From contig NZ_CP047895.1 of NCBI RefSeq assembly GCF_009913435.1, positions 2,116,501 to 2,180,500 of the forward strand: DNA of 64,000 nucleotides. Reading direction: 5' to 3'. The notes under the pieces were generated by a model. The model did not search any database. It worked only from the letters and a program-made list of their open reading frames with translations, and was not told the origin of the DNA. Position numbers and translations under genes: made by a program. Below are positions 1-64,000 of the stretch, one piece after another (the first letter of the stretch is position 1; the number at the start of each line of letters is the position of its first letter). This DNA comes from Sphingomonas changnyeongensis. Lineage in GTDB: Bacteria > Pseudomonadota > Alphaproteobacteria > Sphingomonadales > Sphingomonadaceae.

Positions 1-870
1 GGCAAGTTGAAGGCGACCAGCCGGCAGGCCATCGAGCGGCACGTGACCACGACCTTCGAGGCGTGGAAGGACAAGCAAATCGCCAGCATCACCGAGGAGA
101 TGTGTAAGGCCCGGTACCGCGAGATGCTGACGAAGGGCCTCCGCGGCAAGAAGGGCGCCCCTGGGCAGGCCAACCAGGCGTTCGCCGTGCTGGGCGCACT
201 CATCAACTACGCGGGCCGACAGCACAGGCGTGCGGACGGCTCGCCGCTAATCGCCCACAACCCGGTCGCGGCCCTTAAGGACGACAAGGTGCGGCTCAAG
301 CCCCGCACGACGCGCGTGCTCGACCCGAAGGTCGGCGCGGTCTGGCTGGCGCTGCGGGAGTGGCGCGCCGTCGCCCACAACCGCGACACGGCGTCCAGCA
401 TCGACCTAGTGCGCTTCCTGCTCCTGACCGGCCTGCGCATCAGCGAGGCGTCGGCCCTCAAGTGGGAGCAGGTGCACGAGGACGACGGGTGCTTCCACCT
501 GCCCAACCCGAAGAACAGCAATCCGGTGTCGATGCCGCTGTCGCAGCAGGCGCTGGCTCTGCTTGCCGAACGGCCGCGCGTCGACGGCAACCCCTACGTG
601 TTCCCGTCATGGGGCAAAGCTGGCCACATCAAGGACCCGCGCGACCTCATGCGAAAGCTGAGCGGGGTCGCAGGCAACCCGATCAACCCTCACGACCTCC
701 GGCGCACGTACACGAACATCGCGCTGCGGCAGTGCCGCATCGAGAAGTTCCGCACCGACCTACTTACTAACCACATCACCCGCGACGTGACCGCCGAACA
801 CTACTTCGACACGAGCAACCTCCAGTGGCTACAGCCAGAGGCGCAGCAGATAGCCGACTTCCTCGATTAG
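1..870 (+). CDS. Tyrosine recombinase (integrase), 5' end outside window
   Basis: Site-specific tyrosine recombinase expected to integrate and excise the mobile element at the left of the window. The frame is open to base 1; the first possible start inside the window is TTG at 7, but family members are usually near 400 residues, so the N-terminal arm-binding part probably lies outside. Counting from the TTG, the catalytic set is visible: Arg144 in TGLRISEAS, Lys169, HDLRR (His229, Arg232), His256 and the nucleophile Tyr266 in AEHYF. Past the TAG stop the frame stays open for 19 Ala-rich codons. The nearest tRNA is the tRNA-Ser at 8.4 kb, at the far end of the same gene set, with a split tRNA-Ser remnant beyond it. 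Confidence 0.9.
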   Translation, partial: GKLKATSRQAIERHVTTTFEAWKDKQIASITEEMCKARYREMLTKGLRGKKGAPGQANQAFAVLGALINYAGRQHRRADGSPLIAHNPVAALKDDKVRLKPRTTRVLDPKVGAVWLALREWRAVAHNRDTASSIDLVRFLLLTGLRISEASALKWEQVHEDDGCFHLPNPKNSNPVSMPLSQQALALLAERPRVDGNPYVFPSWGKAGHIKDPRDLMRKLSGVAGNPINPHDLRRTYTNIALRQCRIEKFRTDLLTNHITRDVTAEHYFDTSNLQWLQPEAQQIADFLD

Positions 871-1063
871 CAGGCGGCTGCCGCGGCCGCCAAGAACGTG
901 GTGCACATCGGGGCCGCCCAGGCGGCGTAGGCTCGCGCTGGGCGCCGACTAGGGCGGGCGGCTGCGGCAGGACCCTGGCGCCGCCGCCCCCGCACCAGCG
1001 GGCGCCCGTGGGCGAACTGGGCCACGTCTTCCGCGCGGTGCAGTCAGGCGCTATCCCTGGCGC

Positions 1064-1852
1064 ATGGGGAGCATAGAAAAAGGCTGGGCGAGGCTGACGA
1101 AGTCGTCGGCAATCGTGATTACTTGGCTCGGCCTTGGGGTCACTAGCCTGCTGACGACCTTGTCGTTGATCGGCGCGCCGTCGGACGTGAAGGCTGCGCC
1201 CGGTCAGCTTGCAGACATCGTGTCTTGGCTGGCTCGCACGCCGTGGTGGGTTCCCGCGCTCGCGTATGCGGTTTTCGCCGTCGCGCTGCTCGTGCTGGTG
1301 TTCTCCAGCTACCTCAAGGCAGAGGCGCGCCACAGGGAGGCGATGCAGGCCCTTAAAGAAGCGCGCACCTTCTTCGCCGAGAACACCGCCTCGTTCACCG
1401 TGACGGCGACGATGGCCCGCCTGGCAGAGATACAGCAGCGGCAGCACAAGGTCGCTGGGCTCCTCGGGAATGTCGGCACGTTGGAGTACCAAGCTTACGA
1501 GGTCTTGGTTTACCGCCGGAACGCCAAGACGCTTGGAGGCGTGTCCAGGGACACCGTCGCCCAGTATGCAGCGTCGTTCCCCGAGATGACGGCGCGGACC
1601 TTGGAAGAGCTCGCGCCGGGCTCGGACGCGCCCCGGGTCGCGTTAATGGACGGTGTTGACGTGACCGCCCCAGTCGCACGGGAGGACGAGGTGCCAGAGG
1701 AGGACCGCGCGCTGTTCAGGCGTGTCGTCCACACGGCCGAGGCCGCGCGCGCGGCCTACTCGGTGGCAAGCGAAGCCCTGCGGCAGGCCGCCGTCGAGGT
1801 GTCACGCCAACTGCACGAGGCCGAGGGAAGGCTGCCGCTGCCGCCCCAATAG
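1064..1852 (+). CDS. Two-TM membrane protein with cytoplasmic helical tail, unknown function
   Basis: Protein of 262 residues that I do not recognise. Two hydrophobic segments (about residues 16-36 and 62-83) are followed by a long, charged, alanine-rich helical region (about 85-260) that may form coiled coil. ATG at 1064 follows a GC-rich gap of about 190 bp with no clear Shine-Dalgarno sequence. It lies between the integrase and the AlpA-like gene in the same direction, so it is probably element cargo. A role in membrane sensing or exclusion is possible, but nothing in the sequence proves it. Confidence 0.6.
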   Translation: MGSIEKGWARLTKSSAIVITWLGLGVTSLLTTLSLIGAPSDVKAAPGQLADIVSWLARTPWWVPALAYAVFAVALLVLVFSSYLKAEARHREAMQALKEARTFFAENTASFTVTATMARLAEIQQRQHKVAGLLGNVGTLEYQAYEVLVYRRNAKTLGGVSRDTVAQYAASFPEMTARTLEELAPGSDAPRVALMDGVDVTAPVAREDEVPEEDRALFRRVVHTAEAARAAYSVASEALRQAAVEVSRQLHEAEGRLPLPPQ

Positions 1853-2010
1853 GCGCTGCCACCTCCCGCATTTTGCCCTTGCGTGAGCTAAAGCTGGTCC
1901 CGTAAACACCTTGTTGCCTGGCGTTGCCAGGTGTCCGGCACCGCCGGGCCGCCCGCCAGCCGCACTTGGGCATATACCACGCGGCGCTTCAAGGCGGGGA
2001 GCAACCTCCC

Positions 2011-2280
2011 ATGAACACCACTGTGAAGCCGCTCGACACCAATGCGGTGGCGGCGATGATCGGCATCGCGCCGATGACCCTGCGCATATGGCGCGTGCAC
2101 GGCAAAGGACCGAAGTTCGTCAAGCTGGGCGACAGCAAGCGTTCCGGCGTGATGTACTACGAGGCCGACGTCTTGGCCTGGCTGGACGAGCGCAAGTTTG
2201 CCTCCACCAGCGCCTACAGCCCGGCCGCGGCCGTCTCCAACAAACCAAGTAACCTGCGGTCGCAGCACGTAAGCGCCTGA
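2011..2280 (+). CDS. AlpA/excisionase-like HTH DNA-binding protein
   Basis: Small protein (89 residues) with a MerR/HTH_17-type winged helix (about residues 10-60), including the pattern VAAMIGIAPMTLRIW and a following YYEADVLAWLDE segment. In phage satellites and integrative elements such proteins act as recombination directionality factors or early activators (AlpA). ATG at 2011 is preferred because AAGGCGGGGAGC lies about 9 bases upstream; an upstream in-frame start at 1924 lacks such a site. The tail after residue 65 is low-complexity. It fits the integrase in the same element. Confidence 0.8.
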   Translation: MNTTVKPLDTNAVAAMIGIAPMTLRIWRVHGKGPKFVKLGDSKRSGVMYYEADVLAWLDERKFASTSAYSPAAAVSNKPSNLRSQHVSA

Positions 2281-2344
2281 GGCGCGGCGTGTTTCTGCGC
2301 GCGCCCGGCGCCGCAAGAGCAGACCGTAAGACCAGTCGCGAAAA

Positions 2345-2370
2345 CGGCGGGACGCGCCAACATCCCGCCG
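2345..2370 (+). terminator. Hairpin downstream of the AlpA-like gene
   Basis: Perfect 8-bp stem (CGGCGGGA / TCCCGCCG) with a 10-base loop, between the AlpA-like gene and the next small ORF. No T-run follows, so it may be an attenuator or processing signal rather than a full terminator. Confidence 0.3.
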
Positions 2371-2389
2371 CATCGGAGCACAACAAGCA

Positions 2390-2617
2390 ATGACACCTGT
2401 AACGAACGGCGGCGTAGGTCCGCAACCCGATTACACTCCGCCCAAGACCGCAGATGGCAAGATCGACTACGACCGCATCGCCGCCGAGAGCAAGCGCGAC
2501 CCGAGCCTCGGCTTCTATCGCGATCAAGACGAGAAGCGCGCCGACGAGGAACGCAGGGCGGTCATGATCGAGAACCTTCGGGCTGCGGAGGAGGCGGGGC
2601 TTGAGAAGGACGTTTGA
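2390..2617 (+). CDS. Small hypothetical protein
   Basis: A 75-residue hydrophilic protein, rich in Lys, Asp, Glu and Arg, with a Pro-rich start and a charged helical C-terminus. It has no recognisable domain and no signal or membrane segment. It sits in the same direction between the AlpA-like gene and the RepA-like ATPase, which begins 68 bp after its stop, so the three are probably co-transcribed. It may be an accessory replication or regulatory factor, but that is inferred from position only. Confidence 0.5.
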   Translation: MTPVTNGGVGPQPDYTPPKTADGKIDYDRIAAESKRDPSLGFYRDQDEKRADEERRAVMIENLRAAEEAGLEKDV

Positions 2618-2685
2618 AGCGCGGGCTCGGCACACCCCTACCGCCGCCCGTCGCAGACCCCAGCAGCATAAGATTGGAGTTCGCT

Positions 2686-3777
2686 ATGGCACGAGACACG
2701 GCGACCGCGCGTCTGTCTTACCTTTTGGACCCCTACCTGCCGAGCCGTTGTGTGGTCGGCTTCTACGGCCGCGGCGGCTCTGCCAAGTCGTCGTCCTTAG
2801 CCTCAGCCGCCGCGGAGATTAGCCACAGCATGGACGCCTCCACCCTTTGGGTCAGCGTCGAAGAGCTAACCGACTGGATCAAGGTGCGGCACATCAAGAT
2901 CGGTGGGATGGAGGGCACGTTAGCCGTCGTGGCCGCGGTCGCCAGTAAGAAGGACACCCAGGGTCGCGTCGTTGCGTCCAGCTTCAACGTGTACGAGCAT
3001 CTGGAGCCGGCGATTGCTGGCGCGAAGGCGCAGTTCGAAGGGATCTACGACCCGCCCAGGCCCCTGCGGCTGGTGGTGCTTGACACCGCGGTGGGACTGA
3101 CCACGTGGGCAAAGGGCGAGAGCCCGAACGACGATGCCAGCGTCAAGCGGCTGCTCGCCTACCTCCAGGCGTTGGCGGAGCGGCACGACGTCACGATCGC
3201 GATCATCGGACATTCGAACAAGGGCAAGCACGACCACTTCGCGGACACGGTCGCCGGCGCCAGCGCGTGGACCAACTCGCCCCGCCTGTCCTTCGTCCAT
3301 GCCAGGGACCGCCGCGAAGAATTCGCCTGCGTGATGCAGGTTGCCAAATCCAACCTCACTCAACGCTTCGCAGCCAGCTACACCACCGAGCCGGTGCACA
3401 CGCTGCACGAGCGCGCGGAAGGCGCCGACTCCGTGCTGTGCAGGGTGAACTTCGGCGAGATCGTTTGGGGAGAAGAAGACGCGACCGAGCTATACGAGGC
3501 GGCGACCCGCCGACAGAACGAGGACGAGGAAGGCGAAGGCGGCGGTGGTGGCCACAAGCCCAGCGTCGTGTCGCAGGTGGTGACCACGGTCACCCAGATG
3601 GTCCACACCTCCGCTGAGCCCGTGACCCGCGATGCGGTTCATGCCAGGGCCGGCCGCGAGTTCAGCAGGCGTGAGTGGACGAAGGTGGACGACATGCTTG
3701 CGATGGCGTCTTTCACCTACAAGGTGGCGATCAACAGGGGCACACAGAACCGGGTGTTGTACGAGCGGATGCCATAG
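2686..3777 (+). CDS. RepA-like AAA_25 family ATPase / replicative helicase
   Basis: P-loop ATPase (363 residues) of the RepA/AAA_25 group, which are hexameric replicative helicases of plasmids and satellites. Walker A is GRGGSAKSS near residue 27, a Walker B-like LRLVVLDTA lies near 127, and a sensor-like AIIGHSNKG follows near 175. The C-terminal part (about 290-363) follows a Glu/Gly-rich linker and looks like a small winged-helix or tethering domain. ATG at 2686 is chosen because TTGGAG lies 7 bases upstream; the longer frame from TTG 2614 has no support. The gene ends directly at the repeat cluster 3778-3910, as often seen for a replication protein beside its origin. Confidence 0.75.
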   Translation: MARDTATARLSYLLDPYLPSRCVVGFYGRGGSAKSSSLASAAAEISHSMDASTLWVSVEELTDWIKVRHIKIGGMEGTLAVVAAVASKKDTQGRVVASSFNVYEHLEPAIAGAKAQFEGIYDPPRPLRLVVLDTAVGLTTWAKGESPNDDASVKRLLAYLQALAERHDVTIAIIGHSNKGKHDHFADTVAGASAWTNSPRLSFVHARDRREEFACVMQVAKSNLTQRFAASYTTEPVHTLHERAEGADSVLCRVNFGEIVWGEEDATELYEAATRRQNEDEEGEGGGGGHKPSVVSQVVTTVTQMVHTSAEPVTRDAVHARAGREFSRREWTKVDDMLAMASFTYKVAINRGTQNRVLYERMP

Positions 3778-3910
3778 CTCGTTGTTACCGCCTGCTCCCT
3801 ACGACCACGGCTGGTAACAACAGGCACATCGGTAACAACGGGCCGAGCGATGTACCCGTTGTTACTGTTGTTACTCGACCGGGGGTCTAGGGAGCCCCGG
3901 TAACAACGAG
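3778..3910. repeat. Repeat/hairpin cluster (six GTTGTTAC units), possible origin or operator
   Basis: Six copies of an 8-mer lie between two convergent genes: GTTGTTAC at 3781, 3858 and 3867, and its complement GTAACAAC at 3814, 3832 and 3900. The outermost copies form a perfect 13-bp inverted repeat (3778-3790 with 3898-3910). The inner pair forms a perfect 11-bp stem with a 12-base loop (3832-3842 with 3855-3865). A third hairpin (CCGGGG/CCCCGG) lies at 3879-3900. It directly follows the RepA-like ATPase gene. An iteron-type origin, a regulator-binding array or a bidirectional termination zone are all possible. Confidence 0.7.
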
Positions 3911-3915
3911 GCTAA

Positions 3916-4755
3916 TCAATTCTCTGCGGCGGCCTCTGCCGATGGTAACTCGGCCCGCATCAGCAGCCATGCGATGCGGTTCTCGTGGCCACACTTGAGG
4001 CACCGAACAATCCTCATTTCCCCGGGCTTCATCTTATGCAGCTCTCGTTGGGGCGCCATAGTGATTGCTCCGCACGCGGCGCACGGTATCTCGGCCGCGT
4101 CGAGTTCGAAGGTGTGGCTACCATCCTCCTCCACCTGCACCTTGAAGCTGCGGCTGCACTGTGGGTTGAAGCAGGAGATGACCTGCCCGATCTCCAGCAG
4201 TTCCGCCCGGCGCTTGTTCCTTTGGCCACACGGGCACTCGAAAGAGACCTCCTCGCCGAGCCCCGAGAAATCCATGGTGCCCTTCGCCAGCCGCTCCAGC
4301 TCTACGATGGTCTCCTCTACCTTCTCGCGCACCTGAGCCTTATCGCCGTAGTCCGGGATGTGGTCATCTCGGTTCTCCGGTAGGCGCACGTGCAGCGCCA
4401 GCTTGGCAAGTGCGTTCCACAACTTGGATATGCGGGACGGGTTGAAGCCGATCTGGGTGCCAAGTTCCATGAAGTCGTCGTCCTCCGGCTTCACGCCTGG
4501 GTTGCGACCAATGCTGAGCGTCATCGTCTGGCCGACATGCTGGTCAACCTCCGCCATAAGCTTGTTGATCACGTAATTCGGGTTCCAGCCGCGTAGGTCG
4601 GCATGGGATATGTAGTCGTGCCGCTGGCGCAGGCGGTCGTAGCACACCTTCTCCAGCGCAAGGCGCGCCTCCAGAGCGGCGTAGGTGGTGCCCTGGTCCG
4701 TGTCTTGGTCGAGCAGCGCGCGTATGCGTTCGATTATTGGCGGCAGGTAGATCAT
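3916..4755 (-). CDS. Protein with two zinc ribbons, unknown function
   Basis: Protein of 279 residues that I do not recognise as a whole. The N-terminal two thirds are charged and helical. The C-terminus carries two Cys4 zinc ribbons: CPCGQ paired with CFNPQC, and CAAC paired with CLKC about 30 residues later. ATG at 4755 is preferred because AGGA lies 8 bases upstream; the frame extends further upstream without a start signal. It is transcribed towards the repeat cluster, opposite to the ATPase gene. A role in DNA binding or as a primase-like partner in replication is plausible, but no catalytic motif is visible. Confidence 0.55.
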   Translation of the reverse strand: MIYLPPIIERIRALLDQDTDQGTTYAALEARLALEKVCYDRLRQRHDYISHADLRGWNPNYVINKLMAEVDQHVGQTMTLSIGRNPGVKPEDDDFMELGTQIGFNPSRISKLWNALAKLALHVRLPENRDDHIPDYGDKAQVREKVEETIVELERLAKGTMDFSGLGEEVSFECPCGQRNKRRAELLEIGQVISCFNPQCSRSFKVQVEEDGSHTFELDAAEIPCAACGAITMAPQRELHKMKPGEMRIVRCLKCGHENRIAWLLMRAELPSAEAAAEN

Positions 4756-5039
4756 GCGCCGATCCTGCCAAGGCGCGGCTCGCGTGTCACTGGCCAGCCC
4801 GTGCGTGCCGTAGGTGCCAGCGCGCCCGCCCGCTGGCCGGTTGCCCGGCCCGGCGCAGAGTCGGCGCGCCGCGCCCGCCAAAGTAGCCGCTCCTGTGGCC
4901 AAAGGTTAGGCTAACTTGCGGTCGTGTAATCGCGAACAGATGCAAGTGCTTGTTTTCTTTTGAAACAGCCCTTGTGGACCTAGCCCGAAGAGTCGCAGCG
5001 TAAGCACACCGCAAGCAACTTCGAGCATTGGAGCCCGCC

Positions 5040-5766
5040 GTGGCCGACAAAGTAGACACCCGCGTCACCCCCGCACTGGACCCCGAGACGTACCGCGCGG
5101 TCGAAGGGTAGGTACAACGACACCAACCGAGGCTTCGTTGACGACGTCATCAGCGTCTTCGACGACGCCCACCAGACCCTGATCAAGCTGCACGCCGCCA
5201 GGGAGGCGGCCGATGCCAACATGGCCTGGACGCCCGAGAACCGCATCCTCATCGTGGGCAAGGAGGTCGAGAAGCACAAGCACCGCCTCGCCCAGCGGCT
5301 GGACCGAGCCTGTCGCGACTTGGACGCCCGCATTGCCCACACCGAGGGCGAGTTGATGAAGCCGCTTGAGGCGCGCGCCCTCGGCTCGCTCAACGCCGAA
5401 ATCCGCAACCATGCGCGGTCGCTCGAACGCCCGGAGCGGTCGAAGCTCATCCGCCAGGCGATGGAGGCGGACGACGACACGACGCTGGCCAGCATCCTGG
5501 GCAGCCCGCCTTACCTCAGCCGCCTCTCGAACGAGGACCGCGACCACTACCTCCACCAGTACCACGCCAAGAAGAACCCGCACCTCGTGGCCCGGCTGGC
5601 GCTGATGAAGAAGGTGCGGGACACTATGGACAGCACCGGCGGCAACGGCTCGGCCTTCCACCTGGCGTTCCAGAACGTGGTCAAGGCCAAGCCGCAGATG
5701 GTCCGCGCGATAAACGACGCCAACGAGCGCGCCCTGGCGGCGCTGCGCATCGAACCCACCGTTTGA
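5040..5766 (+). pseudogene. Hypothetical element protein, reading frame broken near 5109
   Basis: A GTG start at 5040, with GGAG six bases upstream, opens a frame that stops at TAG 5109-5111 after 23 codons. The next frame continues at once (from about 5113) with soluble helical sequence and runs through ATG 5221 to 5766. Joined, they make a protein of about 240 residues, Arg/Asp/Ala-rich with coiled-coil tendency. The junction needs one base skipped (or two missing). If the break is real, only the 181-residue part from ATG 5221 would be made. The 284 bp upstream of 5040 contain an A/T-richer patch around 4935-4967 that may hold a divergent promoter. Function unknown. Confidence 0.5.
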
Positions 5767-5787
5767 TCTAAACATATCGAGGTTGAC

Positions 5788-6191
5788 GTGAGCCAACTCA
5801 TCCCACCGCCCTGGGGCGAGGGCTGGGCACCCCCGCCGCCCAAGCCGGAGCCCGAGCGCCGACCCCCGGGCAACCCGAACTGGCGGGCCGGCGGCCCGTC
5901 GCCGAACCCGAGGGGCGGCCGGCTGGGCGGGCCGACCGCCGCCTTCTCGCCACCGAGCAGATGCTGTCGGAGCTGCGGGCCATTATCGAGGTGCAGGTCG
6001 CCAAGGCGCTGGACGGCGACAGCGGCGCCGCGGCCCTGGTGCTGGCGAGGGTGCTGGCCGCCGTGGCTGCCGGCAGCCTCTCCGCCGACGTGGGCAAGCT
6101 GGTGATCGACGGCATCAGTGCCCTCAGCGAGGCCCGCCGGACTGAAGAGTTGGAGGCGGTGCTCGCCGCCCTAGAGGAGAAACAACGGTGA
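5788..6191 (+). pseudogene. DUF5681-type small terminase-like protein, frame broken near 5930-5945
   Basis: The first part, from a GTG at 5788, has the typical DUF5681 opening: GNPNWRAGGPSPNPRGGR after a Pro-rich leader. The matching C-terminal half, beginning LATEQMLSELRAI with an acidic-Ala helix (ALDGDSGAAALVLARVL), lies in another frame that runs to 6191. A one-base deletion between about 5915 and 5945, in a G/C-rich stretch, would explain the split. DUF5681 proteins sit beside phage terminases and are thought to be small-terminase-like DNA-binding packaging factors. No large terminase is present in the window, which fits a satellite that borrows a helper phage's packaging motor. Confidence 0.6.
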
Positions 6192-6559
6192 CCTACGCTT
6201 CGTGGATGCCCCGCTACCGGGTGATGACCGACACGCCGGGCAAGCTGGACCTGTTCGTGGTCACCATGATCGATGGCCGGCGCGCGGCGCTGCAACCGAT
6301 AGACGAGTACGACGCCGCCCTGGCCAAGGCGCGGGCGTTCGTGTCCGACCACAAGTGCCAGGTGAAGGTGCTGCCGATGACGGGACCCGAGGTGCGCAAC
6401 CTCCTGGGCATCCGGCCGCCCGACAAGCCCGAGCCCATCGACCCCGCGCTGCGCCGCCAGATGCTGGACCGGCTCCGCCGGATCGCCCGCGACAGCGACG
6501 ACGACGCCCGGCGCGACGCCTTCGACCTGCTCAACGACATGGGAGCCATGCAGCCGTGA
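6188..6559 (+). CDS. Hypothetical element protein
   Basis: Soluble protein of 123 residues, starting GTG at 6188 in a GTGA overlap with the preceding stop. The N-terminal half resembles a small alpha/beta unit (LDLFVVTMIDGRRAALQPI); the C-terminal half is Arg/Asp-rich and helical. I recognise no family. Tight overlaps with both neighbours indicate one translationally coupled operon from 5788 to 7352. Confidence 0.55.
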   Translation: MTYASWMPRYRVMTDTPGKLDLFVVTMIDGRRAALQPIDEYDAALAKARAFVSDHKCQVKVLPMTGPEVRNLLGIRPPDKPEPIDPALRRQMLDRLRRIARDSDDDARRDAFDLLNDMGAMQP

Positions 6560-6789
6560 CCACGACCAATCCAAACGAGGTGCCGAAGTACCACGCCACG
6601 CCCGAACTGCTCGACGCCATCTATGCCCGCACTGCCGAGCAGGCCCAGGAGCGCATCGACGCCGAGCAGCGCGCCCGCGAGTGGCCGCACGACGTGGACC
6701 AGTTGCTGGCGAAGCTGGCGCACACCGTCGCAGCGCACGAGGAACGCATCGCTGCGCTCGAAGCGCGGGCCGGCGTGGGCCGGGGCTGA
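6556..6789 (+). CDS. Small coiled-coil protein
   Basis: A 77-residue protein starting with GTG at 6556, overlapping the previous stop as GTGA. The sequence is strongly helical with heptad-like spacing (LLAKLAHTVAAHEERIAALEA), so a short coiled coil is likely. It ends five bases before the next start. Function unknown; a small structural or scaffolding role in the element is possible. Confidence 0.5.
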   Translation: MTTTNPNEVPKYHATPELLDAIYARTAEQAQERIDAEQRAREWPHDVDQLLAKLAHTVAAHEERIAALEARAGVGRG

Positions 6790-6793
6790 CCAC

Positions 6794-7006
6794 GTGGCGG
6801 GCGCCCGTGCGATGCTGGCCAGGGCGAGGCGGCTGGCGCAGGCCAGGTCGCCCGCCTCGCCGTTCGAGCTTGCCTACGGCTCGCTGGACGCTTGGGCGGC
6901 CGACTGGCAGGCCCAGGCCGACGCCGGCCTGCTGGACCGGCGCGACACGCCCGTGATCCTGGCTGCCGTGCGGCGCTGGCACCGCGACGGGGCGTGGGCA
7001 CGGTGA
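6794..7006 (+). CDS. Small hypothetical protein
   Basis: A 70-residue Ala/Arg-rich helical protein beginning GTG at 6794 and ending in a GTGA overlap with the next frame. It has no recognised domain, signal peptide or membrane segment. Membership in the overlapping 5788-7352 operon is the main support for its being real. Confidence 0.4.
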   Translation: MAGARAMLARARRLAQARSPASPFELAYGSLDAWAADWQAQADAGLLDRRDTPVILAAVRRWHRDGAWAR

Positions 7007-7352
7007 CCACGGCCGCGGCCGTGCCGCCCCAGCGCGAGGGCGGGGCGCTAAGGCCGCGGGTGCCCGGCCGTCGAGAGTCGGCCCGCACGGCTTCTCTGTG
7101 CCCGAGCCCTGGGCCGACGACGGCGGGCTGCGCCGGGAGCCCGTTCTCGACCACGACTACGCGCCGCCCCGTGTGGTCAGGTTCGTGGGCTGGGCGCGGT
7201 GTCTGCGCTGCCGCCGTCCGTTCTTCAGCGAGGACGTGGTGAGGCTGCGCATGTGCACGGGCGCAGTCGGCGGCTGCCGCGAGAGCGACGAGCGGTTCGC
7301 GGACGGCCTCACCGGCGGCAACTATTCCGGAGATCGCCGCGCCGGAGGGTGA
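7003..7352 (+). pseudogene. Small Cys-rich (zinc-knuckle-like) protein, frame broken near 7045
   Basis: GTG at 7003 overlaps the previous stop and opens a frame starting VTTAAAVPPQREGGA. About 45 bases on, coherent sequence continues in another frame (KAAGARPSRVGPHGFSVPEP) and ends at 7352 with a probable zinc site, CLRC followed by C and C about 17 and 24 residues later. One missing base around 7040-7048 (in a GGCGGGGCG run) would join them into about 115 residues. If the break is real, GTG 7098 could still start the C-terminal 84 residues. Function unknown. Confidence 0.4.
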
Positions 7353-7462
7353 CGCGGCGGTAGCGTGGCCTTGTCACTGCGCCGAGGACCAGCGGACGGT
7401 CCCTCGTTAATCGAACATCCGCAGCAGCGGGGGCAGAGCCTCCTTCACCGCTCTGACGCTGC

Positions 7463-7494
7463 CGGCGCCCTGCACCCCACGGTGTGGGGCGCCG
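7463..7494. terminator. Hairpin between convergent genes
   Basis: CCCCAC (7475-7480) pairs with GTGGGG (7484-7489) over a 3-base loop, flanked by CGGCGCC (7463-7469) and GGCGCCG (7488-7494), which can pair outside it. It lies between the + operon ending at 7352 and the end of the TIR gene on -. No T-run is present. Confidence 0.35.
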
Positions 7495-8313
7495 CTATGA
7501 AATCTTGATGCTCACGAATCCACGTGTATCCACCGGGACCGGCACCCACTCCGTTTCGCCTTTCTGGTGGTGCAACCCAAAGAATTGAACCGGGGCCTTG
7601 CCGCGGGGCTTCACACGGAACCTGAGCGGATGAGCAGGCGTGAGTGCACCGCCTAGAGGGCGAAACGAGATGCAACCAGCGGTGCCGCCGCTGCTCAGCG
7701 TGAACGCATCCTTATTGAAGCCGCCCATGAAAGGCTGCCCGTTGACCATCTCCCACTGTAGCTCTTCCTCGGGATTGCCCACGACAAGCGCGAAGTGGGG
7801 ATTTGGCTCCATCAGGTGCGACGCTTTGACCGTGATCTCGACAGAACCGTCAGCACCGTTGCTCTTGGCGTAACTCAGATTGGAGAAGCCGAGGTGCTGA
7901 GGCGTGAACGAGGCGTTCCCCTGGGTGACGCTGACAATCTGCGCAATCGCAGCATCCAAACCTACCGTGTGCATGTCAATAAAAAGGGTCTGTTTGAGGA
8001 CGGCCGGCATTTCGCTGCCGTCGATCCGCACCGGGACTATCCGCGTTCTGCCCTTAGAAGCCGAATAGAGGGCATTCTGCCACTCCAGCTTCACCATCCC
8101 GCTGGCAAGGCTATTCTTCGACACGAAGAAGAACACGAACTCAGGCGCCTCAAGTCCCTTGTTCATCTGGTCGATGATGCCGTCGCCGGGCTTAATCGAC
8201 CACGAATCGTAAAAGACTTGGTCCTGGCCGAAGATAGACGCCAGCTTTATCGCAACCGCCTCTACCAGCGGTTTGTCGTTGTGGTTGTGGCTAAGGAATA
8301 TCTTGTGAGGCAT
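7495..8313 (-). CDS. TIR-domain protein with beta-rich C-terminal domain, candidate defence effector
   Basis: Protein of 272 residues. Residues 1-125 form a TIR domain: KIFLSHNHND (beta-A), a BB-loop-like segment with WSIKPGDG near 38-45, and GMVKLEWQNAL, in which Glu77 aligns with the catalytic Glu of TIR NAD-hydrolases. Residues 150-272 are beta-rich with many Gly and Pro and match no domain I can name, so this may be a sensor or ligand-binding part. ATG at 8313 is preferred over 8340 because GGGAG lies 7 bases upstream. It is the last gene of the element, beside the tRNA, where defence cargo is often found. An NADase abortive-infection role is inferred from the TIR family; activity is not shown. 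Confidence 0.75.
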   Translation of the reverse strand: MPHKIFLSHNHNDKPLVEAVAIKLASIFGQDQVFYDSWSIKPGDGIIDQMNKGLEAPEFVFFFVSKNSLASGMVKLEWQNALYSASKGRTRIVPVRIDGSEMPAVLKQTLFIDMHTVGLDAAIAQIVSVTQGNASFTPQHLGFSNLSYAKSNGADGSVEITVKASHLMEPNPHFALVVGNPEEELQWEMVNGQPFMGGFNKDAFTLSSGGTAGCISFRPLGGALTPAHPLRFRVKPRGKAPVQFFGLHHQKGETEWVPVPVDTRGFVSIKIS

Positions 8314-8377
8314 CAACAGCTCCCGTCTCCCTGTAAACATAGGAAGCGAGCTTGCCTCTGAGAAGGCTCGGTTCGGC

Positions 8378-8467
8378 TGGCGGAAGAGGTGGGATTCGAA
8401 CCCACGGACGGGTTGCCCCGTCGCCGGTTTTCAAGACCGGTTCCTTAAACCACTCGGACACTCTTCC
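8378..8467 (-). tRNA. tRNA-Ser (anticodon UGA)
   Basis: Complete class II tRNA on the - strand with encoded CCA (8378-8380 on the + strand read TGG). The 7-bp acceptor stem is GGAAGAG/CTCTTCC. The anticodon stem is CCGGT/ACCGG around loop CTTGAAA, giving anticodon UGA. The long variable arm is GACGGGGCAACCCGTC, and the T-arm is GTGGG-TTCGAAT-CCCAC. It lies 65 bp from the TIR gene start and 124 bp from a second, broken tRNA-Ser 5' half, which suggests the intact copy came with the element. Confidence 0.95.
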
Positions 8468-8590
8468 CTACCGACGCGCGACCAGCAGCTTACGATCAGC
8501 TTACGGGCGGAACCGCCACCTGATTCGGACTGCTGCTAACCGGCTGTAACCCTTCTCCATTCTTGCACCTGCGGCGGCAAGGCCCAGCAG

Positions 8591-8630
8591 CTTTCAAGAC
8601 CGCTGCCTTAAACCACTCGGCCACCTGTCC
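8591..8630 (-). pseudogene. tRNA-Ser 5' half, truncated in anticodon loop (probable attachment site)
   Basis: Reading down from 8630 on the - strand gives GGACAGG (acceptor 5' side), a D-arm with GAGTGGTTTAAGG, then GGTCTTGAAA with the same UGA anticodon as the intact copy. Homology then stops: no variable arm, T-arm or matching CCTGTCC acceptor strand follows. D-arm and anticodon-loop blocks of 15 and 10 bases are shared with the intact tRNA. A crossover in the anticodon loop by a tyrosine recombinase would leave exactly this half. No gene is seen in the rest of 8468-8757, which also holds the repeated octamer AGCTTACG near 8488 and 8500. Confidence 0.7.
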
Positions 8631-8757
8631 GTTCTGGATGCCGCTTATCGCCGGCCGTCGCTGGCGAAAAGGGGAAACGTGCCGGGACGGGCGGTGGCGC
8701 GGGTGCGACGAGCCATCTTCGCGCCTGCCCGCTCCTGTGGCAGGGAAGGGGGAGGAG

Positions 8758-9912
8758 ATGGCGATGGATGGATCAAAGCGCAGAGCCGCACGGTTCTGGA
8801 TCGCGGGGCTGGCCGCGCTGGTGGCCGGGCCGGGCCTTGCCCAGCAGGCGACGGGGCCCGCCGCCATGCAGGTGCAGGCGGAGGATGAGGGGCAGGGCAC
8901 TGTTGCGGCACCGCCTCCCGTCGAAACCGCGCCTGCGGTCGAAGCGGGGTTTGCCGCCTTTCTCGCGCAGCTGCGCGCCCGCGCGCTGGCCGAGGGGGTG
9001 AGCGCACGCACGCTCGATGCCGTGCTGCCGACGCTCAGCTTCAACCCGCGCGTGGTCGAGCTGGACCGGTCGCAGCCCGGCGGCAATCCCGCCTCGACAG
9101 CACCTGCGGCGCGCATCCCGGCCTTTGCGCCCTATCGCGCGCGCCATGTCGACAGTGCGCGCATCACCCGCGGCCAGGCGCGCTATCAGGCGCTGACGCC
9201 CATCCTCAAGCGGATCGAGGCCGAGACCGGGGTTCCCGCGCCGGTGATCGTCGCGATCTGGGGGCATGAGACCAATTATGGCAGCTATACTGGCGGGTTC
9301 GATCTGCCCCGGTCGCTCGCCTCGCTGGCCTATGAAGGCCGGCGGCGGGAGCTGTTCACCGCCGAGCTGATCGCGACGCTGAAACTGATCGACCGGGGCG
9401 TCCCGCGCGAACGGATCAAGGGCAGCTGGGCGGGCGCGACCGGGCATCCGCAGTTCCTGCCCAGCGTCTATCTGCGCGTCGCGCGCGACGGCGATGGCGA
9501 CGGCCGGGCGGACATCTGGGGCAGCGAGGCCGATGCGCTCGCCTCCATCGCCGCCTATTTCGTCGATGCCGGCTGGCGGCGGGGCCGGCCCTGGGGCGTG
9601 CCGGCGAGCGCGCCGCCCTTTCTGGACCGGCAGGCGATCGCCGGGCGGCTGGAACCGCCGCGCTGCCCGCGCGTGCATGACCGGCACAGCCGCTGGCTGA
9701 CCGTGGCCGAATGGCGCGCGCGCGGCGTGGTGCAGACCGGCGGCCCCGCGCTGGCCGATGACGAGCTGGCGAGCCTGATCGAGCCCGACGGGCCGGGGGC
9801 ACCCGCTTATCTGCTGACCGGCAATTACCGCGTGATCCTCGACTATAATTGTTCGAACTTCTACGCGCTGTCGGTCGGCCTGCTGGCCGATGCGGTCGCG
9901 CCCGCGTCATGA
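8758..9912 (+). CDS. Lytic murein transglycosylase (MltB/SLT_2 type)
   Basis: Periplasmic lytic transglycosylase (384 residues) that cleaves peptidoglycan glycan strands to 1,6-anhydromuramoyl ends. ATG at 8758 follows GGGGGAGGAG; a Sec signal peptide spans about residues 8-29 (hydrophobic core [12 protein letters not shown], then LAQQA). The catalytic Glu is residue 171 in AIWGHETNYG, with SWAGATGHPQFLPS and DGDGDGRADIW typical of the SLT_2 fold. It lacks the lipobox of E. coli MltB, so it is probably soluble. It is the first core gene after the integrative element. A 72-bp gap separates it from tmk. Confidence 0.9.
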   Translation: MAMDGSKRRAARFWIAGLAALVAGPGLAQQATGPAAMQVQAEDEGQGTVAAPPPVETAPAVEAGFAAFLAQLRARALAEGVSARTLDAVLPTLSFNPRVVELDRSQPGGNPASTAPAARIPAFAPYRARHVDSARITRGQARYQALTPILKRIEAETGVPAPVIVAIWGHETNYGSYTGGFDLPRSLASLAYEGRRRELFTAELIATLKLIDRGVPRERIKGSWAGATGHPQFLPSVYLRVARDGDGDGRADIWGSEADALASIAAYFVDAGWRRGRPWGVPASAPPFLDRQAIAGRLEPPRCPRVHDRHSRWLTVAEWRARGVVQTGGPALADDELASLIEPDGPGAPAYLLTGNYRVILDYNCSNFYALSVGLLADAVAPAS

Positions 9913-9984
9913 TCCGTTCACCCTGCCCAGAGGTTCGATGCCCCGCCTGATCCGCCCGCCCTTATCCGCCATGTCGACGGGGCC

Positions 9985-10617
9985 ATGGTCATGACCGGCC
10001 GGTTCATCAGCCTGGAAGGCGGGGAAGGGGTCGGCAAATCCACCCAGCTGCTGCTGCTGGCCGAGGCGCTGAAGGCGCGCGGGCTGAGCGTCGTCACCAC
10101 GCGCGAGCCGGGCGGCACGCCGGGGGCAGAGGCGATCCGGGGGCTGTTGATGACCGGCGCGGTCGATCGCTGGTCCCCGCGCACCGAGGCGCTGCTGTTC
10201 GCCGCGGCGCGCGCCGACCATGTCGAACGGGTGATCCGCCCGGCGCTGGCGGCGGGATCATGGGTGTTGTGCGACCGGTTCATCGATTCCACCCGCGCCT
10301 ATCAGGGGGTGGCAGGCGGCCTGACCGATGACGAGATCCTGGCGCTGCACCGCGTCGGCAGTCAGGGGCTGATGCCCGACCGCACTTTGGTGCTGACCAT
10401 GCCGGTCGCCGCCGCCACGGCACGCATGGTCGCCCGCGACGGCGCGGATGCAGACCGGTTTGCCGCGCGCAGCGACGGGTTTCTTGACCGGGTGGCGGAT
10501 GCCTTTGTGGCCCTGGCCGCGCGTGAGCCGGAGCGGTTCCGGCTGGTCGCCGCCGATGGCCCGGCCGAGGCGGTGACCGCCCGGCTGGTCGCAGCGCTTG
10601 CCGATCTGACGTCATGA
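9985..10617 (+). CDS. tmk: Thymidylate kinase
   Basis: Phosphorylates dTMP to dTDP with ATP, an essential step in dTTP synthesis. The 210 residues carry the P-loop GGEGVGKST, the DR(F/Y) motif as DRFIDSTRAYQG, and an Arg/Asp-rich lid around ARDGADADRF. ATG 9985 is followed by a second ATG at 9991, so the exact start is open. It overlaps holB by four bases (ATGA), a common tmk-holB arrangement. Confidence 0.95.
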   Translation: MVMTGRFISLEGGEGVGKSTQLLLLAEALKARGLSVVTTREPGGTPGAEAIRGLLMTGAVDRWSPRTEALLFAAARADHVERVIRPALAAGSWVLCDRFIDSTRAYQGVAGGLTDDEILALHRVGSQGLMPDRTLVLTMPVAAATARMVARDGADADRFAARSDGFLDRVADAFVALAAREPERFRLVAADGPAEAVTARLVAALADLTS

Positions 10618-11606
10618 CGCCGCTGCTTGGCCATCAGGCCCAGATCGCCGCCTTTGTCGAGGCGATGCGCGGCGGCCGCCTGCACCATGCCTGGCTGCTC
10701 GCCGGGCCGAAGGGGGTGGGCAAGGGCGGCTTTGCACGGGCGGCCGCCGCGCGCCTGCTCGCCGAAGCGGCCGGCCCGCCGCCGGCTGGCGACGGGCTGG
10801 ACGTGCCCGCCGATCACCCGACCGCGCGGCTGATCGCCGCCGACGCGCATCCTGATTTCCGCGTGATCGAACGGCTGGCGCGCGAGGGGCGCGGCGAGGA
10901 ACTGGCGCGCAACATCAGCATCGACCAGATCCGGGCGCTGGTCCCGATGCTGGGCATGGCCCCGGCCTTGTCGACGCGGCGCGCGATCATCATCGATGCG
11001 GTCGACGATCTGGAACGCGCCGGGGCCAATGCCCTGCTCAAAAGCCTGGAGGAGCCGCCCGCTGGAACCATCTTCCTGCTGGTCAGCCATTCGCCGGGCC
11101 GGTTGCTGCCCACCATCAGGTCACGCTGCCGGATCCTGCGTTTTCAGGCGCTTGGCGATGACGTCATGACAGCAGCGCTCGCCGGGGCGCTGCCCGACGC
11201 CGCGCCGGACGAGCTGGCCGCGCTGGTGCGCGCGGGCGGCGGCGCGCCGGGGCAGGCGCTGCGCTTTGCCGGGCTGGATCTGGCCGGGCTGGACGCCGCA
11301 CTCGACCGGATTGCCGACACCGGCGATCCCCGCAATGCGGAGCGGCTGGCGCTCGCCAAGGCGCTGTCGGCCAAGGCGGTGCAGCCGCGCTATCAGGCGT
11401 TTCTCGAACGCGCGCCCGCCTTTCTCGTCGAACGCGCCCGCACCGCGCGCGGCGCGCAGCTGGACGCGATCCTGACCGAATGGGAACGGGCGCGCGATCT
11501 GGCGGCCAGCGCGCTGCCGCTGTCGCTCGACCCGCAGGCAACGGTTTTCCAGCTGTGCGGGCATGTGGCCGCGCTTGCCCGGACGCGCGCACACGCTAAA
11601 GGCTGA
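10614..11606 (+). CDS. holB: DNA polymerase III subunit delta'
   Basis: Clamp-loader subunit (330 residues) of the replicative polymerase. The opening LLGHQAQIAAFVEAM is followed by LHHAWLLAGPKGVGKGGFA (an atypical P-loop), a DLERAGANALLKSLEEPP segment and a C-terminal helical collar. The region around residue 45-75 lacks the zinc-binding cysteines seen in many DnaX-type proteins, as usual for HolB in this group. It overlaps tmk (ATGA) and is followed 5 bp later by metG, so all three are likely one operon. Confidence 0.92.
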   Translation: MTPLLGHQAQIAAFVEAMRGGRLHHAWLLAGPKGVGKGGFARAAAARLLAEAAGPPPAGDGLDVPADHPTARLIAADAHPDFRVIERLAREGRGEELARNISIDQIRALVPMLGMAPALSTRRAIIIDAVDDLERAGANALLKSLEEPPAGTIFLLVSHSPGRLLPTIRSRCRILRFQALGDDVMTAALAGALPDAAPDELAALVRAGGGAPGQALRFAGLDLAGLDAALDRIADTGDPRNAERLALAKALSAKAVQPRYQAFLERAPAFLVERARTARGAQLDAILTEWERARDLAASALPLSLDPQATVFQLCGHVAALARTRAHAKG

Positions 11607-11611
11607 CGGCC

Positions 11612-13153
11612 ATGGCCAAGCCTTTCTACATCACCACCGCGATCAGCTATCCCAATGGCCGTCCCCATATCGGCCATGCCTATGAAGCGATCGCCGCCGA
11701 TGCCGTCGCCCGGTTCCAGCGCATGTCGGGCCGCGACGTCTTCTTCCAGACCGGCACCGACGAACATGGGCTTAAAATGGTCCAGACGGCGCGCGACAAG
11801 GGCGTTGACGTGTCCGCGCTTGCTGATGAAATGTCGTGTTATTTCAAGGCAATGTGCGATGCTCTGAACATTTCCTATGATCGATTCATCCGCACCACCG
11901 AGCCGGATCATCACGCCGCGAGCCAGGCGATCTGGAACGCGATGGCGGCGCGCGGCGACCTGTATCTCGGGCGTTACGAGGGCTGGTATTCGGTCCGCGA
12001 CGAAGCCTTTTACGATGAAAAGGAACTGGTCGACGGGGAAGGGGGCGTCCGCCTGTCGCCACAGGGCACCCCGGTTGAATGGACGGTCGAGGAAAGCTGG
12101 TTCTTCCGCCTGTCGCGCTATCAGGACCAGCTGCTCGCGCTTTACCGCGACAATCCCGATTTCATCCGCCCGGAAGCGCGCCGCAACGAGGTGATCCGCT
12201 TTGTCGAGGCCGGGCTGGCCGACCTGTCGGTGTCGCGCACCAGCTTCGACTGGGGCGTGAAGGTGCCGGGGGCCGAGGGCCATGTGATGTATGTGTGGGT
12301 GGATGCGCTCACCAACTATCTGACCGGCGCCGGTTATCCCGATGCCGGCTATGACGCGCGCTGGCCGGCTGACCTGCATGTGATCGGCAAGGATATTGTG
12401 CGTTTCCACGCCGTTTACTGGCCGGCGTTCCTGCTGTCGGCGGGGATTAAGCTGCCGCATCAGGTGTTCGGGCATGGCTTCCTGCTCCACCGCGGCGAGA
12501 AGATGTCGAAATCGCTCGGCAATGTGGTCGATCCGCTCGACCTTGCCGAACGCTTCGGGATCGACGGATTGCGCTATTTCCTGCTGCGCGAGGTCGTGTT
12601 CGGCCAGGATGGCAGCTATTCGGCCGAAGCGATCGTCACCCGCGTGAATGCCGATCTGGCCAACAGCTTCGGCAATCTCGCGCAGCGGGTGCTGAGCTTC
12701 ATCGCCAAAAATCTGGGCCGGGTACCGGCGGCCGGGCGCGGCGATCCGGCTGATGATGCTTTGCTCGATCTGGTCGCACAGGCGGCGCGGCGCGACGTGC
12801 CGGCGGCCTTTGCCGATCTGGCGCTGTCACAGGCGTGCGAGGCATGGATGCGCGGCGTGTTCGCGTGCAACCAATATGTCGACGCCCAGGCACCCTGGGC
12901 GCTGCGCAAGACCGATCCGGAGCGGATGGAGGCGGTGCTGCGCACGCTGCTGCTGGCGCTGCGCGAACTGGCGATCGCGATCCGGCCGGTCATCCCCGGC
13001 TCGGCCGACCGGCTGCTTGACCTGCTGGGCGTTGCCGCCGACCGGCGTGGCTATGCCGATCTGCCCGATCGGGACTGGCTGGACAGCACGGTTCTTGCCC
13101 CGCCCAGCCCGATCTTTCCCCGGCTGGAGCTGCCGGCCGAAGGCGAGGCGTGA
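11612..13153 (+). CDS. metG: Methionyl-tRNA synthetase
   Basis: Charges tRNA-Met with methionine. The 513-residue protein has the class I signature as PNGRPHIGHAYEA, the TGTDEHG pocket, and KMSKSLGNV, followed by an anticodon-binding helical domain. It is the short form without a C-terminal tRNA-binding domain. ATG 11612 follows the holB stop by five bases. tatD follows with a 12-bp gap, completing the tmk-holB-metG-tatD cluster that is widely conserved in alphaproteobacteria. Confidence 0.96.
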   Translation: MAKPFYITTAISYPNGRPHIGHAYEAIAADAVARFQRMSGRDVFFQTGTDEHGLKMVQTARDKGVDVSALADEMSCYFKAMCDALNISYDRFIRTTEPDHHAASQAIWNAMAARGDLYLGRYEGWYSVRDEAFYDEKELVDGEGGVRLSPQGTPVEWTVEESWFFRLSRYQDQLLALYRDNPDFIRPEARRNEVIRFVEAGLADLSVSRTSFDWGVKVPGAEGHVMYVWVDALTNYLTGAGYPDAGYDARWPADLHVIGKDIVRFHAVYWPAFLLSAGIKLPHQVFGHGFLLHRGEKMSKSLGNVVDPLDLAERFGIDGLRYFLLREVVFGQDGSYSAEAIVTRVNADLANSFGNLAQRVLSFIAKNLGRVPAAGRGDPADDALLDLVAQAARRDVPAAFADLALSQACEAWMRGVFACNQYVDAQAPWALRKTDPERMEAVLRTLLLALRELAIAIRPVIPGSADRLLDLLGVAADRRGYADLPDRDWLDSTVLAPPSPIFPRLELPAEGEA

Positions 13154-13165
13154 CGGGGAGGCGTG

Positions 13166-13945
13166 ATGCAGCTTACCGACAGCCACTGCCATCTGAACTA
13201 TGAAGGGCTGGTCGAGGATCAGGCCGGGGTCATTGCCCGCGCCCGGGCGGCGGGCGTGGCGACGATGCTCAACATCTCGACGCGCGCGCGCGAATGGGAC
13301 GATGTGATCGGGGTTGCCGAGCGCCATGACCATATCTGGGCCAGTATCGGCATCCACCCGCATGAGGCCGATGCGCATCCCGATGTCGACACCGACCGGC
13401 TGATCGCGCGGGCCGCGCACCCCCGGGTGGTGGCGATCGGTGAAACCGGCCTCGATTATTATTACGACCATAGCGACCGCGCGCGGCAGCAGGACAGTTT
13501 CCGCGCCCATATCGCCGCAGCCCGGCAGACGGGCCTGCCGGTCATCGTTCACACCCGCGATGCGGAGGAAGACAGTCACCGGCTGATCGCCGACGAAATG
13601 GCGGCGGGCGACTATCGCGGGGTCATTCACTGCTTCACCGCCAGCCGCGATTTTGCGGTGCGGATGCTCGATCTTGGCTTCTACATCTCGCTGTCGGGGA
13701 TCGTGACGTTCAAGAACGCCCGCGACCTGCAGGAAACGGCGCGGATGATCCCCGAAGACCGGCTGCTGATCGAAACCGATGCGCCGTTCCTCGCCCCGGT
13801 GCCGCATCGCGGAAAGCCGTGCGAGCCGGCGTTCGTGGCCGATACCGCGCGGTTCCTGGCGGCGCTGCGCGGCACCGAAGCTGAGGCGCTGGCCGAGGCG
13901 ACGACCGCAAACTTTCATCGGCTGTTTACCAAGGCTGCGCGGTGA
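13166..13945 (+). CDS. tatD: TatD-family metal-dependent DNase/hydrolase
   Basis: TIM-barrel metallohydrolase (259 residues) of the TatD/YcfH family. Metal ligands are visible in DSHCHLNYEG, in GETGLDYYYDHS, in VIVHTRDAEED and in HCFTAS, with ETDAPFLAP near residue 202. ATG 13166 is chosen over the adjacent GTG 13163 because of its spacing from GGGGAGG. It overlaps the next gene (GTGA). The cellular role is probably DNA repair or RNA/DNA processing. Confidence 0.93.
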   Translation: MQLTDSHCHLNYEGLVEDQAGVIARARAAGVATMLNISTRAREWDDVIGVAERHDHIWASIGIHPHEADAHPDVDTDRLIARAAHPRVVAIGETGLDYYYDHSDRARQQDSFRAHIAAARQTGLPVIVHTRDAEEDSHRLIADEMAAGDYRGVIHCFTASRDFAVRMLDLGFYISLSGIVTFKNARDLQETARMIPEDRLLIETDAPFLAPVPHRGKPCEPAFVADTARFLAALRGTEAEALAEATTANFHRLFTKAAR

Positions 13946-14724
13946 AGGTCACCATCCTCGGCTGCGGCACGTCATCGGGCGTGCCGCGCATCGGCGAGGA
14001 TGGCAGCGATGGCGACTGGGGCGCCTGCGATCCGGCCGAGCCGCGCAACCGCCGTCGCCGCGTGTCGATCCTCGTTGAAAGCGGCGACACGCGCATTCTG
14101 GTCGACACGACACCCGACCTCAGGATGCAGCTGCTGGATGCCGGCATCGGCTGGCTGAGCGCGGTCATCTGGACGCATGACCATGCCGACCATGTCCACG
14201 GCCTCGATGATCTGCGGCCGCTGTTCCACCGCATGGGCCGGCCCGTTTCCGGCTATGCGCGGCCTGAAACGGCAGCGGTGCTGCACCGGCGCTTCGGCTA
14301 TGTTTTCGCCGGCGAGCCGGGCTATCCGGCGATTGCGACGCTCGGCAATCTGGATGACGACATGATGATCGGCGACATCCGGCTGCGCGCCGTCGATCAG
14401 CCCCATGGCGCGATCACCTCCGCCGGCCTGCGGTTCGACAGCCGGGGAAAATCAATCGTCTACGCCACAGATTTCAACCGCATGACCGATGAAATGCATA
14501 ATCTGTACGAGCAGTGCGATCTCTGGATTGTCGATGCCCTGCGCCGCGCGCCGCACCCGACCCATGCCCATCTGGACGATGTGCTGCGCTGGATCGGGCA
14601 GGTCAGGCCGGGCCGGGCCTTGCTGACCCATATGGACAACTCGATGGATTACCGGACGCTGTGTGCCGAGCTGCCCGAAGGCGTGATGCCGGCCCATGAC
14701 GGCCAGCAGCTGGTGATCGCATGA
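13942..14724 (+). CDS. Metallo-beta-lactamase-fold hydrolase (PhnP-like)
   Basis: MBL-fold hydrolase of 260 residues with the metal-binding THDHADHVHG motif near residue 75 and further His/Asp ligands downstream (YATDFN, LLTHMDNSMD). Such proteins act as phosphodiesterases, with PhnP (cyclic phosphate hydrolase) as the best-known relative. The start is GTG 13942 in a GTGA overlap with tatD, and the stop overlaps the retropepsin gene (ATGA). The substrate cannot be told from sequence. Confidence 0.9.
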   Translation: MKVTILGCGTSSGVPRIGEDGSDGDWGACDPAEPRNRRRRVSILVESGDTRILVDTTPDLRMQLLDAGIGWLSAVIWTHDHADHVHGLDDLRPLFHRMGRPVSGYARPETAAVLHRRFGYVFAGEPGYPAIATLGNLDDDMMIGDIRLRAVDQPHGAITSAGLRFDSRGKSIVYATDFNRMTDEMHNLYEQCDLWIVDALRRAPHPTHAHLDDVLRWIGQVRPGRALLTHMDNSMDYRTLCAELPEGVMPAHDGQQLVIA

Positions 14725-15407
14725 GCGGCGATCACTCTGCGCAGCTTGCCGGCGCGCTGCTGATGCTCATGCTGGTCGGATCGGGCCTGATCGCGCGGCG
14801 GGTGCCGTTCGGATCGCTGGCACGGATGGCGGCAGGCTGGCTGCTGATCATCGGCGCGGTGCTGGTTGCCGCCAGCTACAGGGCCGAGCTGAAAAGTCTG
14901 GCTGGCCGCGTGCTCGGCGACCTGTCGGGCGAACATGGCCGCACGGTCGGCGGCACGCTCAGGATCCCGATGGCGGATGACGGGCATTTCTGGGTGCGGG
15001 CGCGGGTCAATGGCACCGAACAGCGCTTCCTGATCGACAGCGGCGCAACGCGCACCGCCATGGGGCTGAACCAGGCACGCGCCGCCGGGCTCGACATTGC
15101 GCAGAGCGGGTTTCCGGTCGTGCTGGCGACGGCCAATGGCCGGGTCGAAGCGCGGCGGGCCCGGATTGCCGAGTTGCGGCTTGGCCCGATTGTCGCGCGC
15201 GATCTCGCGGCGGTGGTGTCGCCGGCCTTTGGCGACACCAATGTGCTGGGCATGAACTTTCTGTCGTCGCTGGCGTCGTGGCGCGTCGAAGGGCGCACAT
15301 TGATCCTGGAGCCCGAGCGGACCGTTGGCGCGGCCGAGGGGCCTGATGCCGGCCTCCAATCGGATCATATTTTACATAATGTATATTATCGGGATATTTT
15401 CATGTAG
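14721..15407 (+). CDS. Membrane-anchored retropepsin-like aspartic protease
   Basis: Protein of 228 residues with two N-terminal membrane helices (about 10-25 and 35-52) and a clan AA protease domain with the active site FLIDSGATRTAM near residue 106. This matches the TIGR02281 family found after the tatD/MBL pair in alphaproteobacteria. After LEPERTVGAAEG the last 25 codons read into the A/T-rich dif-like site (15369-15396), so the native C-terminus may have ended earlier. The following DNA is an accessory island. Confidence 0.85.
   Translation: MSGDHSAQLAGALLMLMLVGSGLIARRVPFGSLARMAAGWLLIIGAVLVAASYRAELKSLAGRVLGDLSGEHGRTVGGTLRIPMADDGHFWVRARVNGTEQRFLIDSGATRTAMGLNQARAAGLDIAQSGFPVVLATANGRVEARRARIAELRLGPIVARDLAAVVSPAFGDTNVLGMNFLSSLASWRVEGRTLILEPERTVGAAEGPDAGLQSDHILHNVYYRDIFM
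15369..15396. other. dif-like XerC/XerD recombination site
   Basis: Bases 15375-15389 read CATAATGTATATTAT, identical to the core of the E. coli dif site (end of XerC arm, 6-bp centre TGTATA, start of XerD arm). Read as a 28-mer, the left arm is ATTTTACATAA and the right arm TTATCGGGATA; the outer right arm diverges from the E. coli form. It is a strikingly A/T-rich patch in a high-GC region. Core genes to the left are all on + and most to the right are on -. GGGNAGGG (KOPS-like) octamers point towards this site from both sides with one exception found. Confidence 0.75.
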
Positions 15408-15411
15408 GAGA

Positions 15412-15450
15412 AACGCTCAAATGTCCGGATCCTGCAACGCTCAAATGTCC
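15412..15450. repeat. Two 15-bp direct repeats at island edge
   Basis: AACGCTCAAATGTCC occurs at 15412-15426 and again at 15436-15450, a 24-base period. It lies 16 bp from the dif-like site at the start of the accessory island. Such short direct repeats resemble transposase-binding sites at the ends of some IS families, but no matching transposase remains. The rest of 15451-15631 holds only small ORFs without recognised similarity. Confidence 0.7.
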
Positions 15451-15631
15451 CTTTTCGAGCGGCGGCAGCCAGCCGGCGGTTCGAAGGGATCGAACGATGC
15501 GTTGCCCGCCCGAGCGACTGTCGCAACTTCTCACCGGCGTTCTCAAGCGCGAGATAAAGTACACCCGAGCAGCAGACGTCCTTGGTGTCTCTATAGACCA
15601 GAAGACGGGTTATGTGACAGGATGAGGATCG

Positions 15632-15883
15632 TTGGAGGAGCGCACCCGCGCCGGCCTCGCCTCCGCCCGTGCGCGGGGACGGCATGGCGGAAGTCCGTTC
15701 AACATGACGCCCGCTAAGCCTCGCCTAGCCCAGGCCGCGATGGGCAAGCCCGAAACCACGGTCGCGGAGCTGTGCGCCGAACTCGGCATCACGCGGCAGA
15801 CGCTCTACCGTCATGTCACGCCGAAAGACGAGATCGGGCCTGATGGCGAGAAGCTGCCGCAACGGACAGCGCGATCGGCATAA
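15632..15883 (+). pseudogene. Serine resolvase C-terminal fragment
   Basis: An 83-residue frame matching the C-terminus of Tn3-type resolvases/invertases: EERTRAGLASARARGR (end of the long E helix) and a C-terminal HTH with ELGITRQTLYRHV. The catalytic N-terminal domain with the active serine is missing: the sequence upstream of 15632 does not encode it in any frame I can see. It is therefore a dead remnant of a transposon resolvase at the left edge of the island. Confidence 0.8.
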
Positions 15884-15898
15884 GAGGGGGAGAAAGCT

Positions 15899-18187
15899 AT
15901 GTTGCGTTCGGTGCTAGTCGTCCTGTTTTTCCTGCTCATACCCGCTGCCTGTACGGGACAGTCTTCAGCCCAGACCATGGAACAGGTTCTTCGACAAAAG
16001 ACCGCCAGGCTGAAGGCGCGCGATCCGGCGAAAGAGGCCAGGAGTGCTGCCAACAGAGGCGACTTCCGTCTTGCCGGGAGCAACTATATCGGTTTCATGC
16101 CCTCGGGCTGGAGCCTGCCGGGCGTATCGTGTGCGCTATGGACGCGGCCCGCGATCGGGAAATGGTATGTCGCCGACGACGTCATCAGCGGCAAGGAGGA
16201 AGTGACCCACGGCGAGGCTGCGACCCGCTTCGTGACCCGTTACAACCAGGCTCTCGTCGACGATCCGCTGTTCCTCTATCCGGAACTCTGCGCGCGAGAG
16301 GGCAAGCGGCCGAAGGCACGCTACACAGGAACTGTGCGAACCTATGCCGAGGCCGCGCGTAGCGCCGATCCGGCCATGCTGGCCGGCGTGGCGGCAGGTG
16401 CCGACATCAACGCCCGAGATCTTCTCGGGCACACCGCCCTGCACTGGGCACTATACCGTAACGACGGCGAGATGGCGCGCCTGCTAATCGAGCGGGGTGC
16501 CGATCCTGCGGTTCGACCGCCTTCGAGCGGGGGCGACTTCGATGGTCCGGCGCCGCTTGCTCGAGCACTGCGAATGAAGAATGGCGCGCTCGTCGCCGCG
16601 ATGCTAGATCGCGGAGCCAGGTTCGACGGTGCAACCGGTCTGTGCGCCGACCGGCGCGAACCCGGCCAGATGTTCGCACTCGAATGCGACTGGATCGGTC
16701 TTGTTGTCAGCACCGGCCGCGCCGATCTGATCGACCGTGTCGTGCGCGACCGGAAGGCGACTACCGCTGATGATGAGCAGACCGTCGTTCAACACGAAAT
16801 CGCTTCCGCATTCAATCGCGCGCTCGACGCGCGGCAGGACGATGCCGTCACCAGGCTCCTGCCTCTACTCGAAGGCGGTGATCCGTCCTTTTGGGTTCAC
16901 CGGCTGACGAAGGCGGGCCGCTTCGATCTGGCCCGGCGCTACATCGCTTTGCACGAACAGGAACTCGGCCGATCAAAGGCGGAGTCGGTGCTGTGGGCCA
17001 CTGCAGCCAGCGCTGAACAGGAAAATGCCCTGATCTTTCTCGCCAACTATGGGGGTGAACTCAATCTGCTCCCGGCAAGCCGGCTGAGTGCGTGTCGGAC
17101 GTCAGCCTCGCAGGGCGATATCGTCGCTCTTGCATCGTGCGTACGCGAAGCTGCCGATCGTCGGCTCCGTATGGAAGACACGATAAAGGCCGGCAACACC
17201 GCTGGTCTGCTGGTGCTCGCCCGCGAGGCTGCCGACCTGCACGAATATCGTCGAGCCACGATCGTCGATGCGGTCGCGCAGTACGGCACCGCCGATATGA
17301 TGACCGCACTGGCGCCGTTGGTGGCCCCTGTTCGCGTCGACCGGTTTGGTGAGCAGCGCCAAGCCTCCTATCCGGACGGTCGCTTCCCGCAGATCGCGTC
17401 ATGGGACGGTCTGGCCGCCCTCAAGCAGCGCCTCGACACCTTTACCATGATCGCCCATAGGGCTGTCGAAAGGAGCGATCCGGCGCTCGTCGCATCGCTC
17501 GCCACCCTCAGACCGGTCGGTGTGGCGCGGGCCTTGACCGGCTACATGGACCTTATCGAAGCGCGCATCCCCATGCATCCCATGGAAGATCCCACGACGG
17601 AGGCACTTCCCAGCGCGCCCGATGCGCAGAAGATGGCGATGATCCGCTCGCTGGTTCAGCTCGTCACGGTCAGCGAAGGCCCGCAATCGATGGAGGAGGC
17701 GCTGGGTGCGGCGGTACGCCCGGGTTGGAATGACGTCATTCGCCTGATGCTCGCGGCAGGGTTTCGCGGCGACAAGGCGAAGCGCCCCGACCTGCTGTGG
17801 CAATCATGGGCCGACCTATCGCGCGCATGCAAACCGTCGACGGGAGCGCTTCTTACCGGCGCCGGTGTGCGCATCGATTACCCGCTCGATGCGCGTCTCA
17901 ACGGCGAACCGCCGCTCTGGATCGTCGCAGCGGCTTGCAAGAACCCGGCGAGTGCCGCGGTGCTGGTGCAGGCGGGCGCGGACCCGAACACGCTTGCGGG
18001 ACTGGAAGGCGATGGCGACACCATGGTCGACGTTGCGTTGCAACGACAAAAGCCGTTGATGGCCGAAGCCCTACGCAAGCTTGGCGGCCTGACCTCAGCA
18101 CAGCTGCCGCCCGGCAAATCGCGCAAGCGGCAGGAGGCGCGCGGTAACGTCGATTGGGATCTCGTGCCGGACGAGGAAGTGCAATGA
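15899..18187 (+). CDS. Large ankyrin-repeat lipoprotein
   Basis: Protein of 762 residues with a lipoprotein signal (residues 1-18, lipobox IPAAC), so probably membrane-tethered in the periplasm. Ankyrin units are clearest near 171-203 (LLGHTALHWALYRNDGEMAR) and near 660-730 (GEPPLWIVAAA, VLVQAGADPN). The middle is helical with degenerate repeats, interspersed with Cys pairs. ATG 15899 follows GAGGGGGAG. The stop overlaps the next gene (ATGA), which encodes a second lipoprotein, so the two are co-expressed. The function is unknown; protein binding at the envelope is the usual role of ankyrin arrays. Confidence 0.8.
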   Translation: MLRSVLVVLFFLLIPAACTGQSSAQTMEQVLRQKTARLKARDPAKEARSAANRGDFRLAGSNYIGFMPSGWSLPGVSCALWTRPAIGKWYVADDVISGKEEVTHGEAATRFVTRYNQALVDDPLFLYPELCAREGKRPKARYTGTVRTYAEAARSADPAMLAGVAAGADINARDLLGHTALHWALYRNDGEMARLLIERGADPAVRPPSSGGDFDGPAPLARALRMKNGALVAAMLDRGARFDGATGLCADRREPGQMFALECDWIGLVVSTGRADLIDRVVRDRKATTADDEQTVVQHEIASAFNRALDARQDDAVTRLLPLLEGGDPSFWVHRLTKAGRFDLARRYIALHEQELGRSKAESVLWATAASAEQENALIFLANYGGELNLLPASRLSACRTSASQGDIVALASCVREAADRRLRMEDTIKAGNTAGLLVLAREAADLHEYRRATIVDAVAQYGTADMMTALAPLVAPVRVDRFGEQRQASYPDGRFPQIASWDGLAALKQRLDTFTMIAHRAVERSDPALVASLATLRPVGVARALTGYMDLIEARIPMHPMEDPTTEALPSAPDAQKMAMIRSLVQLVTVSEGPQSMEEALGAAVRPGWNDVIRLMLAAGFRGDKAKRPDLLWQSWADLSRACKPSTGALLTGAGVRIDYPLDARLNGEPPLWIVAAACKNPASAAVLVQAGADPNTLAGLEGDGDTMVDVALQRQKPLMAEALRKLGGLTSAQLPPGKSRKRQEARGNVDWDLVPDEEVQ

Positions 18188-18717
18188 GGACGTGGACCGT
18201 ATTGCCTCTCCTGATGGCGATCGCAGGCTGCGCTACACCCTCTTCTCCACCGATTTGTGCCGCTCTGCGCGGCGTCGGGGCCGTACCGATCACTGGCGCG
18301 GCGGGCGTGACCCGCATCCGCTACACCTATGCCGATGAAGCAATGCGGTTGCCGCACCTACAATGCCGGGCCGATCAGGGCGATCGGACGGCGATGGTCG
18401 AACTCGCCCGCGCCCTCGAAACGGGTAGCGGCGTGGCGCGCGACGATAGCCGTGCCGCCGCACTATATGAAAAGGCGGCGCAGGACCGCCCCGCATTCAC
18501 CAGCATCTATTCTCCGCCCGTCCGGCCCGGCGGTGCAGGGCAGGTCATGATGATCCCCAATGCGGACGGCGGACCGGGGAACGCCGAGGCGAAGTATCGG
18601 CTCGGTCACATGCTGGTCGAAGGCCGGGGCATCGCACGCGACGCCGACCGTGGACGGCAACTGATCACCGAAGCGGAACGCAAACATGGGCGCGCTGATG
18701 ACCCCGGCGGAATCTGA
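18184..18717 (+). CDS. Sel1-like repeat lipoprotein
   Basis: Protein of 177 residues with a lipoprotein signal ending in the lipobox IAGC (Cys16). Two Sel1/TPR-like units are visible: DRTAMVELARALETGSGVARD near 80 and NAEAKYRLGHMLVEGRGIARD near 140. ATG 18184 overlaps the stop of the ankyrin lipoprotein (ATGA); the longer frame from 18154 is not needed. A paired Ank and Sel1 lipoprotein suggests a shared envelope complex, which is inference. Confidence 0.8.
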   Translation: MRTWTVLPLLMAIAGCATPSSPPICAALRGVGAVPITGAAGVTRIRYTYADEAMRLPHLQCRADQGDRTAMVELARALETGSGVARDDSRAAALYEKAAQDRPAFTSIYSPPVRPGGAGQVMMIPNADGGPGNAEAKYRLGHMLVEGRGIARDADRGRQLITEAERKHGRADDPGGI

Positions 18718-19117
18718 CACCCGCCGCCGTTCGCTGGGCCTGCCCGTCGACGAGACCACGAGCCTATGCGGGTTGCAGGACCGCACGGTCAAGCGCTGGC
18801 AATCCGGATACAGTTCGATCCCGACCGACGCCGCAGCCGCGCTCGACCAGCTCGAAGCCGCGATGTCCAAAGCTGTCGAGCAGGCTGTGGCTCTGGCAGC
18901 CGATCACGTCGCCCGCGGCCCGGTCGTGCTGTGGCGCCATCGCACTCAGGCCGATCAGGACCGCCGCCCCCACGCCGCGACGTTCCCGTCAGGGACGCAC
19001 GCCATGATGATCGCCCGGGCAGCTGATGCGCTGGCGGCCGAAGGCATGGACGTTTCGAACCAATGGGCGCACGATAACGATTGCGATTCGTCCGAGACCG
19101 ACCATCAGAGCCTGTGA
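18698..19117 (+). CDS. HTH regulator, YdiL/Aca2-like (DUF1870-type)
   Basis: Protein of 139 residues. The N-terminus TPAESDTRRRSLGL, with DRTVKRWQSGYSSIP following, matches the Xre-like HTH of YdiL/Aca2-type regulators, where the recognition helix lies around TVKRW. The C-terminal half has the helical pattern seen in that family. ATG 18698 is preferred to 18686; both overlap the Sel1 gene end. It overlaps the following antitoxin fragment (TGATG). It may autoregulate the operon, as Aca2 does next to anti-CRISPR genes. That is by analogy only. Confidence 0.6.
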   Translation: MTPAESDTRRRSLGLPVDETTSLCGLQDRTVKRWQSGYSSIPTDAAAALDQLEAAMSKAVEQAVALAADHVARGPVVLWRHRTQADQDRRPHAATFPSGTHAMMIARAADALAAEGMDVSNQWAHDNDCDSSETDHQSL

Positions 19118-19269
19118 TGCAGCAGCCCCGCAAAATCTCCGAGCGCGAGACTCTGAGCCTGTCCGATCGAGACCGGGCAGCCCTCTTTCAGGCTCTCACC
19201 AATCCGCCCGCTCCGAACGAGCGTCTGCCGCGCGCTCTTGCGGAGCACAGCCGTCGTATCGGCGCGTGA
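19117..19269 (+). CDS. DUF1778 (TacA-type) antitoxin, C-terminal part only
   Basis: A 50-residue ORF containing the conserved tail of DUF1778 antitoxins: ERETLSLSDRDRAALF and LTNPPAPNERL. In TacA-type antitoxins this C-terminal region wraps the GNAT acetyltransferase toxin, and the DNA-binding ribbon-helix-helix lies N-terminal. Here the N-terminal domain is missing, ATG 19117 overlaps the previous stop, and no toxin gene follows. It may be a decayed remnant or a solo antitoxin against a toxin elsewhere. Confidence 0.6.
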   Translation: MQQPRKISERETLSLSDRDRAALFQALTNPPAPNERLPRALAEHSRRIGA

Positions 19270-19353
19270 CCGGTGACTACCCGTCCGGAAAACGGATGTT
19301 TTCTGGACCGGCACAGAGGCCACGACAACATCTGTCAGTTCTCGAGGTCGATG

Positions 19354-20652
19354 TCAGCCGTTTGCCAGAGGCGATGTCACTGCCAAAGCGGCAATGTGCC
19401 GTGCGGCTTTCGCCGCGCCGTCTTCCCCGGCAATGATCGTCGTCGCCCGGTGTGCCGCATCCGCCATCACTGGGTCAGTCAATATGTGTGATACGATGCT
19501 CGTGCACTGATCGGCCTTGAACCTGTCGCGATGGATTGTGGCGCTCACGCCACTCGCTTCCAATCGCGCGGCATTGTCGAATTGATCGCCGAAGTGGGGA
19601 ACGACGATCTGCGGGCGTCCCGCACGCAATGCCTGTCCAGTCGTCCCGATGCCGCCATGATGAACGATGGCAGATGCACGAGGGAAGACAGCCGAGTGTG
19701 GCGCATAATTCATGATGAGGCAGTCGCTATCGCGACGCGGTGGTCTCGGTTGCCCGGTCAGCAGCACCGCTCGTCTGCCGACGGCACGGCTGAGCGCAGC
19801 CGCCTCATCATAGAACCGGCCGGCCGAAGCGACCGCGAACGATCCCAGAGTGAAGACGAGCGGCGGAGGACCGTCGTCGAGAAAGGCTCGAAGTTCGACG
19901 GCCAGTTCGTCGTCGGCGCCGCTCTCGCTGTCGAAGAAGGGAAAGCCCGTCAGGATCGCGTGATGCGGTGCATCGGGTGGAAGCTTGCCTAACGCCTGCG
20001 ACCAGCAGCATATGACAGCCGCTGTGGCCGAGCCATGATCGAGCATGGGAGCACCCTGGCTGGACGGAAGGCCGTGTGCGGCACGAACATGATCGATCTG
20101 CCGGGCGTGACGCCGACGCAGGGTGGCGCGCGCGAGGGCGAAGAATGTCCGGTTCCAGCCCCGCCCGATGGCGGTGCGCGGCCGATGCCGCATGATCTCA
20201 AACCGTGGTGCCGTGGGAGGCTGCCACGCCGAGAACAACGTCATGGGTTGAAGCACGACTGACGCCAAAGGCAGGCCGCGCTTTTCCGCGACGATCTCCG
20301 AGGCAAGGGCGAAGATCGAACCGGCGATCACGTCAGCATCCGCCGATAATTCGTCCAGCGCTGCCGTGCTCGATCGAAGCGACGGGATGAGGATCTGGTC
20401 GACGACGAAGTTCGTGTCTCCGAGAACCTTGGCCGCCGCCTCTTCCGGACTCATGCCCAGGCGTGCGCAGATGTCGGCATAGCCTGGCAGGATCGGCGCG
20501 GCATCGAGGCCGGCGGCACGGACTTTGGCGACGCCGTCTTCGGGAACCGCCAGAACGACGCGGTGCCCCTGCACGGTCAAGGCTCGACCGATCGCTATGA
20601 ACGGGTGCAGGTCTCCCAGGGAGCCGATCGTTACCAGAAGGACGCGAGCCAT
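19354..20652 (-). CDS. UDP-glycosyltransferase (GT1/MGT-like)
   Basis: Protein of 432 residues with GT-B fold marks: the N-terminal LLVTIGSLGDLHPFIAIG motif and a C-terminal donor site with HHGGIGTTGQALRAGRP followed by VPHFGDQFDNA. It is similar to macrolide, sterol or rhamnolipid-type glycosyltransferases that use UDP-sugars. The acceptor cannot be told from sequence. ATG 20652 overlaps the resolvase stop (TGATG), so the gene is coupled to the truncated resolvase frame. It lies convergent to the lipoprotein operon. Probably acquired with the island. Confidence 0.85.
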   Translation of the reverse strand: MARVLLVTIGSLGDLHPFIAIGRALTVQGHRVVLAVPEDGVAKVRAAGLDAAPILPGYADICARLGMSPEEAAAKVLGDTNFVVDQILIPSLRSSTAALDELSADADVIAGSIFALASEIVAEKRGLPLASVVLQPMTLFSAWQPPTAPRFEIMRHRPRTAIGRGWNRTFFALARATLRRRHARQIDHVRAAHGLPSSQGAPMLDHGSATAAVICCWSQALGKLPPDAPHHAILTGFPFFDSESGADDELAVELRAFLDDGPPPLVFTLGSFAVASAGRFYDEAAALSRAVGRRAVLLTGQPRPPRRDSDCLIMNYAPHSAVFPRASAIVHHGGIGTTGQALRAGRPQIVVPHFGDQFDNAARLEASGVSATIHRDRFKADQCTSIVSHILTDPVMADAAHRATTIIAGEDGAAKAARHIAALAVTSPLANG

Positions 20653-21091
20653 CAGGGTACTTCCTCCAGCGCAGGCGTAAATGGCATCGTATCCCGCAAA
20701 ACCGCAAGTTCACGGTAGAGGGTGGATCGCCCAAGCCCGAGTTGCTTCGCAGCCTGCGCGGGACGAACACCAGCTTCAACCAGCTTGAGCGCCGAGGCGA
20801 GCTTGTCGGTGTCGAGCATCGGCCGCCCCGGTACCTTGCCGCGTGCACGGGCAGCGGCAATGCCGTCGCGGGTACGCTCGATGATGAGCCGCCGTTCGAA
20901 ATGTGCGATGGCGCCGAAGACGTGGAACACCAGCTCGCCAGCCGCCGACGACGTATCCAGACGCTCCTCCAACGATCGGAACGCCAGCCCGCGCGCCTTG
21001 AACATGTCGATAGTCTCCAGCAGCTCCTTGAGCGAACGGCCGAGCCGGTCGAGGCGCACGACGCAGATCGTGTCGCCGGCACGGCAGAAGT
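20652..21091 (-). pseudogene. Serine resolvase/invertase, 5'-truncated by IS
   Basis: Reading from 21091 on - gives the resolvase core from FCRAGDTICVVRLDRLGRSL through the E helix (FERRLIIERTRDGIAAARAR) to a C-terminal HTH with GLGRSTLYREL. The catalytic N-terminus with the active serine is absent. The break is at the left end of the IS5-type element. On the other side of the IS (from 22254) no resolvase N-terminus can be found on the - strand, so DNA has been lost there too. Confidence 0.85.
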
Positions 21092-21095
21092 CTAG

Positions 21096-21111
21096 GCGGC
21101 GTGGACAAATT
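21096..21111. repeat. Left inverted repeat of the IS
   Basis: GCGGCGTGGACAAATT, perfect complement of 22234-22249. Confidence 0.9.
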
Positions 21112-21128
21112 CGGGGCGGGCTGGATGC

Positions 21129-21356
21129 CTATCTGAGTTGATCGCCCGTGACGAATTGCACGACAAAGAACAGCACTGCGCATCCGCACCAGAAGATCGC
21201 CCATGCGGTGAAGACCCGGCGGAACGCCGTCGGGTATTCTGGTTTCTGGATGAACCAGACGAAAATATAGGGGTACCAGAGGGTCTGGAACCCCATCAGC
21301 ATCAGTTTCAGTGTCGATGCCTGTGGTGCGGCTTCGTCTATTGGCACGGCAGTCAT
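21129..21356 (-). CDS. Small two-TM membrane protein carried inside the IS
   Basis: A 75-residue ORF on the opposite strand to the transposase, inside the element's inverted repeats. Two hydrophobic segments (about 19-37 and 50-68, rich in Trp, Phe and Cys) suggest a small inner-membrane protein. ATG 21356 is the likeliest start; an upstream in-frame codon at 21392 gives 87 residues. I recognise no family. Its lower-GC, aromatic-rich sequence differs from the frame shadows around it, which supports a real gene. A passenger gene is unusual for this IS type. Confidence 0.5.
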   Translation of the reverse strand: MTAVPIDEAAPQASTLKLMLMGFQTLWYPYIFVWFIQKPEYPTAFRRVFTAWAIFWCGCAVLFFVVQFVTGDQLR

Positions 21357-21435
21357 AGGTGAACTTATTTCCCAAAAGCACGGCCTTCGCAATCGAACTG
21401 ATGAAGGAAACGCACGGCGAGATTGACGCGAAGCG

Positions 21436-22253
21436 ATGAGGTTGATTCAAGGCTGCCTTTTGGAGGCAGGTTTGAGCCGGGGCGATCTCACCGAAGCGGA
21501 GTGGCGTGTTCTGAATGGCTTGTTGCCGATCGAGCCTGAGAACCGTGGCCGAGGCCGTCCGCCCGAGCAAAACCGCTCGATCATCAATGGCATACTTTGG
21601 CGGCTCCGTCGCGGCGCTCCGTGGCACGATGTCCCGCCCAAATACGGCAGTTGGAACACCATCTATCGCCGGTTCCGACGTTGGAGCGAAGCCGGAGTCT
21701 GGGAGACCGTCGCCGTAACATTGGCCGAAATCATGGCGGACAGCGGCCACTACAGCATCGACAGCACCACCGTTCGCGCCCACGTCTCGGCAGCGGGCGG
21801 AAAAGGGGGACTCATCGACGAGCTCTTGGCCGCTCGCGGAGCGGGTTCACCAGTAAACTTCACTGCCTGGCTGATGCCCTCGGACGACCGCTCGCGTTCC
21901 ATCTGACAGTCGGCGAGGCGGCAGATTGCAAGGCCTATGACGCCTTGATCGGCCTACCCGAGCGCGCACCCGACGCCTTGCTCGCCGACAAGGGCTACGA
22001 CGCCGACGCAATCCGTGCCGACCTTGCCAAACGGGAAATCGAGGCCGTCATCCCTGGCCGGTCAAACCGCCGCGTGAAAATCGGGCATGATCGGACGCTC
22101 TACAAGCAGCGCAACCGCATCGAGCGCATGTTCGGACAACTCAAGATCAACCGCGCCATCGCCACCCGCTACGACCAGCTTGCCAATAGCTTCCTCGGAA
22201 TGGTCCATCTCGCCACCGCCAGATACTGGCTCAAATTTGTCCACGCCGCCTAG
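21436..22253 (+). CDS. IS5-family transposase (two overlapping phases)
   Basis: DDE transposase. The first phase (21436-21906) carries the DUF4096-like N-terminus (LTEAEWRVLNGLLP, GILWRLRRGAPWHDVP) and the first Asp in HYSIDSTTVRAH. The second phase runs to 22253 with GFTSKLHCLADA, DKGYDADAIR (second Asp) and YKQRNRIERMFGQLK (Glu). The switch fits the AAAAGGGGG tract at about 21800-21810, where a -1 shift joins AAGGKGG to THRRALGRS. IS427-type elements are often encoded in two overlapping frames, so this may be programmed frameshifting rather than damage. Confidence 0.8.
22234..22249. repeat. Right inverted repeat of the IS
   Basis: AATTTGTCCACGCCGC; it also encodes the last residues (KFVHA) of the transposase. 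Confidence 0.9.
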
Positions 22254-22341
22254 GCTGCCGTGAGCGAGCGACGGCGGCACCGGATACGGGTCTGCGCTGA
22301 GCCAAGCCGACAGAGCCCCCTTCCCCCGCACCCCCATCCCC

Positions 22342-22426
22342 CCGGGTTGACCCGGTGGGTCCACAGGTACCTACCATGCGGGCGGCTACGCCAGCGCTGT
22401 GGGTGCGCGCTGCGCCGCCCGCATGG
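22342..22426. other. Structured inter-island region upstream of mazG
   Basis: CCGGGT/ACCCGG (22342-22355) and a perfect 12-bp inverted repeat CCATGCGGGCGG (22374-22385) with CCGCCCGCATGG (22415-22426) enclose a further CAGCGC/GCGCTG stem. A very strong Shine-Dalgarno-like TAAGGAGGAG lies at 22461-22470. No gene is seen in 22254-22528. It may hold a terminator, a structured leader or a remnant of the lost part of the island. Confidence 0.4.
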
Positions 22427-22528
22427 GGCCCTCCTATGGACTACCGGGACAACCCAGACTTAAGGAGGAGTGTGACATTTCCGCCTTGCACAAATAGGGA
22501 CTTCCCAGAATTGCGCGAACATTTCACG

Positions 22529-23344
22529 ATGAGCGGAACGAGCCACAGCGCCCCTGCCGGAACCGAGAGCGAGACCCCGCATGCCAACCGGCAGGCTGCA
22601 CCCGCTGCGCTGGCGCGGCTTGCGGGCATTATGGCCCGGCTGCGCGATCCGGACCATGGCTGCGAATGGGATGTCGCGCAGAGCTTTGCGTCGATTGCGC
22701 CTTACACGATTGAGGAAGCCTATGAGGTGGCCGACGCGATCGCGCGCCAGGATCTGCCCGCATTGCGCGACGAGCTTGGCGATCTGGCGCTTCAGGTGGT
22801 GTTCCATGCGCGGATCGCCGAGGAAATGGGCGCGTTCGATCTGGCCGATGTGCTGTCGGGCATCGGCGACAAGATGGAGCGCCGCCACCCGCATGTGTTC
22901 GGCGACGGGACGACACCCGGCTGGGAAGCGGTCAAGGCCGCCGAACGTGCGGCCACCGGCACCGATGCCAGCGCGCTCGCCGGCGTGACGCAGGCGCTGC
23001 CCGCGCTGCTGCGTGCCGAAAAGCTGCAGAAACGCGCGGCGCGCACCGGCTTTGACTGGCCGGACCCAGCCGGCGCGCGCGCCAAGATCCTGGAGGAACT
23101 GGCCGAGGTTGACGCCGCCGCGCCCGAGGATCGGGCCGATGAGATTGGCGATCTGCTGTTTGCCGTCGTCAACTTCGCGCGCCATCTGAACATTGATCCG
23201 GAAGAGGCTTTGCGCGCGGCCAATCGCAAGTTTGAAACACGCTTCAGAGCGATGGAGGCGATGGCGACGGACTTTGCCGCCCTCGATCTCGCTGCCAAGG
23301 AAGAGCTGTGGCAGCGGGCGAAGCGCGAGGCCGGGCCAGCCTGA
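22529..23344 (+). CDS. mazG: Nucleoside triphosphate pyrophosphohydrolase MazG
   Basis: House-cleaning NTP pyrophosphatase (271 residues) that removes aberrant (d)NTPs. Two MazG domains are visible: the first with CEWDVAQSF and EEAYEVADAI plus LRDELGDLALQVVFHA, the second with KILEELAEVD and DEIGDLLFAVVNFARHL (EExxE and ExxD metal ligands). ATG 22529 gives the natural N-terminus but lacks a close SD. GTG 22472, just after TAAGGAGGAG, is in frame and would add 19 unusual residues. It is convergent with hemN, 20 bp away. Confidence 0.92.
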   Translation: MSGTSHSAPAGTESETPHANRQAAPAALARLAGIMARLRDPDHGCEWDVAQSFASIAPYTIEEAYEVADAIARQDLPALRDELGDLALQVVFHARIAEEMGAFDLADVLSGIGDKMERRHPHVFGDGTTPGWEAVKAAERAATGTDASALAGVTQALPALLRAEKLQKRAARTGFDWPDPAGARAKILEELAEVDAAAPEDRADEIGDLLFAVVNFARHLNIDPEEALRAANRKFETRFRAMEAMATDFAALDLAAKEELWQRAKREAGPA

Positions 23345-23364
23345 TCCGCCACCTGGGCAGTTCG

Positions 23365-24684
23365 CTACACCGCGCTGCTGAACTGGCGCTGGCCGGGTTC
23401 CCGGTGCCGGTCGAAACAGGCGGCAATGCCGCGTGCATAGGCCAGTGCCGATGGCGCGATGCGGACTTCGCCGTTGCCCAGCGTCACCAGCCCGGCATCG
23501 GCAAAGGGCGTCAGCCGATCGAGCGCATCGACAAAGCGTCCCGCTGGCACCTTGGCATGGCCCCGGCACAGCAGATGTTCGATGATCCGACCGCGCAGCT
23601 GGTCCTCCCCGTCCCGCGCCACACCGCGTTCGGTCGCCAGCAGCTCGGCGGTCACGTTCATCCGGTAACGGCCCGCGCTTTTGTCATTCTGGACGATCAG
23701 ATGCGGAAACTGGCTGATCGCACTCGCCCCCAGGCCCAGAAGATATTGTGAGGTATCATCTGTAAAGCCTTGGAAGTTGCGGAATATCCGATCTTCCTTC
23801 ACTGCCCGTCCCACCGGGTCCGTCGGCTTTGCGAAATGATCAAAGCCAACCGGCACATAGCCATGCCGGGCCAGCAGATGATAGGCAAATGCCGCCTGGC
23901 GGAACCGGGCATAGCCGTCGGGAAGCTGGCTGGCGTCGATGCGTCGCTGGCGCGGCAGCATGTGCGGCACATGGGCATAGCCGAACACCGCCAGCCGGTC
24001 GGCCCCGAGCGCCACCGACTGGTGGATGCTGTCTTCCAGCGCCGCAATGTCCTGCCCCGGCAGGCCATACATCAGATCATGATTGATCGACGCGACACCC
24101 GCCCGGCGCAGGCCGGCGGTGACCTCTGCGATCAGCTCGGTCGGCTGCACGCGCCCGATCCGCGCCTGCACCTCGGCCGCAAAGGTCTGGACGCCAAGGC
24201 TGGCGCGCTGAAAGCCGCAGGTCGCGAGCATGGCTTCCCACTCGCTGCTCCAGCTGCGCGGATCGAGTTCGACCGACAGGATCGGGGCCGGCGCATCGAA
24301 CCGGTCGCGCAGCTGCGCGACCAGCCCGGCCATCGCCTCGGCGGAAATGGCATTGGGGCTGCCGCCGCCAAAGGCGATGCGCCCCACCCGCACCCTCGCC
24401 GCCACCCGGCGGGCGAGCAGGTCGATCTCCGCACTCAGCGCGTCGAGATAGGCGGTCAGCCGCGCGCTGCGATTGGCGGCACCCGTGTTGCAGCCGCAAT
24501 ACCAGCAGATTTCGTGGCAATAGGGGATGTGGAGATAGAGCGACACCTCCGCCCCCGGCGCGATCGCGGCCAGTGCCGCGTCATGCGCGCTGCGCTCAAC
24601 CCCCTCGGTGAACTCGGCGGCGGTCGGATAGCTGGTGTAGCGCGGCACCGGCCGGGCGAGCAGATCGGAATGATAAGGCCACAT
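23365..24684 (-). CDS. hemN: Oxygen-independent coproporphyrinogen III dehydrogenase
   Basis: Radical SAM enzyme (439 residues) making protoporphyrinogen IX precursors without oxygen. The 4Fe-4S site is CHEICWYCGC in LHIPYCHEICWYCG, followed by AFGGGSPN and the SVELDPRSW segment; YGLPGQD lies near 215. ATG 24684 is chosen over the TTG at 24690. It lies next to the cbb3 oxidase locus, which needs haem under low oxygen. No FNR/Anr box is visible in the short upstream gap. Confidence 0.93.
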   Translation of the reverse strand: MWPYHSDLLARPVPRYTSYPTAAEFTEGVERSAHDAALAAIAPGAEVSLYLHIPYCHEICWYCGCNTGAANRSARLTAYLDALSAEIDLLARRVAARVRVGRIAFGGGSPNAISAEAMAGLVAQLRDRFDAPAPILSVELDPRSWSSEWEAMLATCGFQRASLGVQTFAAEVQARIGRVQPTELIAEVTAGLRRAGVASINHDLMYGLPGQDIAALEDSIHQSVALGADRLAVFGYAHVPHMLPRQRRIDASQLPDGYARFRQAAFAYHLLARHGYVPVGFDHFAKPTDPVGRAVKEDRIFRNFQGFTDDTSQYLLGLGASAISQFPHLIVQNDKSAGRYRMNVTAELLATERGVARDGEDQLRGRIIEHLLCRGHAKVPAGRFVDALDRLTPFADAGLVTLGNGEVRIAPSALAYARGIAACFDRHREPGQRQFSSAV

Positions 24685-24726
24685 GGCCAAAGCTTCGCGC
24701 CCGCCGGCCCGGCCAGCTATAGGGTG

Positions 24727-24942
24727 TTATACGGATCTCTTGCGGCTGGGCAGAGGCGCGTGACAGGCGGAGATGCAGGGCCGGTCATCGCTTGGGCCGC
24801 CGCCCCCCTCCTTGTCGAGCGGAATGCGGACCTGGCCGCCATTGCAGGTCGGAACCATGATGTGCCGCCTGGTCTCGCGCGCAGCCGCCGGCCAGGCGAG
24901 CATCAACACGGCCGCGAACGGCAGGATCGCCCGCCCGGTCAC
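24727..24942 (-). CDS. Small secreted protein at the end of the cco operon
   Basis: A 71-residue protein with a Sec signal peptide (residues 5-21, AAARE cleavage region) and two Cys residues in the mature part (TCNGGQ, CISAC). It overlaps ccoS by four bases (ATGA), so it is translated with the cco maturation genes. I recognise no family. A periplasmic helper in copper or haem handling for the oxidase is a guess from position. Confidence 0.6.
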   Translation of the reverse strand: MTGRAILPFAAVLMLAWPAAARETRRHIMVPTCNGGQVRIPLDKEGGGGPSDDRPCISACHAPLPSRKRSV

Positions 24943-25133
24943 AGCCCAGGTTCCCTGCCGGTGGCTGACGTCATGGCGGCAGGGACGCTCACGCCGTCCT
25001 CGTCAATCAGGATGCGCAGCGCCGCGCCGTCCATATCGTCATATTGGCCGGCCCCGAGCGACCAGAGAAAGGCTGCCAGCCCGCCAAGGCCGAGCAGCAG
25101 CGCAACCGGGATCAGAAAGGCAAGCCCGCTCAT
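24939..25133 (-). CDS. ccoS: cbb3 oxidase maturation protein CcoS
   Basis: Small inner-membrane protein (64 residues) with one N-terminal TM helix (FLIPVALLLGLGGLAAFLW) and a short acidic tail containing QYDDMDGAALRIL, the usual CcoS pattern. CcoS is needed for cofactor insertion into CcoN. It overlaps ccoI upstream (ATGA-type) and the small secreted gene downstream. Confidence 0.9.
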   Translation of the reverse strand: MSGLAFLIPVALLLGLGGLAAFLWSLGAGQYDDMDGAALRILIDEDGVSVPAAMTSATGREPGL

Positions 25134-27271
25134 CGTGCACAGCTCCTCAGGCGCAGCGCGTTTGCCACCACGATCAGCGACGAACTCGACATGGCGATCG
25201 CCGCCACCAGCGGCGTGACATGGCCAAGAATGGCAAGCGGCACCGCCAGCGCATTGTAACCGATGGCGAGCACGAAGTTCTGCCCGACGATCCGCCGGGT
25301 CGCGCGCGCGGCGCGCACCGCGATCAGCGTGGGGGCAAGGCTGTCGCCCATGAACACCGCGTCGGCAGCCGTCTGGCCGACATCGCTGGCCGAGGCGGGC
25401 GCCAGCGAGACATGGCCGGCGGCCAGCGCCGGCCCGTCATTCAGCCCGTCGCCGATCATCAGCACATGATGGCCTGCCAATTTCAGCCGGTCGATGGCCG
25501 CCAATTTGTCTTCCGGACGCATCCGGACCTGAGCGGTCAGCCCAAGCGCGGCGGCGACCGGACGCACCGCCTCCCCCCGGTCGCCGGACAGGATGCCGAC
25601 ATCCATGCCCAGCGCCTTCATGCCGGCAACGGTCGCCGCCGCGTCGTCGCGCAGCCGATCCGCAAAGCACAGCCGCTTCGGCGCATCCTCGCCCAGCCGG
25701 AAGCCGGTTTCGAGCCCGTCATGCGCCGCGACGCCCAGCCCCACCCATTCGGTGCGGCCAAGCCGTGCGATCAGCCCGCCCACCCCGCCCCCGACGACCC
25801 GCCCTTCAACGCCCAGCCCCGGCGTTTCGCGCACATCGTCGAGCGTGGCGGCGATCACGCCCGCGCGCTGCAGCTCGATCGCCAGCGCACGGGCGACCGG
25901 ATGGGTGCTCGCCCGCGCCAGCGCCAGCGCAACCGGGCGTTCCTCGCCTTTGAGCGGCAGCGCCCCGACGGGCGTGGGGCGCCCCAGCGTCAGCGTGCCG
26001 GTCTTGTCCAGCCGCACGCAGTCCGCCTCGGCCAGCCGTTCGAGCGCGGAGCCATCCTTGATCAGCACCCCGCGCTTCATCAGCGCGCCCGCCGCCACGA
26101 TCTGCGCGGCGGGCACGGCAAGGCCGAGTGCGCACGGACAGGTGATGATCAGCACCGCCACCGCGACCAGCAGCGCGTCATGCCAGCCCGCCCCGACGAT
26201 CATCCAGCCGGCAAAGCTGAGCAGCGCGAGCAGATGCACGGCGGGGGCGTAAAGGCGCGCCGCCCGGTCCGCGATCCGCACATAGCGCGACCGTCCCTGG
26301 CCCGCCGCGTCCATCAGCCGGGCGATGCCGGCGATGGTCGTCGCTTCGCCCGCGGCGGTCACCCGGATGGCGAGCGGCGCATCGATGTTGAGCGTGCCCG
26401 CCACCACCCGCGAAGCCGGGGCGACCGGTTCCGGCCGGCTTTCGCCGGTGATCAGCGACATGTCGAGCCGGCTGTCACCGCGCAGGACGATGCCGTCCGC
26501 GGCCAGCCTTTCGCCCGCCGCGACGATCAGCGTCATGTCGGGCGTGATTTCATCGGCGCGCCGCCATGCCGTCTGCCCGTCGGCAAGCTCGACCGCGCCG
26601 CCCGGCGCGGTTTCGCGCAGCAGCGCGGCAACGCCCGCGCGCGCCCGGTCGCGCATCACGCTGTCGAGCACGCGCCCGACCAGCAGGAAGAACAGCAGCG
26701 ACACCGCGCCGTCGAAATAGGCGTGCGGCCCGCCGGTCACGGTTTCAAACAGGCTGAGCGCGGTCGCCAGGATGACGCCGATCGAAATCGGCACGTCCAT
26801 GTTGGTCCGCCCGCGCCGCACCGCCGCCCAGGCGGAGGCGAAGAACGGCCGGCCCGCATAGGCGACGGTCGGCATCGCGATCAGCGCCGACAGCCAGTGG
26901 AACAGGTCGCGCGTCGCCCCGCTCGCCCCCGACCAGACCGAGACCGACAGCAGCATGATGTTCATCGCCGCAAAGCCCGCGACCGCCATCGCGCGAATGA
27001 GCGCGCGGCTTTCGCCCGCATCCTCGGTCGCTGCCGCGGCCGCGGCGGCGGCGATGGGCTGGGCCTCGAACCCGATCCCGGCCAGGGCGGCGCGGAGCTG
27101 GTCGGGCGTCAGGTCCGGCGCATGGTCGATGGCCACGCGCCGCGTCGTCATGTTGACGCGCGCGGCGCGGACCCCGGCCATCGGTGCCAGCCCGCGTTCG
27201 ATCTTTGCGATGCAGCCGGCGCAGCGCACGCCGGGCAGCGCAAACTCGCTATGTGCGATCGCGACTGTCAC
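25130..27271 (-). CDS. ccoI: Copper-transporting P1B-type ATPase CcoI/FixI
   Basis: P1B-ATPase (713 residues) that exports copper for assembly of the CuB centre of cbb3 oxidase. An N-terminal metal-binding HMA domain has RCAGC (Cys17, Cys20). The TM ion motif CPCALGLAVP, the phosphorylation motif DKTGTLTLG, and the GDGLNDGPALA hinge follow in order. It starts with GTG 27271 overlapping the fixH stop (GTGA). The CcoI assignment rests on its place between FixH and CcoS. Confidence 0.94.
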   Translation of the reverse strand: MTVAIAHSEFALPGVRCAGCIAKIERGLAPMAGVRAARVNMTTRRVAIDHAPDLTPDQLRAALAGIGFEAQPIAAAAAAAATEDAGESRALIRAMAVAGFAAMNIMLLSVSVWSGASGATRDLFHWLSALIAMPTVAYAGRPFFASAWAAVRRGRTNMDVPISIGVILATALSLFETVTGGPHAYFDGAVSLLFFLLVGRVLDSVMRDRARAGVAALLRETAPGGAVELADGQTAWRRADEITPDMTLIVAAGERLAADGIVLRGDSRLDMSLITGESRPEPVAPASRVVAGTLNIDAPLAIRVTAAGEATTIAGIARLMDAAGQGRSRYVRIADRAARLYAPAVHLLALLSFAGWMIVGAGWHDALLVAVAVLIITCPCALGLAVPAAQIVAAGALMKRGVLIKDGSALERLAEADCVRLDKTGTLTLGRPTPVGALPLKGEERPVALALARASTHPVARALAIELQRAGVIAATLDDVRETPGLGVEGRVVGGGVGGLIARLGRTEWVGLGVAAHDGLETGFRLGEDAPKRLCFADRLRDDAAATVAGMKALGMDVGILSGDRGEAVRPVAAALGLTAQVRMRPEDKLAAIDRLKLAGHHVLMIGDGLNDGPALAAGHVSLAPASASDVGQTAADAVFMGDSLAPTLIAVRAARATRRIVGQNFVLAIGYNALAVPLAILGHVTPLVAAIAMSSSSLIVVANALRLRSCAR

Positions 27272-27780
27272 AGCCGCACATCCGCTGCAAAGCGCGCCGG
27301 GGCGGCAGCGCCGTCCGCTTTATCCAGGCCCGCTTTCCCCCGGCCCGGTTTCGCCCAGATCGTCGCGCGCAGCTGCCACCGCCCGGCGGGCAGCCGCTCC
27401 GCCGCGCGGTAGCGGCCCGGTGACTGCTCGACAAAGCTGAGCGCACGTTCAGGCGCGCGGCCGAGCGGGTGGCTGGCCACGGCCTCGACCCTGCTGCCGG
27501 GGCGGCTGGTGATCACCACATGGCCGGCATCGGCGGCAAAGCCCGCCTGCCAGCCGGCATCGTCCTGCGCCCGCGCCTCGGCCAGCCAGCCGTTGAAGCG
27601 CTGCGAGGCGACATAGCTGTTGTCGACCACCTTGCCGCCAAAGCTCATCGTCGCCAGCACCGCCATGGTCAGATTGACCCCGATCACCACCGCGAAAAAG
27701 CCGGTGATCGCACCCGCCATGTGGCGGCCGGTAAAGCCGCGCGGCGCGTCTCCGCCGCCTGCCATCGCCCGCTTGCTCAC
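27268..27780 (-). CDS. fixH: FixH-like cbb3 assembly protein
   Basis: Protein of 170 residues with an N-terminal TM helix (about 20-45, GAITGFFAVVIGVNLTMAV) and a periplasmic beta-rich domain with YVASQRFNGWL near 56. FixH helps the CcoI pump deliver copper. GTG 27780 overlaps the ccoG stop (GTGA), and its own stop overlaps ccoI. Confidence 0.88.
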   Translation of the reverse strand: MSKRAMAGGGDAPRGFTGRHMAGAITGFFAVVIGVNLTMAVLATMSFGGKVVDNSYVASQRFNGWLAEARAQDDAGWQAGFAADAGHVVITSRPGSRVEAVASHPLGRAPERALSFVEQSPGRYRAAERLPAGRWQLRATIWAKPGRGKAGLDKADGAAAPARFAADVRL

Positions 27781-29270
27781 TCGCCCTCCTCCGGCTTTTC
27801 AAAGCGCAGTTCGTCGGTATCGCCCGCCGGTTCACCATCGAGGGCAACCAGCCTCAATGCGTAGTTGTCCGGAGCGGTGCGCGGCGCGCGGATGTAAATC
27901 CGGCGCTTCTCGACCTGATCGGCGGGAACGGTGATGGTCAGGCCGCGCGCGGCGCTGCGTTCATTGGTGAGCGAATCCCACAACGCGCCGCCGGGCAGCC
28001 CGACCAGCTCGATCCGGACCGGGCGGGGCCGCGCCTCCATGTTGCGCACCTTGACCGTCACCGCGTTGCGGATGTCGCCATCGGCCAGCCGCACCCACAG
28101 CGGGTTGCGGTCGGGCGTGACCGACAGGTCGAGCCGGGTGCGCGCGCCGAGCGACAGCACCATCGCCATGCCGACCGCCGCCCACAGCCCGAAATAGAGC
28201 AAGGTCCGCGACCGCAGCAGCGTCCGCCGGATCGGCACCGGCGGCGCGCCGGCGGCTTCCGCGCGGCAATCCTCGAACGTCGCATAATCGATCAGCCCGC
28301 GCGGACGGTCGATCTTCGCCATCACCGCGTCACAGGCATCGATGCACAGTGCGCAGGTGATGCAGGCCAGTTGCGGCCCCTCGCGGATGTCGATCCCGGT
28401 CGGGCAGACCTGGACGCAGGCCGAACAGTCGATGCAGTCCCCGGTCGGCGCACCCGCCGCCTCGGCGCGCTTGGCCCCATGGCTGCGCGGCTCGCCGCGC
28501 CAGTCCTTGTAGGTGACGATCAGCGAGCGTTCGTCGAGCATCGCCGCCTGGATGCGCGGCCAGGGGCACATATAGATGCAGACCTGTTCGCGCATCCAGC
28601 CGGCAAAGACATAGGTGGTGGCGGTGAGCACGCCGACGGTTGCATAGGCGACCATCGCCGCCTGACCGGTCAGGAAGTCGCGCGCCAGCGTCGGCGCATC
28701 GGCGAAATAGAAAATCCACGCCCCGCCGGTCGCCATCGCGATCAGCAGCCACAGGCCATGCTTGGCCAGCCGCTTCATGACCTTGGCCGGGCCGATCGGC
28801 GCGGCGCGCAGCCGGAGCTGGGCATTGCGGTCGCCGTCGATCCAGCGTTCGACATGCAGGAACAGGTCGGTCCACACGGTCTGCGGGCAGGCGTAGCCGC
28901 ACCAGGCGCGCCCGACCGCAGAGGTAATCAGGAACAGCCCGATCCCCGCCATCACCAGCAGTCCGGCGACATAATAGAATTCGTGCGGCCAGATCTCGAC
29001 CGCGAAGAAATAGAAGCGGCGATGCGCGAGATCGACCAGCACCGCCTGATCGGGAGCGTAAGGCCCCCGATCCCAGCGCAGCCAGGGCGTGACGTAATAG
29101 ACCGCCAGCGTCGCCGCCATGATCGCCCATTTGAGCCGCCGGTAAAATCCGTCCACGGCGCGCGGAAAAATGTCCGCGCGCCGGACATAAAGGCTTTCGG
29201 GCGGCGGCGGCGGGGCCGGGCGCTGGCCCTTCCCCTTTGGCGCGGCGACGCTGGCCCCGGCGGGTGTCAT
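27777..29270 (-). CDS. ccoG: Cupric reductase / cbb3 assembly protein CcoG (FixG)
   Basis: Membrane ferredoxin-like protein (497 residues) that reduces Cu(II) for oxidase assembly. Several TM helices in the first 220 residues include GRAWCGYACPQTVW. Two 4Fe-4S clusters follow: CIDCSACVQVCP and CITCALCIDACD. The C-terminal periplasmic IgG-like domain (about 380-497) is typical of FixG. It starts 3 bp after ccoP ends. Confidence 0.94.
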   Translation of the reverse strand: MTPAGASVAAPKGKGQRPAPPPPPESLYVRRADIFPRAVDGFYRRLKWAIMAATLAVYYVTPWLRWDRGPYAPDQAVLVDLAHRRFYFFAVEIWPHEFYYVAGLLVMAGIGLFLITSAVGRAWCGYACPQTVWTDLFLHVERWIDGDRNAQLRLRAAPIGPAKVMKRLAKHGLWLLIAMATGGAWIFYFADAPTLARDFLTGQAAMVAYATVGVLTATTYVFAGWMREQVCIYMCPWPRIQAAMLDERSLIVTYKDWRGEPRSHGAKRAEAAGAPTGDCIDCSACVQVCPTGIDIREGPQLACITCALCIDACDAVMAKIDRPRGLIDYATFEDCRAEAAGAPPVPIRRTLLRSRTLLYFGLWAAVGMAMVLSLGARTRLDLSVTPDRNPLWVRLADGDIRNAVTVKVRNMEARPRPVRIELVGLPGGALWDSLTNERSAARGLTITVPADQVEKRRIYIRAPRTAPDNYALRLVALDGEPAGDTDELRFEKPEEGE

Positions 29271-29272
29271 CG

Positions 29273-30133
29273 TTATTCCCCGCCGCCCAGGCTGTGGACA
29301 TAGGCGGCGAGCATGTTGAGCGTCGCCGCATCAAGCTTGCGGTTCCAGCCCGGCATCACGCCGTAACGCGCATTGGTGACCGTCTGGGTCAGCGCCGCAC
29401 GGTCGCCGCCATATAGCCAGATCGCATCGGTCAGGTTGGGCGCGCCCAGCGCGCGGTCGCCCTTGCCCTCGGCCCCGTGGCAGGCAGCGCAACTGTCGGC
29501 ATAAAGCTGCGCCCCGCGCTGTGCGGACCGGCTCGGCGCTTCCGCGCCCGCAATCACCCGGACGTGCGACACGACATCGGCGATCTGGCCTGCATTCAGG
29601 ATGCCGTCGCGGCCAAAGGCCGGCATTTGCGACATGCGCGTCGCCTCGTCGCCCGGATGGCGGATGCCATGTTCAAGCGTGGTGTGGATGGCGCGCAGAT
29701 CGCCGCCCCACAGCCAGTCATTGTCGTTGAGGTTCGGATAGCCGGGCGATCCCGCCGCCCCCGCGCCATGGCACTGGACGCAGTTGACCTTGAACGCAGC
29801 GCGTCCGCCCTCGACCGCCGCGCCCATCAGCCGGGGATCGGCGGCGATCTGCTCGATCGGCAGGCTGGCGAGTGCCTGTTCGGTGCCGGCGCGCGCCGCC
29901 TTGGCCGCTGCCTGTTCCTGGGCAAACTGGCCCCGGCTGCTCCAGTTGAGCATGCCCGCCGTGGCAGTGCTCAGCAGCGGCACCGCCGGATAGGCGACCA
30001 TATAGCCGAGCGCGAAGATGATCGTCGCATAGAAGGTCCACAGCCACCAGCGCGGCAGCGGGGTGTTCAGTTCCTCGATCCCGTCCCATTCATGATGGGT
30101 GGTTTCGACCGAAGGCAGGTTCGTGTCAGCCAT
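29273..30133 (-). CDS. ccoP: cbb3 cytochrome oxidase dihaem subunit CcoP
   Basis: Membrane-anchored dihaem cytochrome c (286 residues). An N-terminal acidic/Pro leader (EELNTPLPRWW) and a TM helix near 30-50 precede two cytochrome c domains with haem sites CVQCHG and CAACHG. It passes electrons from the cytochrome c pool towards CcoO. It overlaps ccoQ by a few bases. Confidence 0.95.
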   Translation of the reverse strand: MADTNLPSVETTHHEWDGIEELNTPLPRWWLWTFYATIIFALGYMVAYPAVPLLSTATAGMLNWSSRGQFAQEQAAAKAARAGTEQALASLPIEQIAADPRLMGAAVEGGRAAFKVNCVQCHGAGAAGSPGYPNLNDNDWLWGGDLRAIHTTLEHGIRHPGDEATRMSQMPAFGRDGILNAGQIADVVSHVRVIAGAEAPSRSAQRGAQLYADSCAACHGAEGKGDRALGAPNLTDAIWLYGGDRAALTQTVTNARYGVMPGWNRKLDAATLNMLAAYVHSLGGGE

Positions 30134-30290
30134 GACGCGGTTCCTCGTCGCTCAGCGGAATGAGGCTGGCGTTCAGATGATGGGGCCGGGCACCGGGCCG
30201 GAAGGCGCGGATGACGGCGGTCACAAAGACGATGACCAGGAAAAGCAGGCCAAAGCTGTCGGCCAGCTCGCGCAGCAGATGGTAGCTCAT
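30126..30290 (-). CDS. ccoQ: cbb3 oxidase small subunit CcoQ
   Basis: Small 54-residue protein with one TM helix ([15 protein letters not shown]) and a polar tail with [11 protein letters not shown]. It stabilises the complex. It overlaps the ends of ccoO (ATGA) and ccoP, giving the standard N-O-Q-P order. The stop at 30126-30128 was placed by hand because the gene is short. Confidence 0.88.
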
Positions 30291-31021
30291 CTGGCCTGCT
30301 CCATCGCCGCCGCCTTGCGCGTATCGACCAGCGTGCCGAGCATCTGCAGATAGGCGACCAGCGCGTCCATCTCGGTCACGCGGGCGGGATCGCCGTCATA
30401 ATCGCGCACCTGGGCGGTCGGATAACGCTTCAGGAAATCGGCGCTGTCGGCGGCGGGATCGGCCTGGGCGAACAGATCGGCCCGGGCATTGGCGACCTGG
30501 TCGTCGCGGTACGGCACGCCCACCCGGCGCAGCGCGGTCAGGCTGGCCGTCATGTCGGGCACCTTGAGCTCGCGCGTCGCCAGAAAGGCATAGCCGGGCA
30601 TGATCGACTCCGGCACCACCGCCTGCGGGTTCTTCAGATGCTGGACATGCCATTCATCCGAATAGCGTCCGCCGACCCGCGCCAGATCCGGCCCGGTGCG
30701 CTTTGATCCCCATTGGAACGGGTGATCATACATGCTCTCGGCCGCCAGGCTGTAATGGCCATAGCGTTCGACCTCGTCGCGGAACGGACGGATCATCTGG
30801 CTGTGGCAGTTGAAACAGCCTTCGCGGACATAGATGTCGCGCCCCGCCTGTTCGAGCGGCGTGTAGGGCCGGACCCCGTCGACCTTTTCGATCGTCGAGT
30901 CGATCCAGAACAGCGGCGCGATCTCGACGATCCCGCCAATGGCCACGGTGATGAGCGACAGGACCATCAGCAGCGTGACGTTGCGTTCGATCCTGCCATG
31001 GTCGAGGATTTTGGTCGCCAT
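30287..31021 (-). CDS. ccoO: cbb3 cytochrome oxidase monohaem subunit CcoO
   Basis: Membrane-bound monohaem cytochrome c (244 residues). N-terminal TM helix ([18 protein letters not shown]) and haem site [16 protein letters not shown], followed by [18 protein letters not shown], all standard for CcoO. It receives electrons from CcoP and passes them to CcoN. The gap to ccoN is 11 bp, and its 3' end overlaps ccoQ. Confidence 0.96.
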
Positions 31022-31032
31022 GTCGGGGTTCC

Positions 31033-32706
31033 TTATTCAGCGGCGATCGCATGGGCCGGCGCCATGGCGGCGCGGGCGGGCAGAGGATGGTCGGCAGCCG
31101 GGTCATAGGGCGCGTCGGCGAGCGGCGCTTCGTCGCGCAGCCGGCCACGGATCGTCTGGGCGATGTTCCAGACCATGAACGCCGCGCCGAGCAGGTAGAG
31201 CGCGCCGCCCGCCGCCCGGATCAGGTAATAGGGCTTCATCGCGGCGACGACTTCGGCGAAGGAATAGACGAGATAGCCGTCCGCCCCATATTCGCGCCAC
31301 ATCAGCCCCTGCATGATGCCCGCCACCCACATGGCCGAGGCGTAGAGGACGATGCCCGCCGTCGCGCACCAGAAGTGCCAGTTGATCATGCGCAGCGAAT
31401 AGAGCCGGGTGCGCTGCCACAGCCGCGGGGTCATGAAATAGACCGCCGCAAAGCTGATCATGCCGACCCAGCCGAGCGCGCCCGAATGGACATGGCCGAT
31501 CGTCCAGTCGGTGTAATGCGACAGCGAGTTCACTGCCTTCACCGACATCAGCGGGCCTTCGAAGGTGCTCATCCCGTAAAAGGCGAGCGCCAGCACCATC
31601 ATGCGAATGATCGGATCGGTGCGGATCTTGTCCCACGCGCCCGACAGGGTCATCAGGCCGTTGATCATCCCGCCCCAGCTGGGCATCCACAGCATGATCG
31701 AAAACACCATGCCCAGCGTCTGCGCCCAATCGGGCAGCGCGGTGTAATGCAGATGGTGCGGACCCGCCCAGATATAGAGGAAGATCAGCGACCAGAAATG
31801 GACGATCGACAGCCGGTAGCTGTAGACCGGGCGCTCGGCCTGTTTCGGCACGAAATAATACATCATGCCCAGAAAACCGGCGGTCAGGAAGAAACCGACC
31901 GCATTATGGCCGTACCACCACTGGGTCAGCGCATCCTGCACCCCGGCAAAGGCCGAATAGGATTTGGCCCCCACCAGGCTGACCGGCAGCGACAGGTTGT
32001 TGACAAGGTGAAGCATCGCCACGGTGATGATGAAGGCGATGTAGAACCAGTTGGCGACATAGATATGCGGCTCGTGCCGGCGCACGATCGTGCCGAGATA
32101 GACGGCCAGATACGCAACCCAGACCAGGGTCAGCCAGATGTCGACATACCATTCGGGCTCTGCATATTCGCGGCCCTCGGTGATGCCGAGCAGATAGCCG
32201 GTCGCCGCCAGCACGATGAACAGCTGATAGCCCCAGAACACGAACCGGGCGAGCGCGGGAAAGGCGAGCCGCGCCCGGCACGTCCGCTGCACCACCCAGA
32301 AGCTGGTGGCGATCAGCGCATTGCCGCCAAAGGCGAAGATCACCGCCGAGGTGTGGAGCGGCCGCAGCCGCCCGAAGGTCGTGTATTCAAGCCCGAGATT
32401 GAGCGCGGGAAAGGCGAGCTGAAGGGCGATGTAAAGCCCGGCGATGAAGCCGGCCATGCCCCAGAACAGCGTCGCGATCACGCCCAGCCGGATCAGGTCG
32501 TCGTCATAGCCGGCGGGCGCGGTGCGCGGCTGCCCGAGCGCCGGATCGCCCGCGCCGCGCGCGGTGACGAAGGCGGTGACGAGCGCGGCCAGCCCGGCAA
32601 TCGTCATATGTGTCGTAAAGCCGGCATCGGCGGCGGCGATGGCGGCGGCGAGCGCGATCAGCGCCAGGCCGAGCCAGCCGAATGTCTTGAGCGTGAGAGT
32701 GACCAT
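31033..32706 (-). CDS. ccoN: cbb3 cytochrome oxidase catalytic subunit CcoN
   Basis: Haem-copper oxidase catalytic subunit (557 residues), about 12 TM helices. The His ligands of haem b and the CuB site appear in [32 protein letters not shown] and [16 protein letters not shown], with [14 protein letters not shown] near the end. ATG 32706 is chosen because the longer frame runs into a non-matching leader; AGGGA lies 8 bases upstream. It opens the cco operon. The 230 bp upstream hold no clear FNR/Anr box. Confidence 0.96.
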
Positions 32707-32936
32707 TCCCTTTTCCCTGCGCGAGCCGAATCCGGCGCCATGAAAGGGGGTGTTCCGGCCGCAACCGGCCTTTGTGCCCCACCGAGCAAATCCCCTTTGC
32801 TGCACTGCGGCTGAATACGGTTATCTACGGATGAGGCCGGGACGCATGGCGCACGGCGCGCGCACAGCCCTGCTTCTGCCGGTGCATAGGCACAGGCATC
32901 CTGTTCAGATCATGGGGAAAAACCGGGCGTTGCCGG

Positions 32937-34598
32937 TCAGAACAGGCCCTGGACCAGCCCGTCCGGATCGAGGTGAATGGCCTCCGCCGCCGGCTGGCGC
33001 GGCAGGCCCGGCATTGTCATGATGTCGCCGCAGACCGCAACGACGAACCCCGCCCCGGCCGCCAGCCGCACTTCGCGCACCGGCAGCACATGTCCCTCCG
33101 GCGCGCCGAGCAGCGCGGGATCGGCCGAGAAGCTGTATTGGGTCTTGGCGATGCAGACCGGCAGATGGCCGTGCCCGGCGGCGTCCCACGCGGCAAGCTG
33201 GCGGCGGATCGCCGGGCCGGCCTCCACCCGCTCCGCGCGGTAGATGCGCCTGGCCACGGTCTCGATCTTGTCGAACAGCGGCAGATCATCGGGGTAAAGC
33301 GGCGCGAAGCGGGCAGAGCCGCCCTCGGCCAGTGCGGCAACCGCTTCGGCCAGATCGACCGCCCCCGCCCCGCCCTCGGCCCATTGGCGGCAGACATGCA
33401 GATCCACCCAGGCGGCCGTGGCGGCGGCGCGCACCGCCGCGATCTCGGCCTCGCTGTCGCCGCCGAAATGGTTGAGCGCCACGACGACCGGCACCCCGAA
33501 CAGCCGCAGATTTTCGATATGGCGGACAAGATTGGCCGCGCCGCGCGTCACCGCCGCCACATCCTCGCGCGCCAGATCCGCGCGGGCGACGCCGCCGTTC
33601 ATCTTCAGGGCCCGGACCGTCGCCACCAGCACGGCGGCATCGGGCACAAGGCCGGCCTGCCGGCATTTGATGTCGAAGAATTTCTCCGCGCCCAGATCGG
33701 CCCCGAACCCGGCCTCGGTCACGACATAATCGGCGAGCCTGAGCGCGGTGCGCGTGGCGATCACCGAGTTGCAGCCATGGGCGATGTTGGCGAACGGGCC
33801 GCCATGGACCAGCGCGGGATTGCCGGCGAGCGTCTGGACCAGATTGGGCCGCAGCGCATCCTTCAGCAGCACCGCCATCGCGCCATCGGCCTTCAGGTCG
33901 CGCGCGGTGACGGGCCGGCGGTCGCGGGTCTGGCCGATCACGATCCGGCCCAGCCGGTCCTGCAGATCGGCGGGATCACCGGCAAGGCACAGGATCGCCA
34001 TCACCTCCGACGCCACGGTGATGTCGAAGCCGGATTCGCGCGGAAAGCCGCTGCCCGGCCCGCCCAGCCCCTGCACGGTCTGGCGCAGGGCGCGGTCGTT
34101 CATGTCGAGCACCCGCCGCCAGCTGATCCGGCGCACATCGATGTCGAGCGCATTGCCCCAATGGACATGATTGTCGATCATCGCGGCGAGCAGATTGTGC
34201 GCCGCGGTCACGGCGTGGAAATCGCCGGTGAAATGCAGGTTGATGTCGTCCATCGGGCCGATCTGGGCATGGCCGCCGCCGGTCGCCCCGCCCTTTTGCC
34301 CGAAGCACGGGCCGAGCGAGGGTTCGCGCAGGCACAGCATCGTCCGCCGCCCGGTCAGGTTGAGCGCATCGGCCAGCCCGACCGACATGGTCGTCTTGCC
34401 CTCACCAGCCGGGGTCGGGTTGATCGCGGTGACGAGGATCAGCCGCCCGTCCCGCCCCGCCGCCACCGCCTCGGGCGCGATCTTCGCCTTCAGACGTCCA
34501 TAAGGCTCGACCGCCGCCTCGGGGATGCCCGCGCGTGCAGCGATCGCGGCAATCGGCTGGAGCGTGGTGGCGCGGGCGATTTCGAGGTCGATGGTCAT
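32937..34598 (-). CDS. fhs: Formate-tetrahydrofolate ligase
   Basis: ATP-dependent ligase (553 residues) that makes 10-formyl-THF from formate. Visible motifs: [19 protein letters not shown] (P-loop), [20 protein letters not shown], and [20 protein letters not shown] lies near the C-terminus. Length matches the family. It feeds one-carbon units for purines and Met-tRNA formylation. It is separate from hflX by about 60 bp. Confidence 0.95.
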
Positions 34599-34657
34599 TT
34601 CGGGGGCGTAGGCGATTTTGCCCTTCCCGCCAATCGGCCCGCCGATCGGCCCTGCAA

Positions 34658-35952
34658 TCAGGCGCGCGGCGGGTCGATCCGGGTCAGGAACCGGTTCCAG
34701 TCAGCATCCGACAGGCGCACGTTGAACGCGACCCGATCGTCGCGGATCTCGCTGCCCAGCACCTCGCCATGCTCGTGCAGCCAGGCCGCGCCCGCGCCGT
34801 CGGCCAGCGCCAGATCGACATGGCGGACCCGGTTGCTCGCCGTCAGCCGATCCGACAGCAGCCGCTTCAGCGCATCCACGCCCTCACCCGACAGGGCGGA
34901 GACGAGCACCACATCGTCGCGCCGTGCCGCCTCGGCGCGGACGGCGTCGGCGGCATCGCCCAGCCGGTCGGCCTTGTTCCACACCTCGATGCGCGGCGCC
35001 TCCGCGCCGATTTCGGCCAGCACCTTTTCGACATCGGATGCCTGCGCCTCGCTGTCGGGATGGGCGATGTCGCGGACATGGACGATCAGATCGGCTGAAA
35101 TCACCTCTTCCAGCGTGGCGCGGAACGCCGCGACCAGCTGCGTCGGCAGGTCGGACACGAACCCCACCGTGTCGGACAGGATCGCCTTGTCCAGCCCCGG
35201 CAGGCTGATCTGCCGCATCGTCGGATCAAGCGTTGCAAACAGCAGATCCTCGGCCATCACCCGCGCCCCGGTCAGCCGGTTGAACAGCGTCGATTTGCCG
35301 GCATTGGTATAACCGACGAGCGCGATCACCGGCCAGGGCGCGCGCCGCCGCCGGTCGCGGTGCAGCGTGCGGGTGCGCGTGACCGTTTCCAGTTCGCGGC
35401 GCAGCCGCGCCATGCGGTCGCGGATCATCCGCCGGTCGGCCTCGATCTGGGTTTCGCCGGGGCCGCCCAGAAAGCCGAAGCCGCCGCGCTGGCGCTCCAG
35501 ATGGGTCCAGCTGCGCACCAGCCGCCCGGCCTGATAGTCGAGATGCGCCAGCTCGACCTGCAACCGCCCTCGGCGGTAGCGGCGCGTTCGCCGAAGATTT
35601 CAAGGATCAGGCCGGTGCGGTCGATCACCTTGGCCTTGACCGCCTGTTCAAGGTTGCGCTGCTGGACCGGGGTGATCGCCCCGTCGACGATCAGCAGCTG
35701 CGCGTCGTGCGCGGCGATCGCGGCGGCAATCTCCTCCACCTGGCCGCTGCCGAACAGGGTCGCCGGCTTGGGAGCGCGGATGCGCAGCGCGATGCGTTCG
35801 CGCACATCGATGCCGATGGCGAGCGCAAGGCCGGCGGCTTCGTCCAGCCGCGCCTCGGTGTCGCGCGGATCGCCCTGGCGCAGGTCGGGATGGGCAATGA
35901 CCGCCCGCGCACCACGCGCAAACTCGTCCGGATCACGTTCAAAACCACTCAT
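34658..35952 (-). pseudogene. hflX: GTPase HflX, frame broken near 35560 (probable sequence error)
   Basis: Ribosome-associated GTPase that splits stalled ribosomes under stress. The N-terminal half (from ATG 35952; GARAVIAHPD, SGQVEEIAA, IVDGAITPVQQRN) and the C-terminal half (GGPGETQIEADRR, then GYTNAGKSTLFNRL, DTVGFVSDLP and NKAD) lie in different frames. At about 35560 the - strand reads GAG-GGC-GGT-TGC; one extra G gives GAG-GGG-CGG-TTG-CAG and restores the family sequence RLQVELAHLDYQ. The break is therefore most simply a missing base. Next to hfq, as in many proteobacteria. Confidence 0.9.
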
Positions 35953-36012
35953 CGGCACCAGATAGGCGCGATGACGGCCCGGCTCAACCGCAGCCGGCGG
36001 CGCAGGGGCGGA

Positions 36013-36498
36013 TCAGTCGCCCTGTTCCTGCTCTTCGGCAAGGTTGAGCGGGTGGGCCGGCTGCACGGTCGAGATCGCGTGCTTGTAAACCAGCTGGGTC
36101 TGGTCGTCGCGGCGCAGCAACAGGCAGAACAGGTCGAACGCCGCGACCTCGCCCTGCAGCATCACGCCGTTGACGAGGAACATCGTCACCGGATCGCCGC
36201 TGCGGCGCACGGCGTTCAGGAACACCTCCTGAAGCAGCGCCGGGCGCTTGCTGCTTTCGGCAAAGGCCCGTTCGATCGGGGCGAGATCGACCGGCTGGGC
36301 GGGCATGACGGTCGAGATCGCATGCTTGTAGACAAGCTGCGAGTTGCCGTCGCGGCGCAGCAGCACCGAGAAATTGTCGAACCAGGTGATGATGCCCTGC
36401 AGCTTCACACCCTTGACCAGGAACATGGTCACCGGCGTCTTCGACTTGCGCAGCGAGTTCAGGAACATGTCCTGGAGATTGTTGACCTTGTCGGCCAT
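36013..36498 (-). CDS. hfq: Tandem-domain RNA chaperone Hfq
   Basis: RNA chaperone of 161 residues made of two Sm-like domains fused in tandem, rather than the usual single domain of 70-100 residues. Unit 1 (about 5-75) and unit 2 (about 85-158) share VTMFLV(K/N)GV.LQG, a F(D)..LLLRRD core and an identical YKHAISTV Sm2 motif. Such double Hfq is known in sphingomonads and Zymomonas; it would build a six-domain ring from three chains. It lies between hflX and ntrX. Confidence 0.93.
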
Positions 36499-36602
36499 GT
36501 CAGATCCTCCGCTCTTTCCGGCGGCTTTAAGGCCCGCCCAAATACAGGCTGACCAAGCATAGCGCCGCCGGTCCGTAACGTCGAGAGGCAGTTACACCCC
36601 GC

Positions 36603-37985
36603 TCATTCATCGTCGCGCTGGTCGGCAAGGCCAAGCAGCTTGAGCTTGCGGTGCAGAGCCGATCTTTCCATCCCGATAAAGCTCGCCGTGCGCGAGATAT
36701 TGCCCGAAAAACGGCGGATCTGGATGCGCAGATATTCGCGCTCGAACGTCTCCCGCGCCTCGCGCAGCGGTGCGCCCATGATCGCGGTCGCGCTCGCGCT
36801 TGTCGCCACCTGCGGCTGGGCCGACAGGATTTCGGGCGGCAGCATGTCGAGCTCGATCCGCCCGATCCGGTCGCCAGGGGCCATGATGATCGTGCGTTCA
36901 ACGATGTTGCGCAGCTGGCGCACATTGCCGGGCCAGTCATAGGCCTGAAGCGCGGCCACCGCATCATCGGCCAGATCCGGGGTCGGCACCCGCCGCTCTG
37001 CCGCATAGCGCGCCACGAAATGATCGACGAGCGCGGGGATGTCCTCGCGCCGCTCGGCAAGCGGCGGCAGATGCACGGGGACGACATTCAGCCGGTAATA
37101 GAGGTCCTCGCGGAATTGCCCGGCGGCGATTTCGCCCGGCAGGTCCTTGGCGGTCGCCGACACGACGCGGACATCGACCTTGACCGTCCGCTGCCCGCCG
37201 ATGCGCACAAAGCTCTGATCGGTCAGCACGCGCAGGATCTTGGCCTGGGTGGTGACCGGCATGTCGGCGATCTCGTCGAGGAACAATGTGCCGCCATGCG
37301 CCTGTTCGAGCAGGCCGGGCCGGCTGACCTCGCCGCCATCCTCGACGCCGAACAGCTCCTCCTCGACCCGCTCGGGCGTCATCCGCGCAGCGCTGACGAT
37401 CACGAACGGCGCATCGGCGCGCGGGCTCCACAGATGCAGCAGCCGCGCCGCCACTTCCTTGCCGACCCCTGCCGGGCCGGTGACCAGCACCCGGCTGCCG
37501 GTCGGGGCCACGCGCTTCAATGTCGCGCGCACGACGTTGATCGCCGAGCTGTTGCCGGTCAGTTCGTCGCCGCCGCCGATCTGCGCCTTGAGTGTCGCAT
37601 TTTCGCGGCGCAGCCGTTCGGTCTCGGTCGCGCGGCTGACCAGATGGAGCAGCCGTTCGGCCTCGAACGGCTTTTCGATGAAATCGGCCGCCCCGCGCCG
37701 GATCGCGGTCACCGCGGTGTCGAGATTGCCATGCCCCGAAATCACCAGCACCGGCAGCGATGGATCGCGGCGCTTGATCTCGTCGAGCAGGTCCAGCCCG
37801 TCGAGCCGCGACCCCTGCAGCCAGACATCGAGCAGGACGAGCGAGGGGCGCCGGTCGCGGATCGCGTCCAGCGCGCTGTCGCTGTCGGCCGCCCCGCGCG
37901 CGGTATAGCCTTCATCCTCCAGCACGCCTGACACCAGGTCGCGAATGTCCTGTTCGTCGTCGACAATCAAAACATCGAGCGCCAT
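36603..37985 (-). CDS. ntrX: Response regulator NtrX
   Basis: NtrC-family regulator of 460 residues: receiver domain (DDEQD, phosphoacceptor in LLDVWLQG, Lys in EKPF), AAA+ ATPase (GPAGVGKEVAARLLH, ELFGVEDGGE, GGTLFLDEIADMP) and a C-terminal Fis-type HTH. The sigma-54 contact loop GAFTGA is missing (ELFGVEDGGEVSRPG), as is usual for alphaproteobacterial NtrX, which acts mostly without sigma-54. It pairs with NtrY directly upstream. Confidence 0.94.
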   Translation of the reverse strand: MALDVLIVDDEQDIRDLVSGVLEDEGYTARGAADSDSALDAIRDRRPSLVLLDVWLQGSRLDGLDLLDEIKRRDPSLPVLVISGHGNLDTAVTAIRRGAADFIEKPFEAERLLHLVSRATETERLRRENATLKAQIGGGDELTGNSSAINVVRATLKRVAPTGSRVLVTGPAGVGKEVAARLLHLWSPRADAPFVIVSAARMTPERVEEELFGVEDGGEVSRPGLLEQAHGGTLFLDEIADMPVTTQAKILRVLTDQSFVRIGGQRTVKVDVRVVSATAKDLPGEIAAGQFREDLYYRLNVVPVHLPPLAERREDIPALVDHFVARYAAERRVPTPDLADDAVAALQAYDWPGNVRQLRNIVERTIIMAPGDRIGRIELDMLPPEILSAQPQVATSASATAIMGAPLREARETFEREYLRIQIRRFSGNISRTASFIGMERSALHRKLKLLGLADQRDDE

Positions 37986-38054
37986 CGCCGTCCTTCCATT
38001 CCACGCTTCAGTCCGCGCCCCCGCGTCATATGCCTCCCCCGGGCGATGTGTGCG

Positions 38055-40286
38055 TCATGTCACCGCCTCCAGCCCGTCCGCCTTGCCGGCAAGCGGCGCG
38101 AGCGCACCGGGATCGAGCAGGATGCGCACAACCGCCCCGCCGCCGTCCCGGTCATGCAGATCGATCGTGCCCAGATGTTCCTCGACGATCTTCTTGACGA
38201 TCGCGAGGCCAAGGCCGGTGCCACGCGCGCGCAGCGTCACATAAGGCTCGAACAGCCGCGCCCGCTCGCTCGGCAGGCCCGCTCCGTCATCGGCGACCGT
38301 CACCACCAGCCGCCTTGGCCCCTCATCGGCGATGGTCATTTCGACCATGCCGGAGGCAGCGCCCTCGCCCGACCGCCGGCCGATCGCTTCGACGGCGTTC
38401 TTGACGATGTTGGTCAGCGCCTGACCGAGCTGGCGACGGTCGCACACCAGCACCGGGGCAGGATCGGGCGCATTCAGGACGAAGCGGATGCCCGGATGCG
38501 CGACCTCGTGCAGGAACATCGCCTGGCGAGCGATATCGACAATCGATTCGGCTGCGAACATCGGCTTGGGCATGCGCGCGAAGGACGAGAATTCATCGAC
38601 CATGCGGCGCAGATCGCCCACCTGCCGCACGATCGTGTCGGTCAGCCGGTCAAAGGTCGCACGATCGGCGGCGATCTCCTTGCCATAGCGGCGCTGCAAC
38701 CGCTCCGCCGCCAACTGGATCGGGGTCAGCGGGTTCTTGATCTCATGCGCGATGCGGCGCGCGACATCGGACCAGGCGGCGCGGCGCTGGTCGAGCAGCT
38801 GCTGGGTGATGTCGTCGAATGTGATCACATGGCCGCGCGCATCGGCGACGATCTTGACGGCCAGCGTCCGCGTCTCCCCGTCCCGCACCAGCTGCACCAC
38901 CGGTTCCAGATCCGCCCCGTCGAGCAGCCGCGCCAGATCGGGCGCGACATCGTCCAGCCGCGCGCCGACCGGATCGCCCGCCATCGCCAGAAACGCCGCC
39001 GCCGAGCTGTTGATCAGCAGGATGCGCCGCTCGGCATCGATCGAAACCACCCCCGCGGTCACGCCCGACAGCACCGCCTCGGTAAAGGCCCGGCGGCGGT
39101 CGAGCTGGTCATTGGCCGCAACCAGCGCCTGGGTCTGTTCCTGCAGCCGCTCGGTCATGCGGTTGAACGCAAAGGCGAGCGTGCCGATTTCGTCGCGCGA
39201 GCGCGGGGCCTCCACCCGCGCGGCCAGATCCCCCGCCGCGACCTTGCGCGCCGCATCGACAAGTTCCCCGACCGGCCTGACCAGCCGGTCCGCCACGGTC
39301 AGCGCAATCCACACCGCCGCGCCGACGATCAGCAGCGAAATCAGCAGCAACGCGGCGTTGAAGCGCAGCTGCAGGGTGCGCGACCGCTCCAGCAGCGCGC
39401 GGTAGTCGGTCAGCACCGCCGCCGCCCGGCGCGACTGGGACAGGGCGTTCAGGTCGGTCGCACGCGACGCATAGAGATAGGTCGGCGAATCCGGCAACAG
39501 CCGCGTCACCGCCTCGATCCGGTCCATGCTGTTGGTCACGACCACCGGCACGCCCCGGCCCAGTTCGCGCACGATGTCGGGCGACACGCGCTCCTCGACA
39601 GGGCGCGAGTCGGGATTGACCATCGCCAGCGTTCGCGCCGTTCCGTCGGGCGAAATCGTCACGATGGCGGATTCGCTCAGCTTGCGGGCGAGCACCTGCC
39701 AGCCATAGCCTTCGGCAAACTCGGGACTGGCGAGCGTCGCCTCGCGCAGGAAATCGCGCAGGTCGCCCGCCATCGTCACCGTCTCATCGGCGACGTCGCG
39801 GCGCTTTTCGCGGTAATAGCCCTGGGCCAGTTCGCTCGCATTTTCGAGCATCCCCCGCGCCCGATCCGAAAACCAGAACTCGACGCCATATTGAAACAGC
39901 AGCGACGCGAAAATGACGACGAGCAGCGTCGGCACGGCGGCGATCGTCGAAAACAGCGCCACCAGCCGGACATGCAGCCGCCCGCCCCCGCCGACCGGCG
40001 AACGTGCGGCGCGGCGCATCGCCACCCGCCGCCCGAGCAGCACGAGCAGCGCAATCGCCGGCACCAGATTGGCGACCAGCAGCAGCGCCATGAATGGCGG
40101 CGACAGCGGGGAGTTGGCCGGCTGGCGGGCGAGCAGGAAGTAGCTGCCGATGCCAATGGCGATCGCGGCAACCAGCGTTGCGAGTTCGAGCAGCGGGACA
40201 TAACGGGTCCGCCCGCGCGCCACTGCAAACGCCCGCTGCCAGCGCGGGATCGGTCGCGGTGCCGCCTGATGCAAACCGGCATTCAT
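38055..40286 (-). CDS. ntrY: Membrane sensor kinase NtrY
   Basis: Sensor histidine kinase of about 743 residues. Four TM helices (two near 30-75, one near 95-115, one near 300-322) flank a periplasmic region. A HAMP domain (RPVGELVDAARKVAAGDL), a PAS domain, and the HisKA box AHEIKNPLTPIQ follow, then the HATPase motifs NIVKNAVEAIG, ADDGAGLP and GTGLGLAIVKKI. ATG 40286 is preferred to an upstream in-frame codon at 40337. It signals nitrogen or redox state to NtrX. Confidence 0.92.
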   Translation of the reverse strand: MNAGLHQAAPRPIPRWQRAFAVARGRTRYVPLLELATLVAAIAIGIGSYFLLARQPANSPLSPPFMALLLVANLVPAIALLVLLGRRVAMRRAARSPVGGGGRLHVRLVALFSTIAAVPTLLVVIFASLLFQYGVEFWFSDRARGMLENASELAQGYYREKRRDVADETVTMAGDLRDFLREATLASPEFAEGYGWQVLARKLSESAIVTISPDGTARTLAMVNPDSRPVEERVSPDIVRELGRGVPVVVTNSMDRIEAVTRLLPDSPTYLYASRATDLNALSQSRRAAAVLTDYRALLERSRTLQLRFNAALLLISLLIVGAAVWIALTVADRLVRPVGELVDAARKVAAGDLAARVEAPRSRDEIGTLAFAFNRMTERLQEQTQALVAANDQLDRRRAFTEAVLSGVTAGVVSIDAERRILLINSSAAAFLAMAGDPVGARLDDVAPDLARLLDGADLEPVVQLVRDGETRTLAVKIVADARGHVITFDDITQQLLDQRRAAWSDVARRIAHEIKNPLTPIQLAAERLQRRYGKEIAADRATFDRLTDTIVRQVGDLRRMVDEFSSFARMPKPMFAAESIVDIARQAMFLHEVAHPGIRFVLNAPDPAPVLVCDRRQLGQALTNIVKNAVEAIGRRSGEGAASGMVEMTIADEGPRRLVVTVADDGAGLPSERARLFEPYVTLRARGTGLGLAIVKKIVEEHLGTIDLHDRDGGGAVVRILLDPGALAPLAGKADGLEAVT

Positions 40287-40372
40287 CGTTGCATCATTAC
40301 AACAGATTGATGCTCCGGCAAGCGGATGTTGCCGCAAGGCAACAGTTGGCTGCCATGATCGCGGCGCGCGGC

Positions 40373-41797
40373 TCAGCCCCGGCGGCGCGCGCGCTGCGGA
40401 TCGATGCCATGATCGGCCAGCTTCTTGCGCAGCGTGTTGCGGTTCAGCCCCAGCAGCGACGCAGCGCGCAACTGATTGCCGCCGGTCGCGGCCAGCGCCG
40501 CGGTCAGCAGCGGCCCCTCGATCGTGGCGACGATGCGGTCATACAGGCCGTCGGGGGGCAGGCCCGGATGATGTTCGGCGAACAGGGCGGCGAGCGCACG
40601 TTCGATCAGCATCGCCAGATCCGCCTGCTGCGGATCATCGGCGGGCTGGGCGAGCGCCCCCAGATGGCGCTCGATCGTCGCCGCGCCGATCCGGTCCTCG
40701 CGCGCGAGCACGGCCAGGCGGCGCATCAGATTTTCCAGCTCGCGGACATTGCCGGGCCAGCCATGCGCGGCCAGCCGGTCAAGCGCGTCGCGGCCAAGCG
40801 TCTTGCGCGGCAGCCCCTCGCCCGCCGCCTGATCGAGGAAATGATTGGCCAGCAGCTCGATATCCTCACGCCGGCGGCGCAGCGGCGGGACGTCGATCGG
40901 CACCACGTTCAGCCGGTAATAGAGATCCTCGCGGAACACCCCCTGCTCGATCAGGCGCGGCAAATGCTTGTGGGTCGCGGCGATCACGCGCACATCGGCG
41001 CGCTCCAGCCGCGCCCCGCCGACCAGATGATATTCGCCGGTCTGGAGCACGCGCAGCAGCCGGGTCTGCGCCTCGAGCGGCATGTCGCCGATTTCATCGA
41101 GGAACAGCGTGCCGCCGCGCGCCTGTTCGAACCGGCCCGGCGTGCGCGCCTGCGCGCCGGTAAAGGCCCCGCGTTCATGGCCGAACAGTTCGGATTCGAT
41201 CAGCTCGCGCGGGATGGCGGCCATGTTGATCGCCACGAACGGCGCACCGGCGCGCGGCCCCAGCTCATGGATCGCCCGCGCGATCAGCTCCTTGCCGGTC
41301 CCGCTTTCGCCCATCACCAGCACCGACAGGTCGGTGGCGACGACGCGGGCAATGGTGCGGTAGACGTCCTGCATCGCCGCCGAGCGGCCGATCAGCGGCA
41401 TCCGGTCGAGCGGCGCGGTGCGCGGCGCGGGTTCGGCCCGGCCGCGCGCCAGCAGCCCGCTGTCGACCGCGCGCACCAGTTCGTCGAGATCAAACGGCTT
41501 GGGCAGATATTCATACGCGCCGCGTTCGGTGGCGCGCACCGCGGTGGTCAGCGTGTTCTGTGCCGACATGACGATCACCGGAATGTCCGGCCTGCGGGCG
41601 GCCAGCCGCTCGACCGCTTCCAGCCCGTCGCCATCGGGCAGGACGACATCGGTGATGAACAGGTCCGCCCGCGCAATCGCCCCCGCCGCCGCCGATATGG
41701 TGCCGACCCCCGTCACCGTATGGCCGGCGCGCCTCAGCCCGGCGGTCACCACCGTCCGGATCGCGGCATCGTCGTCGAGAAGCAGGATATGGGCCAT
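40373..41797 (-). CDS. ntrC: Nitrogen regulator NtrC
   Basis: Sigma-54 activator of 474 residues: receiver (LLDDDAAIR, FITDVVLPDGDG, KPF), AAA+ domain (GESGTGKELIARAIH, ESELFGHERGAFTGAQ with the intact GAFTGA loop, FLDEIGDMPLEAQ) and a Fis-type HTH (GNQLRAASLLGLNRNTLRKK). ATG 41797 is taken as start because an upstream extension is not family-like. It controls nitrogen-assimilation genes with NtrB. Confidence 0.95.
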   Translation of the reverse strand: MAHILLLDDDAAIRTVVTAGLRRAGHTVTGVGTISAAAGAIARADLFITDVVLPDGDGLEAVERLAARRPDIPVIVMSAQNTLTTAVRATERGAYEYLPKPFDLDELVRAVDSGLLARGRAEPAPRTAPLDRMPLIGRSAAMQDVYRTIARVVATDLSVLVMGESGTGKELIARAIHELGPRAGAPFVAINMAAIPRELIESELFGHERGAFTGAQARTPGRFEQARGGTLFLDEIGDMPLEAQTRLLRVLQTGEYHLVGGARLERADVRVIAATHKHLPRLIEQGVFREDLYYRLNVVPIDVPPLRRRREDIELLANHFLDQAAGEGLPRKTLGRDALDRLAAHGWPGNVRELENLMRRLAVLAREDRIGAATIERHLGALAQPADDPQQADLAMLIERALAALFAEHHPGLPPDGLYDRIVATIEGPLLTAALAATGGNQLRAASLLGLNRNTLRKKLADHGIDPQRARRRG

Positions 41798-41804
41798 TAC
41801 CCTC

Positions 41805-42877
41805 TCATTGCGCGCGCGGCAGGAGCAGGCGGAACACCGTGCGCCCGTCTTCACGCGAATAGCGCAGGATGCCGCCCATGTCGCGGGCGAGCTTGTCAGC
41901 GAGCGCGAGGCCCAGGCCCTGCCCGCCCCGCTTGGTGGTCACGAAGGGTTCGAACAGATGCTCGACCAGATCCTCGGGCACGCCGGGGCCGTCGTCGCTG
42001 ACGCGGATCTCGATCGGCAGGGCGACGCGGCGGCCGCTGCCATCGGCCACCGAGACGCCGTGGCGATAGGCGGTGGCGATCTGGATCAGCCCCTTGTCCG
42101 CCACCGCCTCGGCGGCGTTTTTCAACAGGTTGATGAGCAGCTGGGCAAGCGAGTCGCGGTGGGTGAGCACCGGCGGCAGCGACGGATCATAGCGTTCCTC
42201 GATCACCGCATGGGCGGCAAAGCCCGATGCCGCCACCAGCCGCACATGCTCCAGCACCGTATAGAGATTTTCCGGCGCCAGCGGCACCGGCCGTTCGTCG
42301 GTGAACTGCTGCATCCGGTCGATCAGCGCGGCGATCCGGTCCACTTCGCCGCGGATCAGACGGGTCAGCGCCTGCGCCTCGCCGCGCACCTCGCTTTCGA
42401 TCAGCTGCGCGGCGCCGCGAATGCCCGACAGCGGATTTTTGATTTCATGCGCAAGCATCGCTGCCGCGCCGACCGCGCTGCGCCCGGCCCGCTCGCGCGC
42501 CGGGCCCAGCCCCCGCGTCACCGCCCCTGCTGCAGCACGAGCACGCGCCAGCCCGGGCGGTCGAGCACCGGGCCGACCAGAAAATCCACCCTCAGCCTCA
42601 GCCCGCGCGTCGTCATCAGCGGCTGGTCATACAGCGCCAGCGCCCCGTCGCTGCCGGTGCGGCGGACATAATCGAGCGGCGGCACGATCAGATCGGCCAG
42701 CGGCCGCCCGCGCATCGTCGCGACGCCGATGTTGAGCAGATTTTCAGCGGCTGCATTGGCCTCGCGCACCCGCTCGTCGGGGTCGAGCACGATCAGCGGC
42801 GTCGGCAGCGCGGCAATGATCTCCGCCGCTGCTATGCCCGCCGCGCCGGAGATCAGGCTGCTGCCCGGCTCAGCCAC
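41805..42877 (-). pseudogene. ntrB: Sensor kinase NtrB, frame broken near 42519 (probable sequence error)
   Basis: The first part (GTG 42877 to TGA 42518) has the PAS domain (ALPTPLIVLDPDERV, ANAAAENLLNIG). The kinase part lies in the next frame down to 41805, with MLAHEIKNPLSGIRGAAQLIE, LINLLKNAAEAV, DDGPGVPEDL and GGQGLGLALADKL. At the junction the - strand reads GGGGCGGTGACG; one more G before TGA removes the stop and joins the halves. The start overlaps the end of dusB by 25 bp. If the break is real, a GTG at 42521 could restart the kinase half. Confidence 0.88.
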
Positions 42878-43851
42878 GGGGCGTAGAATTCGGCGAGCAT
42901 CGCCAGCACCCGGTCCGCCGAGGCTTCCTGGTTCACCCGGTTGCGGAACTCGGCCGACCCGGTCAGGCCGCGCGTGTACCAGCCGATATGCTTGCGCGCC
43001 ATGTTGACGCCGGTCGTCTCGCCGTAATGATCGAGCATCGCGTGGTAATGCTCGACGATCAGGTGATATTGCTCCTCGATCGTCGGGTCGGGCATCGCCT
43101 GGCCGGTCGCGAACCAGCGCATCACCTGGGCGAGCAGCCACGGCTTGCCATAGGCACCCCGGCCGATCATCACCCCGTCCGCCCCCGATTGTTCGAGCGC
43201 CTGTTCGGCGTCCGCAATCGAGCAGATGTCGCCATTGACGATCACCGGCACCTTCACCGCCTGCTTGACCCGCGCGACGAACGCCCAGTCGGCCTCGCCT
43301 TTGTACATCTGGCAGCGGGTGCGGCCATGCACGGTGATCATCCGCACGCCCAGATCCTCGGCGATGCGTGCCAGTTCGGGCGCATTGAGGCTCTGATGGT
43401 CCCAGCCCATCCGCATCTTGAGCGTGACCGGGCGGCTCACCGCCTTGACCGTCGCCTCGATGATCGCGGCAGCGAGCGGCAGGTCGCGCATCAGCGCCGA
43501 TCCGGCATCGCCGTTCACCACCTTCTTGACCGGGCAGCCCATGTTGATGTCGATGATCGCCGCCCCGCGATCCTCGTTCAGCCGCGCGGCCTCGGCCATT
43601 TCGCGGGGGCTGCAGCCGGCAAGCTGCATCGACACCGGTTCCTCGATCGGGTCCCAGGCCGCCTTTTGCAGCGACTGGCGCGTTTCGCGGATCATCGCCT
43701 GGCTGGCGATCATCTCGGTGACGTTCAGGCCGGAGCCATAGCGCCGCACGATCCGCCGGAACGGCAGATCGGTGACGCCGGTCATCGGCGCCAGCAGCAC
43801 GGGGCTTTCGATCCGCACCGGACCGATCTCGATGGGCTTCAGTCGGGACAT
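42853..43851 (-). CDS. dusB: tRNA-dihydrouridine synthase B
   Basis: FMN enzyme (332 residues) that reduces uridines in tRNA D-loops. Motifs: [26 protein letters not shown] with the catalytic Cys, [19 protein letters not shown] and VNGDICS with [12 protein letters not shown] 43851 is chosen over a 150-bp longer frame that reads into the ispDF upstream region. A dusB-ntrBC-ntrYX order is common in alphaproteobacteria. Confidence 0.94.
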
Positions 43852-43929
43852 GATGTGCCTTGAAAAGAGGCAGTGCCATAGCCGTGTCGGGCCTTTCCGA
43901 CAAGGCAGGAGCGGTCTATCGCCGGACGC

Positions 43930-45096
43930 ATGACCGATATGATCGCAGTGATCGTCGCCGCCGGGCGCGGCGAACGCGCAGGCGGCGGCCTGCCCAAGCA
44001 ATATCGCGCGCTGGCGGGCCTACCGCTGATCGCCCATGCCCATGACAGCCTGATGCGCCATCCGCGCGTCGCGGGCGTCGTGCTCGTCGTGGCCGAGGGA
44101 GCGGAGGAGATGGCCCGCGCCGCGCTCGATGGCCGGCCGGTCCTGGCCATGGTCCCCGGCGGGGCGACGCGGCGGGCCTCGGTCGCAGCCGGGCTGGAGG
44201 CGGTGGCCGCGCTTGGGCACGGCGACCGGGTGCTGATCCATGACGCGGCCCGCCCGCTCATTCCCCGCGCCGTCATCGACCGGCTGGCCGCAGCGCTCGA
44301 CGATGCGGCGGGAGCGGTGCCGGTGCTGCCGGTCGCCGACACGCTCGCCCGCGGCGATCAGGGCGCGCTTGGCGACATCGTGCCGCGCGACGGGCTGCAG
44401 CGCGTCCAGACGCCGCAGGCCTTCCGGCTGGACGCGATCCTTGCCGCCCATCGCGGCTGGGCGGGCGGCGAGGAGCCGACCGACGACGCGCAGATGCTGC
44501 GCGCGCTGGGGGAGCCGGTCGCGCTGGTCGCGGGCGATCCGGTGCTCGACAAGATCACCCATCCCGCCGATTTCGACCGCGCCGAAACCTGGCTGGCGGC
44601 GGCGAGCAGCTGGCGGACCGGCATGGGCTATGACGTCCACCGGCTGGGCGACGGCCATCAGCTGTGGCTGGGCGGGATCAACATTCCCCATGCGCAGGGC
44701 CTGATCGGCCACTCTGATGCCGATGTCGCGCTGCACGCGCTGACCGACGCCGTGCTGGGCGCGATCGGCGACGGCGATATCGGCAGCCATTTCCCGCCCA
44801 GCGACCCGCAATGGCGCGGCGCGGCCTCGTCCCGCTTTCTCGAACATGCGGCGCTGCGCGTCGCGCGGGCCGGCGGACGGATCGAGCATGTCGACCTGAC
44901 GATCATCTGCGAGGCGCCCCGGATCGGCCCATATCGGGACGCCATCCGCGCGCACATCGCCGGGCTGTTGCGGCTTCCCGAAGGGCGGATTAGCGTCAAG
45001 GCAACGACCACGGAGCGGCTGGGCTTTACCGGCCGGGGCGAAGGCATTGCCGCCCAGGCCGTGGCCACAGTGCGGATCATCGAGGCTCTGGCATGA
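43930..45096 (+). CDS. ispDF: Bifunctional IspD/IspF (MEP pathway)
   Basis: Fusion of 388 residues. IspD (about 1-220) makes CDP-methylerythritol: [20 protein letters not shown] and [12 protein letters not shown]. IspF (about 225-388) makes MEc[35 protein letters not shown] and [18 protein letters not shown]. Fusions of this kind are typical of alphaproteobacteria. It is divergent from dusB. A 32-codon ORF follows before cinA. Confidence 0.96.
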
Positions 45097-45187
45097 CCGG
45101 CGGCCGGCACCGCGTCGCCAGCCCCGCCGGGCGGTGCAACGCGGCTGCCGCAATGGCCGGTCAGCGCGGGCCCAGGGAGGTTTTGGA

Positions 45188-45715
45188 ATGACGGATTATC
45201 TGCTGCCCGAGGCGCTGCGCGAGGCCGCCCGCGCGGTCGTGGAGGCCAATCGCGCTGCCGGGCGGCGCATCGCGGTGGCCGAAAGCTGCACGGGCGGGCT
45301 GGTCAGCGCCGCGCTGACCGAGATTGCCGGCTCGTCCGACGTGTTCGAAACCAGCTTCGTCACCTATTCGAACGAGGCGAAGATGGACCTGCTGTCGGTC
45401 AGCCTCGACGTGCTTGAAACCTTTGGATCGGTGTCGGTCGCGGTTGCCTGGGCGATGGCGCAGGGTGCGCTCGCGCGGTCGCGCGCCGATGTCGCGGTGG
45501 CGATCACCGGCATTGCAGGGCCCGGCGGCGGCAGCGAGAAAAAGCCGGTCGGCACCGTGGTGTTCGCCCGCGCCGAGCGCGACGCAGCGCCCGATCAGGT
45601 CAAGGCCGAACGGCGCGAGTTCGGCGATCTTGGCCGGGGCGGGATCCGCCTTCAGGCGGCGTTGTGCGCGCTTGAACTGCTGATGCCCGAGGCGTCGGTC
45701 GCGCCCGGGGCGTAA
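45188..45715 (+). CDS. cinA: CinA C-terminal-domain amidase (NMN deamidase-like)
   Basis: 175-residue stand-alone CinA-C domain (PncC type), which hydrolyses nicotinamide mononucleotide. Motifs: RIAVAESCTGGLVSAALTE, FVTYSNEAKMDLL and ITGIAGPGGGSEKKPVGTV. ATG 45188 follows AGGGAGG eight bases upstream. Its last 64 bp overlap the convergent coq10-like gene on -. Confidence 0.92.
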   Translation: MTDYLLPEALREAARAVVEANRAAGRRIAVAESCTGGLVSAALTEIAGSSDVFETSFVTYSNEAKMDLLSVSLDVLETFGSVSVAVAWAMAQGALARSRADVAVAITGIAGPGGGSEKKPVGTVVFARAERDAAPDQVKAERREFGDLGRGGIRLQAALCALELLMPEASVAPGA

Positions 45716-46137
45716 AGCGCTGCGGCACGCGCTTCGAACGCGCCGATCATCTTGCGCAGCGCGGTATCGAACATCTGGCCGGCAATCGCCTCGAACAGCC
45801 GGTTGCGGAACGCGAAATCGACGGTGAAGTCGACCAGCGTTCCGCCCTGCCCGTCCGGGCGGAAGCCCCATTCATTGCTCAGATGCTTGAGCGGCCCGTC
45901 GAGGTAATCGACAGTGATCCGCGCCGGCCGCGTCTTGTGAACGCGGCTGGTGAAGCGTTCGCGCAGCGCCTTGAACCCGACGATCAGGTCGGCGACCATC
46001 TCGGTCTCGCTGTCCGAGCGCACCCGCACCGCCGCGACCCAGGGCAGAAACTCGCCATAGCGCGCGACATCGGCGACCAGGTCGAACATCTGCTCCGGCG
46101 AATAGGGCAGCTGCCGGGTCTCGCTGTGCCGCGGCAC
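45652..46137 (-). CDS. Coq10/RatA-like START-domain protein
   Basis: Small START/polyketide-cyclase fold protein (161 residues) of the Coq10/YfjG family. Motifs: YSPEQMFDLVADVARYGEFLPW and DYLDGPLKHLSNEW. It binds ubiquinone or lipids and supports respiration. Its 3' end overlaps cinA antisense by 64 bp. lipA begins five bases past its start on the same strand. Confidence 0.9.
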   Translation of the reverse strand: MPRHSETRQLPYSPEQMFDLVADVARYGEFLPWVAAVRVRSDSETEMVADLIVGFKALRERFTSRVHKTRPARITVDYLDGPLKHLSNEWGFRPDGQGGTLVDFTVDFAFRNRLFEAIAGQMFDTALRKMIGAFEARAAALYAPGATDASGISSSSAHNAA

Positions 46138-46142
46138 CGGGA

Positions 46143-47063
46143 TCAGCGCCCCAGACGCGCGTTGCGCGCCGCGCGCAGCCGCTCGAAATCCTCGCCGGCA
46201 TGGTAGCTCGACCGGGTGAGCGGCGACGAGGCGACGAGCAGAAAGCCCTTGGCGCGGGCGATCGCGGCATAGGCGTTGAACGCCTGCGGCGTCACGAACT
46301 CCGCCACCTTGGCATGGCGGGGCGTGGGCTGGAGATACTGGCCCATGGTCAGGAAATCGACATCGGCGGAGCGCATGTCGTCCATCACCTGATGCACCTC
46401 CAGCCGCTCCTCGCCCAGCCCGAGCATGATGCCCGATTTGGTGAAGATCGTCGGGTCGAGCCGCTTGACCTGTTCAAGCAGCCGCAGCGACGCATAATAG
46501 CGCGCGCCCGGCCGGATCGTCGGGTAGAGCCGCGGCACCGTTTCCAGATTGTGGTTATAGACATCGGGCCGCGCGGCGACGATCGCCTCGACCGCCGCCT
46601 CATGCTTGTTGCGGAAATCGGGCGTCAGGATCTCGATGGTGGTCGACGGCGTCGTGCGGCGCAGCGCCTCGATCACCTTGACGAACTGGCTGGCGCCGCC
46701 GTCCGGCAGATCGTCACGGTCGACCGAGGTGATGACGATGTGCTGCAGCCCCATTTCGGCGGCGGCATCGGCGACATGCTGCGGCTCCTTGGGATCGACG
46801 GCGCGCGGCATGCCGGTCTTGACGTTGCAGAACGCGCAGGCGCGCGTGCAGACATCGCCCAGGATCATCACCGTCGCGTGTTTCTTGGTCCAGCACTCAC
46901 CGATATTCGGGCAGGCGGCCTCTTCGCACACGGTCGCGAGATTGAGCCTGCGCATCAGCGCGCGGGTCTCGGCAAAGCCGGTGCTGGTCGGCGCCTTGAC
47001 GCGGATCCAGTCGGGCTTGCGGATGCGCGGCGCGCGCGGCTCGGTCGAAAGCGGTTCGGTCAT
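46143..47063 (-). CDS. lipA: Lipoyl synthase
   Basis: Radical SAM enzyme (306 residues) that inserts sulphur into octanoyl groups on lipoyl domains. Auxiliary cluster [13 protein letters not shown] and the SAM cluster [10 protein letters not shown] are both present, with [12 protein letters not shown] following. The length fits the family. It supplies lipoate to pyruvate and 2-oxoglutarate dehydrogenases. Confidence 0.96.
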
Positions 47064-47130
47064 GTGCGTGCAGATAGCGATCCGGTGGCGGCCTTGCCAC
47101 CCCCGCCGCGCGGCCTTAACCGCAACCGTG

Positions 47131-47778
47131 ATGAAACAGGGATTTGAGGCGCTGATCGCGGGCTATCGCCGGTTCCACGATTCCGGCTGGACCACGCAGC
47201 GCGAACGCTGGGCTGCCCTGTCGGCGGCGCAGGCGCCGCAGGTGATGGTCATTGCCTGTTCCGACAGCCGGGTGGACCCGGCGCAGATTTTCGACACCTC
47301 GCCCGGCGAGATGTTCGTGGTGCGCAACGTCGCCGCACTGGTGCCCCCGTTCGAGCGGGGCGGCGGACATCATGGCGTATCGGCGGCGCTCGAGTTTGCG
47401 GTCACCCAGCTTGAGGTGCGCGACATCGTGGTGATGGGGCACGGCGCTTGCGGCGGGGTGAGCGCCGCGCTCAGCCGCCGGTTCGAAGCGTCCGCACCCG
47501 GCGATGGCGGCTTCATCCATGACTGGATGGCATTGCTCGATCAGGCGCGGCAGCGCGTGATGGCCGAACATGGCGACGGGCCGGACGCGGTGGCGGCGCT
47601 GGAGCGCGAGAGCGTGCGCGTCAGCCTTGCCAATCTGCGCAGCTTCCCGTTCATCGCACCGCGCGAGGCGGCGGGCACGCTGCGCCTGCACGGCGCGATA
47701 TTTTCGATTGCCGACGGGCTTTTGAGCCTTCTCGACCCGGCTGACGGCAGCTTCGGGCCAGTAACGTCGGGCCAGTAA
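47131..47778 (+). CDS. Beta-carbonic anhydrase
   Basis: Zinc enzyme (215 residues) that interconverts CO2 and bicarbonate. Zinc ligands appear in [11 protein letters not shown] (Cys) and MGHGACGGV (His and Cys). ATG 47131 is adjacent to GTG 47128; both in frame. A 14-bp tandem duplication at the 3' end (47753-47780) changes the last residues from the likely SKQ to SGQ. Convergent with rpmE. Confidence 0.94.
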
Positions 47779-47780
47779 CG
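47753..47780. repeat. 14-bp tandem duplication at the carbonic anhydrase 3' end
   Basis: TCGGGCCAGTAACG is repeated head-to-tail. The stop codon lies in the second unit; a single copy would still give an open frame ending a few codons later. Confidence 0.85.
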
Positions 47781-47815
47781 TCGAAACAGTGATGGCCGCG
47801 GACTGATCCGGGCTG

Positions 47816-47851
47816 TTGCCGGCACCGCGCCGCGGGGCGCAGTGCCGGCAA
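47816..47851. terminator. Bidirectional hairpin terminator between carbonic anhydrase and rpmE
   Basis: TTGCCGGCAC pairs with GTGCCGGCAA, enclosing GCGCC-gcgg-GGCGC: 15 paired bases in all. It lies between two converging genes. A short A-run follows on +, and no long T-run, so termination may be partly structural. Confidence 0.7.
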
Positions 47852-47858
47852 ACCAAGC

Positions 47859-48089
47859 TTACTTCTTGCCGAGCGTGAGGCCGCCAAAGCGCTTGTTGAA
47901 GCGCGCGACCTGACCACCGGCGTCGAGCAGACGCTGGGTGCCGCCCGTCCAGGCCGGATGGGCCAGCGGGTCGATTTCGAGGACCATAGTGTCGCCTTCC
48001 TTGCCCCAGGTCGAGCGGGTCTCGTAGACGGTGCCGTCGGTCATCTGCACCTTGATCATGTGATAGTCGGGGTGGATGTTCTTCTTCAT
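47859..48089 (-). CDS. rpmE: 50S ribosomal protein L31
   Basis: Ribosomal protein of 76 residues with [15 protein letters not shown] and [17 protein letters not shown]. The zinc-binding cysteines of L31 type A are absent, so this is a Cys-free (C-) form. ATG 48089 is preferred to a 42-bp longer frame because GGAGC lies upstream. It may be co-transcribed with genes on -, beyond the hairpin 48141-48162. Confidence 0.94.
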
Positions 48090-48140
48090 GCGCCTTGCTC
48101 CGTCAGGGCTGGTTTCCGACCAGCCACGCAAATGGAAGGC

Positions 48141-48162
48141 GGGCCGGTAGCAGAACCGGCCC
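48141..48162 (-). terminator. Hairpin between fabZ and rpmE
   Basis: GGGCCGGT / ACCGGCCC, a perfect 8-bp stem with a 6-base loop, 30 bp past the fabZ stop. It may end the bamA-skp-fabZ transcript or act in the rpmE leader. Confidence 0.5.
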
Positions 48163-48191
48163 GGTGGTTCAACCGATCAGCATCGTCCCGC

Positions 48192-48659
48192 TCAGGCCGG
48201 CGCGTCCGCGATCATGGCGGTGAACGACGCCTCGGCCGCCAGCTCGCCATCGACCAGCGCACGGCCGGCGAACTTGCACACCCGCGCCCGCTTCTGGACG
48301 AAGCTGACCTCGAGACGCAGCAGCACGCCCGGTTCGACGGGCTTGCGGAACTTCGCATTCTCGATCGCCATGAAATAGACGAGCTTGCCGGTCCCCGCGA
48401 GGCCGAGCGTCTCGATCGCCAGCACGCCGGCCGCCTGGGCCAGCGCCTCGACGATCAGCACGCCCGGCATGATCGGGCGACCGGGGAAATGCCCCTGGAA
48501 GAACGGCTCGTTGAACGACACCGCCTTGATCGCCGCAATCGACTGGTCGGGGACCAGGCTTTCGACCCGGTCCACGAGCAGCATCGGATAGCGGTGCGGC
48601 AGCGCCGCGAGCACGCGGGTGATGTCCAGCGGCCCGCGTTCGACCGCCTCACCGTCCAT
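48192..48659 (-). CDS. fabZ: 3-hydroxyacyl-ACP dehydratase FabZ
   Basis: Hotdog-fold dehydratase (155 residues) of type II fatty-acid synthesis. The active site is [20 protein letters not shown] (His and Glu). The N-terminal [13 protein letters not shown] matches the family. The gene begins two bases past the skp stop in the bamA-skp-fabZ operon. Confidence 0.96.
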
Positions 48660-48661
48660 GA

Positions 48662-49255
48662 TCAGCGGCCCTGGGGCTGCTGGGCCGGCTGCTGCGCCGG
48701 CTGCGGCAGCGGGGTCACGCTGACGCTGGGCAGCTGGGTGTTGAGCTGGGCGAGCACATCGTTGGTGATGTCGATCGCCGGGGCGACCGCCAGCACCGCA
48801 CCACGGTCGAGCACGACGCTCGCGCCGCGCGCGGCAAGCGTGCTGTCGATGATCGGCCCGAGGCGCGTGTTGATCTGCTGCAGCACATGCTGCTGGATCG
48901 ACCGCAGATTCTGCTCGCCGCGGTTAAGCTCCTCATTCGCCTGGTTCTGGCGGGTCTGGAGCGACTGGATCCGCTGCTGGAGCGCGGCGTCGGGCTGCTT
49001 GCCCTGCAGCGCCTGCACCTGGGTCTGCAGGGCCTGCGCCTCGGTCTGCAGCGGCGCGGCCAGCGTCTGCTGGCGCTGCTGCAGCTGCTGGACCTGCGCC
49101 TGCAGCTGGGTCTGGGCGGCGCGGCAGGCCGTGCATTCGCGCAGGATGCGGTCGGTGTCGACAACCGCGATGGTCGCGTTGGGCAGCTTCTGCGCGACGG
49201 CCGGGGCGGCGGACAGCGCGAGCGCGGCGAGCGCGATGGTGGTGAGCTTGGTCAT
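48662..49255 (-). CDS. skp: OmpH/Skp-like periplasmic chaperone
   Basis: Protein of 197 residues: Sec signal (1-21, [10 protein letters not shown]), then the jellyfish-like head and long Gln-rich coiled coil (about 45-120) that grips unfolded outer-membrane proteins. The tail is Pro/Gln-rich ([12 protein letters not shown]). The long Gln coil and low-complexity end are unusual. It overlaps the bamA stop. Confidence 0.88.
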
Positions 49256-51888
49256 CAGAACTGGGTCCCTACGTTGAAAGTGATGAGCTGGGGATCGTCA
49301 CCCGGCTGGGTGACAAGCGCCTTGGCGATGTCGATGCGCAGCGGGCCGAACGGCGAGTTCCAGTTGACCCCGAAACCGGCCGACACGCGCGGCCTCCAGG
49401 TGTCGCCCAGGAACTGTTCGTCGAAGGCGGGCAGCGGGGTCGTGCCCGTCGGGCAGGCACCGCCGGCCGGCGGGAAGGTCAGCTGGCCGGTCGCGATGTT
49501 GCGGCACTTGGCCTTGATCACGCCATCGGCCGGATCGCGGAATGTCTCGCGCGAGGTGACCTGCGGACGCTTGACCCCGAACACCGAACCGATGTCGACG
49601 AACACCGAAGGGCGGATGCCCAGTTCCTGGATGCCCGAGCCGAGCGGCAGCGGCATCTCGATCTTGGCAAGATAATAAGCGCGACCGCCGAGCGAGTCGT
49701 CGGCGAGCAGTTCGCGCCGCCGGCCGATGATCGGCTCGCCCTGCTCATCGAGCTGATAGCGCAGCACGCGCGGACCGATGCCGCGGATCTCGAAGCCGCG
49801 GAACTGCGGCTGGCCGAGGAAGAAGCGGTCGATGATCCGCACCGGCTCGATCGCGTTGCCGTTCTCGTCGCGCAGGGTGCGGTTGAACGAGCGGATATAG
49901 CCGCCCTCAAAGCCGAAGTTCAGGACGAAGCCGCGGCCGAGATTGACATATTTGTCGGCGTTCAGGCGGCTGCGCAGATAACGGATGCTGCCGCCCAGGC
50001 CCGCAAAATCCTGGTTCCAGGTGATGCGGTTGCCGCGCGTCGGGCGGATGCCGTTATCGAGCGTCGAATACACGATCGAATAGCCGATCGACGACGTCGT
50101 CTGCTTGCCGATGGTGTCGCACAAGAAGCGCCCGGCCAGGAACGGATCGCAGCGCCCGCCGGTGAAGAAATCCTGCGCCAGCGACACATCGTCGATGCTG
50201 AAGTTGTAGCGCGCCTGGAACTGCATGAACTCGGTCAGCGGCACGCCGAGGCGCAGCTGGAACCCGGTCGACACCTGGCTGTAGGTGGTGTTGCGCTGAT
50301 TGCCGCCGATAAAGTTGAACTGGTTGAAATCGCGCCGGAAGATGTTGCCGCCCAGCGCGATGTTGCGATCGAGCAGATAGGGCTCGGTAAAGCCGAGCTC
50401 GACCGATTTGTTGAACTGCGAATAATTGACCGAGGCGCTGACCGACTGGCCGCGCCCGCGGAAATTGTTCTGCGAGATGCCGGCATTGACGATGAACCGC
50501 TCAAGGCTGGAAAAACCTGCCGACAGCGTCAGCTCGCCGGTCGGCTTTTCCTCCAGATTCGCCTCGAGCACGACCCGGTCCGGGCCGGAGCCCGGCTTCT
50601 GCTCGATCTCGAATTTTTCCTGGAAATAGCCGAGCGACTGGATGCGGTCCTTCGAACGCTTGACGAGGAAGGCGTTGAACGCATCGCCTTCCTGCAGGCG
50701 GAACTCGCGCCGGATCACCTTGTCCTGCGTGATGGTATTGCCGTTGATGTCGATGCGCTCGACATAGACGCGCGGCGTTTCGGCGACCTGGAAGGTCAGC
50801 TCCATCGTCCGCGTTTCGGCATCGCGGTTGAAGTTCGGTTCGACCTGCGCGAACGCATAGCCGAGCAGGCCCGCGGTCTCGCTGATCGAGTTGACCGTGT
50901 CTTCGACCTGCTTGGCGTTGTACCAGTCGCCCGCCTTCATCGGCAGCAGCGTCTTGACGAAATCCGGCTTGAAGTCGCGCAGCTCGCTTTCGACCTTCAC
51001 CTCGCCGAATTTATACCGCTCCCCTTCCTCGATCACATAGGTGATGATGAAGTCTTCCTTGTCCGGCGTCAGTTCGGCGACCGCCGACACGACGCGGAAA
51101 TCGGCATAGCCCTCGGTCAGGTAGAACTGCCGCAGCTTCTGCTGGTCATAGGCCAGCCGGTCGGGGTCATAGCTGGTGTTGGAGCTGAAGAAGCTGGTGA
51201 TGCGGGTCTGCTTCGTCGCCATTTCGCCGCGAAGGCGATCGGCGCTGAATTTGTCATTGCCGATGATGTTGATCTGCCGGACCTTGGATTTCGGCCCTTC
51301 GGAGATCGCATAGACGATATCGACCCGGTTCTGGTCGAGCATCACCATCTGCGGTTCGACGGTGGCGGCGAACCGACCCTGGCGACGATAGAGTTCGATG
51401 ATCCGGGCGACATCGGCGCGAACCTTCGACCGGGTGAAGATCTGCCGCGGCGCGAGGCGGATCTCCTTGAGGATCTTGTCCTCCTTCAGCCGCTTGTTGC
51501 CCTCGAACAGGATGCGGTTGATGACCGGGTTTTCCTTGACCTCGATGGTCACGACGCCGGCGGCGGTCTCGCGCACCGTCACGTCGGCGAACAGCTCGGT
51601 CTCGAACAGGTCCTTGATCGCCTGGTCGCCCGCTTCGGCGGTATAGAGCTGGCCCGGGCGCAGCTTCACATAGGAGCGCACCGTATCCGGCTCGATGCGC
51701 TGCGAACCGACGACATTGACCTGGGTGATGATGTCACCCTGCGGCGCGGGCACGAACGTCACCGGCGGCGGTGCCGGTGTGGCGGGCGCGCCCACCGTCT
51801 GCGCGACCGCGACGGACGGGCAGATGGTGCCCGCAAGCAGGGCCGCAACCGCGCGTCTGCCGAATGGATGAAATGCTGTCGCCGTCAC
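49255..51888 (-). CDS. bamA: Outer-membrane assembly factor BamA
   Basis: Beta-barrel assembly protein (877 residues). Signal peptide (about 1-30, GTICPSVAVAQ), five POTRA domains (first near residue 45, VVGSQRIEPDTVRSYV), then a 16-strand barrel ending FNVGTQF with a C-terminal Phe. Strands carry the usual aromatic girdle. It starts with GTG. It is the first gene of the bamA-skp-fabZ run. Confidence 0.96.
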   Translation of the reverse strand: MTATAFHPFGRRAVAALLAGTICPSVAVAQTVGAPATPAPPPVTFVPAPQGDIITQVNVVGSQRIEPDTVRSYVKLRPGQLYTAEAGDQAIKDLFETELFADVTVRETAAGVVTIEVKENPVINRILFEGNKRLKEDKILKEIRLAPRQIFTRSKVRADVARIIELYRRQGRFAATVEPQMVMLDQNRVDIVYAISEGPKSKVRQINIIGNDKFSADRLRGEMATKQTRITSFFSSNTSYDPDRLAYDQQKLRQFYLTEGYADFRVVSAVAELTPDKEDFIITYVIEEGERYKFGEVKVESELRDFKPDFVKTLLPMKAGDWYNAKQVEDTVNSISETAGLLGYAFAQVEPNFNRDAETRTMELTFQVAETPRVYVERIDINGNTITQDKVIRREFRLQEGDAFNAFLVKRSKDRIQSLGYFQEKFEIEQKPGSGPDRVVLEANLEEKPTGELTLSAGFSSLERFIVNAGISQNNFRGRGQSVSASVNYSQFNKSVELGFTEPYLLDRNIALGGNIFRRDFNQFNFIGGNQRNTTYSQVSTGFQLRLGVPLTEFMQFQARYNFSIDDVSLAQDFFTGGRCDPFLAGRFLCDTIGKQTTSSIGYSIVYSTLDNGIRPTRGNRITWNQDFAGLGGSIRYLRSRLNADKYVNLGRGFVLNFGFEGGYIRSFNRTLRDENGNAIEPVRIIDRFFLGQPQFRGFEIRGIGPRVLRYQLDEQGEPIIGRRRELLADDSLGGRAYYLAKIEMPLPLGSGIQELGIRPSVFVDIGSVFGVKRPQVTSRETFRDPADGVIKAKCRNIATGQLTFPPAGGACPTGTTPLPAFDEQFLGDTWRPRVSAGFGVNWNSPFGPLRIDIAKALVTQPGDDPQLITFNVGTQF

Positions 51889-51957
51889 CGAAATACCCTT
51901 GGACGAAAATGAAAGTCCCGCGCCCAGTGCGCGCCCTGCCCGATGGCGTTTAACCGA

Positions 51958-53082
51958 TCAACCCCGCCAGCCCCGCCAGAGCCCAAAAGCGGCCAGATCG
52001 TTGAACGTCACGAACAGCATCAGCGACAGCAGCAGCACCAGCCCGGAACGATAGGCCCATTGCTGCACCTCGGCACCGACCGGCTTTCTGCGCAGCGCCT
52101 CGATCCCGTAGAACAGCAGATGGCCGCCATCCAGCATCGGGACCGGCAACAGGTTGATGAAGCCAAGATTGATCGAAATCAGCGCGATCAGATAGGCGAG
52201 ACTGGTCAGCCCGGCACTCGCCGCCTCGCCCGAAAACTGCGCGATGCGCAGCGGCCCGCCCAGTTCGCTGACCGGCCGCAGCCCGGTGATGATCTGGCCG
52301 ATGCCATCGACCATGGTCCGCATGATGCCCAGTGTCTGATCGACCGCAACGCCCGGCGCCTCGACCAGCGAGACACGCTCCACGACCGGCGTCGGCGAGG
52401 TGATGCCCATGCGCCCGAACGCGTAACGATTGCCGAACCGGTCGGCCTTGTACTGCACGGCCGGGATCGCGGTGATGGTGCGCATGCGGCCGTCGCGTTC
52501 AACTTCGAAGCGGATCGGCACCGCCGGGCGTGCGATCACATATTCGGCGATATCGCCGAAATCATCGACAGCGCGCCCGTCGACGGTATGAATGCGGTCG
52601 CCGGCACGGATCCCCGCGCTGGCCGCCGCGCTGCCCGGCTGAACGGTGCCCGCGACGGGCGGGGTGCGGTTGACGCCGACCAGCATCGCAAACGCCGCCA
52701 GGATCATCACCGCGACGATGAAGTTGGCAACCGGCCCGGCGGCGACGATGATCGCCCGCTGCCACAGCGGCTTGGCCTGGAATGTCTGCGCCCGCTCCTC
52801 CGCCGGCAAGGCGAGCCAGGCGGGATCGGGTTCGCTGCCCGCATTGAGGTCACCCGCGAAGCGGACATAGCCGCCCAGCGGCAGCCAGCCAAAGGTCCAG
52901 CGCGTGCCGCGCCGGTCGGTCAGCCCGAACAGCTCGCGCCCGAAGCCGATCGCGAACACCTCCGCCTTCACGCCGAACAGCCGCCCGGCAAGATAATGGC
53001 CAAGCTCGTGCAGGAACACGAGCGGACCGATCACGCCGAGAAAGGCAAGGACCGTCAGCAGCACGCCGGGAGACTGGGTCAA
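51958..53082 (-). CDS. rseP: Site-2 protease RseP
   Basis: Zinc metalloprotease in the membrane (374 residues) for regulated intramembrane proteolysis. HELGHYLAG near residue 25, a PDZ domain in the middle, and NLLPVPMLDGGHLL near the end with the second zinc ligand. It starts with TTG 53082 in a TTGA overlap with dxr. It sits between dxr and bamA, as in most proteobacteria. Confidence 0.94.
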   Translation of the reverse strand: MTQSPGVLLTVLAFLGVIGPLVFLHELGHYLAGRLFGVKAEVFAIGFGRELFGLTDRRGTRWTFGWLPLGGYVRFAGDLNAGSEPDPAWLALPAEERAQTFQAKPLWQRAIIVAAGPVANFIVAVMILAAFAMLVGVNRTPPVAGTVQPGSAAASAGIRAGDRIHTVDGRAVDDFGDIAEYVIARPAVPIRFEVERDGRMRTITAIPAVQYKADRFGNRYAFGRMGITSPTPVVERVSLVEAPGVAVDQTLGIMRTMVDGIGQIITGLRPVSELGGPLRIAQFSGEAASAGLTSLAYLIALISINLGFINLLPVPMLDGGHLLFYGIEALRRKPVGAEVQQWAYRSGLVLLLSLMLFVTFNDLAAFGLWRGWRG

Positions 53083-54239
53083 TCGACAAACACCTTCATC
53101 GCGGCTTCTGCCTGCCTGCGCGCATCTTGATCGATGCTGAACACATCGTCGATCGATCGGGGCGCGGGCGGATCATAGCGGCCGAGCGTTTCCTCGACAA
53201 TTGCAGCGATGTCGAGAAAGCCGATCCGGCGGCCGAGAAACGCCGCCACCGCCACTTCATTGGCGGCATTGAGGATCGCCGGGCGCGCGCCGCAGGCGAT
53301 CACGGCTGCGCGGGCCAGCCGCAGCGCGGGGAAGCGGTCTTCGTCCGGTGCCTCGAACTCCAGCCGGCCGTGGCGCACAAGGTCCAGCCGCTCGGCACGC
53401 GTCGTCATCCGGTCGGGCCAGGCAAGCGTGTAAGCGATGGGCGTGCGCATGTCGGGCGTGCCCAGCTGCGCCAGCACCGACCCGTCGACATATTCGACCA
53501 TCGAATGGATGACCGACTGGGGATGGACGAGGATCTCGATCCGCTCGTGCGGCACCGGGAACAGCCGCGCCGCCTCGATCAGCTCCAGCCCCTTGTTCAT
53601 CATCGTCGCCGAATCGACCGAGATCTTGGCACCCATCGACCAGTTCGGATGGCGCACCGCCTCTTCGGGCGTGACCGACGCCATTTCGGCGCGCGAGCGC
53701 GACCGGAACGGCCCGCCGCTCGCCGTCAGCAGGATGCGTGCGATCCGGTCGGGCCGGTCATGGTCGAAACACTGCCAGATTGCATTATGTTCGGAATCAA
53801 CCGGCAGGATGCGTGCGCCGGTGCGCGCGGCGGCAGCCGTCATCAGCGCGCCCGCCGACACCAGAGCTTCCTTGTTGGCGAGCGCGACGACGCCCCCCGC
53901 CTCGATCGCCGCCATCACCGGCGGCAGGCCGGCACAGCCGACGATCGCCGCCATCGTCCAGTCGGCCCCGGCCCGCGCGGCATCGACCAGTGCCCCTGCC
54001 CCGGCCGCCGCCTCGATCCCCGATCCGGCAAGCGCGGCGCGCAGGTCCCCGAGCAGCGCCTCCTCGCCGATCACCGCGATCCGCGCGCCCGTGCGCCGCG
54101 CCGCCGCCGCCAGACCCTGCACGTCGCGATTGGCGGTCAGCGCGACCACCTCGAACCGCCCCGGTTCCTGTTCGACCAGATCAAGCGTCGATGTGCCGAT
54201 CGACCCGGTGGCCCCGAAAATCGAAATCTTCTTTGTCAT
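53079..54239 (-). CDS. dxr: 1-deoxy-D-xylulose 5-phosphate reductoisomerase
   Basis: MEP-pathway enzyme (386 residues) that makes MEP with NADPH. Nucleotide site GATGSIGTSTLDLV at the start, SEHNAIWQC and NWSMGAKISVDSATMMNKGLE-type metal/substrate region following. Overlaps cdsA and rseP. Together with ispDF it indicates a complete non-mevalonate route. Confidence 0.96.
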   Translation of the reverse strand: MTKKISIFGATGSIGTSTLDLVEQEPGRFEVVALTANRDVQGLAAAARRTGARIAVIGEEALLGDLRAALAGSGIEAAAGAGALVDAARAGADWTMAAIVGCAGLPPVMAAIEAGGVVALANKEALVSAGALMTAAAARTGARILPVDSEHNAIWQCFDHDRPDRIARILLTASGGPFRSRSRAEMASVTPEEAVRHPNWSMGAKISVDSATMMNKGLELIEAARLFPVPHERIEILVHPQSVIHSMVEYVDGSVLAQLGTPDMRTPIAYTLAWPDRMTTRAERLDLVRHGRLEFEAPDEDRFPALRLARAAVIACGARPAILNAANEVAVAAFLGRRIGFLDIAAIVEETLGRYDPPAPRSIDDVFSIDQDARRQAEAAMKVFVD

Positions 54240-55024
54240 AGCATCCGTTGGACGAGGATCAGGATCGCTGCCACCGGCGCAGCCGTGACCAGACCGTCAA
54301 GCCGGTCCATCACGCCGCCATGCCCCGGCAAGATCCGTCCACTGTCCTTCACCCCCGCACGGCGCTTCAGCGCGCTTTCGAACAGATCGCCCGCCTGGGC
54401 GACCACCGCCAGCACCGGGCTGAGCAGCGCCAGCGCCAGCGGCAGTTCCAGAAAGCGCCAGAGAATGAGGCCGAATGCAAGCGCCGCGATCACGCCGCCG
54501 CCCAGCCCGGCCCAGGTCTTGTTCGGGCTGATCGCCGGGGCAAGCTTCGGCCCGCCAATCGTCCGCCCGGCAAAATAGGCCCCGATATCGGTCGCCCACA
54601 CCCCCGCCAGCACCCACAGGCACAGGAGCAGGCCGTCCGCCTCGGCGCGGATGAAGACCAGCGCGATCGCCGGCAGCACGACATAAAGAACACCCAGACC
54701 CAACCGCACCCGCCCGGTGATGCCCGCCGTCACCAGCGCCGCCGCCACGCCCAGCCCGAGCGCAAGCGATCCCGGACCGGCGGCAACCGGCGGCGGGGCG
54801 AGGATCGCCAGCGGCACACAGGCGGCAAACAGCGCCGCGCGGCGCCCGCGGGCGTCCGCGCCGGACAGATCGCACCATTCGGCGAGCATCAGCATCGCCG
54901 CCGTCGCGATCAGCAGCCACAGCCCCACCGGCCCGGCCCAGAGCGCGAGCAGCGCAACCGCGATCAGCACAAGCCCGACCGCGCTGCGCACGCCCAGATC
55001 AGATCCGGATTTGCCGGCGGTCAT
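54236..55024 (-). CDS. cdsA: Phosphatidate cytidylyltransferase
   Basis: Makes CDP-diacylglycerol for phospholipid synthesis. 262 residues with about eight TM helices and the C-terminal signature GVKDSGRILPGHGGVMDRLD, plus SPNKTWAGLGGG. ATG 55024 overlaps the uppS stop (ATGA). Part of the frr-uppS-cdsA-dxr-rseP chain. Confidence 0.95.
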   Translation of the reverse strand: MTAGKSGSDLGVRSAVGLVLIAVALLALWAGPVGLWLLIATAAMLMLAEWCDLSGADARGRRAALFAACVPLAILAPPPVAAGPGSLALGLGVAAALVTAGITGRVRLGLGVLYVVLPAIALVFIRAEADGLLLCLWVLAGVWATDIGAYFAGRTIGGPKLAPAISPNKTWAGLGGGVIAALAFGLILWRFLELPLALALLSPVLAVVAQAGDLFESALKRRAGVKDSGRILPGHGGVMDRLDGLVTAAPVAAILILVQRML

Positions 55025-55797
55025 AGTCCGCCGAAGCGGCGCTCCCGCCGGGCGAAATCGTCCAGCGCCTGGGCCAGCCGGTCGCCATCGAAATCGGGCC
55101 ACAGCGCATCGACGAACAGCAGCTCCGCATAGGCGCATTGCCACAGCAGAAAGTTCGACAGCCGGTGTTCGCCCGATGTGCGGATCAGCAGGTCAACCGG
55201 CGGCAGGCCATGCGTCGCCAGTTCGGATTCAATATGCGCCGGCCCGATAGCGGCGGGATCGAGCTCGCCGCGCGCACAGCGTTCGGCCAGCCGGCGCGTC
55301 GCCTCGACCAGCTCGTTCTGCGCGCCGTAATTGAGCGCGACGACCAGGGTGGTGCCGCGATTGTCCGCCGTGCGGGCAAGCGCCCCGTCGATCAGCCGCA
55401 CCAGATCGGGGCTGAGCGCGCGATATTCGCCGATCACGCGTAGCCTGACCCCGGCCTGTGCCAGCTCTTCGATGTCGGCGAGGATGAAATGGCGCAGCAG
55501 CCCCATCAGGTCGGCCACTTCCTCGGCCGGCCGTCGCCAATTCTCGGACGAGAAGGCGTAAAGCGTCAGCACCTCGATGCCGAGATCACCGGCGGCGCGG
55601 ACGACATTGCGCGCCGCCTCGACCCCCTTGCGGTGCCCGGCCACGCGCGGCAGCCGGCGCTTCTTCGCCCAGCGGCCATTGCCGTCCATGATGATCGCGA
55701 CATGGCGCGGCCCGGCAGGCTCGCCCCCCGCCCCGGGCGTGGCCGCATCCGCCGCGGCGTGCGGCGGCGCGGACAGGGGGGCGCCCTGACCGGTCAC
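55021..55797 (-). CDS. uppS: Undecaprenyl diphosphate synthase
   Basis: Cis-prenyltransferase (258 residues) for the C55 lipid carrier of peptidoglycan. Motifs: [18 protein letters not shown] (with the catalytic Asp), [11 protein letters not shown], and [18 protein letters not shown]. It has a 30-residue Ala/Pro-rich N-terminal extension. GTG 55797 overlaps the frr stop. Confidence 0.95.
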
Positions 55798-56351
55798 TTG
55801 CCGAGGATTTCCTTTTCCTTCGCCTGGGCGGCGGCGTCGATCTCGGCGATCGTCGCATCGGTCAGCTTCTGCACATCGGTTTCGGCGCGCTTGCGCTCGT
55901 CCTCGCTCAGCCCGTTCTTCTTTTCATCTGTCTTGAGCGCGTCCATCCCGTCACGGCGCACATTGCGCACCGCGATCCGCGCCTTTTCCGCATACTGGCC
56001 CGCCAGCTTGGCGAGTTCGCGGCGGCGTTCCTCGGTCAGATCGGGGATCGGCAGGCGCAGCGTCTGCCCGTCGACAATGGGGTTGAGGCCGAGGCCCGCC
56101 GAACGGATCGCCTTGTCCACCGGCCCGACATTGGTGCGGTCCCACACCTGCACCGACAGCATGCGCGGTTCCGGCGCGGACACCGTCGCCACCTGGTTGA
56201 GCGGCATATGCGCGCCGTAAACCTCGACCTGCACCGGATCGAGCAGCGACGTCGACGCACGGCCCGTGCGCAGGCCGGTCAGATCGTGCTTCAGCGCCTC
56301 GACCGCGCCGTGCATGCGCCGTTCAAGGTCGGCCTTGTCATAAGCGGGCAT
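55794..56351 (-). CDS. frr: Ribosome recycling factor
   Basis: Splits post-termination ribosomes with EF-G. 185 residues with the three-helix core, [17 protein letters not shown] near 27 and [11 protein letters not shown] near 117. ATG 56351 is chosen over the adjacent GTG 56354 because AAGGAG lies eight bases upstream. It follows pyrH by 3 bp. Confidence 0.95.
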
Positions 56352-56354
56352 CAC

Positions 56355-57080
56355 TCAAGCTCCTTCGTTCTGAACGATCGTGGCCACGCCCTCACCGCGC
56401 AGCACCTGGGCCAGATTGCCCTGTTCGCGGATGTTGAACACGACGATCGGGATATCGTTGTCACGGCACAGCGCGATGGCACTGGCGTCCATGACCTTGA
56501 GGTCATCGGACAGCACCTTGCTGAACGCGACCGTTTCATAGCGGGTCGCGCTCGCGACCTTTTTGGGATCGGCGTCGTAAACGCCGTCGACCGACGTGCC
56601 CTTGAACAGCGCGTCGCAGTTCATTTCGGCCGCGCGCAGCGCAGCGCCGCTGTCGGTGGTGAAGAACGGGCTGCCGACCCCGGCGGCAAAGATCACGATC
56701 CGCCCCTTCTCCAGATGGCGCTGGGCACGGCGGCGGATATAGGGCTCGCACACCGACGCCATCGGGATTGCCGACTGGACGCGGGTGTCGACGCCGATCT
56801 GCTCAAGCGCGTTCTGCAGCGCGAGCGCGTTCATCACCGTGGCGAGCATGCCCATATAATCAGCGGTGGCGCGCTCAAAGCCCTTGGCGGCGGCGGCAAG
56901 GCCGCGGAAGATGTTTCCCCCGCCGACGACAACGCAAATCTCGTGCCCCGCTTCCTTGGCGGCGGCGATCTCGCCAGCGACGCGGGCGACGGTGTCGGGA
57001 TCGATGCCGAACTGGCCCGGCCCCATCAACACCTCTCCGGACAGCTTCAGGAGAACACGGTTGAAGCGCGGGCGGGTCAT
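56355..57080 (-). CDS. pyrH: UMP kinase
   Basis: Amino-acid-kinase-fold enzyme (241 residues) that makes UDP. Motifs: [24 protein letters not shown], and the [13 protein letters not shown] acceptor/nucleotide region. ATG 57080 is taken, since an upstream extension is not family-like. Operon with frr. Confidence 0.96.
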
Positions 57081-57183
57081 GTTTGGTCCGATCGGGTTCG
57101 GTTCGGTGTGGCGCGCGACCTTAGTGGCGGCAGCGCGGAAATCCAAGCGTATCGGGCGGGCCGTGCCGCGCCCTGCCGCCAAT

Positions 57184-57249
57184 GGGCGGCGAACGGGCGG
57201 GAACGCCGCCCGTCAGGCGGCAGCCGGGCCGGCGCATGGCCGGCCCGGC
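57184..57249 (-). terminator. Two hairpins downstream of tsf
   Basis: GCCGGGCCGGC / GCCGGCCCGGC (57223-57249) is a perfect 11-bp stem with a 5-base loop, 8 bases past the tsf stop. GGGCGGCG / CGCCGCCC (57184-57211) follows as a second stem. They separate rpsB-tsf from pyrH. No T-run. Confidence 0.55.
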
Positions 57250-57256
57250 ACCATCG

Positions 57257-58195
57257 TCAGGCCGACTTCAGCCCGGCGGTCGCGGCGACTTCGGCGGCGA
57301 AGTCGCTCTGCTGCTTCTCAATGCCTTCGCCCAGCTGGAAGCGGACGAAATCCTTGATCGCGATCGATCCGCCCGCCGCCTTGGCTTCGGCGGCGACCAC
57401 GTCCTGCACCGGCGTCTTGCCGTCGATCACGAACGCCTGGGTGAGCAGTGCATTTTCCTTGCGGAACTTCTCGACCGGGCCGTTGATGATCTTCTCGGCG
57501 ACTTCCGGCGGCTTGCCGGCGATCTTGTCGGCAGCCTTTTCACGGGCGATCGCGGCTTCGCGCTCGATCAGCGCCGGATCGATCAGGTCGCCGGTCAGCG
57601 CGAGCGGATAGGCGGCCGCGATGTGCATCGCGAGCTGCTTGCCAAGCGCTTCGATGCGGTCGGCCGGAGCATTGCCCTCGAGCGCGACGAGCACGCCGAT
57701 CTTGCCAAGGCCGGGTGCCGCAGCATTGTGGACATAGGACACGACCGCGCCCTCGCTCACTTCGAGCACGCGGGCGCGGCGCAGCGACTGGTTCTCGCCG
57801 ATGGTGGCGATGTTGGCAGTCAGCGCCTCCTGCACGGTGCCGCCGGCAGGCATGGCAGCGGCGAGCAGCGCGTCGACATCTTCACCAGTGCCGAGCGCGA
57901 TCTGGGTGACGTCACGGACGAACGACTGGAACTGGTCGTTCTTGGCGACGAAGTCGGTTTCCGAGTTAACCTCGACAACCGCGCCGCGCGTGCCGGCAAC
58001 GGCGACGCCGACCAGACCCTCGGCAGCGGTGCGGCCGGCCTTCTTGGCGGCGGCCGCAAGGCCCTTGGTGCGCAGCCAGTCGATCGCGGCTTCGATATCG
58101 CCGCCGGTTTCGTTGAGCGCCTTTTTGCAGTCCATCATGCCGGCACCGGAGCGCTCGCGCAGCTCCTTGACCGTTGCAGCCGTAATCTCCGCCAT
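57257..58195 (-). CDS. tsf: Elongation factor Ts
   Basis: Nucleotide exchange factor for EF-Tu (312 residues). N-terminal UBA region with [18 protein letters not shown], then [17 protein letters not shown] 58195 is the second of two adjacent ATGs, at better spacing from AAGGAG. Operon with rpsB. Confidence 0.96.
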
Positions 58196-58273
58196 CATCT
58201 GGCTCCTTCCTGGCTTGGGTTTGGCCCAGCGGCGCTCCGCGCTCTGCCGGGCAGCTGTGACAAAATCGGGAAA

Positions 58274-58309
58274 CCGGCGCGGGCGACGGTCAGCCGCCGC
58301 CCGCACCGG
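58274..58309 (-). promoter_or_regulatory. Hairpin between rpsB and tsf
   Basis: CCGGCGCGGGCGACGG (58274-58289) faces CCGCCGCCCGCACCGG (58294-58309), an imperfect 16-bp stem. It lies between two genes of a ribosomal operon and may attenuate or separate tsf expression from rpsB. Confidence 0.5.
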
Positions 58310-58319
58310 TCAGGCGGCC

Positions 58320-59087
58320 TTAGGCGGCCGCGCCTTCGCCGAGCACTTCCTCGGCCGGCGGGGTGTCCATCGCGCCGAGATCGACGCCGCGCTGCGCGGC
58401 ACCGGCCTGACCGCCACGGGTCGCGGCCTGGGCGATCGCCTCGCAATACAGGCGGATGGCACGGCTGGCGTCGTCATTGCCCGGCACCGGGAAGGCGATG
58501 CCGTCGGGCGAGACGTTCGAATCGAGGATCGCGACGACCGGGATGCCGAGCGTGTTGGCTTCCTTGATCGCCAGCTCTTCCTTGTTGGCGTCGATCACGA
58601 ACATCACGTCGGGAATGCCGCCCATGTCGCGGATGCCGCCCAGCGACAGCTCGAACTTGTCGCGCTCGCGGGTCAGCTGGAGGACTTCCTTCTTGGTCAG
58701 GCCGTGGGTATCGCCCGCCAGCTGCTCTTCCAGCGCCTTGAAACGCTTGATCGAGTTCGAAATCGTCTTCCAGTTGGTGAGCATGCCGCCCAGCCAGCGA
58801 TGGTTGACATAATGCTGGCCGGCGCGGCGCGCGGCCTCGGCGATCGGCTCCTGCGCCTGGCGCTTGGTGCCGACGAACAGCACCTTGCCGCCGGCCGCGA
58901 CCGTCTGGCTGACAAAGTCGAGCGCGCGGGCGAACAGCGGAACGGTCTGCGACAGGTCGAGGATGTGAACGCCATTGCGCTCGCCGTAGATGTACGGCTT
59001 CATCTTCGGATTCCAGCGATGCGTCTGATGGCCGAAATGCGCGCCGGCTTCGATAAGCGCCTGCAGAGAGACGGTGGGAACCGCCAT
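58320..59087 (-). CDS. rpsB: 30S ribosomal protein S2
   Basis: 255 residues with the S2 marks [29 protein letters not shown] and [14 protein letters not shown] 59087 follows AGGAGAAAG. A short Ala/Gly-rich tail ([15 protein letters not shown]) extends past the core. First gene of rpsB-tsf. Confidence 0.96.
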
Positions 59088-59264
59088 GGTCTTTCTCCTA
59101 CCCGGTTGAACCTCTGAGAGCCTGGAACCAGGTTGCCCCGGCACCGGTATGTGCGGCCCTCATGTGGAATGGGCGGCGCATTAGCGGCGCCGGCCAACAA
59201 ATGCAAGGGTTGACAAGATCGGAACAAAGAGCGAACTACGGCGACGGAACAAATGGAGGCCATG

Positions 59265-59504
59265 ATGATCGCCCTCACCGCTCACGTTCTTGCTGCCCTC
59301 GCTTTCTCGCTGCTGTTCGTGTCGGGCCTTGGCCTGGTGGGCGCGATGATCCTGCGCGACCTGCCGCAGATCCGCGCTGCGCTGGCACCGGGGCATATGG
59401 CCGGGGCCCGGCCCGTGCGTGCCGGACCGGTCAGGCCGGCGGGCCGGACGGCTCGGCTGCAGGCCGGGTCGGTGCGGGGCCTGCGGCTTGCCGCTGCCGC
59501 CTGA
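59265..59504 (+). CDS. Small single-TM membrane protein
   Basis: A 79-residue protein with one TM helix (ALAFSLLFVSGLGLVGAMI) and an Arg/Ala-rich tail. TGGAGG lies just upstream; ATG 59265 is the likeliest of several adjacent ATGs. A TTGACA at 59210-59215 may be its -35 box. Its end overlaps pssA antisense by about 74 bp. Function unknown. Confidence 0.55.
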   Translation: MIALTAHVLAALAFSLLFVSGLGLVGAMILRDLPQIRAALAPGHMAGARPVRAGPVRPAGRTARLQAGSVRGLRLAAAA

Positions 59505-60234
59505 CCCGCGCATAGGAACGGATGCTGAACGGGATCAGCCCGGCATAGACGATGGTGATGACGGTCAGCGTGATCCACGGATCGGATACCAGCGCCCCGC
59601 CCAGCAGCGCGACACCGGCAATCGCCTCCAGCCTGATGCCGCGGCGCAGACGCAGCGACGACCAGCTATAGGTCGCGACGTTCGAGATCATCAGAAAGGC
59701 GACCAGCGCGGCCCAGGGCGCGACCAGCCACGGCTCGCGCAGCGTCGCCTCTCCCGACCAGAGCCAGATATAGACGGGCAGCAGCGCCAGCCCCGCGCCG
59801 GCGGGTGCCGGAACCCCGGTCAGGAAACCGGCCGATTTGTGCGGCTGTTCGACGGCATCGATCTGGGCGTTGAACCGTGCCAGGCGCAGCGCGCAGCACA
59901 CGGCATGGGCAAGCGCGAAGATCCAGCCGAATTTGGGCAGCGCCTGAAGTGACCAGAGATAGAGGATGATCGCCGGCGAAACGCCGAAGGCGATGACGTC
60001 GGACAGCGAATCAAGCTCGGCGCCGAACCGGCTCTCGCCCTTGAGCAGCCGGGCGATGCGCCCGTCCAGCCCGTCAAGCACCCCGGCGACGATGATCGCG
60101 CCGAGCGCCCGGTCCCATTCGCCGCCAATGGCAAAGCGCACGCCGGACAGCCCCATGCACAGCGCCAGCGCAGTGACCGCATTGGGCGCGACGGCGCGCA
60201 GCGAGATCCCGCGCAGGGGGCGGCGCGCGATCAT
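59431..60234 (-). CDS. pssA: CDP-diacylglycerol-serine O-phosphatidyltransferase
   Basis: Makes phosphatidylserine. 267 residues with several TM helices and the CDP-alcohol signature [24 protein letters not shown]. It starts at ATG 60234 overlapping the psd stop, so psd and pssA are one operon that makes phosphatidylethanolamine. The Pro/Ala tail ([15 protein letters not shown]) is not conserved. Confidence 0.94.
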
Positions 60235-60965
60235 TGCGGCAGGCCCGCTCCCGCCTCGGTTTCGCCCAGCCGGGCGATCACGGTTTCCCCGGCGATGGTG
60301 CGCTGGCCGAGCGCCACGCGCGGCGCGGTGCCGGCGGGCAGATAGACATCGACACGGCTGCCGAAGCGGATCAGGCCGACCCGCTCGCCGCGCCCGACCC
60401 GGTCACCCGGCTTCACGAACGGCACGATGCGCCGCGCGACCAGCCCGGCGATCTGGGTGAAGCCGATGCGGGTGCCATCCTCGGCCTCGACCAGGAAATG
60501 CTGGCGCTCATTGTCCTCGCTCGCCTTGTCGAGGTCGGCGTTCAGGAATTTGCCCGGGATATAGACGACCTGGCGGATCAGGCCGGCGACGGGCGCGCGG
60601 TTGATGTGGACGTCGAACACGCTCATGAAGATCGACACGCGCATCATCGGCGCGTCGTCCAGCCCGTCCGGCCCGGTCAGCTCGCGCGGCGGCGGCACCT
60701 GCTGGATCAGGGTGATCAGCCCGTCGGCGGGCGCGATCACCAGCCCCTCGCCCTGCGGCACGCTGCGCACGGGATCGCGGAAAAACGCCGCGACCCAGAT
60801 GGTGATGCCGGCCATCGGCCAGGCGAGCGTTTCCCACGCCATCAGCGCAAAACCAAGGGTGATGAGCGCGGCGATCAGGACGAACTTGCGCCCTTCGGGA
60901 TGAACGGCCGGGAAGCGCCACTTGACGGGGGCGGTGGCGGCGGGCGGGGTATCGAGGGAAGCCAT
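60231..60965 (-). CDS. psd: Phosphatidylserine decarboxylase
   Basis: Pyruvoyl enzyme precursor (244 residues), the short type. It converts PS to PE. N-terminal TM helices, then [11 protein letters not shown] and the autocleavage site [10 protein letters not shown] (Gly-Ser). ATG 60965. It overlaps pssA. Confidence 0.95.
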
Positions 60966-61120
60966 GCCCCTGCGTCTAGGCCGGTCGGCGCGCAATCTCA
61001 ACGGCGGATGGCGCACGCCCCAAGGCTTTGCCGGCACCGCGCTTGCTGCCATCGCCCCGGTTGATCGGGCCGCGCGGCTTGCCTAAGGGCGGTGCAAACG
61101 AAACCACAGGATGATTGTCG

Positions 61121-62340
61121 ATGGCCAAGATCAAGGTGAAAACGCCCGTTGTCGAGCTCGATGGCGACGAGATGACCCGCATCATCTGGGCGTGGATCCG
61201 TGAACGGCTGATCCTGCCCTATCTCGACATCGACCTCGAATATTACGACCTGGGCATCGAGAAGCGCGACGAGACCGACGACAAGATCACCGTCGAATCC
61301 GCCCGCGCGATCAAGAAATATGGCGTCGGCGTGAAGTGCGCGACCATCACCCCGACGAGGCACGGGTGAAGGAGTTCGGCCTCAAGAAGATGTGGAAATC
61401 GCCCAACGGGACGATTCGCAACATCCTGGGCGGCGTGGTGTTCCGCGAGCCGATCGTGATCAAGAACGTCCCCCGGCTGGTGCCGGGCTGGACCGACCCG
61501 ATCGTCGTCGGCCGCCATGCCTTTGGCGACCAGTATCGCGCGACCGATTTCCGCGTGCCCGGCCCCGGCAAGCTGCGCCTGGTGTTCGAAGGCGAGGACG
61601 GCCAGACGATCGACGAGGAGGTGTTCCAGTTCCCGTCCTCGGGCGTCGCGATGGCGATGTACAATCTCGACGATTCGATCCGCGACTTTGCGCGCGCGTC
61701 GCTGAACTACGGCATCCTGCGCGAATGGCCGGTCTATCTGTCGACCAAGAACACGATCATGAAGGCCTATGACGGGCGCTTCAAGGACATCTTCCAGGAG
61801 GTGTACGAGAACGAGTTCAAGGCGCAGTTCGAAAAGCTCGGCATCGTTTACGAACATCGCCTGATCGACGATATGGTCGCCTCAGCGCTCAAGTGGAGCG
61901 GCAAGTTCGTCTGGGCCTGCAAGAATTATGACGGCGACGTGCAGTCGGACTCGGTGGCACAGGGCTTTGGCTCGCTCGGGCTGATGACCTCGGTGCTGCT
62001 GTCGCCGGACGGCAAGACCGTCGAGGCCGAGGCCGCGCACGGCACCGTGACCCGTCACTACCGCATGCACCAGCAGGGCAAGTCGACCTCGACCAACCCG
62101 ATCGCGTCGATCTTCGCCTGGACCGGCGGCCTCAAATATCGCGGCCGGTTCGACGGCACGCCGGACGTGACGCGCTTTGCCGAAACGCTCGAGCGCGTGT
62201 GCATCGAGACCGTCGAAAGCGGCCAGATGACCAAGGACCTCGCCATCCTGATCGGCCCGGATCAGCCCTGGATGACGACCGAGCAGTTCTTCGAGGCGAT
62301 CCGCGCCAATCTTGAAAAGGCGATGGCCAACTGGGCCTGA
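61121..62340 (+). pseudogene. icd: Isocitrate dehydrogenase (NADP), frame broken near 61363 (probable sequence error)
   Basis: TCA-cycle enzyme of about 406 residues, monocistronic. The first 82 codons ([27 protein letters not shown]) and the rest ([25 protein letters not shown]-type [28 protein letters not shown]) are in different frames. The junction reads ACC-CCG-ACG; one extra G (CCG-GAC-GAG) restores [11 protein letters not shown]. As icd is a central metabolic gene, a consensus error is far more likely than a real loss. Confidence 0.92.
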
Positions 62341-62362
62341 GCCATTTTTTGAAACTGCCGCG

Positions 62363-62392
62363 CCGGGGGGTGATTTGGCCGTCACGCCCCGG
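62363..62392 (+). terminator. Terminator hairpin after icd
   Basis: CCGGGGGGTGA (62363-62373) pairs with TCACGCCCCGG (62382-62392) with one mismatch over an 8-base loop, 22 bp past the icd stop. A short T-rich stretch precedes it rather than follows. Confidence 0.55.
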
Positions 62393-62482
62393 CTTATGCG
62401 ACCGAACGAGCTTGCTGTTTTGCCGCGTTTTCCGCACCGCCGGGTGTTTCCACCCGGGATGAAAACGCTCTAGGCTGCCGCG

Positions 62483-64000
62483 ATGGCGATCAATCTGGCG
62501 AGCAGCGGTTTTTCGGATGCACTGGTGATCCTAGGCGCGGCGGGCCTGGTGATCCCTGCCTTTGCCCGGTTCCGCATCAACCCGGTCATCGGCTTCATTC
62601 TTGTCGGCGCGCTGGTCGGCCCGTTCGGCCTCGGCCAGCTCGTCGCCCGCCACCCCTGGCTTTACTATGTCACGATCTCGGAGCCCGAGGCCATCGAGCC
62701 TTTTGCCGAGTTCGGGATCATCCTGCTGCTGTTTTCCATCGGGCTGGAACTGTCCTTCCGCCGCCTGTGGGGCATGCGCGCACTGGTGTTCGGCGTCGGC
62801 GCGGCCGAGCTGTTCGGATCGGGCGCGCTGATCGGCGCGGGGCTGTGGCTGATCGGGATGCAGCCCGCCGCCGCCTTCGGCCTTGGCGTCGCGCTTGCTT
62901 TGTCATCGACTGCGCTCGTGTTGCCGATGGTCGGCACGAAAAGCGCGATCGGCCGCCCCGCTTTTGCGATGCTGCTGTTCGAGGATGTGGCGCTCGTCCC
63001 GATCATCTTCGTGCTGAGCGCCATCGGGCCGCGCGCCGGCGATGCCATGTCGGGCCTTGCGCAGACGCTGGCGCTGGGCACGGCGGCGATTCTGGCGCTT
63101 GTCGTCGGCGGCCGGGTGGTGCTGCCGCGGCTGTTCGCACAGGCGGCGCGCACCAAAAGTCCCGAGCTGTTCCTTGCCGCCAGCCTGCTGGTCGTGATCG
63201 CCGCCAGCCTGGCGACCAGCGCGGCCGGCCTGTCGCCGATCGTCGGCGCGCTGATCGCCGGGCTGATCATCGCCGAAACCGAATATCGCGGCGAGGTCGA
63301 ATCGATCACCGCGCCGTTCCGCGGGCTGGCGCTGGGCGTGTTCCTGATCACCGTCGGCATGAGCATCGATCTGGCGACCGTGATCGCACGCTGGCCGGAA
63401 CTCACCCTTGCGGTGATCAGCGTCATGCTGGTCAAGGCGCTGATGACCGGGGCGCTGCTCCGGCTGGCGGCCATCAACCGCGGCGCGGCGGTGCAGACGG
63501 CGGTGCTGATGGCCTCTCCGTCGGAAACGACGCTGATCGTCCTTGGCGCGGGCGCACAGGCCGGGTTGATCGCGGCATCGGATGCTGCGTTCTGGCAGAT
63601 CGTGACCGCGCTCGGCCTCACCCTCACCCCGCTGCTCGCCCGGCTGGGCCGCGATCTTGGCCGCCGGATCGAGCGGGTCGAGGATATCGAGGCGAGCGAC
63701 GAACCGCCCGGCGGCACGGTCATCATCGGCTTTGGCCGGGTCGGCCAGATGGTCGCCGACATGCTGAAGATGCACGGTAAGCCGTTCGTTGCGGTTGAAT
63801 CGGATATCGACACCGTCGCTGGTGCCCGGCGCGACGGCTATCCGGTGCTGTTCGGCGATGCCAGCCGGCCCGATCTGGTCGACCGGCTGCGCCTCGGCCA
63901 TGCCCAGGCGCTCATCCTGACCATGGACGATCCGGTGTTGAGCGTGCAGCTGACGCGGCGGGTGCGCGGCTGGGTGCCGGGCCTGACGATTGTCGCCCGC
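62483..64000 (+). CDS. KefB/CPA2-family monovalent cation:proton antiporter, 3' end outside window
   Basis: The frame from ATG 62483 stays open to base 64000 (506 codons), so it is cut by the window edge. Eleven or more TM helices (FRINPVIGFILVGALVGPFG, FGIILLLFSIGLELS, LSSTALVLPMVG) are followed by an RCK/TrkA-N domain with GFGRVGQMVADML and a conserved Asp further on. Family: K+/H+ or glutathione-gated K+ efflux. No ancillary subunit gene is visible here. Confidence 0.92.
   Translation, partial: MAINLASSGFSDALVILGAAGLVIPAFARFRINPVIGFILVGALVGPFGLGQLVARHPWLYYVTISEPEAIEPFAEFGIILLLFSIGLELSFRRLWGMRALVFGVGAAELFGSGALIGAGLWLIGMQPAAAFGLGVALALSSTALVLPMVGTKSAIGRPAFAMLLFEDVALVPIIFVLSAIGPRAGDAMSGLAQTLALGTAAILALVVGGRVVLPRLFAQAARTKSPELFLAASLLVVIAASLATSAAGLSPIVGALIAGLIIAETEYRGEVESITAPFRGLALGVFLITVGMSIDLATVIARWPELTLAVISVMLVKALMTGALLRLAAINRGAAVQTAVLMASPSETTLIVLGAGAQAGLIAASDAAFWQIVTALGLTLTPLLARLGRDLGRRIERVEDIEASDEPPGGTVIIGFGRVGQMVADMLKMHGKPFVAVESDIDTVAGARRDGYPVLFGDASRPDLVDRLRLGHAQALILTMDDPVLSVQLTRRVRGWVPGLTIVAR

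Follow-up and report, generated by a model that had tools for sequence, protein, structure and literature searches.

The XerCD-FtsK system of Escherichia coli, with its dif site, is the basis of the comparison made here. Dif centres that diverge between the chromosomes of one cell, and a likely role of this divergence against chromosome fusion, are already known according to the available text of two papers (PMC2533119, PMC2731167). A literature search by title and start of abstract found no work on the dif of sphingomonads among the papers listed, and PMC2731167 prints one Novosphingobium dif.

The DNA analysed, hereafter the window, is a stretch of 64,000 nucleotides (C1:2116501-2180500) of the Sphingomonas changnyeongensis genome, the assembly of which (3,005,093 bp) consists of two contigs, C1 (2,869,229 bp) and C2 (135,864 bp). 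Judging from its sequence, the segment 15369-15396 of the window (C1:2131869-2131896) is almost certainly the chromosomal dif, on which XerC and XerD would bind and exchange strands under the control of FtsK. In kind, it is an ordinary dif site, composed as follows:

15369..15396, minus strand: dif, 28 bp (family alignment and profile; skew and KOPS switch)
15369..15379, minus strand: putative XerD-binding arm, TTATGTAAAAT on the minus strand, assigned by its conservation, which is the higher of the two arms in an alignment of 50 sites
15380..15385, minus strand: central hexamer of dif, TGTATA on the plus and TATACA on the minus strand
15386..15396, minus strand: putative XerC-binding arm, TATCCCGATAA on the minus strand

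The minus strand thus reads TATCCCGATAA-TATACA-TTATGTAAAAT, with two 11-bp arms around a 6-bp centre and conserved inner parts of the arms. The sequence CATAATGTATATTAT at 15375-15389 of the plus strand is the sole exact copy in the window. A sequence-only reading of this DNA had taken it for the E. coli dif core, which is correct as to the letters and not as to the strand: the arms match E. coli dif (counted by eye) at 16 of 22 bases in the minus orientation and at 11 in the plus, which assigns the site to the minus strand and leaves the plus-strand core match real in letters only. When up to three mismatches were allowed, CATAATGTATATTAT gave three matches in the window, all overlapping dif (mean in shuffled sequences, 0.03), and five in the whole assembly, at three places (dif, C1:1193423 and C2:26861). 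The place at C1:1193423 was rejected as a further dif, as the ACATAA arm is absent there. The pattern ACATAAN6TTATC has one occurrence on each of the two contigs, so that by the patterns used the chromosome bears a single site; a better dif elsewhere on the replicon, named earlier as a refuting outcome, was not found. The family profile scored 51.9 at dif, -3.0 at the best non-overlapping place in the window and at most 5.2 in 20 sampled stretches (400 kb). On the plus strand of the window the family arms are ATTTWACATAA, the better conserved one, and TTATC with variable bases; both are conserved in the 47 genomes where dif was found with at least one of four landmark genes inside the fetched locus.

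The surroundings of the site are made up of the following genes and inserted elements:

13942..14724, plus strand: MBL-fold gene, the family-wide upstream landmark of dif
14721..15407, plus strand: TIGR02281 aspartic protease gene, the frame of which runs through dif
15396..22520: insertion (island) of about 7.1 kb between dif and mazG, with AT at both junctions, delimited against locus L219 and loci of the same genus
15632-15883: piece resembling the end of another serine recombinase (by eye; Pfam matches below cut-off)
20652-21059: serine recombinase in the island
21089..22256, plus strand: IS5-family element in the island, with 23-bp terminal inverted repeats
22529..23344, plus strand: mazG, the family-wide downstream landmark of dif
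23365-24690, minus strand: hemN, the first gene on the minus strand

All checked genes to the left of dif (dTMP kinase, MetG, TatD, MBL-fold and aspartic protease) are on the plus strand. Core genes were said to lie on the plus strand before the site and mostly on the minus strand after it; the switch itself, placed at dif by the same reading, comes only after mazG, since mazG is on the plus strand and hemN, which follows, on the minus, about 8 kb to the right of dif. The site occupies the same gene address in related sphingomonads, a comparison that had been proposed as a check. ACATAAN6TTATC is present in 124 of 129 family genomes, and among 58 fetched pattern loci, which include some genomes twice, the MBL gene (49 loci) and the protease (16) are on the XerD side, and mazG (41) is on the XerC side with hflX (29) beyond it on the opposite strand. 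Relatives of the protease at 63 named loci have a dif site in 45 cases and lack it in 18; the MBL gene was found at only one of these 18 (L222), so most of them may be protease copies located elsewhere. The nearest named locus is that of Sphingomonas sp. UBA1000 (L219), where the protease, 86% identical over residues 1-207, ends in a stop codon followed by 22 bp, dif and TTCACGATGAGCGG, which contains the mazG start. In relatives dif lies in a gap between co-directed genes. At L226, L227, L240 and L251 the protease stop codon is inside dif, so that neither the site nor the end of the gene can vary independently of the other, and at L257 the frame runs through dif, as in the window. The genes mazG and hflX are neighbours in L075-L078, loci of the same genus, with aligned blocks 15 to about 140 bp apart; in the window they are separated by minus-strand genes from hemN to formate-tetrahydrofolate ligase (23365-34598).

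At the terminus of a chromosome the cumulative GC skew is maximal, not minimal. In the stretch C1:2010001-2240500 the maximum, 3024, is reached at 2138054, 6.2 kb to the right of dif, the value at dif itself being 2965; a turning point near dif had therefore been rightly expected, and wrongly called a minimum. ParB is encoded at C1:648442, which puts the opposite point at about 2.083 Mb, some 49 kb (1.7% of C1) from dif. The KOPS-like octamers of the window are distributed on both sides of the site:

8743, 8890, 10022, 12036 (span 8743..12043), plus strand: KOPS-like GGGNAGGG, with one on the minus strand at 9921
22318, 29227, 34621, 41917, 45845, 51934, 53994 (span 22318..54001), minus strand: KOPS-like GGGNAGGG

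The left-hand positions, including the exception at 9921, are as the sequence-only reading gave them. It was also right that all right-hand octamers are on the minus strand, no plus-strand GGGNAGGG being present to the right of dif within the window, and it listed six of the seven, missing 53994. The proposed switch of polarity at dif holds: 11 of 12 octamers in the window fit it (one-sided binomial 0.003), as do 45 of 52 in 230 kb (left, 24 plus and 5 minus; right, 2 plus and 21 minus), and the best breakpoint interval, C1:2128536-2138818, includes the site. With C1 cut at parB and dif, a sample of 850,500 bases (29.6% of C1, the terminus stretch C1:2010001-2240500 included) had 127 copies directed toward dif and 30 directed away from it. 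The octamer is not enriched in the window (12 against 10.1 expected), and the whole assembly has 596 copies of it and 439 of the pattern read backwards. Nor is the polarity special to GGGNAGGG, as other G-rich octamers behave in the same way: GGGGCGGG gave 157:50 in the C1 sample, and the control octamer GGGANGGG also switches near the terminus (13:2 on the left, 4:19 on the right).

Of the machinery that would act on the site, an FtsK-gamma domain was found (93 bits), and the tyrosine recombinase at C1:1880976 was taken as XerD because this model scored better (249 bits, compared with 205 bits for XerC), although neither score reaches the curated cut-off. TIGR02225 matches at C1:998657-999181 and 999241-999510 (L086 and L087) represent different frames of one place, and we infer that the gene at C1:998657-999510 is xerC, either broken or mis-assembled. 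The hflX gene (34658-35958, minus strand) is also spread over two frames, and short C or G runs are present near both genes; the split frames of the presumed xerC and of hflX are thus likely to be assembly indels. In the presumed mechanism, once sister chromosomes have been fused by an odd number of crossovers, polar motifs running from ori to ter on both chromosome arms would guide septal FtsK to dif, where it would contact XerD on the 15369-15379 arm; XerD and then XerC would exchange strands across the 6-bp centre, by which the dimer would be resolved.

An accessory island directly at the site had been noted earlier; it is real, and can be described more exactly as a 7.1-kb insertion that abuts dif and has no second dif. 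The window agrees with L219 through dif up to 15395, and on the mazG side the agreement resumes at 22521 (ATTTCACGATGAGCGG); base 15396, in the XerC arm, is A in the window and T in the uninterrupted L219. The island is missing at this place in L219 and in L075-L078. It encodes an ankyrin-repeat protein, a Sel1-repeat protein and a glycosyltransferase. In addition, AACGCTCAAATGTCC occurs twice just to the right of dif (15412-15426 and 15436-15450, by eye), perhaps as remnants of mobile-element ends. The possibility that the island is a segment of a known plasmid was rejected after a megablast search, in which none of 20 plasmid records covered more than 80% of it; in the best 10 of these 20 the matches were confined to the IS5-family part.

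Since the border of the island coincides, to the base, with the XerC end of dif, one might suppose that it is a mobile element integrated by XerCD and that dif is its attachment site. We regard this as very improbable, and the island was rejected as a Xer-integrated element, because no second dif-like site flanks it at or near its other end or occurs elsewhere in the window (best non-overlapping profile score as above); besides, L219, where the island is missing, differs from the site in the last base only, and the island contains serine-recombinase and IS5-family pieces. Still less credence, next to none, is due to a chance A/T-rich quasi-palindrome, or to a mere transcription signal between the protease and mazG, as the source of the core match. 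The site is indeed nearly palindromic and situated between co-directed genes in relatives, but shuffled sequences would yield only 0.03 matches with three mismatches, 47 genomes conserve both arms, and the position is that of the skew and KOPS switch.

A dif retained by descent, but no longer working in this strain since the second Xer recombinase is broken, is unlikely too, although less so than the preceding explanations. It would account for the TIGR02225 matches in different frames, provided that this gene is xerC. The split of hflX and the C/G runs near both genes fit assembly indels instead, and dif and the motif polarity look intact.

The second replicon, C2, carries a dif-like site, ACTTAACATAA-CATGTA-TTATCGGGGTT, at 26855-26882 (1500-1527 of locus L218), which is 28 bp long and has chromosome-like arms (outer-arm score 8.6, compared with 3.6-19.5 in 50 profile sites). 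ParB of C2 is at 118497. The ratio of octamers pointing toward and away from the site was 34:7, 28:13 and 31:10 with the origin set at 117, 112 and 119 kb, respectively, and without the cluster at 114-121 kb near parB 17 of 24 pointed toward it (p 0.03). On C2 the skew is maximal at 38.5 kb, at a distance of 11.6 kb from the site. A site of the FtsK type is likely on C2, the evidence from polarity being modest. The surroundings of the site matched 196 plasmid records; the best 10 covered at most 13% of these surroundings and left the site itself uncovered.

Chromosomal dif centres, read from the XerD side, begin with T and have A at base 6 in all 47 genomes with a landmark gene at the locus, and the first base is also T at all 45 named protease loci with a site. 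For other replicons, 40 further places were fetched from among the pattern matches listed; outer arms scored above 0 in 21, and the 19 below 0 were dropped. Two of the 21 (G134:C6a and G164:C1b) are chromosomal by their neighbours, and the addition of C2 and G164:C2 gave 21 sites in 19 genomes. The first centre base is other than T in 16 of these 21 sites, which differ from their own chromosomal centres at bases 1-6 in 16, 14, 5, 14, 2 and 3 cases, all centre-class counts being made without correction for kinship. Only one centre of the 21 (G164:C3) is identical to that of its own chromosome; TTCTTA is common to the G164 chromosomal site and its 256-kb contig. There is no evidence that matching centres are avoided within a genome: chromosomal centres re-dealt among the 19 genomes gave on average 0.48 identical pairs, compared with one of 21 observed. 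As re-dealt chromosomes give the same picture, the difference is one between classes of sites, rather than genome-tuned avoidance. A directed search for non-T centres listed 41 places in 37 of 397 family genomes, on contigs of 3.8 to 907 kb, and none of 30 fetched non-T loci contained the MBL, protease, mazG or hflX genes; these contigs are presumably plasmids. Genome G134 has a second dif-like site (L290, G134:C6:1672530) with the centre GACATA on the 1.96-Mb contig that also bears its chromosomal dif, perhaps an integrated plasmid, and in G021 the chromosomal site lies at the end of a contig, with no landmark genes beside it.

Nine pairs of these non-T loci, selected for having been linked by blastn, were compared flank by flank. 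In four of them one side was common and the other had no match, the similarity ending at the site: L189/L199 (99.9% over 1,494 bp) and L195/L208 (99.8%) on the XerC side only, and L201/L217 (94%) and L192/L193 (68-78%) on the XerD side only. In the other five both sides matched, partly or wholly. L189 and L199 belong to different genera, as do L195 and L208. This one-sided similarity suggests that modules may be exchanged between plasmids by Xer recombination. In L208 and L216 both flanks are 99.9% identical, yet the centres are GAAATA and GATTGA.

It is possible, though we would put it slightly below an even chance, that in Sphingomonadaceae the 6-bp dif centre labels the replicon and is read chiefly from the XerD side, with T on chromosomes and mostly G or C on plasmids that have the same inner arms; recombination of the FtsK/XerD-first type would then be confined to one class of replicons, while whole modules would pass between plasmids via dif across genera. 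The genome studied here, with TGTATA on the chromosome and CATGTA on the 136-kb contig, might, with the same reserve, be one instance of it. Both the replicon-class centres and the dif-bounded modules are drawn from sequence comparison. In practical terms, the terminus and the putative dimer-resolution site are fixed for a sphingomonad chromosome, and the consensus together with the address MBL/protease - dif - mazG - hflX can serve to locate dif in the draft genomes of related bacteria. With the look-alike sites on other replicons, one can test by what means XerCD distinguishes replicons and whether the exchange of plasmid modules in Sphingomonadaceae is driven by dif.

Compared with E. coli dif, the site has the same 11-6-11 layout of 28 bp, a 15-bp core identical in letters, 10 of 11 bases of the XerD arm, the KOPS-like polarity switch and the terminus position; it differs in the XerC arm (6 of 11) and, with the arms co-oriented, in the centre, which is TATACA here and TGTATA there. 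The Novosphingobium aromaticivorans dif, as printed in the available part of PMC2731167, is similar in that the XerC arm ends with GATAA, the XerD arm begins with TTATGTAAA, and the site is intergenic, near the skew peak and of the same layout, although its centre is different.

In multi-chromosome Proteobacteria, as far as the accessible text of PMC2533119 and PMC2731167 goes, the second replicon likewise has a dif with another centre, presumably served by the same Xer pair; here, in contrast, the second replicon is a 136-kb contig, the relatives' contigs are of very mixed size, and the differences are concentrated at bases 1, 2 and 4 of the centre, counted from the XerD side. As a 28-bp site on a second replicon, with a modest KOPS bias, that of C2 also resembles the FtsK-controlled Xer sites of large Enterobacteriaceae plasmids (PMC11724359) and large extrachromosomal replicons (PMC13342612), but C2, at 136 kb, is smaller than the 250 kb named in that literature, and the bias becomes weak once the parB cluster is left out. 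Finally, unlike the Acinetobacter pdif modules, as presented in the available parts of PMC12907356 and PMC11705084, the sphingomonad loci were assigned to replicon types by inference and compared by sites and flanks rather than by cargo; as in those modules, loci of the plasmid type share DNA that ends at the Xer site.
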